From a virus: a stretch of 25,273 nt of DNA. The stretch is from positions 1-25,273 of the IMG/VR virus record IMGVR_UViG_3300005935_000121. One strand, 5' to 3'. Numbering within the stretch: position 1 is the stretch's first letter; each line of letters starts with the position of its first letter. A program made the translations under genes and the position numbers. Below, piece by piece: positions 1-25,273 of the stretch. The notes under the pieces were generated by a model. It worked only from the letters and a program-made list of their open reading frames with translations. It made no database searches and had not been told where the DNA came from.

Positions 1-1
1 G

Positions 2-352
2 GGTGAGATTATGCATGATGGCGGTAAAGTATTACATAAGGGTGGATGTACTGATGGTTCTTGTGGAAGTGGTGATAATATTAAATCTGATGAGAGACAT
101 ATTCTTGCCCAGACAGGAGAATATATGCAACAGAGATCAGCAGTAGCATTTTACGGTAAGCAATTCATGGAAGATGTAAATAATAAGAAGTTTGATCCTT
201 CTGATAATAAGAGCAGTAGTAGTAATACTAGTGTTTCTAATATTACTTTCCAAATTAGTGCCTTAGATGGTGCTAGTGTAGAAGAGGTTGTATACGATAA
301 GATTATCCCTGCAATCAAAGAAGAACTAGAAAACAATAGGGCTACTCTATAA
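2..352 (+). CDS. Tail tape-measure-like protein, C-terminal fragment (5' end outside window)
   Basis: The frame is open to the window edge, so this is the 3' end of a longer gene; the ATG at 11 is probably internal. The visible residues begin GEIMHDGGKVLHKGG, followed by an ERHILAQTGEY..QRSAVAFYGKQFMEDVN segment. A His-x-Gly-Gly turn followed by a xxLLQxGExVxxRxAVxxYG block is the usual end of siphovirus and myovirus tape-measure proteins, which set tail length and are packed in the tail lumen. A Ser-rich linker (about residues 70-80) and an acidic tail follow. The stop overlaps the next start as TAATG, so the downstream tail gene is translationally coupled. The assignment rests on this short end motif and on position. 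Confidence 0.6.
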   Translation, partial: GEIMHDGGKVLHKGGCTDGSCGSGDNIKSDERHILAQTGEYMQQRSAVAFYGKQFMEDVNNKKFDPSDNKSSSSNTSVSNITFQISALDGASVEEVVYDKIIPAIKEELENNRATL

Positions 353-2121
353 TGGCTTTTAATACCGAAAAAAACAAACTACAATATGATATGTTGGTAA
401 AGATCAACACTACCCTTCCACTCTACTTGAGTGATAGGGATGTGGTGATTAATGAGATTCTATATGAGGGTAGAATACTTAATGTATCTGATCACAGGGA
501 ACAAATTAATAGTGGCTTTAACAGGAAGATAGCCTTTCCTATTGTGACCATTACACTAGCAAATAGTGACGGATACTTCAATGATTCCTTAAATAATTTA
601 GATAAGTTCTGGTCTATGGTTGAGGTTGAGATCTATACTGTAGAACGTGGTAGTGTATTTAATGAGGCTACAGACCTTAGATTTAAGGGATTTATAGAAT
701 ATAGTAATGGGATTATTATAAAGCCTGATACTATAACTGTGAAGATAACAGACTTTAGAAAGAAGTTTAATAAGAAAATTCCTGAAGATGTATTTACTAA
801 AGAAGAATTTAATAATTTACCAGAAGATATGGTAAATAAACCTATACCTATCCTTTTTGGAGACTGGACTGTAGATATTCCTAACAATACCAGAACAGCA
901 GAAGCTTTTGTGTTAGATTCCGGCAATCAAGGTGGTACAACACCGACAAATATTAAATGTATAGTTGGTAGACCTGGAGACACAGGGAATATTGGTTTTA
1001 TTGGTAATAGAGTTATGATTAAACATAGTGGATCAGCTTATAATTATTCACAATGTGAAGTAGCTTTTGATATCTCTGGTGATACAACAATAAATCTATC
1101 AGAAGGTACATTTGAGATAGACGTAAATAGTTGGAATAGAACCAATGATCCTGGAACATGGGAAGGTTCACACAATGATAAAGTTTATTTATTTAATAAT
1201 AAAGATAAATTCTTTATTCAGTGCCAAGGAAACACAGATACTACTCTTATTACAAATCCAATAATACTAATCAAACATATTCTTATTGAATATGGTGATA
1301 TGGCAGATGAAGACTTCGATACTGATTCTTATGATATACTAGTAGACTACTTTTCTTCTGGGGAAAATGGTAAAGTAAGAAAACAAATTGTTAAGCAAGA
1401 GAAATTATGGGATATTATAGGAGACTTAGCATGGGAGTTTGGTGTTGATATTTATAACAAAAATGGTACTGTAGCTTTCTTATTAAAAGAAAATAGACAA
1501 GCATCATCTTCTACTATAGCAGATGTTATTGATGACGATTTTGTACAGAACAAAATACAATTAAATATAAATCCTGAAAATATATATGTCACTAAGGTGA
1601 CATCTAAATACAGACATGACCCTAATGCTAACACTTATACCAAGACATATGAGTTGGCAGCAGACATTACTAAATTACCTATGAATGGCCTCACTATTAA
1701 ACAAGAGAGAAAAGTGGAGTTTAAATGGGCATATGAATGGATTGCTATTATGAGCCGTTCAGTAGAACTTATTAGTTCTTATGCTAAACTTAATAAGGTT
1801 TATACCTTTACTTTAGGTTTCAAAGGATTAAACTGGGATGTAGGGTCTTTACAAGCTATCACTAACTCCGCTTTAAATCTTGATACTGTAGATATTTATG
1901 TGAGATCTATTAAAAAGAATTATATAAAAGGAACTGTGGAAATAGTTGCATATGATGCGTATTTAAGAGATAATGTAGGTAGGTGGACTGAGGATTATCA
2001 AGATAATTGGACAGATTCATCTGAAGCAGATAGGATCTATTGGGGATTCGCTACAGATAATACTGGTAATGCAGATCCATTAGGCACAGACTCACAAGAT
2101 TCCACATGGACAGTATCTTAA
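352..2121 (+). CDS. Putative tail hub/baseplate structural protein
   Basis: A 589-residue protein that starts within the TAATG overlap with the tape-measure gene. Residues about 20-150 are beta-rich with a pattern of loading/hub proteins (VEVEIYT..., LRFKGFIE, ITVKITDFRKKFNKKIP), followed by KPIPILFGDW, a short motif seen in tail hub proteins of several siphoviruses. The C-terminus is rich in Trp, Asp and Gly (DRIYWGFATDNTGNADP). No enzymatic motif was seen. The place right after the tape measure is where distal tail and hub proteins are usually encoded, so a role at the tail tip or baseplate is inferred from synteny more than from sequence. It could also be the N-terminal platform for the appendage proteins encoded downstream. 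Confidence 0.5.
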   Translation: MAFNTEKNKLQYDMLVKINTTLPLYLSDRDVVINEILYEGRILNVSDHREQINSGFNRKIAFPIVTITLANSDGYFNDSLNNLDKFWSMVEVEIYTVERGSVFNEATDLRFKGFIEYSNGIIIKPDTITVKITDFRKKFNKKIPEDVFTKEEFNNLPEDMVNKPIPILFGDWTVDIPNNTRTAEAFVLDSGNQGGTTPTNIKCIVGRPGDTGNIGFIGNRVMIKHSGSAYNYSQCEVAFDISGDTTINLSEGTFEIDVNSWNRTNDPGTWEGSHNDKVYLFNNKDKFFIQCQGNTDTTLITNPIILIKHILIEYGDMADEDFDTDSYDILVDYFSSGENGKVRKQIVKQEKLWDIIGDLAWEFGVDIYNKNGTVAFLLKENRQASSSTIADVIDDDFVQNKIQLNINPENIYVTKVTSKYRHDPNANTYTKTYELAADITKLPMNGLTIKQERKVEFKWAYEWIAIMSRSVELISSYAKLNKVYTFTLGFKGLNWDVGSLQAITNSALNLDTVDIYVRSIKKNYIKGTVEIVAYDAYLRDNVGRWTEDYQDNWTDSSEADRIYWGFATDNTGNADPLGTDSQDSTWTVS

Positions 2122-2142
2122 ATATAAGAGGACAAACAAACA

Positions 2143-2862
2143 ATGGCAATTCCAAGTAGTAATAACTACCAATTTACAGAAGACAAAGAAGTTGAAGTAG
2201 GAGATCCTATGGCTGCTGCCGATTACGGCAATAAGATGGCTAGTAATACAGATTATCTTAAAGAAGCTAAATGTTGGGGATTCGATGGTAATAGTGATAA
2301 TGGTAATAGTAGAGCTTCAGAGCTTATGGAAACAGGTGTTATTCATATTATAAAAAAGATCCCTATCTATGAAGATAGTGATACAGAGGCTGCTGTTATT
2401 GTGGATATATCAGATGGTTTACCATACAATGCTGATGGTTTAAAATATAGAATGCTAACACTTATACCAAGACTTATTGCTATTGGGGATGGCTCACATG
2501 ACACAACAGACTTCATTCCTAGTGGTTCCCTAGATGCAACCTTAGCCTCTAATATAACTACTGGTGCTAATAATGACGCTAATACATTCTCTTTCGACTT
2601 CCTTTATCCAGGCCCAGGAGTAGATATTAATGATATTCATACATATAATAGTGAATATCAAATGAAGTTTGAAAACACATTTACTTCTGCCTCTATAGAT
2701 TTAAATATTTGGGTAAATAATTCAGGTTCAGCAACTGGTAATTCTGCTGCTGGTGATGCTGGTGATTTAATGTGTATTTTAAGAGAGGAATCAGGTGGAT
2801 ATGATGAATATCTATTAGTAATGACAGTTATTTATGGTCCTAAATGGGCTTCTATTTCATAA
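2143..2862 (+). CDS. Tail-module protein, paralogue A1
   Basis: A 239-residue protein of unknown fold. It is preceded by an AAGAGG ribosome site about 12 bases before the ATG. It shares a clear pattern with the next protein: a YxFxEDxxV N-terminus, NTDYLKxAxxWGFxGNxDxG near residue 40, an HIIKxxP segment, a G.RY.xxTLxxR segment, Asn/Gly-rich turns, GDLMC near residue 205 and a YDxYLxxxxxxYxPxW end. The shared ends suggest one compact domain duplicated in tandem. Its position in the tail operon, secreted-like composition (few Lys/Arg, many Asn/Gly/Ser/Asp) and lack of catalytic motifs fit a structural tail or appendage subunit. Function is otherwise unknown. Confidence 0.6.
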   Translation: MAIPSSNNYQFTEDKEVEVGDPMAAADYGNKMASNTDYLKEAKCWGFDGNSDNGNSRASELMETGVIHIIKKIPIYEDSDTEAAVIVDISDGLPYNADGLKYRMLTLIPRLIAIGDGSHDTTDFIPSGSLDATLASNITTGANNDANTFSFDFLYPGPGVDINDIHTYNSEYQMKFENTFTSASIDLNIWVNNSGSATGNSAAGDAGDLMCILREESGGYDEYLLVMTVIYGPKWASIS

Positions 2863-2871
2863 GGATATAAT

Positions 2872-3666
2872 ATGAGTTTACCAAATACAAATCATCCACT
2901 TGATACCGGATACGATTTTCATGAAGATCAGGTAGTTCTGCCTAATCAAGGTACTAAAGAGGTATTTTTTGATAATTTAGCTGAGAATACAGATTATCTA
3001 AAGAAAGCTAATATGTGGGGATTTAATGGTAATAATGATATTGGGGCCACTAGAACATCTAAACCTACTACAGCCTCATCTAGTATAGGCACAATAGGCT
3101 TAGGTACTGGTTTCTTTCATATTATTAAAGAAGTACCTGAGCACTCTTCAGAGCCAACAACACTAATAGATGCATCACAAGGATTACCAGATGATATTTG
3201 GGGTCTGAGATATAAAATAATCACTCTTAATCTTCGTGTTGTAGTTACGCAGGTAAATTCAGATTCTAACCCATGGAGTTTTATTCCTGGTGGTTTACAA
3301 GATAGTGTATTAGCTTCTAATAAATCCATGAAGGGTGAAACAGCTTCAGGCGATTTCGATGGAGACGAACAACATACGTTTAATCCAGAAATGCTATATA
3401 GTGGTGAGGGTATTGATCCTAATATTCCTCCTTCTTGGGGTAATGGTTATATCCAAGAATGGTCACATCAATTTGATTTATTAAAACCAATTTATCCATA
3501 TACAGGAACTGTAGATTTCTTTATTTGGGTGTCGGGTAGTAACAGTGGCTCCGGTAAACCTGGAGATTTGATGTGTGTAGCAAACGAAATACAAAACCAG
3601 CACTATTATGACAAATACTTAATCATCCTTTCTGGATTTTACGCTCCTATGTGGGAAACAGTATAA
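2872..3666 (+). CDS. Tail-module protein, paralogue A2
   Basis: A 264-residue homologue of the upstream protein, sharing ENTDYLKKANMWGFNGNNDIG, FHIIKEVP, the SFIPGG/SVLAS region, GDLMCV and the YYDKYLIILSGFYAPMW end. It is longer mainly because of insertions around residues 60-75 and 170-200. An AAGGA site lies a few bases before the ATG, and its stop abuts the next start (TAAATG). Both copies are intact and fairly diverged, so the duplication is old or the two serve different places in the tail. Structural role inferred from context only. Confidence 0.6.
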   Translation: MSLPNTNHPLDTGYDFHEDQVVLPNQGTKEVFFDNLAENTDYLKKANMWGFNGNNDIGATRTSKPTTASSSIGTIGLGTGFFHIIKEVPEHSSEPTTLIDASQGLPDDIWGLRYKIITLNLRVVVTQVNSDSNPWSFIPGGLQDSVLASNKSMKGETASGDFDGDEQHTFNPEMLYSGEGIDPNIPPSWGNGYIQEWSHQFDLLKPIYPYTGTVDFFIWVSGSNSGSGKPGDLMCVANEIQNQHYYDKYLIILSGFYAPMWETV

Positions 3667-5223
3667 ATGCCAATCTTTTTAAGCACAGGTTTTAACGATG
3701 AAACTATAGGGACAGTTCCGTCTAATGATGTAGGAACATGGTCAGTAGTAAATGATGTAACTGTTGAACTATGGGAAAATATGTTTGTTGGACATCCTAG
3801 TTATTTTGAGACTCAAACACTAGAATTTAATCCTACAGCCATTCTTAATGCTAAGGCAGATTATGATTTTCCTTATGGTGGAACTACAACAGGATATGTA
3901 TATGGAAATATAGCCATAAGTACTGACCTTGCTAATGGTAGTGGTTTTGAAATAGTATATGGTCAAGTATCTCCTGATTTATCTATCGCTCATTTTAATA
4001 TAAATACCAGCGGTTATATGGAGACAGTTTTACCTGATGGTTCTACTGAATTATTATATACACCTTCCGGTTTTCCAAATAATCCAGCGACTATAACTAC
4101 TCCAATAGGACAGGAGTATACTTATTTTTATACAAAAATAAACATGGATAACAAAACCTATATATTAGAAAATAAAGGAAATATTTTAGGTTATAATAAT
4201 AATGGTGTATATACGACAAATATACCATTTAGACATAGTACTGCTGCTATCTGTAATACTATATATCTCAATAAAGAGAGTGGAACAACTTGGGCTGCTA
4301 ATGTATTATGGATATCTATTACTGGTGGTGATAATGTTATAGCAAACCCTGATAAGTTTACGTTAATATCTCCATTCGAATTAGATAATACTACTGTTAC
4401 TTCCAGTTATTATTATGAAAATTCTAGTGGACCTGGACCTATTAATACAACACCTAACGAGAAAAGTGTTTATACTAGTGGACAAAATGTACTAAAGGAA
4501 GCTGCTAGTTTAAAATGGGAATCAAAAGATACAGATTTTGGAAGTCATAGACTGTTATTTGATTTCGGTGCTGGTAATACAGAAGAGTTGGGATATATTG
4601 GGTTATTTAATCATAATTTTGATGAAGTAAGTAGTCCAGATACTGGAACAATTGGACATATTTATATAGTTGCTGGAGATGTATTAGCAGATTTATGGAC
4701 ACAACCAGATCTTCTTATTGATGTATCTACACAACAGTTTCTAGATCCTATTTCTGGCTTCTTACCAGATCATACAGCTAGAAGATATTACGGTATTGAA
4801 ATAGCTATAGCTTGGGGTTCCTTATCTTCTATAGATAATCTATCAATTGGTAGAGTAGCTGGAGCTACGGCATCACAAATATGGACTCCAAATATAGATC
4901 CATCAATCGACTATAAGTGGGCAGATATAGATCAGTCCTTTACTAGACAACTAAAGAATAATACTCTCTTTTATAGAGAGAAATCTAACCGTAGAAAATT
5001 TGATGTACGTTGGAACTTCTTAGAAGCACCAGATCAAGAAACTCTTAGAACACTATGGAGAGAAGCTGGAGGGCATTCACAATATATTTGTATGTTAGAT
5101 CCAGATGACAGGCCACAGACATATACAATCCTATGTTATATAGGAGGTAATGCTCTCGTTCTTAATAGAAAATGTCATAAAGGTGCTGGTTTAGCTCTTT
5201 CATTCGATGAGGTTGTGGAATAA
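3667..5223 (+). CDS. Large tail/appendage protein, paralogue B1
   Basis: A 518-residue protein. The N-terminal part (about 1-220) looks like a jelly-roll or concanavalin-like beta domain: an F.DETIGT.P start typical of phage LamG-like domains, many Gly/Ser/Thr turns and aromatic strands. From about residue 230 a block begins with LISPFELDNTTVTSS and runs through a LLFDFGAGNTEELGYIGLFNHN segment to a C-terminal QETLRTLWREAGGHSQYICMLDPDDRPQ region; all three are mirrored in the next gene. No signal peptide, membrane segment or enzyme motif was seen. It is most likely a receptor-facing or structural tail protein. The gene starts immediately after the previous stop and ends in a TAATG overlap with its paralogue. 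Confidence 0.55.
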   Translation: MPIFLSTGFNDETIGTVPSNDVGTWSVVNDVTVELWENMFVGHPSYFETQTLEFNPTAILNAKADYDFPYGGTTTGYVYGNIAISTDLANGSGFEIVYGQVSPDLSIAHFNINTSGYMETVLPDGSTELLYTPSGFPNNPATITTPIGQEYTYFYTKINMDNKTYILENKGNILGYNNNGVYTTNIPFRHSTAAICNTIYLNKESGTTWAANVLWISITGGDNVIANPDKFTLISPFELDNTTVTSSYYYENSSGPGPINTTPNEKSVYTSGQNVLKEAASLKWESKDTDFGSHRLLFDFGAGNTEELGYIGLFNHNFDEVSSPDTGTIGHIYIVAGDVLADLWTQPDLLIDVSTQQFLDPISGFLPDHTARRYYGIEIAIAWGSLSSIDNLSIGRVAGATASQIWTPNIDPSIDYKWADIDQSFTRQLKNNTLFYREKSNRRKFDVRWNFLEAPDQETLRTLWREAGGHSQYICMLDPDDRPQTYTILCYIGGNALVLNRKCHKGAGLALSFDEVVE

Positions 5224-6785
5224 TGGCAAAGACACTACATAATACAGACTTCGAATCAGAAACTATTGATACCTTTCCCACAGGGGCAGGGGATACTGGT
5301 GGTGGTTCTTGGGATGAATATCCTGTAGCTGAAGGAACTATCTTAATTAAAGACGATCCTGGAGCAGCTCATGGTAAGACCTTATCAGTAGATAGTGGTA
5401 GTGTAACTACAGGTAGTAGGCTATATGCTACTTATACATTTGATGAGCTTATTACCAATGGTGCTTATACAATAACCTGGAAGATGATGCGTCCTAATAT
5501 TGGTCCCGCTGAAGATGTAGGTATTATTTTATCTTCTGGAAGTAGGAGTCGTGCACAAATCCTTATTAAGATCAAGAACAGTGGTGTATTTCAGTTTGTT
5601 GGCTTTACAGGTGCATTGGATATGTATTCTGAAGCCAACTATCCTACTACTACAACTAATGCAACTGCCAATACTTGGTACTCTTGTATTTGCGTAGCTG
5701 ATAATTCTACTGGATTATGTACTATTACTATAGATGGTGTTCCTCAAGGATGGGACTTCTCAGGTACATGGAAATCTTCATTCCCTCTAGGGCAGGTTAG
5801 TACACCTATTCTTTATGGTTATGTTAATAAGATCAGTTATTATACAACTAATACAGCAAGTCCTCAATTGGGATATTTCGATGATTGCTCTGTAGTATGG
5901 GATTCAACTGATAGTGTTCAAGATACACCTCCAACTAAGATAACTATTGTATCTCCCTTTTCTTTGGATAGTGCTACTGTAACTAGCTACAAAGACACTT
6001 CTACTCCTAATGTGGCAGGTCTTGGTTCCCTAGAAGGAAGTAATACCCTCTACCCTTCAGTAGGTAGAAAATGGTATTCAGAAGATACTGATAACACATA
6101 TCACAAGGTTTCATTTGACCTTGGAGAAGATAATGAAGAAACACTTCGTTACTTCGCTATCTTTAATCATAATTTAGATGAGATAGCTAATCCAGATGTA
6201 ACAGGAAGCTTTGCAGGACTTAGAATTATAGGAGGTAACTCCATATCTAGTGGTATTATAAATAGTCCAGAATTGAATTTAGATATCTTTGACCAAAAGA
6301 ACTTAGATCCAATTATTGCATGGCTACCAGATCATACAGCTTGCAGATATTACAACCTAGAAGTATTGTTTATTACTGGACCTATTAATAGTATTAATAA
6401 TATCCAGATAGGTAGGATTGTAGGAGCTACTGAAGATGAAATATGGACTCCTGATGATGAATTTTATTACCAATATAAGTGGGAAGATGTATTCCCCGCT
6501 GATATGGTAACAATGGAGAGCTATAGTAGGCAAGCTAGATATCATTCATTATTTAAGCAACTTTCTCTCTCTTGGCCTTGGTTAAATAAATCAGATCAAG
6601 AAGATTTAAGAACCTTATTTGCAGATTCTGGTACACATAAACAGTATGTAGTAATGTTAGACGCTACCAATAGACCACAAGAATATACTCTTCTAGGATA
6701 TATGAATAGAAGTTCTATAAATATGAGTAGATATTGCTCAGAAGGTTCTAATATTAATACTTCATTTAGAGAAACGGTGGAATAA
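5223..6785 (+). CDS. Large tail/appendage protein, paralogue B2
   Basis: A 520-residue protein paralogous to the preceding one, almost equal in length. Shared landmarks are FESETIDTFPTG at the start, IVSPFSLDSATVTSY near residue 240, KVSFDLGEDNEETLRYFAIFNHNLDE, LPDHTACRYYNLE, IGRIVGATEDEIWTPD, and SDQEDLRTLFADSGTHKQYVVMLDATNRPQEYTLLGY at the C-terminus. The N-terminal 220 residues diverge more than the C-terminal half, as expected if the N-terminal lectin-like domain contacts variable surface sugars and the C-terminal half assembles on the particle (inference). It is coupled to both neighbours by TAATG overlaps. Confidence 0.55.
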   Translation: MAKTLHNTDFESETIDTFPTGAGDTGGGSWDEYPVAEGTILIKDDPGAAHGKTLSVDSGSVTTGSRLYATYTFDELITNGAYTITWKMMRPNIGPAEDVGIILSSGSRSRAQILIKIKNSGVFQFVGFTGALDMYSEANYPTTTTNATANTWYSCICVADNSTGLCTITIDGVPQGWDFSGTWKSSFPLGQVSTPILYGYVNKISYYTTNTASPQLGYFDDCSVVWDSTDSVQDTPPTKITIVSPFSLDSATVTSYKDTSTPNVAGLGSLEGSNTLYPSVGRKWYSEDTDNTYHKVSFDLGEDNEETLRYFAIFNHNLDEIANPDVTGSFAGLRIIGGNSISSGIINSPELNLDIFDQKNLDPIIAWLPDHTACRYYNLEVLFITGPINSINNIQIGRIVGATEDEIWTPDDEFYYQYKWEDVFPADMVTMESYSRQARYHSLFKQLSLSWPWLNKSDQEDLRTLFADSGTHKQYVVMLDATNRPQEYTLLGYMNRSSINMSRYCSEGSNINTSFRETVE

Positions 6786-7579
6786 TGTCACGAGTAAGCT
6801 TAAACAGGATCATAACACCGGGAAGATCTAATATCTTTCCCGGAGTAGGAGGAGATCCTTATCTTGACGATTTAGTTTGGCAAGCAAAGTGCCAAGATGG
6901 TATTACTGGCTATCCTACACTTACAGACTCGGTGGCCGGAAACAACGCAACCATCTACAGCGCTGGAGATACAATTACCTATCCTGGCTCTCCTGCACAA
7001 GTTTATCCTTATTTCGATGGGGTGAACGATTACGCCACGGCGGGCAACGTGGCAGCGGCGAACATACAAAACAATCTCGCCATCTGCATGTGGATCAACG
7101 AATCGCCCGCTCTGAGCGGAGTCCGGTTCTTTGGTGGCAAGGTGAATTTAGCGGGCCACCGGCAATACTATTTATATCGGTATAACGCCAAGTACAGGTT
7201 CAACGTTTCCGCCGACGGAGCAAATACAACATCTGTGAGTTTCGACAACGGATCAAGGATCTCAGGCCGGGATGTCTTTCTGTGCGGGGTGTATCGATAC
7301 GACCTTCACACCTCTTCAGAAATGAGATTATTTATGAACGCCGCCGACCCCGGAGTGCTTCAGCTAATCGGCACCTCAAGTATAGCCGTCGGACCATTGT
7401 ACGCCAGTTCAACGGCCCAGCTGTCCATTGCCGCCGGATATGACGGATCGTCATTCACGTATTTCAACAACATGAACCTCAAGCGAATGGAAATATTCAA
7501 CGTGGACGCATCACGAATCGACGACTGGATTGACGGAACAAATCCGGGGTTTCGGTTCGCAGCAGGGAGCGGACAATGA
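6785..7579 (+). CDS. LamG/concanavalin-like lectin-domain tail protein, composite gene
   Basis: A 264-residue protein. Residues 1-45 are a phage-like leader. Residues about 60-260 read as a LamG/concanavalin A-like fold: YPYFDGVNDYATAGN, a CMWINESP strand, GKVNLAGHRQYYLYR, MRLFMNAADPG, LSIAAGYDGSSFTYFNNMNLKRMEIFNVD. The phrase YFDGVNDYA is typical of these carbohydrate-binding domains in phage tail proteins. Base composition changes inside the gene: from about 7019 to 7575 the DNA is roughly 50-58% G+C with CGN/GCC/AAC-rich codons, while flanking genes are near one third G+C. The shift ends exactly at the ATGA overlap with the next gene. I infer a recently acquired receptor-binding domain joined to a resident N-terminus. 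Confidence 0.65.
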   Translation: MSRVSLNRIITPGRSNIFPGVGGDPYLDDLVWQAKCQDGITGYPTLTDSVAGNNATIYSAGDTITYPGSPAQVYPYFDGVNDYATAGNVAAANIQNNLAICMWINESPALSGVRFFGGKVNLAGHRQYYLYRYNAKYRFNVSADGANTTSVSFDNGSRISGRDVFLCGVYRYDLHTSSEMRLFMNAADPGVLQLIGTSSIAVGPLYASSTAQLSIAAGYDGSSFTYFNNMNLKRMEIFNVDASRIDDWIDGTNPGFRFAAGSGQ

Positions 7580-7818
7580 GCACTTATTTCCACATTGATC
7601 CAGGTGACGTTCCATGGCCTCCAATATTTGAGAAGGTATATCTTAGACACCAATATACAATATTAGAAGATGGTACATGCTTAGGAGAAGCAGTATTAAC
7701 AGAAGATGAGATATCTTTACTTATAGAAGCTGGTGGTGTTATAATAGGCGATATAAACGATATCCATGAGTGGATTTCAAACAATAGGGATCTATTCCCA
7801 GAACAAGAGGAAATATAA
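7576..7818 (+). CDS. Small tail-operon protein
   Basis: An 80-residue acidic protein without recognisable domain. Its start overlaps the stop of the lectin gene (ATGA), and its stop overlaps the start of the next gene (TAATG). Codon use returns at once to the AT-rich type of the phage. The two halves, VYLRHQYTILEDGTCLGEAVLTEDEISLLIEAGG and IGDINDIHEWISNN, suggest a small mixed alpha/beta fold. Sitting between a receptor-binding type protein and another appendage protein, it could be an assembly chaperone or a small structural subunit, but nothing in the sequence proves either. Confidence 0.5.
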   Translation: MSTYFHIDPGDVPWPPIFEKVYLRHQYTILEDGTCLGEAVLTEDEISLLIEAGGVIIGDINDIHEWISNNRDLFPEQEEI

Positions 7819-9110
7819 TGGCACAAACAGTCACTTTTATGCTAACAAGTAGCAGCGCAGCCGTAACAGGTGCTGTTAATGCAGATTTCACTAAGGTATT
7901 ATACCGTGATGGTGGTTCTACTAGTGAGATTGTGGTGGTAACAGAACTAGCAAATGGGGCTTATAAAGCCACATATACCGCCGTAAGCGTTGATAAATAC
8001 CACCTATTCGTATCTCACGCTAACGACATCAATGGTTCTGCTGCTGGTGTGACATTTGATTGGGATCTAGATGTAGTAGGACAGATTGAGGACGTATGTA
8101 TCTTCCATCCTTCCGCACCAACAATATTAGATGGATCGGCATTAGATGCTGATGAACTATCATTCCCATTATGTTTCCCACAGATCCCAGGATTTGCAGG
8201 ACTAATCCCTGAAGGAGAGTTCGCCCTTACCGGTATTGTGTCCTCTACTATCATCAGAGGGACAACTGAAATAGACTTAGCAGATGGTGGGGATCTTACT
8301 TATACTTTCGGTGCTCTAATGTGGATGCCAACAACTGAACAGGTAGCTTTAATGCTCCCTGGAGATATTATTGCACTATCCGCTTCTGTATCTTGTACTC
8401 ATAACGGGGTAATATCTAGATCTCCGCCGATCACTCTCTTTAACCTCATCACCCGAGAAGAGAACATTGAGAAGTCAGGTATTCTTGGTAGTAAATATGC
8501 CCTAACTATTCCAGTCGTGGACGGTAGTGCTAATCCTGTAACAGGAGCTTTACTACAAATTAGAGATACTTCTGATAATAAAAAGACTCAAGGTGTAACC
8601 AGATCAGCAGATGGTAAGAAAGTATTCCTCTCAGATGATGGTACATTCAGAGTATATCCTTCTAAGACAGGATATAGCTATGCTGCCTCTCTAGGATATG
8701 TGGAAGTAACAGTAGACGGAGCAGATATAACAGCTTCTAATATTGTTCTAGCAGAAATTGCAACTAGTGCTCCTGCTGATCCAAGTAAGTGTAATGTCTA
8801 CCTTAACCTACAAGATGCTGGTAGTGCAGATACAAATGCTGTAATCACAATGGAACTATTCGATAGACCAAATGGTATTGGTACTGAAGATGATCAACCA
8901 ATTCTAACTTCAAGCGGAACTGAAACCTTTGTTCATCAGGGTTCTGGTGAATATATTGCTGAAGTAAATAGAAATGCTACCTATAAGATTAAGGGTGTAG
9001 ATCCAAAACTCACAGAACGTAACTCTATTGTTACGGTAGCTAATTGGGGTCAGGCAAGGATCTATTTCAATACTGCTAACAAAGAAGTGGTAATTAAGGA
9101 AATCACCTAA
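7818..9110 (+). CDS. Appendage/tail protein with Ig-like beta domains
   Basis: A 430-residue beta-rich protein. Residues about 1-95 form an N-terminal domain (TVTFMLTSSSAAVTGAV...YRDGG...ANGAYKATYTA) with the pattern of a beta-sandwich platform. Residues about 215-310 (ALTIPVVDGSANPVTGALLQIRD..., DDGTFRVYPSKTGYSY, VEVTVDGADI) resemble a carboxypeptidase-regulatory-like or Ig-like domain, common in phage appendages. A third beta domain follows (CNVYLNLQDAGSADTNAVITMELFDRPNG). No catalytic motif was seen. A structural or host-contact role is inferred from fold type and operon position. It starts and ends in TAATG overlaps, so it is coupled on both sides. Confidence 0.5.
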   Translation: MAQTVTFMLTSSSAAVTGAVNADFTKVLYRDGGSTSEIVVVTELANGAYKATYTAVSVDKYHLFVSHANDINGSAAGVTFDWDLDVVGQIEDVCIFHPSAPTILDGSALDADELSFPLCFPQIPGFAGLIPEGEFALTGIVSSTIIRGTTEIDLADGGDLTYTFGALMWMPTTEQVALMLPGDIIALSASVSCTHNGVISRSPPITLFNLITREENIEKSGILGSKYALTIPVVDGSANPVTGALLQIRDTSDNKKTQGVTRSADGKKVFLSDDGTFRVYPSKTGYSYAASLGYVEVTVDGADITASNIVLAEIATSAPADPSKCNVYLNLQDAGSADTNAVITMELFDRPNGIGTEDDQPILTSSGTETFVHQGSGEYIAEVNRNATYKIKGVDPKLTERNSIVTVANWGQARIYFNTANKEVVIKEIT

Positions 9111-9289
9111 TGGCTAATAGAGTAATACCAGATGCTAAAAACAAACCCAAAGAACATCTAAGTTACGACTTAGTTGGTCTGACAGATGACGATAACAACG
9201 AACTAACGCTAAAAGAGGGTAGGGTTCCCACAAGCGGGGCTGCTGGATGTGGAGTAGAGATTAGACCTAATCTGGTAACATTGACATGA
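9110..9289 (+). CDS. Small coupled protein of 59 residues
   Basis: A short gene opened by the TAATG overlap at 9108-9112 and closed by a TGA at 9287-9289. The protein begins MANRVIPDAKNKPKEHLSYD and is hydrophilic, with DDDNNE near residue 26 and a Gly/Cys-containing end. The stop-start couplings and phage-like codon use make it a likely real gene, although short. No family recognised. Confidence 0.5.
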   Translation: MANRVIPDAKNKPKEHLSYDLVGLTDDDNNELTLKEGRVPTSGAAGCGVEIRPNLVTLT

Positions 9290-9303
9290 TAAGGACACTC
9301 AAC

Positions 9304-9648
9304 ATGAATATCATAAGGACCAATTGGGGAAAGATATCCGCAGTTGTCGCACTCATAGGGCTATTAATCATAGGTGGAGGATTCATTTCCAATACTAGTG
9401 CTAGAGCCACCAAAGTAGAAGTAATTGTAGAAAGTATACAAACAGAATTACCTAAAAAGATGGATGCAGATATATGTGAATTGCAGTTTAAGCAGTTCGC
9501 AAAACAGTTTGCCGTATCTAATAAGAACCTAGCAGAGGTTAAAAAGATGGTAACAGATATCCATGAAGATCTTTACCTCCTAAGAGACTTTAAAGCACAA
9601 CAATCCTCCCTTAAACAAGCCATTACAAGTAATAATGGACCAATATAA
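9304..9648 (+). CDS. Single-TM, coiled-coil membrane protein, possible lysis accessory protein
   Basis: About 114 residues from the chosen ATG, which has AAGGA eight bases upstream (9291-9295). An in-frame ATG at 9286, overlapping the previous stop, would add six residues but lacks its own ribosome site. Near the N-terminus one strong membrane helix (ISAVVALIGLLIIGGGF) follows a short basic head, then a long charged helical region (about residues 40-105, with heptad-like L/V/I spacing) suggests a coiled coil. This topology is seen in inner-membrane spanins and some holin-associated proteins. The gene is last in the tail operon and converges on the endolysin, which supports a lysis role. That role is inferred; a tail-anchored structural role is not excluded. 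Confidence 0.5.
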   Translation: MNIIRTNWGKISAVVALIGLLIIGGGFISNTSARATKVEVIVESIQTELPKKMDADICELQFKQFAKQFAVSNKNLAEVKKMVTDIHEDLYLLRDFKAQQSSLKQAITSNNGPI

Positions 9649-9652
9649 AAGA

Positions 9653-9681
9653 AAAGCACCTTGGAAATTCCTTGGTGCTTT
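9653..9681. terminator. Bidirectional intrinsic terminator
   Basis: An inverted repeat AAAGCACC (9653-9660) / GGTGCTTT (9674-9681), with an inner GG/CC pair, sits between two convergent genes ending at 9648 (+) and 9688 (-). A-rich and T-rich flanks make a U-rich tail possible in both directions. It should end both the tail operon and the long leftward operon. Confidence 0.8.
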
Positions 9682-9687
9682 CTTAGT

Positions 9688-10083
9688 TTAAAGGTTGCTA
9701 TCTTGAACGTGCGGTAAATCTCTTCTCTTCCATTTACCTCCCCAAGTTAATCCAAATCTCTCATATATCACTCCTAGCTTATTGAAAAGGTCTACCCTAT
9801 TCCAGTCTATGATCCACCTGCCATCTTTCATAACCTGTGGAGCAACATCTGCTGCCTTCCTTGAAGTGTGGTTAGAACTCCTTGTCCATGTGACTTTTCT
9901 TTCCCCAGGAATACCTCTCCTACCCTTAGAATATAAGAAGTCTTGACGTTCTTGCGAGCGGAAGGTTTCATAAACAAGAGGGTTTAATCCCTCTTTATGG
10001 GCTTCATCAAGTGCTAATACTAGTTTCGAGCAGAATGACGATTCTAATTCGTTCAGATCTCTTATTTGCTTTGGTTCTTGCAT
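9688..10083 (-). CDS. Endolysin, M15-type zinc peptidase (L-Ala-D-Glu/D-Ala-D-Ala peptidase family)
   Basis: A 131-residue protein, close in length to T5-type endolysin. It would cut peptide bonds in peptidoglycan stems at the end of infection. Visible hallmarks: LVYETFRSQERQ (about residues 37-46), the zinc motif SSNHTSRKAADV with His72 and Asp79, and the C-terminal FGLTWGGKW...DLPHVQ with the third ligand His125 and nearby Asp122. All expected ligands are present, so the enzyme should be active. No signal peptide or cell-wall binding domain is present, so it needs a holin-type route to the wall. It is the last gene of the leftward operon, ending against the bidirectional terminator. The ribosome site (AAGGGA) lies rather far, 12 bases, from the start. 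Confidence 0.88.
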   Translation of the reverse strand: MQEPKQIRDLNELESSFCSKLVLALDEAHKEGLNPLVYETFRSQERQDFLYSKGRRGIPGERKVTWTRSSNHTSRKAADVAPQVMKDGRWIIDWNRVDLFNKLGVIYERFGLTWGGKWKRRDLPHVQDSNL

Positions 10084-10109
10084 AATTTAACATTATCCCT
10101 TCTTGCCAT

Positions 10110-10274
10110 TTATCCATTCGTTCCTTTGTTTCCAGTGCTCTTTTTATTTCCTCGTCCGTGAACTTGGGTTTCCTTAGCCTTTTTATTAGTTTGGTTAAAA
10201 ATATAATCCCATCCTTTCCTATATCTTGTATTTCCTATACGCTGATTACTTTTACTCTTATCGCCATGTGCCAT
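10110..10274 (-). CDS. Small basic protein of 54 residues
   Basis: A short frame between the phosphoesterase and endolysin genes; its ATG lies just after the upstream stop (TAATAATG). The protein begins MAHGDKSKSNQRIGNTRYRK and continues GWDYIFNQTNKK, then turns into a Lys/Gly/Asn-rich tail. A GDxxR start with YxxxxDxIF resembles small phage proteins of unknown function that lie near terminase genes. A second frame of the same strand also looks protein-like in the 3' part (see findings), so the gene may be frameshifted or its 3' half may be eroded. Confidence 0.4.
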   Translation of the reverse strand: MAHGDKSKSNQRIGNTRYRKGWDYIFNQTNKKAKETQVHGRGNKKSTGNKGTNG

Positions 10275-10276
10275 TA

Positions 10277-11299
10277 TTACTTCCTTAGACCGTTAATATA
10301 TCTTACCGCGAATACAGGATTCCAGAAAGGAATCATTTCTTTTCTATGTGGATCTAATACTACTGTAGGAATACCAATTTCTCCTAGTGGGAAGTATTGT
10401 TTAGTAAATGTATCATCCCTCTTATGAGATCCTGTCTTTACAAATAACACTTCTCTACCATATCTTACCTCTTGTGCAACTCCAGGTGAGTGAGTATGTG
10501 CTGATACAACGATATCAGAGTTAGGATATTGCATTTTGTGGAGAGCTTGAGTTCCGTGGTGAATGTTCAACATGCTGTTAAAGCGTGATTTGTGAGTTCC
10601 TACGATGCTGTATTCTACCTCACCTACTGTTAGATGTAGTTCTCCAATACCATTAAAATAAGGAATGCCAGTTCTGCCGAATTGATCCTCAACCAAGGAC
10701 TGACCCATAAGCTTATTATCTCTATCTTGATCATGATTCCCCCACCATCCAGCAACTATTTTCTTATTCTCGGAAAGCTCTTGTAGAATCTTACCTAGTA
10801 CTTTACCTTGCATCTTAGGGCTAATGGCTTGGCTAAGAACTGCCGCCAAAGAAAAAAAGCTCTTGCTATCTTCAATAAGATCTCCCACAGAAGCCATATA
10901 AAGGTTAGGTGTTTCTAGGATATAGTTGATGTGAGCTAACCACGCTTCATAGTTGGTAGCTAAAGAACCTAAATGCCAATCACTAGTAAAGCATAAAGCA
11001 ATAGGTTTATCAGTTTCAATAACGGTATGTAGTTCTGTTTGAGATGTGGAAGCTACAGCGTTGATATCCTTAACGTCTTTCATGACTTGGAGGGCTTTCC
11101 TCCAATCGAAGTCTTTATCGGTATTCATGTCTAGATGCTCAAATCCAGCATGAGAAATCTTCTGTTCTTGTTGGTGAGTATCAGGATCTACTCCTTTATT
11201 TCTTAGCGGCATACAACTCTTACAGGCAGGAATAAGTTCTTTGTTGTCTGGTACGCTGCATTTGGCTGAACAATAACTGCATTCGGTGTAAAGTGGCAT
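10277..11299 (-). CDS. Calcineurin-like metallophosphoesterase with N-terminal zinc-ribbon-like motif
   Basis: A 340-residue protein. Its catalytic domain begins near residue 98 and shows the full dimetal motif set: SDWHLG (Asp107, His109), VGDLIED (Asp140), WWGNHDQ (Asn188, His189) and SAHTHSPG (His268, His270), with an extra GTHKSR near residue 234. These proteins cleave phosphomono- or diesters; phage versions may act as DNA/RNA phosphatases or nucleases. Residues 7-29 carry Cys7, Cys10, Cys14, Cys26 and Cys29, compatible with a small zinc-binding module. Such phosphoesterases often lie near phage terminase genes, as here. The substrate cannot be deduced. It is not an Mre11/SbcD with its partner, since no SbcC-like gene is adjacent. 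Confidence 0.82.
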   Translation of the reverse strand: MPLYTECSYCSAKCSVPDNKELIPACKSCMPLRNKGVDPDTHQQEQKISHAGFEHLDMNTDKDFDWRKALQVMKDVKDINAVASTSQTELHTVIETDKPIALCFTSDWHLGSLATNYEAWLAHINYILETPNLYMASVGDLIEDSKSFFSLAAVLSQAISPKMQGKVLGKILQELSENKKIVAGWWGNHDQDRDNKLMGQSLVEDQFGRTGIPYFNGIGELHLTVGEVEYSIVGTHKSRFNSMLNIHHGTQALHKMQYPNSDIVVSAHTHSPGVAQEVRYGREVLFVKTGSHKRDDTFTKQYFPLGEIGIPTVVLDPHRKEMIPFWNPVFAVRYINGLRK

Positions 11300-11302
11300 A
11301 AT

Positions 11303-11599
11303 CTAAAGCTCCTTCAGTATTTCTTCAATTGATAAGTGGCATCCGTTAATATTTGATACCAGATAACGTAATTTATTGATAGTCTCGTTCCCACGATCTG
11401 TTTTGGTTAAGAATTCTATTACTTTCTTAAAGTAGTATTCTGATATTTCTTTCTTTTCTTCGTTTTTTAAGGTTCTTAATTGGAAAGGAACTTTATAATA
11501 ACCTTCTCTTATCACTAGTAGCTCCTTAAATATCTCCATGACTTCATCTATATACATGTAGCCTGTGTCGTCCTGATCTAATTGGGCTGGAATATTCAT
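11303..11599 (-). CDS. Small helical protein of unknown function
   Basis: A 98-residue protein, acidic at the N-terminus and rich in Lys/Glu helices afterwards (YYKVPFQLRTLKNEEKKEISEYYFKKVIEFL). Its start overlaps the HNH-1 stop (TAATG), and it ends three bases before the phosphoesterase start, whose ribosome site GAAGGAG lies inside its 3' end. No motif recognised. Its place between a homing endonuclease and a nuclease-like phosphoesterase carries no firm functional meaning. Confidence 0.55.
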   Translation of the reverse strand: MNIPAQLDQDDTGYMYIDEVMEIFKELLVIREGYYKVPFQLRTLKNEEKKEISEYYFKKVIEFLTKTDRGNETINKLRYLVSNINGCHLSIEEILKEL

Positions 11600-12144
11600 T
11601 ATACCACTTCTTTTCTTTTGAATAAGGTAATTTTATCTAACCATTTAATAAACTCTTCGTAAGGCTGATCCCTTTTACTAAAATTACACTTCTCACAGCA
11701 AGGAACGACATTATCGATATCATATCCTCTGTCAGAGTCGATGCGGTCTATTCCGTTGTAGGTATAATCTCCATTATTATGTCTGCTCTTTTGTATTGTG
11801 GAAGGTTTAGAACCACAGTAATGACAGTTCTGTTGGGTTAGGGTTTTGAATTGTCCCTCTGTTAGTGACCATTCTATATCTCTTTTTAAAGCATTATATT
11901 TATAGTAAGATAAAGCCCTATTGAAAGACGCCTCACCTTCAGGAAGCGTTCTAATTTCTAAAGCTAAACACCCACAGGATTTTGTATAGCCTAAAACTAG
12001 ATTACCTCTTCTTGTCACTAGATCTTTCCCGCAATCGCATTTACATAACCACCTAACACCACCATGCGTATCGTTTTCGGCTCTTTTTACTACTACTAGT
12101 CTGCCAAAACGCTGAGCTGTTAAATCTCTAATCTTCTGTCCCAT
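11599..12144 (-). CDS. Free-standing HNH homing endonuclease, copy 1
   Basis: A 181-residue protein. The N-terminal part is a small zinc-binding DNA-recognition module: LTAQRFGRLVVV then WLCKCDCG (Cys34/36/38) and KSCGC (Cys57/59). The linker LPEGEASFN leads to the HNH domain: CHYCG (Cys107/110), NGIDRIDSDRGYDIDN (residues about 130-145) and PCCEKCN (Cys149/150, Cys153, Asn154). Such enzymes nick or cut DNA at phage conserved genes to spread themselves. The gene lies directly behind an intact terminase gene and has its own promoter, so it is a free-standing, not intron-borne, mobile gene. An AAGGAG site seven bases before the ATG supports the start. Confidence 0.9.
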   Translation of the reverse strand: MGQKIRDLTAQRFGRLVVVKRAENDTHGGVRWLCKCDCGKDLVTRRGNLVLGYTKSCGCLALEIRTLPEGEASFNRALSYYKYNALKRDIEWSLTEGQFKTLTQQNCHYCGSKPSTIQKSRHNNGDYTYNGIDRIDSDRGYDIDNVVPCCEKCNFSKRDQPYEEFIKWLDKITLFKRKEVV

Positions 12145-12166
12145 AATATTCTCCTTGTTATTTCTA

Positions 12167-12183
12167 ATAGGTTGACCACCTAT
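12167..12183 (-). promoter_or_regulatory. Hairpin at the predicted 5' end of the HNH-1 transcript
   Basis: An inverted repeat ATAGGT/ACCTAT with a five-base loop begins at the expected start point (about 12182) of the promoter at 12189-12217. It would give the RNA a structured 5' end. Purely sequence-based. Confidence 0.45.
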
Positions 12184-12188
12184 ATATA

Positions 12189-12217
12189 AGTATAACAGTT
12201 ATGAGATAACTTGTTAA
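12189..12217 (-). promoter_or_regulatory. Sigma-70-type promoter for HNH-1
   Basis: On the minus strand TTAACA (-35, 12212-12217) and TATACT (-10, 12189-12194) are spaced by 17 bases. The spacer contains a perfect inverted repeat AGTTAT-N3-ATAACT (12197-12211), a possible operator. The site lies in the 85-base gap between the terminase stop and the HNH-1 start. Confidence 0.6.
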
Positions 12218-12229
12218 GTGTTTTAACTA

Positions 12230-13753
12230 TTAGTACCACGCCTTCGCTACGAAGGTACGCTTCAAAAGTAACGAAACTGCCATTTCCACGGAATCTAATC
12301 TATGTGCCTTAGAACTGTCATCTGTGAAACCTAACATTTCTCTTACGAAATCATCATGTTCACCTTTAAGGACATAAAAGTTTCCTGCGGCCATCGGAGG
12401 GATCATGTTTAATGTGACTCTTGTTACTTTCCCATCTTTTCTTGGTACTCTAACTAGCTTAGTTTTGTTTATTAGACCATTCTGACGGAACTTCTTATCT
12501 ATTAGCTGATACAATGCACGTTGGAAACCAACATCTTCAATACCTAGCTGTCTAGGAATATAGCGTCTAGCTTCTTTTTCGATCTCTTCGATCTGTTTGT
12601 GGATATCTAGCCTAGCTTCTCGTAATCCAGGAAGAAGGAATAGTTGATTGGTCTTTTTATGAAGACCAACAGTACAGAATGCACTGGGATCAGCAGTTTC
12701 TTTATCTGAAATAGCTTGGTCTGTTCCTGTGACTTTAATGAGGTCTTCGATTTCTATAGGTTCTTTTACTCCTTCTGGAAGAACCATTGTCTTATTCTCC
12801 ACAAGAGTATAATATTTAATGTATTCGGGCTTAATAATCATTCCTCTCATGGCTTCTGCATCATTTTGATACTGTGCCGCAAAAATAATAGGACCATCCA
12901 TCTCTCTCTGAGCAATAAGGTCTAGCTTTTCTCCTTTTTTAGCTTCATCTAGGTCTGTTGTGAATCTAGCAGGCCATAAAACTTTGCCTTTTTCTTCATC
13001 TATGATAGCTCTGCAAGTATTAGGGTTGGTGACGTACTCTTGTCTTTTATATTTTTTAAGCAGATGAGTACCATAATAATCCTCATAATGATATCTAGTA
13101 CCTAACCAATGTCTAAAACCACCCGGATCTAGAGTAGGATTAAGGTTAGCCCCAACCCATTCTACGGTGTCTTGCCTGATATTGGTAGTTCTAGTATTTG
13201 AGAAGTCAAGCATATCGTCAATGATATGTTCGTCAACGTGTAAGGAAACCAACGGTCCCATTACTCCAGAAGCTATAACACTTGGTTCTTTAATGCTTTT
13301 AGTTCTGGTAGCTACCGTAAATCTAGAGTTTGTCCATGGAGATCCTACTTGTTTACCCCAATAAGCAATAATCTTCTCATTGGATTCCAGTCTATTTTGA
13401 ATATCAGCGGCAAACACTTGTGCCTGAGTAGCTGTTCTGGATACAATAAGGATTCTAACATTAGGATTAATCAAAAGTCTAGCGATACTATAACCCACGG
13501 TACAAACAGTAGTCTTCGCATGTCCTCTAGGAGCACGAATGAAAGTAGTCTTGTTATCCCATTGAATATTGAACCATTCCTCGTGGAAATCAGCGAACTC
13601 TAGTTCAGGATAAACGATTTCAGTTACAATCTTCCATGGATTAGCAGCATAGTAAGCTCTTTTTTTCGCAGCAATACACGCTAATTCAACATCTACTGGA
13701 TCAGCAGGTTTAGTGTGAACAATCTTCTTTTTTATTGGTAGCTTTATTCCCAT
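12230..13753 (-). CDS. terL: Terminase large subunit
   Basis: A 507-residue protein that packages DNA into the prohead. ATPase part: FHEEWFNIQWDNKTTFIRAPRGHAKTT (Walker A-like, about residues 73-82), RILIVSRTATQAQVFAADIQ strand, and LVSLHVDEHIIDDML (Walker B region, about 169-182). The nuclease part has Asp345 (VTGTDQAIS), Glu406-Asp407 (LGIEDVGFQ) and Asp487 (HRLDSVEMAVSLL), the acidic triad of the RNase H-like fold. Length is normal for the family and no interruption is seen, so the neighbouring HNH gene has not broken it. The start lies two bases after the stop of the small-subunit gene. Confidence 0.93.
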   Translation of the reverse strand: MGIKLPIKKKIVHTKPADPVDVELACIAAKKRAYYAANPWKIVTEIVYPELEFADFHEEWFNIQWDNKTTFIRAPRGHAKTTVCTVGYSIARLLINPNVRILIVSRTATQAQVFAADIQNRLESNEKIIAYWGKQVGSPWTNSRFTVATRTKSIKEPSVIASGVMGPLVSLHVDEHIIDDMLDFSNTRTTNIRQDTVEWVGANLNPTLDPGGFRHWLGTRYHYEDYYGTHLLKKYKRQEYVTNPNTCRAIIDEEKGKVLWPARFTTDLDEAKKGEKLDLIAQREMDGPIIFAAQYQNDAEAMRGMIIKPEYIKYYTLVENKTMVLPEGVKEPIEIEDLIKVTGTDQAISDKETADPSAFCTVGLHKKTNQLFLLPGLREARLDIHKQIEEIEKEARRYIPRQLGIEDVGFQRALYQLIDKKFRQNGLINKTKLVRVPRKDGKVTRVTLNMIPPMAAGNFYVLKGEHDDFVREMLGFTDDSSKAHRLDSVEMAVSLLLKRTFVAKAWY

Positions 13754-13754
13754 T

Positions 13755-14273
13755 TTATTGACTCATATTATCTAGGGCTGTAAGAGCAGACTCTACTTCA
13801 TCATCTGTCATCTCTGGATGTACCTGAACGATCTTAATACGATTCTCTTCTCTTACTTGTTGTGGTGTTGAGACTAAGATATCCATCTGAGTTGGCTGAT
13901 CTAGTCCTAATAATTTAGCTCTACGTTCCATGATCTTAACTACTTTATCAATAGCACCAAGATCCTTACTTTCTATTACAGCTTCCATGGCAACATCTAG
14001 AAGGAGATCTAATCTACCAAGTTCAAGGCTTCTTACCTCATGAGCCTTTTCAGTTATCTCATTCTGGATATATTCAAGTGATCTAATAACACACTTCCTA
14101 GCACCAGATAGACTCATTTTCATTATATCAGCTATTTGTTGATAGTTTTTACCAGCACTTCTAAGCTCAAGAGCCTGACGCTCTCGAAACTTAGCTGTTG
14201 CTAGGGTCTTAGGGGCAGAGCTAGGTGGTCCTCCTTTCCCTTTTTTGTTTTTTTTGAGAGGTGATATAGTCAT
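13755..14273 (-). CDS. terS: Terminase small subunit (putative)
   Basis: A 172-residue protein. A basic N-terminus (PLKKNKKGKGG) is followed by a helix-turn-helix around residues 35-65 (RQALELRSAGKNYQQIADIMKMSLSGARKCVIRSL), then a long helical region (ITEKAHEVRSLELGRLDLLLDVAMEAVIESKDLGAIDKVVKIMERRAKLLGLD) with oligomerisation character. The phrase RRAKLLGLD is common in small terminase subunits. It sits directly before TerL. It should recognise the packaging site and load TerL. The start is in a TAATG overlap with the upstream gene. Confidence 0.82.
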   Translation of the reverse strand: MTISPLKKNKKGKGGPPSSAPKTLATAKFRERQALELRSAGKNYQQIADIMKMSLSGARKCVIRSLEYIQNEITEKAHEVRSLELGRLDLLLDVAMEAVIESKDLGAIDKVVKIMERRAKLLGLDQPTQMDILVSTPQQVREENRIKIVQVHPEMTDDEVESALTALDNMSQ

Positions 14274-14566
14274 TATTTCTTTTCTCTATTTAAAGCTAAT
14301 TTAAGCTGAGTTACATCTTCATTCAACAATACTTGAGCATCATGTAGTGCAACACGGTTACAGAACTCATCTCTTTGATCTGTGATTCTACTAATAATCT
14401 CTTGTCCCTTATCAGAAGCAGCAAAACTCATAAGATCATTAAATATGGTAGATGCAATGCTCATGAAAAGTAGTGGATCTTCTAAATAACGTTGGTCTTG
14501 ATCTATTTCTGCTGTTTCTTTTACGAATAATTCAAATTTACGGGTATCAATGCTCAGTTTTTCCAT
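14273..14566 (-). CDS. Small helical protein upstream of terminase
   Basis: A 97-residue acidic, mostly helical protein (SIASTIFNDLMSFAASDKGQEIISRITDQRDEFCNRVALHDAQVLLNE). No known motif. An exact copy of a 16-base ribosome-site/start block precedes the ATG (GGAGAATAACTA before ATG), shared with two other genes of this operon. It is coupled to TerS by a TAATG overlap. An accessory role in packaging is possible only by position. Confidence 0.6.
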   Translation of the reverse strand: MEKLSIDTRKFELFVKETAEIDQDQRYLEDPLLFMSIASTIFNDLMSFAASDKGQEIISRITDQRDEFCNRVALHDAQVLLNEDVTQLKLALNREKK

Positions 14567-14607
14567 TAGTTATTCTCCTTATTTACGATTGGAATACCAT
14601 TATTTTC

Positions 14608-14769
14608 CTATTTCCATACTGCTACTGTACTGCCACAGTGCTTACATTTAGATGCACCATACTTAATAATACCTAAACATGCATCACATCTACGGTATTT
14701 AATAAGTTTTCCAATCCACCAACTTATTTTCAATCTTATTCCACTTCTATCTGTTATTAGTTTTCTCAT
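14608..14769 (-). CDS. Small zinc-ribbon protein of 53 residues
   Basis: A short gene whose ATG overlaps the stop of the capsid-like gene (TAATG) and which ends at a TAG at 14608-14610. The protein begins MRKLITDRSGIRLKISWWIG and has a CDAC...CKHCG pair (Cys28, Cys31, Cys42, Cys45), the layout of a rubredoxin/zinc-ribbon knuckle pair with ten residues between the two. A good ribosome site (AAGGAG) lies nine bases upstream, inside the preceding gene. Probably a nucleic-acid- or protein-binding zinc ribbon; the function is unknown. Confidence 0.6.
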   Translation of the reverse strand: MRKLITDRSGIRLKISWWIGKLIKYRRCDACLGIIKYGASKCKHCGSTVAVWK

Positions 14770-15224
14770 TAGTTATTCTCCTTGCTTATAAGTTGTACGC
14801 CATAATCGTTATCAATAACACTAACATCTTTCTTATTGGTTTCTACTACTAAGAATAGAGCACCACGTCCAGGTTTAAGGGAATCTGATTTATATATATG
14901 AATCATACCTAAACGACCTATGTAATCCTCATTTTCAGTATAATCCATATTTTGAGTACGCCATGTATCTTCAATTCTAACTTCACCACCAAAGTGTTGT
15001 GCTCCATCACGCATGTCACTTTTTAATTCCACTACTTGCTTGGGGTGCAAAACTGCCCTTAGATCATTTTTTATACCCCAACATAAGTCTTCTTTTTCCT
15101 CTAAGATATAAAGAGCGCTATCTAAAACATCCATTGTTAGTTCGTCATTGGTTATTACCACTGAATGAAACTTGTTAAATAGGTCGCCGATATTATCGAA
15201 CTCTTTTACATTAAATTTACTCAT
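14769..15224 (-). CDS. Short major-capsid-protein-like paralogue (C-terminal half only)
   Basis: A 151-residue protein that lines up with the C-terminal half of the major capsid protein encoded at 18115-18975. Matching stretches (this protein / capsid protein): IGDLFNKF / LTGLFAGL; ELTMDVLDSALYILEEKED (28-46) / DFTDDNFDEARYVLEAQDA (144-162); VLHPKQVVELKSDMRDG (58-74) / VLHPRQTSDLRKSWRDG (171-187); EDYIGRLGMIHIYKSD / GEYMGVSVFQSSKC; RGALFLV / VGAMFIQ; and a DNDYGVQLISKE / DDNSGVPIITDA end. It lacks the capsid N-terminal arm and about the first 120 residues, so it cannot form a normal capsomer. It is intact, with a strong ribosome site. Capsid accessory, assembly modulator or exclusion factor are all possible (inference). 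Confidence 0.7.
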   Translation of the reverse strand: MSKFNVKEFDNIGDLFNKFHSVVITNDELTMDVLDSALYILEEKEDLCWGIKNDLRAVLHPKQVVELKSDMRDGAQHFGGEVRIEDTWRTQNMDYTENEDYIGRLGMIHIYKSDSLKPGRGALFLVVETNKKDVSVIDNDYGVQLISKENN

Positions 15225-15324
15225 TAGTTATTCTCCTATTTCCATTAATATTGTTTATATAGGATTTAAATTCATTATAGGTCATATTATTTTTACCTCT
15301 ATTGCAAACTTTGCAGCAAAGAAG
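15217..15324 (-). pseudogene. Out-of-frame C-terminal remnant of another HNH endonuclease
   Basis: Overlapping the last codons of HNH-2 in another frame, and continuing behind its stop, the minus strand encodes LLCCKVCNRGKNN followed by MTYNEFKSYINNIN. This matches the end of the HNH family here (HNH-3: VPCCKHCN..., SYEEFLSWINKIY; HNH-1: VPCCEKCN..., PYEEFIKWLDKI). An in-frame TAG stands just upstream at 15325-15327 and no start codon precedes the zinc motif. HNH-2 already has its own PCCIKCN, so this is a second, truncated copy. The MTYNEF part could be translated as a 22-residue peptide but no ribosome site supports it. Confidence 0.6.
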
Positions 15325-15907
15325 CTATTTTAAATAGCATGTCATGGTTAAATCCACCGTTTCTGATCTGGACCATATAGTCTCTTTCCAGGAACTCGGA
15401 TAAGGTCATAGTGTATTTGCGTTTGTTGCATTTAATACAACATGGAATCATGTTATCTACATGATAATAATCAGTATTATCAATACGATCAAGTCCACTA
15501 TAAACATAGTCTCCATTAATATTCGGGACGGTATCTGTTTGACTAGGTTCTTTTCCGCAATATTCACACGGTTGGCTAGATAGTCTTTTAAAGTCTTCTT
15601 TGCTCATGTCAAATTTAATCCCTCTCTTCTTTGCATTTGAGATATATTTGCGATATACATGGTTAAAGGAAGCTTCTCCTACAGGTAGTTTGAATTGTTT
15701 GATTTTCTTGAGGCACCCGCAACTTCTAGTTGTTCCTCTTTGTAAGGAAGATCCTCTAACTATAGTTTCTTTACCGCATTCACACTTACAGTCCCACATT
15801 GCCATTCGGTGCTTGTCCATTCCTGCGAACTCTTTTACTGTTAACATACCAAATTTCATGTTGGTTAAGTCGATTATTCTTGTGCTGATTTCTCTTAAAT
15901 TAGTCAT
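15299..15907 (-). CDS. Free-standing HNH homing endonuclease, copy 2
   Basis: A 202-residue protein with the same architecture as HNH-1: LTNMKFGMLTV, MWDCKCECG (Cys40/42/44), RSCGC (Cys63/65), LPVGEASFN, CEYCG (Cys114/117), NGDYVYSGLDRIDNTDYYHVDN and IPCCIKCN (Cys156/157, Cys160, Asn161). It has a longer, unrelated C-terminus after about residue 170 (RDYMVQIRNGGFNHDMLFKIASLLQSLQ). Its start overlaps the stop of the membrane-protein gene (TAATG), with GGAG inside that gene as ribosome site, so it reuses the local translation signals. It sits directly before the capsid-like short gene, which is unbroken. Copy 2 is more distant from copies 1 and 3 than they are from each other. Confidence 0.9.
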   Translation of the reverse strand: MTNLREISTRIIDLTNMKFGMLTVKEFAGMDKHRMAMWDCKCECGKETIVRGSSLQRGTTRSCGCLKKIKQFKLPVGEASFNHVYRKYISNAKKRGIKFDMSKEDFKRLSSQPCEYCGKEPSQTDTVPNINGDYVYSGLDRIDNTDYYHVDNMIPCCIKCNKRKYTMTLSEFLERDYMVQIRNGGFNHDMLFKIASLLQSLQ

Positions 15908-16197
15908 TATTTGTTCTCCTGTTGAATCTGTTTAATATCATCTAATGTTAGGTCTAAGCTATTCATGTAATTTAGCATTTGTTCTATTTCTTCTATATTT
16001 GCGTTAATATTCTCATAGGTTTCATCTATGTTATAATCTATTATTTGTTCTTCATATACTTGTTTTTCATATATAGGAACTAAGGTCTTATTCTCTTCTA
16101 GTGTTTGGGCCGTGAAGAACCCGCATGTAAATATTGTTGCTGCCACTAGTAGTGCGCCAATTGTTTTCCCTGCTGTCTCTGTGAAGTTCTTAGTCAT
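15907..16197 (-). CDS. Small single-TM membrane protein, first gene of the leftward operon
   Basis: A 96-residue protein. Residues about 12-31 (TIGALLVAATIFTCGFFTAQ) form one membrane helix after a short basic head, followed by an acidic, helical, probably coiled-coil tail (YEEQIIDYNIDETYENINANIEEIEQMLNYMNSLDLTLDDIKQIQQ). The Cys within the helix is not in a good lipobox, so a lipoprotein is unlikely. An AAAGGA site eight bases before the ATG supports the start. Being first after the promoter, it may be made early and strongly. It could be a membrane-associated host-takeover, exclusion or spanin-like protein; no family recognised. Confidence 0.6.
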   Translation of the reverse strand: MTKNFTETAGKTIGALLVAATIFTCGFFTAQTLEENKTLVPIYEKQVYEEQIIDYNIDETYENINANIEEIEQMLNYMNSLDLTLDDIKQIQQENK

Positions 16198-16221
16198 CTT
16201 ATTGTCCTTTAAGTTGTTGAT

Positions 16222-16241
16222 GTAAGAGCCTTTTCTCTTAC
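16222..16241 (-). promoter_or_regulatory. Hairpin near the 5' end of the leftward operon mRNA
   Basis: An inverted repeat of seven bases (GTAAGAG / CTCTTAC, six-base loop) starts about four bases after the predicted transcription start (about 16245). It would cap the 5' end of the leftward mRNA. Based on sequence only. Confidence 0.5.
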
Positions 16242-16251
16242 TTATAGAACA

Positions 16252-16280
16252 AGTATACGCTCATTTAGTACTTACGTCAA
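16252..16280 (-). promoter_or_regulatory. Main leftward promoter (sigma-70 type)
   Basis: Minus-strand TTGACG (-35, 16275-16280) and TATACT (-10, 16252-16257) are separated by 17 bases. The site stands 55 bases before the first gene of the operon, which runs from the membrane protein to the endolysin. A ten-base block AGTACTTACG overlapping the -35 and spacer (16267-16276) occurs again at 16373-16382, a possible paired operator. Confidence 0.8.
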
Positions 16281-16316
16281 GGGGTTTAGTGCATTTTATT
16301 GTACTTTTTTACAAAT

Positions 16317-16345
16317 AAAATAGTTTAAAATAGTTTAAAATAAAT
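16317..16345. repeat. AT-rich tandem repeat
   Basis: Two exact copies of AAAATAGTTT stand side by side (16317-16326, 16327-16336), followed by a degenerate third unit. A related AAAATAGTT stands near 16717. The block lies in the divergent control region between the leftward promoter and the first rightward promoter. It could be a binding site or an unwinding element; there is no other evidence for an origin. Confidence 0.5.
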
Positions 16346-16449
16346 TATTTCACTGTTTATCTTTATTAATCAAGTACTTACGCATAATAGATGAAGTAAA
16401 CTATTAAGAAAAATGATAGAAAAGTGAGGTTTATTAGTTTTAAAGGTAC

Positions 16450-16478
16450 TTGACAGCTATTTTAGGAATTGGTATAAT
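16450..16478 (+). promoter_or_regulatory. Rightward consensus promoter P1
   Basis: A perfect TTGACA (16450-16455) and perfect TATAAT (16473-16478) with a 17-base spacer. The predicted start is near 16485. No convincing coding frame follows for about 430 bases, only a 21-codon frame at 16505-16570, so the product may be an untranslated or leader RNA that reads towards the tRNA genes. Confidence 0.85.
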
Positions 16479-16484
16479 AGCAGT

Positions 16485-16785
16485 TAAGAACAAGACATCG
16501 AAAGATGGCTTTTGACCGACCTTTAAAGAGGGCAAAAATAATACATCTAAACTGCTTCCTTAATGAATAGCTCTCTTCTTTTCAAGAATCAAACCCAGAA
16601 CATAAAGACTAACCACAAGTATAACACCTATACTAATAGTTGCATATATTTCTTGGTTTTTTTTCTCCACAAAGAGAAAAAGAGAACTGAGTTCTCAGGT
16701 AGTGTATATTTTAAAATAAAATAGTTCATGAAAGGATAGATCTAATAATAACCCACCCTCGGATTATGTGGACATTAACAAATAC
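16485..16785 (+). other. Transcribed-looking region without a clear gene
   Basis: This 300-base stretch lies downstream of P1 and before P2. It holds a small CATC-GAAA-GATG hairpin (16496-16507), an eight-pair TTTTTCTC/GAGAAAAA hairpin (16660-16681) overlapping a GAGAAC/GTTCTC hairpin (16682-16696), and a 21-codon frame with no good ribosome site. A small regulatory RNA is possible. I see no protein gene on either strand. Confidence 0.3.
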
Positions 16786-16814
16786 TTGACAGATAATAGA
16801 GTATATACCATAAT
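16786..16814 (+). promoter_or_regulatory. Rightward promoter P2, before the tRNA genes
   Basis: TTGACA (16786-16791) and CATAAT (16809-16814) with a 17-base spacer. The context ACTTGACAG is shared with the promoters at 16450 and 19006. The predicted start, near 16821, coincides with the first base of a hairpin. It should drive the tRNA genes. Confidence 0.75.
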
Positions 16815-16820
16815 AGTCCT

Positions 16821-16840
16821 TAGTTGGGTAAGCCCGACTA
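16821..16840 (+). promoter_or_regulatory. Hairpin at the predicted +1 of P2, followed by a T run
   Basis: TAGTTGGG / CCCGACTA with a four-base loop TAAG, eight pairs including one G-U. A T-rich run (16846-16851) follows after five bases, so it could act as an early attenuator or as a 5' protective hairpin. Confidence 0.5.
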
Positions 16841-16867
16841 TCATATTTTTTCTCTCCTTTCTGTTGT

Positions 16868-16913
16868 GGAGATCCTGCCTGGAATTTAGTCACTCTAGGC
16901 GGGATTTTCCTTT
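16868..16913 (+). terminator. Terminator-like hairpin before tRNA-Ala
   Basis: ATCCTGCCT (16872-16880) pairs with AGGCGGGAT (16897-16905) with one G-U pair; the outer GGAG can extend it into the following T-rich run TTTTCCTTTT. The 16-base loop is large for a terminator. It may attenuate P2 transcripts or be a processing signal for the tRNA just behind it. Confidence 0.4.
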
Positions 16914-16916
16914 TAT

Positions 16917-16989
16917 GGGTATATAGTTCAGTTGGAAGAACGTCACTCTGGCAGAGTGAATGTCGCAGGTTCAAATCCTGCTATATCCA
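16917..16989 (+). tRNA. tRNA-Ala, anticodon GGC
   Basis: A complete 73-base cloverleaf. The acceptor GGGTATA/TATATCC contains the G3-U70 wobble pair that identifies alanine tRNAs. The D stem is GTTC/GAAC with AGTTGGAA loop, the anticodon stem TCACT/AGTGA with loop CTGGCAG (anticodon 16950-16952), and the T stem GCAGG/CCTGC with TTCAAAT loop. The discriminator is A73 and the CCA end is not encoded. It reads GCC (and GCT by wobble) codons. Confidence 0.92.
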
Positions 16990-16997
16990 TATAATTT

Positions 16998-17031
16998 GGC
17001 CTAGTAGCATAATGTAATATTCCACTAGGTC
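16998..17031 (+). other. Hairpin between the two tRNA genes
   Basis: GGCCTAGT (16998-17005) pairs with ACTAGGTC (17024-17031), eight pairs with one G-U, 18-base loop, then GTTTAAAAA. It could be a weak terminator or an RNA processing signal separating the tRNAs. It does not fold into a tRNA. Confidence 0.4.
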
Positions 17032-17044
17032 GTTTAAAAATAAT

Positions 17045-17117
17045 GCTAATGTAGCTCAGTTGGTAGAGCATCTCTTTAGTAAGGAGAATGTCATGGGTTC
17101 GATGCCTATCATTAGCT
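17045..17117 (+). tRNA. tRNA-Thr, anticodon AGT
   Basis: A complete cloverleaf. The acceptor GCTAATG/CATTAGC is perfectly paired, the D stem is GCTC/GAGC, the anticodon stem TCTCT/GGAGA with loop TTAGTAA (anticodon 17078-17080), and the T stem ATGGG/CCTAT with TTCGATG loop. The G1-C72 and C2-G71 pairs fit threonine identity. Discriminator base is T, not the usual A, and CCA is not encoded. The anticodon begins with A, which is uncommon in bacteria outside arginine ACG. It would read ACT, a very common Thr codon in this phage. Confidence 0.88.
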
Positions 17118-17130
17118 CTAAGGAAATAAT

Positions 17131-17159
17131 TTGACAGTATTTTCTCTATGTGGGATAAT
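17131..17159 (+). promoter_or_regulatory. Promoter P3 of the capsid operon
   Basis: TTGACA (17131-17136) and GATAAT (17154-17159) spaced by 17 bases, 14 bases behind the tRNA-Thr gene. The predicted start is near 17166, leaving a leader of about 77 bases before the scaffold gene. Confidence 0.8.
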
Positions 17160-17172
17160 ACTCTTAAATGTC

Positions 17173-17226
17173 AATATTCCCATTAACGGGGATATTAAAA
17201 CTAAAATAACGGTTCTGGATAGAACC
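17173..17226 (+). promoter_or_regulatory. Structured 5' leader of the capsid operon (two hairpins)
   Basis: Hairpin one: AATATTCCC / GGGGATATT, nine pairs with one G-U, six-base loop (17173-17196). Hairpin two: GGTTCT-GGAT-AGAACC (17211-17226). The second ends directly before the AAGGAG ribosome site (17227-17232), so it may tune start-site access or protect the mRNA. It is not a known riboswitch class to my reading. Confidence 0.5.
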
Positions 17227-17242
17227 AAGGAGAATTTAAACA

Positions 17243-18094
17243 ATGCCTAATGAAGCTGGACAGCCTAATGAGGAACAAGTAACCGAAGAATCTAACGTAA
17301 ACATCAACGAGAAGCTGATTCAACAAGAACAGTCTTTCAACAGAGAAAAGCAAGATATTATCGCTAGACGTGATAATGCTACAGCGGCTCGAAGAGAAGC
17401 GTTTGAACTAATGAACCAAATGCTACCGGATGGTAACAAGATTGATCTGACAAATCCGAATCTAGAAACTGTAAGAAATTTCATTTCAAATAAAGACCTT
17501 AATACCCCCACAAAGGGTAAAGGTAACAACACAAACACAACTGAAGATTTTTCTGCACAACTAGAACAACACCTTTCACCATTAAAGAAACAAATGGCTG
17601 AATTGGAACAAATGGCATCTACTGCTACAAGAGATCGTGATAACTTTATGTTGGGTAATACCATCAAAGACACAGTTCTTGCTAACGGTGGAGCTAAAGG
17701 TCCATTAGATGCTGTGACTAGAATTTTAAGAGACATGATGATCGTGGATACGAAATCTGGCTCTGCTAAGGTTATTCTTAATAGGGAAGCTGTTGAAAGT
17801 GCTGGATATCAGGCAGTCAAGGTTGATGATGGACACGATGTTGTACTACTTTCTGTGGAAGAATTCATTAAGGATTTCCTTCCTAAGAACTCGTGGGCGC
17901 TGGATGGCGCTGGTGGTGGAGCAGGGTCTAATTGGAGTAGAAACAATGGTCAAGCAGATGTCAATATGAATATGTTTAATGGCCTGAGCGACGATCAACA
18001 AAGAGCCGCTTATCGTAATCTATCTCCACAACAAAAGCAATCAATCAAAAACCAACGCTCCTTATCCGGTAAGAAAACTAAGATTTGGGGTTAA
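17243..18094 (+). CDS. Capsid scaffold-like protein
   Basis: A 283-residue hydrophilic protein directly upstream of the major capsid gene, the usual place for the scaffold. The N-terminal 65 residues are acidic and helical (EKLIQQEQSFNREKQDIIARRDNATAARREAFELMNQ). A coiled-coil-like segment lies around residues 105-135 (AQLEQHLSPLKKQMAELEQMASTATRDRDNF), and there is a disordered Gly/Asn stretch and a Gln-rich basic C-terminus (LSPQQKQSIKNQRSLSGKKTK), as expected for the capsid-binding end of scaffolds. An AAGGAG site lies ten bases before the ATG. No protease domain was seen, so cleavage, if any, uses another enzyme. Confidence 0.75.
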   Translation: MPNEAGQPNEEQVTEESNVNINEKLIQQEQSFNREKQDIIARRDNATAARREAFELMNQMLPDGNKIDLTNPNLETVRNFISNKDLNTPTKGKGNNTNTTEDFSAQLEQHLSPLKKQMAELEQMASTATRDRDNFMLGNTIKDTVLANGGAKGPLDAVTRILRDMMIVDTKSGSAKVILNREAVESAGYQAVKVDDGHDVVLLSVEEFIKDFLPKNSWALDGAGGGAGSNWSRNNGQADVNMNMFNGLSDDQQRAAYRNLSPQQKQSIKNQRSLSGKKTKIWG

Positions 18095-18114
18095 TACTCT
18101 AAAGGAAATATATT

Positions 18115-18975
18115 ATGGCTAATACTACAGTCACAACACTAGATTCCGTTATTAATAGCGAAATCATCAATGACGCTATCGCACAGGAAGCTCGCGCTAA
18201 TGTCGTTGTAGCACCTCTAACTGACGAAATGAATATTGCTAATGAATCCGGCCTAGTCGGACAATTCGCTAAACTAGACACTCTAGTTGCTACAGCAGTC
18301 GCTGAAGAAACAGATATTACTGGTAGTGCAGTAACACCAACTGACATCCAGATCACAGCATCTGAGGTTGGTGTTTTAGTGCCAATTACTGATAAGTCTA
18401 TCGCATCTGCTAAAGGTATGATGAGAACACTTGATACTTATGCAAAAGCTTGTGGTCGTGCTGTTGCCGATAAGCTTGAAGGGGATCTAACTGGTCTTTT
18501 TGCTGGTCTTAATGACGGTACTGCCGTTGGTTCTACTGGTTCTGACTTCACTGACGACAACTTCGATGAAGCTCGTTATGTCCTTGAAGCACAGGATGCT
18601 CAGAATTTTGGCGACATGGTCTGCGTATTGCATCCACGTCAAACTTCTGACCTTCGTAAGTCTTGGAGAGATGGTGGAAACTCCGCAGCTTTCATTCTGC
18701 AAGAAAAGTTCATTGATAAAAAGGGCTATCAGGGCGAATACATGGGCGTTTCCGTATTTCAGTCAAGTAAATGTCCTACTGCTAATACAGCCGCAGACGT
18801 TGTAGGCGCAATGTTCATTCAGGATTATACTCTTGGTCTAGTTACTAAGTGGCTTTCCAGACTAGAATTTGATCGTGATGCTTCTGCTCGTATGACTGAA
18901 GTTGTAGTGACTTCAAATTACGGGGTTGGCGAAATCGACGACAATAGTGGCGTTCCCATTATAACGGACGCCTAA
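18115..18975 (+). CDS. Major capsid protein (HK97-fold type)
   Basis: A 286-residue protein that should form the capsid shell. The N-terminus MANTTVTTLDSVINSEIIND with VVAPLTDE, a central ASEVGVLVPITDKSIASAKGMM and C-terminal VLHPRQTSDLRKSWRDGG, GEYMGVSVFQSS and GAMFIQDYTLGLVTKW regions match the pattern of coat proteins in tailed phages without a long N-terminal delta domain. The VLHPRQ motif (171-176) and the following YMGV strand are typical of the P/A domains. Scaffold gene upstream and strong terminator downstream support the call. Its codons are slightly richer in C/G than the average gene here, fitting high expression. A shorter paralogue lies on the opposite strand at 14769-15224. Confidence 0.88.
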   Translation: MANTTVTTLDSVINSEIINDAIAQEARANVVVAPLTDEMNIANESGLVGQFAKLDTLVATAVAEETDITGSAVTPTDIQITASEVGVLVPITDKSIASAKGMMRTLDTYAKACGRAVADKLEGDLTGLFAGLNDGTAVGSTGSDFTDDNFDEARYVLEAQDAQNFGDMVCVLHPRQTSDLRKSWRDGGNSAAFILQEKFIDKKGYQGEYMGVSVFQSSKCPTANTAADVVGAMFIQDYTLGLVTKWLSRLEFDRDASARMTEVVVTSNYGVGEIDDNSGVPIITDA

Positions 18976-19005
18976 GGTAGACGTTGTTTAAAACAAACAA
19001 CATAC

Positions 19006-19034
19006 TTGACAGCTACTACATACTATGATACTAT
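19006..19034 (+). promoter_or_regulatory. Promoter P4 inside the capsid terminator region
   Basis: TTGACA (19006-19011) and TACTAT (19029-19034), 17-base spacer, in the same ACTTGACAG context as P1 and P2. The predicted start (about 19041) falls inside the left arm of the terminator that follows the capsid gene. It should drive HNH-3 and the downstream cluster. Confidence 0.65.
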
Positions 19035-19035
19035 T

Positions 19036-19068
19036 AGAGGGCAGGGTAATAACGCCCTGCCCTCTTTT
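19036..19068 (+). terminator. Strong intrinsic terminator of the capsid operon
   Basis: GAGGGCAGGG (19037-19046) pairs perfectly with CCCTGCCCTC (19055-19064), with an extra A-T pair outside, an eight-base loop and TTTT after it. It stands 61 bases behind the capsid stop and would separate high-level capsid expression from the genes downstream. Confidence 0.88.
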
Positions 19069-19091
19069 AACTTAAACAAAGGTATTATATT

Positions 19092-19799
19092 ATGGGAAGA
19101 AAAGCTAAAGACCTAAAAAGTCAAAGGTTCGGTAAACTAACAGTAATAGAACAAACTACAGAGCGTATCAGAAATGCTGTAGCTTGGAAATGTAAATGTG
19201 ATTGCGGTGGTGAGATAACCTCATCTAGCTCAGAACTACAAAGAGGAAATGTTCAATCATGCACTTCATGTCGTAGAGCACCTAATTTTAAAGATCTTAC
19301 AGGACAAGTTTTTGGGGAATTAACTGTTGTTAGTTATGCTGGACTTGCAGATAACTACAAGAAGGCTAGATGGTTGTGTAAATGTAGTTGTGGTCGGAAG
19401 ATTACTATTCACTCTGGCGATCTCTCATCAGGCAATACTAGGACTTGCGGCAATGGAGTTCATAGACAGCTTCCTTCTGGAGAAGCAGCACTTAATACTC
19501 TAATTAGGGTTTACAAAAGACATGCAGAAGAAAGAGATTACTACTTTAATCTTACTAAAGAACAATTCAGAGATATAACCTCACAGAATTGTCATTACTG
19601 CGGAATAGAACCATCCACTATCCAAAAAGCAACAGGTGGATATTATATATATAATGGCATAGACCGTAAAGATAACACTGTAGGATATACGGTAGATAAC
19701 TGCGTTCCTTGCTGCAAGCACTGCAATACTGCTAAATTAGAAAGATCTTATGAGGAATTCCTTTCTTGGATTAATAAGATCTATAACAAACATAACTAA
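19092..19799 (+). CDS. Free-standing HNH homing endonuclease, copy 3, with doubled N-terminal zinc module
   Basis: A 235-residue protein. Two N-terminal zinc modules stand in tandem: LKSQRFGKLTVIE...WKCKCDCGG...GNVQSCTSC (residues 8-60) and LTGQVFGELTVVS...WLCKCSCGR...GNTRTCGN (69-121). Then LPSGEAALN and the HNH domain: CHYCGIEPSTIQK (167-179), NGIDRKDNTVGYTVDN (188-203) and VPCCKHCN (205-212). HNH-1 and HNH-2 have only one such module, so target recognition here may cover a longer site. In the second module the last Cys of the usual SCGC is lost (TCGN). It lies right behind the intact capsid gene on its own promoter. AAAGG ten bases upstream serves as ribosome site. Confidence 0.9.
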   Translation: MGRKAKDLKSQRFGKLTVIEQTTERIRNAVAWKCKCDCGGEITSSSSELQRGNVQSCTSCRRAPNFKDLTGQVFGELTVVSYAGLADNYKKARWLCKCSCGRKITIHSGDLSSGNTRTCGNGVHRQLPSGEAALNTLIRVYKRHAEERDYYFNLTKEQFRDITSQNCHYCGIEPSTIQKATGGYYIYNGIDRKDNTVGYTVDNCVPCCKHCNTAKLERSYEEFLSWINKIYNKHN

Positions 19800-19823
19800 C
19801 ACTTAAATTATCGGGGGATAATA

Positions 19824-20189
19824 ATGGCAATGAAATCAATACCAGATGGGAAATCAAAGGTCACTCTATGTAAGTTTGATCACAGAACAAACAAACTAAA
19901 TATCATCGAAACTATGGTCGGTGGTCCTAAACAACCTCTCCAATATTGGACTACTCCAAAACCTCATGGCAAAGGTTGGGTTCTTCTAGAAAGATATGCT
20001 CTATCTTTATATCCTAAACACCTTAAAGCCCTCCAAGAACAATATCCAGAAATCTATCAGGAATTAATAGGTCAGTTTATTGAAACTGAAATTGAGGATA
20101 TTCCTGCGCCTAAAGTGAAGAGAAAAGGCGGTAGACCAAAAGGTAGTAAAAACAAGCCAAAGGGCGTAAAAGTAGTTGAGGTAGAATAA
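19824..20189 (+). CDS. Small AT-hook-type DNA-binding protein (putative)
   Basis: A 121-residue protein. The body (1-90) is unfamiliar; the C-terminus carries KRKGGRPKGSKNKPKGVK (about residues 99-116), a good AT-hook: a GRP core framed by Lys/Arg, which binds the minor groove of AT-rich DNA. This genome is AT-rich, so chromatin-like binding of phage or host DNA is plausible. A GGGGGAT site precedes the start, and the stop overlaps the next start (TAATG). Confidence 0.55.
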   Translation: MAMKSIPDGKSKVTLCKFDHRTNKLNIIETMVGGPKQPLQYWTTPKPHGKGWVLLERYALSLYPKHLKALQEQYPEIYQELIGQFIETEIEDIPAPKVKRKGGRPKGSKNKPKGVKVVEVE

Positions 20190-20392
20190 TGCCTATTGCA
20201 AAGAAAGCAAAAAGATATAAACATCCTGCTAGGGAGCTAATAGAGAGAACCCTATATAAATATATAGAGCAATACCAGATGAACAATGCTGGTACTTATC
20301 CTACTCCACAATGGATAGAGGCTAAGAGACAATATTTAATGAAAATGGCTCAGAGATTAGAAAAACAACATAAGCTCATTGGTGGTTCTTAG
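20189..20392 (+). CDS. Small basic helical protein
   Basis: A 67-residue basic protein (AKKAKRYKHPARELIERTLYKYIEQYQ at the N-terminus, WIEAKRQYLMKMAQRLEKQHK near the end) predicted to be mostly helical. No motif. It starts in a TAATG overlap with the AT-hook gene and stops two bases before the glycosyltransferase-like gene, so it belongs to the same operon. The basic surface suggests nucleic-acid or partner-protein binding, unproven. Confidence 0.55.
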   Translation: MPIAKKAKRYKHPARELIERTLYKYIEQYQMNNAGTYPTPQWIEAKRQYLMKMAQRLEKQHKLIGGS

Positions 20393-20394
20393 CA

Positions 20395-21045
20395 ATGATA
20401 GCTGTACTCACGCCATCTTTAACCGGAGAGTTTATTGAGGGCTGGTATAAAGCCCTTTCTGCGTCTATAGGAGATACGGAATACACTATATATACTTGTA
20501 CTGGAAAACCTATATTAGAAGCTAGGAATAAAACTACCACTGCTGCTTACCAAAACAAAGAAGTCTCACACTTTCTTTTTTTGGACGACGATATCCTCCC
20601 TTCCCCTCTAGGAATACAGAAACTATTAGAAGCCGATAAACCTATAATAGGTGGAGTATGCTGTTATAAGACTACACCATACAAAGCTGTATTTGCTAAC
20701 CTAAATACCAAGAATGAGATGTACGACTTTGATCCTAAGCCTAAATACCCGTCTACTCCTTTTGAGGTAGATGCTACTGGTTTTGGATGTCTATTAGTAA
20801 AAAGAGAAGTACTAGAAGCTATAGGATATAAAGACTGGTTTAGATGGGACTGGATAAGAAATAAATCTAATGGTCGTGCTTACAGATTTGCAGGTGGTGA
20901 AGACGTGTGGTGGTGTGAGAAGGCTAAACTACATGGATATAAGGTTTTTATAGACCCAAAATGCCGTTGTTTACACGTTTCGAGGACTAGTGGTAAAATA
21001 TACCCGAAATCACTAGAAGCAAAGTTTTGGAAGAGGTTTGACTAA
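20395..21045 (+). CDS. Glycosyltransferase-like GT-A protein (GT2-type)
   Basis: A 216-residue protein. It opens with IAVLTPSLTGEFIEGWYKAL, then KPILEARNKTTTAAYQN and the nucleotide-sugar/metal motif HFLFLDDDILPSP (about residues 60-72). VDATGFGCLLVKREVLE (120-137) and FAGGEDVWWCEKAKLHGYKVFIDPKCRCLHV (about 163-195) match the acceptor half of small phage GT2-like enzymes. The expected transfer is a sugar from a UDP- or similar donor to DNA, protein or glycan; the acceptor is unknown. Size is typical for a single-domain enzyme. It is coupled by TAATG to the large glycosyltransferase behind it. Confidence 0.78.
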   Translation: MIAVLTPSLTGEFIEGWYKALSASIGDTEYTIYTCTGKPILEARNKTTTAAYQNKEVSHFLFLDDDILPSPLGIQKLLEADKPIIGGVCCYKTTPYKAVFANLNTKNEMYDFDPKPKYPSTPFEVDATGFGCLLVKREVLEAIGYKDWFRWDWIRNKSNGRAYRFAGGEDVWWCEKAKLHGYKVFIDPKCRCLHVSRTSGKIYPKSLEAKFWKRFD

Positions 21046-23654
21046 TGCATAGATGGAAAAACAAAGACGGTATTATTATTACCTTAGCTGACGAACCGCA
21101 GATTTTCGGGCAATTTCACACTAACCAGAAAAAGGGATGGACATATTTAGGTAAAGAAACATCAACCACTAAGCTTACATTGAAGAAGTCTGGCAAGCAG
21201 TTATGGAACCTATGTGGTGCTGAAGTCCGTGAACGTTCTATAGATTGGGCACTAGATAAGCGTCCTAGAGTAGTTCTCGTTGTGGATACACACGATTGGT
21301 CTTTTGCTGAGACAGCTAAGCAGATTATTAGCCATTTGAGCGATAGATTCCAATTCGCAGTAGTACCAATGTACTCAAAACCACAGCATAAAGGTATTGA
21401 ATGCGATATCGTTTATTGCTTATGGCACTCGGCACATAAAAATATTAAAGAAATGTACGATGCTAAAGCCTATATAGGTAATCTTACAGATCATTATTCA
21501 TCATTTCAAGAAGCTATAGACACTTATGACGGGTGGACCTGTTCTAACTTTATGTTATTTCAGGAGTTATGTGAACAAGTAGATCCAAGCAAGGTAAAAC
21601 TTGTTAGCGTAGGTGTGGATAGTAGTCGCTTTGTTTGTTCCCCCGGCAAGGCGGCTGCTCCCACCTTTAAAATTGGGTGGACAGGGAATACCAATACTAT
21701 CAGTAATATCAAGGGTCTTCCAGAGATAAAGGAAGCATGTAAATTAGCTGATGTTGAGCTATTAGTCCAAGATGCAGCTACTAATCCTATACAACATGAC
21801 CAGATGTACGATGAATTCTATTCTAAGATCTCATGTTATGTCTGTGCCTCAGAATTAGAAGGTACTCCAACACCTGTGTTAGAAGCTTTGTCTTGTGGTA
21901 TTCCTGTCATTACGACTAGAGTAGGTATTACATCTCAAGTAATCAAGCATGGCGTGAATGGATTCTTCATTCCTAATAGAGAACCAGCAACAATCGCTGG
22001 AGCTATAGAAGCCATTACCAAACTAGATACCAATACTATACAACGTACTAGTAGAGCATCAATATATCCTTATTCATGGGATAAACAAATTAAACTACTA
22101 GAAGATATGTTTGATAGCTATATAGATAACCCTATTAAAAGAACTAAGAAGGTAATACTAAAGAAATCCAACAAGAAGTATGTATCTCTCCTAGTACCGT
22201 ACTATAATGGATTACGATTCATTCCAGAACTAATGAAGAACCTGGAATCACAAGACCTTTCTAACACAAAGGTCTATTTCTACGATGATGGTAGCACTGA
22301 TGGATCATCCTATATGGTACAATCCTTAGCTCATAACTTAGGAACTGAGGGTAAAGACTACGAATTCTATACTAATGAATCCCGTCAGGGAATTGCGGCC
22401 ACGATAAATTTATTTATCAAGGAAGCTAAAGAACCGTATATCCTTAAACAGGATGTAGATGATCTATGTGAACCCGATAGAGTCTCAACATTACTCAGTA
22501 TTATCCTAGAGAAGGAAGTATCTGCCGTATTTGGCAATATTGAATGGTTCATGGGTAGTGACACTGAGATTAGATATCCTATGGACTGGATGAAGACCAA
22601 TAAGTCAGAAGAATTCATTAAAAACGAATATCTTCAAACTCCCTGTAATTGTAGAGTTTCCTTTGCCCAATGTTTATGTGATAGAAATGTGTTTAAAGAC
22701 GTAATAGGGTTTTTAGACGAACAATTAAAATATGGTGAGGATCAGGAAATTATAGCTAGGTTTATGTATAGTGGTTTACCATTTGCTTTAGATACTAAGC
22801 CTACCTATTTATACCGTAAACACATTGGATCAACTACATCAGGACATGCACCAATATCTATCTCAAAGAAGGAGATATGGACAAGAATGCCTAACTATAG
22901 TAGAATACTACATATACCAAAGAGAAATGTTCTTCTCTCAAGTTATTTTTTCGGCGCACCAGATCCTCAAGATAACAACAACCAAGTAGAGGCTAATGAC
23001 CCAAGTAAGATAGATAACTACTACAACAGTATAGAAAAACACTTAGACAATATTGACCTTATAATATTTCATGATGGTCTATCTAAGGAATTTATGAGTC
23101 TATATCCAAAGATAATCTTTAAGTACCACGAGTTAGATTTTTTTTCGACGAATGATGAGCGATTTCTTGCTTATGTGGAATATCTAAACAATAGAAAAGA
23201 TTATACAGATAGAGTACTAATGACAGACCTATTTGATGTAGTATTCACTAAGAACCCTTTCGACCTAATAAGTAATGAATATAAGCTATACTGTGGTCTA
23301 GATGAAAGAGAGAACATCATCTCTAATAACGGTTGGGTAATGGATAAGATGAAAGAAGCCTTTAATAAAGTAGTCTATGAAGACAAACAGATTCTCAATG
23401 CAGGAGCGATAGGAGGAACTATACAACCAGTACTAAATCTCCTAAACCTAATGAAAGACACATTCATATCCCTAGATAGCAATAAGAACATAAACATGGC
23501 CGTATACAATAAGGCAGTCTATGACTTATTTTCCGATGAGGAAATACACAAGGGCGCGCCATTTACCTCACGCTTCAAACGTTTTGAGAGACATAGTACC
23601 AGTAGATTCAAGAGGTACTCTAAGCATAGTAAGGCATACATTATCCACAAGTAG
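21045..23654 (+). CDS. Three-domain glycosyltransferase fusion protein
   Basis: An 869-residue protein. Residues 1-70 are a small leader. Residues about 75-360 are a GT-B (GT4-like) enzyme: IGWTGNTNTISNIKGL, then ELEGTPTPVLEALSCGIPVITTRVGI (from about 269) with the sugar-nucleotide-binding Glu. Residues about 375-610 are a GT2 domain: VSLLVPYYNG, YFYDDGSTDGS (about 412), ILKQDVDDLCEPDR (about 468) and GEDQEIIARF (about 564). Residues about 625-869 are a third, GT-A-like domain with VLMTDLFDVVF (about 725), QILNAGAIGGT (about 784) and an end like FTSRFKRF...AYIIHK. All three keep their key motifs. It probably builds a short chain of different sugars; the acceptor is unknown. Confidence 0.8.
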   Translation: MHRWKNKDGIIITLADEPQIFGQFHTNQKKGWTYLGKETSTTKLTLKKSGKQLWNLCGAEVRERSIDWALDKRPRVVLVVDTHDWSFAETAKQIISHLSDRFQFAVVPMYSKPQHKGIECDIVYCLWHSAHKNIKEMYDAKAYIGNLTDHYSSFQEAIDTYDGWTCSNFMLFQELCEQVDPSKVKLVSVGVDSSRFVCSPGKAAAPTFKIGWTGNTNTISNIKGLPEIKEACKLADVELLVQDAATNPIQHDQMYDEFYSKISCYVCASELEGTPTPVLEALSCGIPVITTRVGITSQVIKHGVNGFFIPNREPATIAGAIEAITKLDTNTIQRTSRASIYPYSWDKQIKLLEDMFDSYIDNPIKRTKKVILKKSNKKYVSLLVPYYNGLRFIPELMKNLESQDLSNTKVYFYDDGSTDGSSYMVQSLAHNLGTEGKDYEFYTNESRQGIAATINLFIKEAKEPYILKQDVDDLCEPDRVSTLLSIILEKEVSAVFGNIEWFMGSDTEIRYPMDWMKTNKSEEFIKNEYLQTPCNCRVSFAQCLCDRNVFKDVIGFLDEQLKYGEDQEIIARFMYSGLPFALDTKPTYLYRKHIGSTTSGHAPISISKKEIWTRMPNYSRILHIPKRNVLLSSYFFGAPDPQDNNNQVEANDPSKIDNYYNSIEKHLDNIDLIIFHDGLSKEFMSLYPKIIFKYHELDFFSTNDERFLAYVEYLNNRKDYTDRVLMTDLFDVVFTKNPFDLISNEYKLYCGLDERENIISNNGWVMDKMKEAFNKVVYEDKQILNAGAIGGTIQPVLNLLNLMKDTFISLDSNKNINMAVYNKAVYDLFSDEEIHKGAPFTSRFKRFERHSTSRFKRYSKHSKAYIIHK

Positions 23655-23728
23655 TAAATGTCATGAATGTCACAACTAAAAGTAACTACATAGCAATAAT
23701 ACTATACTCACATAACACAGGGGAACAA

Positions 23729-24442
23729 ATGAAATATAACATCCTTACAGTAGCTAACCATTCCTATTTTAATTTCCTGAAGCTTTTTATTTCTTCCGCG
23801 AGAAGATATCTCCCAGAAAATAAGATAAACTTCCTATATGTGTACGATACGGGACTCACTTCTCAGGATCTGGAGTGGTTATCCACAAGAGATGTAGTAG
23901 TAAGACCTACTAAGGTAGATATGGCTAAAATGGACAATATTCATGATGAAGTATGGGAAACCATAACGTATTCAAAGACTTCCTTCCTTAAAGATAGTCT
24001 TATGAGAGACCCTACTCCTACTATAATGGTAGATGTAGACTGTATGTTCGTTAATGATATGTTCTTTTGGCTAGAATTATTTGAAGGTAATAGAGACTTT
24101 ATCTTATGTCGTACTACCTATAAGAAGCCTAAGTATATTGGATGTTTTTTTGCCGCGATTGACATAAAAGAATCTCTTCCCTTCCTTGATCTGTGGATAA
24201 AACAGATACCTAAGATGAATACAATGGTAAAAGAAAGCCCAGCCCTAAGTAAAGTAGTAGAAGACCATAGCCTACAATACAACTATGGGGAGATAAGAGA
24301 TAAGGTTATATGTGCCCCAGTACATCTAACAACACCAGATAGTTGTATATTACACATGAAGTCCTATAAGGACATAAGAACAGTAGATCAACGTATAACC
24401 CAGAAAGAAGTACTACCATACCTAAAGGAGCTAGATCTATAA
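23729..24442 (+). CDS. Glycosyltransferase-like GT-A protein
   Basis: About 237 residues from the ATG at 23729, which has AGGGGA just upstream; an in-frame ATG at 23663 would add 22 residues but has no ribosome site. MKYNILTVANHSYFNFLKLFISSARRYLP and FLYVYDTGL are the first strands. TPTIMVDVDCMFVND carries the DxD metal motif. CFFAAIDIKESLPFLDLWIKQIP, DHSLQYNYGEI and CILHMKSYKD match the acceptor part and terminal metal His of GT8-like enzymes. It is related in type to the third domain of the preceding protein. It overlaps the ATP-grasp gene by TAATG. Confidence 0.68.
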   Translation: MKYNILTVANHSYFNFLKLFISSARRYLPENKINFLYVYDTGLTSQDLEWLSTRDVVVRPTKVDMAKMDNIHDEVWETITYSKTSFLKDSLMRDPTPTIMVDVDCMFVNDMFFWLELFEGNRDFILCRTTYKKPKYIGCFFAAIDIKESLPFLDLWIKQIPKMNTMVKESPALSKVVEDHSLQYNYGEIRDKVICAPVHLTTPDSCILHMKSYKDIRTVDQRITQKEVLPYLKELDL

Positions 24443-25273
24443 TGGGACTTAAGATAGGTATCCTAGAGAATAGGGACTATGATCGTAAGCATAAGATACT
24501 CAATGCTGCTTTCGTAGAAGGATGTAAGAAATATGATATGGAGTATGAGTTCATAGACTTCCATGCTTATGATTGGTATGAGAAGGTAATGGACCCTACC
24601 TTTGATGGATTCTTTCATCGTGCTATGTACTGGCCTAATGAGAAAGATATGGCTATGGAGAAGATCTATGCCATGGAACAAGCAGGACTAATAGTACATC
24701 CTACATCTAACATGATAATGCTCTATGAGAACAAGAGGGCTATAGCCCATTACTTACAGCTTAATGGCTTCCCTTATATACCCACAATGGTATGCTACAA
24801 GAGAGATGAAGCTATGATTGCAGGAGAGGTACTAGGCTTCCCTATAGTAGTGAAGACTAGCCTAGGTAGTAGTTCTCATGGTGTTAGTATAGTTAGGGAT
24901 AAGGAAGAACTTATGGCGCGGGTAGATACATCCTTCTCCTCTGGGATACCATCAGTACAAAAACACCACCTAAGTAGACATTCAATAGAGTACGACTCCA
25001 TCATCCTACAGAAGTTTATCCCTAATGCCACAGAATGGAGAATAACTGTGTGCGGAAATAAATATTGGGGAAGGATCAATGATAAACCTACTAAGGACTT
25101 CAGAGCTTCTGGTACTGGACTAATCATATATGATGATCCCCCTAGAGAAGTATTAGATATAGCAAGGAGACTAAGAGTAGCTATGAAGACAGATATCTTC
25201 TGTGTGGATATCCTAGAGAGTGATGGAGAGTATTACATCAGTGAGTTCTCTGTCCTATTCGGCACTGTAGGTA
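24442..25273 (+). CDS. ATP-grasp ligase, RimK-like (3' end outside window)
   Basis: The frame stays open from the TAATG start at 24442 to the window end (at least 277 residues). Visible parts: MGLKIGILENRDYD, a preATP-grasp region with GFFHRAMYWPNE, then GFPIVVKTSLGSSSHGVSIV (ATP-binding Gly-rich loop, from about residue 132), ILQKFIPNATEWRITVCG (from about 188) and FCVDILESDGEYYISEFS (from about 252; metal-binding Asp and Glu). These are hallmarks of ATP-grasp carboxylate-amine ligases, which join a carboxylate to an amine through acyl phosphate. With glycosyltransferases upstream, it may attach an amino acid or peptide to a glycan or protein (inference). Confidence 0.82.
   Translation, partial: MGLKIGILENRDYDRKHKILNAAFVEGCKKYDMEYEFIDFHAYDWYEKVMDPTFDGFFHRAMYWPNEKDMAMEKIYAMEQAGLIVHPTSNMIMLYENKRAIAHYLQLNGFPYIPTMVCYKRDEAMIAGEVLGFPIVVKTSLGSSSHGVSIVRDKEELMARVDTSFSSGIPSVQKHHLSRHSIEYDSIILQKFIPNATEWRITVCGNKYWGRINDKPTKDFRASGTGLIIYDDPPREVLDIARRLRVAMKTDIFCVDILESDGEYYISEFSVLFGTVG

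Follow-up and report, generated by a model that had tools for sequence, protein, structure and literature searches.

The window analyzed here, that is, the whole 25,273-base record of a tailed phage, encodes, in addition to its major capsid protein (MCP), a 151-residue protein that is a true homolog of this MCP and is an HK97 A-domain, retained in both of its segments, without most of the P-domain. The gene of this small protein starts with ATG, lies in the operon that carries the terminase genes, and probably arose through duplication of the MCP gene in the phage's own lineage. We tentatively propose that the product is a domain-deleted paralog of the MCP that may act as an assembly modulator through A-domain contacts. 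The features on which the analysis is based are listed in Table 1.

Table 1. Features of the window that are relevant to the small capsid-derived gene (positions in the window)
Feature	Position	Strand	Basis or remark
Small gene, 151-aa A-domain-only MCP paralog (P0001)	14769-15224	-	BLASTP, HMM, hhalign, shuffles
First A-domain segment, small protein residues 15-125, corresponding to MCP 128-235	14850-15182	-	Alignment and models
Linker and C-terminal A-domain strand, small protein residues 126-146, corresponding to MCP 263-283	14787-14849	-	BLOSUM62 shuffles
Leader AGGAGAATAACTAATG (16 nt; ribosome site and start codon)	15222-15237	-	Small gene
MCP gene, HK97 fold, 286 aa	18115-18975	+	
MCP residues 128-235, A-domain segment kept by the small gene	18496-18819	+	
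MCP residues 236-262 (QDYTLGLVTKWLSRLEFDRDASARMTE), absent from the small protein	18820-18900	+	MCP model
Head scaffolding protein gene	17243-18094	+	phrog_206, E=2e-4
Terminase large subunit (TerL), operon of the small gene	12230-13753	-	
HTH protein, probable small terminase	13755-14273	-	PHROG 645 label "Rnase E"
97-aa orphan with leader AGGAGAATAACTAATG	14273-14566	-	
53-aa zinc-ribbon-like orphan with leader AGGAGAATAACTAATG; its start and the small-gene stop overlap	14608-14769	-	
HNH/endonuclease VII-type gene that immediately precedes the small gene	15299-15907	-	

The homology to the MCP, which an earlier note on this DNA had claimed, was confirmed by a number of approaches. (i) A single-pair BLASTP comparison between the small protein and the MCP of this phage gave 37 bits and an E value of 4e-8, and in a tblastn search of the phage genome with the small protein as query, the MCP was the sole hit besides the query's own locus (E=1.1e-5). 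(ii) A hidden Markov model (HMM) of 84 MCPs from other phages, which was built without the window's own MCP and thus represents an independent test of homology, retrieved the small protein with an E value of 4e-7 among 7614 open reading frames (ORFs). It was the sole non-MCP match below 0.2, the next non-MCP ORF having an E value of 0.23. (iii) The profile alignment that the note had suggested was significant, since hhalign matched the small protein to a 25-MCP profile with 93.6% probability and an E value of 2e-7. (iv) The real score was reached by 0 of 1000 shuffles for residues 1-76, by 3 to 6 of 1000 for residues 75-126, where the sequence match to MCPs is weak, and by 0 of 1000 for residues 118-151. 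Because these separate pieces each exceed the shuffles, the resemblance is wider than the VLHPKQ motif, and the order of the three matching pieces is that of the MCP. When the small protein was used alone, no capsid family reached the threshold in PHROG and Pfam searches; the sequence search of the PDB gave no significant match, and none was obtained with the PADLOC families (anti-phage defense).

The small protein aligns to MCP residues 128-235 and 263-283. The range of about 122-286 given previously is thus narrowed to MCP 128-283, interrupted by a 27-residue gap at 236-262, which is the internal segment near the C terminus that had been noticed to be missing. In the MCP model, residues 236-262 comprise the first of the two long P-domain strands together with the turn that follows. 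A P-domain segment that splits the A-domain is the normal HK97 layout, as exemplified by the P74-26 MCP, in which the A-domain comprises residues 192-320 and 384-391 and the P-domain residues 107-186 and 326-373 (PMC6775164). Since MCP 236-262 lies in the P-domain inset between the A-domain segments, the deletion tracks a structural boundary. The two A-domain segments are joined in the small protein via a short linker that was formerly the second P-domain strand. An ungapped comparison of small protein residues 126-146 with MCP 263-283 supports this assignment, with a BLOSUM62 score of 36 that was reached by 2 of 5000 shuffles; the mean over 32 MCPs was 26.9, compared to 10.2 ± 2.2 for shuffles. 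At the other end, the small protein starts at the equivalent of approximately MCP residue 114-128, where the spine helix ends; about the last turn of this helix is left, and the alignment and the MCP model show that it is devoid of the N-arm and the E-loop. The P-domain is almost entirely absent, so that of the "P/A" domain assigned by the note the A-domain part stands and the P-domain part does not. Further length changes with respect to the own MCP are found at about residues 45-54 and 80-98. The register adopted here was obtained with rows trimmed at the end of the A-domain, and the HMM finds the same register; the deletion site in the first MAFFT alignment was rejected, as that alignment paired DYIG with the strand preceding the P-domain.

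Structure prediction led to the same domain content. The MCP model (pLDDT 77, pTM 0.76) has an A-domain composed of helix 147-159, strand 168-172, helix 174-186, hairpin 205-216, strand 229-235, and the last strand 279-284, with the long P-domain strands 240-255 and 260-273 located between the latter two strands. The AlphaFold model of the small protein, which is of modest confidence (pLDDT 64, pTM 0.59), contains helix 31-43, strand 55-59, helix 61-74, hairpin 101-112, and strand 122-125, and these elements match those of the MCP A-domain in the same order. Residues 126-151 of this model were without alignment rows, and residues 130-151 have pLDDT values below 50. Foldseek returned weak matches for the small protein model, mostly to capsids (best E=0.02), and nearly all matches of a second structural aligner were HK97-fold capsids or encapsulins, covering the A-domain range. 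The best superposition of this modest-confidence model was on 9m66_A, with a Z score of 8.5 and an rmsd of 3.9 over 110 residues, and the prediction and superposition proposed in the note are thus in agreement with a capsid A-domain. The model supports the fold but is no independent proof of it, because the input alignment consisted of MCPs.

In a tree of 29 A-domains, the small protein is placed beside the own MCP with a support of 95/91, and the pair sits inside a subclade (100/98) with the nearest MCPs, L010, L011, L014, and L032. Residues D35, Y39, E42, R72, and D73 of the small protein are common to the own MCP and unlike the family consensus. The capsid-derived origin of the gene is supported by the sequence homology, and a duplication within the own lineage is the probable source. 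The more specific claim that it is a paralog of this very MCP has the support of the tree, but forcing the small protein elsewhere costs 5 log units, and the separating trees keep a p-AU of 0.07-0.09. The branch of the small protein measures 2.06 changes per site, about four times that of the own MCP (0.55).

The gene appears to be maintained. Identities between the small gene and the MCP gene were 49, 53, and 30% at codon positions 1, 2, and 3, respectively, a pattern that counts only along with the open frame, as conservation of the MCP alone also raises positions 1 and 2 over position 3. Chance identity at position 3 is 30%, which means that third positions are saturated, and under full randomization at 34% GC, a frame of 151 codons would stay open with a chance of about 1e-5. 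Third positions are saturated and the frame is open, and we therefore argue for selection on the protein; a dead remnant seems unlikely. These data come from a single phage, as the other record is an identical contig. The stop codon of the small gene overlaps the start of the next gene (TAATG), and its leader AGGAGAATAACTAATG is found in identical form ahead of the next two genes (14767-14782 and 14564-14579, minus strand). A fourth copy, at 15905-15920, is two bases off, and none of the shuffles reached four such leader matches. The open frame, the start/stop coupling, and the shared leader bear out the previous observation that the reading frame is kept and coupled to its neighbor. A 22-codon ORF (MTYNEFKSYINNINGNRRITNE; 15218-15285, minus strand), read by eye and having its own purine-rich site, stops just inside the start of the small gene and is a possible coupling peptide.

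The minus-strand operon that contains the small gene extends from about 16.2 to 9.7 kb and encodes, in this order, a membrane-type protein, an HNH protein, the 151-aa ORF, a 53-aa ORF, a 97-aa ORF, the probable small terminase, the large terminase, a second HNH protein, a 98-aa ORF, a phosphoesterase-like protein, and an endolysin. The scaffold and MCP genes are located opposite this operon on the plus strand, at 17.2-19.0 kb, and this gene order agrees with the earlier statement that the small gene is encoded with the terminase and apart from the capsid operon. The PHROG 645 label of the probable small terminase looks wrong; relatives are the first genes of Arthrobacter and Microbacterium phages, and one of them is annotated as terminase small subunit. 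Three related but diverged HNH/endonuclease VII-like genes, at 11599-12144 (-), 15299-15907 (-), and 19092-19799 (+), adjoin TerL, the small gene, and the MCP gene, respectively. Two tRNA genes, Ala(GGC) and Thr(AGT), the latter with an anticodon that is unusual in bacteria, are found between the divergent operons (16916-16990 and 17045-17118, plus strand), and a promoter-like site above them, at 16450-16478, matches 12 of 12 consensus positions. A run of glycosyltransferase-like genes and, judged by eye, ATP-grasp-like genes follows the head genes at 20395-24442 (+) and at L002:12418-14491. No integrase or repressor was recognized in the window, and nothing in it points to lysogeny.

We searched for further examples of such a gene. 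None of the 84 loci holding related MCPs (0.94 Mb, with many fragments) contained a second A-domain gene, so that, apart from an identical contig, the same pair, which the note had proposed to look for in related phages, was not found. The identical contig, IMGVR_UViG_3300025736_000323, matches over 13.2 kb and hence carries no evolutionary information. Searches of viral contigs with the protein, the pair alignment, and the A-domain alignment returned this contig and one MCP only, and a TerL-based search for closer relatives retrieved the identical contig alone. No further copy of the small gene was found in genome contigs, where the search for related MCPs yielded one MAG contig without a second copy. 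A tblastn search of 50,697 phage records gave only a stretch of a Nodularia phage (E=2), which was rejected as a second example, as its protein fails to match the MCP profile. A fold search of BFVD returned short proteins of 125-180 aa (A0A516M5T7, A0A9E7DVV6, UPI001E7EF71E, and A0A2H4IBH4 of Erwinia phage Y3) at rmsd values of 5.7-10, which might be candidate small A-domain-like proteins. A limited search of the open-access literature found no report of an isolated A-domain capsid paralog.

As to function, we infer that the MCP gene was duplicated within the lineage and that the copy would have shed the N-arm, the E-loop, the spine helix, and the first of the long P-domain strands; what was left would be an A-domain protein that diverged far while its frame was kept. 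The gene order suggests that expression of the small protein from the late (terminase-lysis) operon may coincide with capsid building. It would then touch the MCP by predicted A-domain to A-domain contacts at capsomer centers and could cap or space capsomers or tune their formation. A-domains pack around these centers (PMC8569155), and a lone A-domain could in principle meet the MCP there. A protein without N-arm, E-loop, and P-domain is unlikely to be an ordinary lattice subunit. Among the roles put forward in the note, namely, a regulator, a minor shell part, and a dominant-negative block, this loss speaks for modulation or blocking rather than for a genuine minor subunit of the shell. We rate the modulator as the most likely function and an inter-phage weapon as possible, followed by exaptation, a minor component of the virion, a decoy, and a nonfunctional remnant. 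The narrower statement that the free-standing A-domain, cut from the own MCP and unable to join the lattice, would be a dedicated assembly factor or inhibitor is made with greater reserve.

That the A-domain was repurposed for another late role, such as in packaging or in taking over the host, and has lost contact with the MCP is rather unlikely; the very long branch, the length changes with respect to the own MCP, and the linkage to terminase genes away from scaffold and MCP would fit such a role, but the five residues special to the own MCP are retained, and the PHROG, Pfam, and PADLOC searches gave no motif or family pointing elsewhere. The inter-phage weapon, in which an A-domain decoy would poison the capsid assembly of coinfecting phages with a similar MCP while the own MCP is tolerant or an adjacent small gene serves as antidote, is conceivable at a low probability. 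It finds precedents in Ccm, a capsid homolog used against a phage (PMC8569155), and in Tab, an assembly inhibitor in a terminase operon, and two orphan genes with leader AGGAGAATAACTAATG adjoin the small gene; on the other hand, the small gene is closest to the own MCP, so that self-harm is expected first, and the window lacks recognizable signs of lysogeny. A minor virion component, namely, a plug or decoration at capsomer centers or vertices, is quite improbable. The A-domains line the capsomer centers (PMC8569155), and small proteins that bind hexamer centers exist, such as pb10 of T5 (PMC5292684), but the small protein is without all lattice-knitting elements (N-arm, E-loop, P-domain), is encoded away from the head genes, and, unlike T4 gp24 or Ccm, cannot stand in for an MCP subunit. 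A nonfunctional remnant of the duplication, perhaps arrived with the neighboring HNH gene, is very improbable. Each of the three HNH genes does adjoin the MCP gene, TerL, or the small gene, and the latter is known from one phage only; against this, the frame stayed open despite third-position saturation, the leader is good, start and stop overlap, and the deletion edges track domain borders. An HNH cassette as carrier of the copy was rejected: with only 43% identity and positions on opposite sides, the HNH genes that neighbor the two copies are not one copied cassette. Hardly credible is a decoy or sink that hides the MCP from host capsid-sensing defenses: systems such as CapRel sense MCPs directly (PMC9712102), but the capsid protein is the activator of CapRel, so that a fragment could trigger rather than block it. 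An isolated A-domain that is maintained in nature would show that this domain is able to fold and work without its P-domain, and A-domain contacts would then offer a means of steering or inhibiting capsid assembly.

Compared to known systems, the small protein is closest to the HK97-fold MCPs (PHROG 544; Pfam Phage_capsid_4, PF25209), which include the own MCP and those of pelagiphages HTVC111P and HTVC026P. Its homology to them spans the A-domain and the C-terminal strand, and the elements follow in the same order, but it is approximately half as long, is encoded in another operon, and lacks the N-arm, the E-loop, the spine helix, and the first P-strand. The vertex protein gp24 of T4, which is paralogous to gp23, is likewise an HK97-fold capsid protein present beside the main one in the same phage, but, unlike the small protein, it is of full length and builds the vertices. 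The likeness to Tab/anti-Tab of Pseudomonas phage JBD26 is one of genomic position, as a small gene of the terminase region affects virion assembly; Tab, however, acts on the tail tape measure protein, does not derive from a capsid protein, and has no known sequence link to the small protein. Ccm of SaPIbov5 is a capsid protein homolog that shares 24% identity with the phage protein; it redirects assembly and also suppresses the helper (PMC8569155). Both cases thus involve a second, diverged capsid homolog beside the main one, with 24% identity there and about 30% here. In contrast to the small protein, Ccm has a complete HK97 fold, makes all pentamers, is satellite borne, and redirects the capsid size of the helper, whereas the small protein is phage encoded and consists of the A-domain only, without a complete capsomer-forming fold. 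Ccm, which alters assembly, and gp24, which occupies vertices, are complete HK97 folds, and it is in this respect that the isolated A-domain described here differs from both.

Follow-up and report, generated by a model that had tools for sequence, protein, structure and literature searches.

Fusions of two glycosyltransferase (GT) units are already common in phages. In proteins that match phrog_1579, such as Mycobacterium phage Myrna gp234 and Klebsiella phage KpLz-2_45, a C-terminal GT domain lies behind a GT2-type domain in a chain of ~460-500 aa, and the genes often have further GT genes and head genes nearby. Two GT-A units on one polypeptide are found in heparosan synthase 2 and K4 chondroitin polymerase, which make long polymers. 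Three different GT domains are present in one protein of the chlorovirus PBCV-1, A111/114R (860 aa), with a proposed role in attaching three sugars in the glycan of the major capsid protein (PMC7826918).

Here we discuss a tailed-phage protein, encoded on a 25,273-nt stretch of DNA (the window), in which a GT4-like GT-B unit, a GT2 unit and a third, GT-A-like unit follow one another (Table 1). Like the phrog_1579 fusions, it carries the third domain at its C terminus behind a GT2-type domain, and its gene has other GT and head genes in the vicinity; unlike these two-unit proteins, it has an additional N-terminal GT-B unit, a more canonical GT2 unit and the residue N817 (see below). The three-unit protein hence extends the two-domain fusion and is not a new type of system. 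Judged by how it would work, its closest analogue is chlorovirus A111/114R; this likeness is one of working principle only, as the A111/114R domains differ in kind and order (GalT, XylT, and FucT) and belong to an algal virus. Heparosan synthase 2 and K4 chondroitin polymerase are the top Foldseek matches of the full-length model, with a low whole-model TM-score, and they differ in their long products and in having no GT-B unit.

The fusion gene is one uninterrupted frame with an ATG start and no internal stop. Positions 12025 to 25273 of the window (13,249 bp) recur with 100% identity in a second contig (L002), which runs 4,980 bp beyond the window end. This identity indicates that the two contigs represent one viral population and are only partly independent, and the presence of the same fusion in both makes an assembly error unlikely. 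Searches of viral contigs with the whole protein, the portal, the capsid, the GT-B part, and the ATP-grasp gene returned the near-identical L002 alone. Extension sought at both ends of the genome gave no new sequence, and the genome is incomplete.

Table 1. The fusion gene, its predicted units and neighbouring features (window positions)
Feature	Position	Strand	Evidence
Major capsid protein	18115..18975	+	phrog_544 4.6e-18; upstream of GT cluster
Promoter-like site and strong terminator-like hairpin	19006..19065	+	between capsid gene and GT cluster
GT-A/GT2-like gene, 216 aa	20395..21045	+	phrog_1574 5.8e-19 (unnamed), phrog_34859 glycosyltransferase 7.8e-4, Pfam Anp1 0.0056
Three-GT fusion protein, 869 aa	21045..23654	+	ORF, family matches, identical copy in L002
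N-terminal extension, residues 1-72	21045..21260	+	no family match; model pLDDT ~35
GT-B (GT4-like) unit, residues ~73-372	21261..22160	+	PF00534, NCBIfam GT4; C-terminal donor half only
GT2 unit, residues ~373-622	22161..22910	+	PF00535; PDB matches such as chondroitin synthase
Third GT-A unit (GT6/PLOD-like), residues ~623-869	22911..23651	+	phrog_1579, model and fold search, conservation
N817 codon AAC	23493..23495	+	conserved acidic position; LH3 Asp191 by motif comparison
Possible GT-A enzyme, 259 aa	23663..24442	+	DVD motif alone
ATP-grasp ligase, RimK type	24442..25272	+	PF08443 5.2e-6, TIGR00768 1.7e-14; cut by window end

Family matches, together with the fold of the third unit, support three fused GT units in series on one polypeptide, as the preliminary description had proposed. 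In the GT-B unit, PF00534 matches residues 255-328 (E 1.7e-17; 63.9 bits against a Pfam cut-off of 26.4), NCBIfam GT4 families match residues ~248-358, and the EX7E motif is EGTPTPVLE (residues 272-280). Residues 1-247 have no family match in Pfam, PHROGs or NCBIfam, and the full-length model predicts a beta-alpha-beta element at residues 76-109 (pLDDT ~54). The C-terminal donor half is thus supported, while the N-terminal acceptor Rossmann domain is putative. In the full-length model, for which the input alignment contained no GT-B relatives, the third unit comes out well, the first half of GT2 fairly well and GT-B poorly. For GT2, PF00535 matches residues 381-529 (E 6.8e-22; 78.6 bits against a cut-off of 23.3) and the motifs DDGSTD (414-419), DVDD (470-473) and GED (564-566) are in place; this is a complete GT2 enzyme. 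The domain search and structure prediction suggested as a check therefore recovered GT2, the third unit and the donor half of GT-B, while the acceptor half gave no match and was poorly modelled.

The third unit matches phrog_1579 (glycosyltransferase, PHROGs) over residues 624-854 (E 1.8e-10). The match covers profile positions 251-478 of 482, such that the N-terminal half of the profile is unmatched and its C-terminal domain is matched over its length. Modelled alone, the unit reaches pLDDT 88.5 and pTM 0.86, and its best fold matches are GT6 enzymes (bovine alpha1,3-galactosyltransferase, the blood-group A/B enzymes and BoGT6a), with VIA Z 17.5 and rmsd 3.7 for 214 residues, and Foldseek 1.7e-10. 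The GT6 enzymes differ from it in sequence (10-15% identity), and no GT6 enzyme was among the PDB sequences matched in a profile search. The nearest viral models are giant-virus proteins (Hyperionvirus and Tupanvirus) at 30-32% identity, which is at least that of the phage relatives. The collagen glucosyltransferase domain of human LH3/PLOD and mimivirus R699 share a DxxD motif, a C-terminal His and the GT-A fold with the third unit, and LH3 and COLGALT1 occur among the structural matches of the full-length model. However, the match to PF25342 (GT_PLOD; residues 712-802, E 3.4e-4, 20.3 bits) is under the Pfam cut-off of 27, the third-domain profile found no LH3 sequence among PDB sequences, and the position of LH3 Asp191 is Asn in our protein. 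On the predicted model, the third unit is a GT-A enzyme with the fold of alpha1,3-galactosyltransferases (GT6) and collagen glycosyltransferases (PLOD). Collagen modification, which the PLOD likeness brought to mind, was rejected, since translations inspected by eye have no collagen-like repeats and the PLOD match does not reach the cut-off.

The metal site of LH3 consists of Asp112, Asp115, and His253 (PMC6082870), and the DxxD plus C-terminal His site of this PLOD type is kept in the third unit as D728, D731, and H868. The DxxD motif spans residues 728-731, and E754, NAGAIGG (785-791) and the terminal HK (868-869) are also present. D728, D731, N785, G787, G790, G791, H868, and K869 are invariant in 56 of 56 aligned sequences, and E754 is invariant among 38. 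A second apparent active-site change in an earlier alignment (A3), E753D, was a misalignment: the conserved Glu is E754, invariant in alignment A5. The expectation that the key motifs of all three units are kept hence holds except at residue 817, which is Asn in the fusion protein, whereas 51 of the 55 relatives have Asp there and the other 4 have Glu. By motif comparison, this position would correspond to LH3 Asp191, a residue essential for activity, as the Asp191Ala variant is folded yet inactive (PMC10342707). The loss of an acidic residue that every one of the 55 relatives retains raises the possibility that the third unit is catalytically dead and serves as an acceptor- or glycan-binding module, in which case the protein would add at most two kinds of sugar, whatever the acceptor. 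We take this possibility seriously, and on balance we doubt it. The metal-site DxxD, E754, NAGxxGG, and the terminal HK are all kept, which argues against a dead domain, as such a domain need not retain them. Moreover, Asn is still able to bind sugar hydroxyls. N817 may instead weaken the third site or alter its use of donor.

A profile search with the third domain identified 69 viral loci, one of which is L002 itself. Most viral relatives are ~450-550 aa long and end in the third domain, which is preceded by GT2/GT7-like sequence in those tested, and some are stand-alone. Two are longer, L011 (758 aa) and L012 (647 aa), with extra N-terminal parts that have no family match. An assignment of the L011 N-terminal part as a GT was dropped; it had been a guess from a DVD motif alone, with no family match and no detectable relation to the product of the gene at 23663. 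By BLASTP, the GT-B unit is absent from the third-domain relatives, and a GT-B plus GT2 fusion first considered in the gut phage record MT838735 is in fact two separate adjacent genes. In genome contigs, the third domain was found at 21 loci, mostly in Bacteroidota. A GT2 gene of one subfamily is directly upstream of a stand-alone third-domain gene in 14 of the 14 Bacteroidota loci examined (L078, L079, L080, L082-L085, L087-L091, L093, and L095). In a tree with long branches, the third domain of the fusion protein groups with L012, L007, L077, and L086 and apart from the main phage group, and the support for this split is modest (92/87). The joining or adjacency of GT2 and the third domain in several lineages argues that both act on one product. 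This pairing in phages and Bacteroidota renders plausible the earlier suggestion that one polypeptide adds several sugars in order, a suggestion that N817 and the unproved acceptor half of GT-B weaken.

Within the cluster, the gene at 20395-21045 has a stop that overlaps the start of the fusion gene. Two flanking GT-like genes had been described; the upstream gene has weak GT matches, while the assignment of the downstream gene (23663-24442) goes back to its DVD motif, and its product has no match in any library searched. The ATP-grasp ligase is complete in L002 (335 aa; 12418-13425), where it is followed by a second GT-B gene that is present in that contig only (PF13524, 1.3e-7). The genes at 20395, 21045, 23663, and 24442 and this second GT-B gene overlap or all but abut, as in a tight operon. 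With an ATP-grasp ligase in the cluster, the genes might make a small glycoconjugate or peptide-sugar to which the ligase joins an amino acid, with no macromolecule being modified. We consider this very improbable: the roles of RimK-type ATP-grasp enzymes include protein modification, and transporter or other small-molecule genes were not seen.

The gene order in the window is scaffold-like, capsid, promoter-like site and hairpin, HNH gene, two small genes, GT-A gene, fusion gene, the gene at 23663 and ATP-grasp. It continues in L002 with the GT-B gene, holin-like and spanin-like genes, a consensus promoter and the portal gene. The promoter-like site at 19006-19065 reads TTGACA-N17-TACTAT (0.12 occurrences of the pattern expected by chance) and is immediately followed by a hairpin of 12 pairs (-24.8 kcal/mol, z -6.7) with a T tail. 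Together they could produce a very short terminated RNA or separate the capsid and GT units. Given the terminator after the capsid gene and the run-on into the holin- and spanin-like genes, the cluster cannot be regarded as just a section of a capsid operon; although it sits among head genes, it is likely its own transcription unit with the lysis genes.

Several other features of the region were recorded. The promoter just upstream of the portal gene (L002, 15511-15540) is a perfect sigma-70 consensus, TTGACA-18-TATAAT. Three HNH-type genes in the window (11599-12144, 15299-15907, and 19092-19799) have similar N-terminal regions; two of the three were scanned and share their PHROG family matches. 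In the tail region, the genes of the pairs 2143-2862/2872-3666 and 3667-5223/5223-6785 are alike, which points to apparent tandem duplications (DNA repeats D1 and D4). A 22-nt repeat spans the ribosome-binding site and start codon before four minus-strand genes (window 14558-14579, 14761-14782, 15216-15237, and 15899-15920), and genes for tRNA-Ala and tRNA-Thr (window 16916-17118) are located ahead of the head genes.

On which molecule might the glycan be built? We tallied 111 genes in the neighbourhood of 31 phage relatives. Other GTs lead the PHROG counts, followed by portal, major head, head maturation protease, and head morphogenesis proteins; these are raw counts with no random baseline and as such are suggestive only. 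The L011 and L017 relatives adjoin portal genes, and in phage Ariel the gene order is major head gp13, GT gp14 and then the relative, gp15. Virion proteins of Myrna, which encodes the relative gp234, are reported to be glycosylated (PMC12363180); the enzyme responsible may be gp234 or another Myrna protein. That relatives recur next to capsid and portal genes points to the virion rather than to DNA or the host surface, albeit not as proof.

The cluster could instead alter the host surface (lipopolysaccharide, capsule or teichoic acid) and thereby block superinfection or change a receptor, given that polysaccharide and envelope enzymes make up most of the GT2 and GT4 matches and that the GT2 and third-domain pair consists of cellular genes in Bacteroidota. 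This is unlikely in our view. In addition to the placement of relatives near head genes, the fusion protein lacks any membrane-like stretch (its highest mean Kyte-Doolittle value over 19 residues is 1.3), which also counts towards a soluble enzyme, and a membrane-anchored GtrB, a GtrA-like flippase or another membrane partner was not found among the scanned genes of the window and L002, which represent an incomplete genome. Phage GTs that act on DNA are known, the T4 glucosyltransferases (PMC13216743), and Myrna gp234 and Ariel gp14 weakly match a TET-associated GT family. The GTs of the cluster might accordingly glycosylate phage DNA on a modified base for protection against restriction. We regard this as quite improbable, because the fusion protein has no match to the TET-associated family and the scanned genes of the window and L002 (~30 kb) include no base-hydroxylating or base-modifying gene, a weak point given the incomplete genome.

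Virion proteins are thus our preferred acceptors, and we give roughly an even chance to the fusion protein being a soluble multi-glycosyltransferase that builds a short glycan on them. In this model, the joined GT4-like GT-B, GT2 and GT6/PLOD-like units would add consecutive sugars of one short glycan from one polypeptide, using nucleotide sugars drawn from the host, and the adjoining transferases and the ATP-grasp ligase would join in building it. The acceptor would be a virion protein (capsid, tail tube or other) modified in the cytoplasm. We infer the donors, the order of sugars, the acceptor, and the activity of each site. An oligosaccharide on DNA, capsid, tail or host surface had been envisaged before; the neighbourhood suits an oligosaccharide, and the gene placement of relatives shifts the emphasis to the virion as its probable site. 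The terminator between the capsid gene and the cluster may speak against a virion acceptor, and through N817 the third unit may be inactive. A bolder version seems unlikely to us: a one-protein assembly line that attaches three sugars in sequence to a virion protein, completed by the neighbouring transferases, with the ATP-grasp ligase appending an amino acid, the product being a defined, possibly glycopeptide-like glycan and the arrangement independent of the chloroviruses.

Three transferases in one gene give hints as to which sugars are consecutive and provide a compact enzyme to test. To our knowledge, glycosylated phage particles are a recent discovery and few such phages are known; the family to which the third domain belongs is wide, which suggests that particle glycans may occur in many phages.
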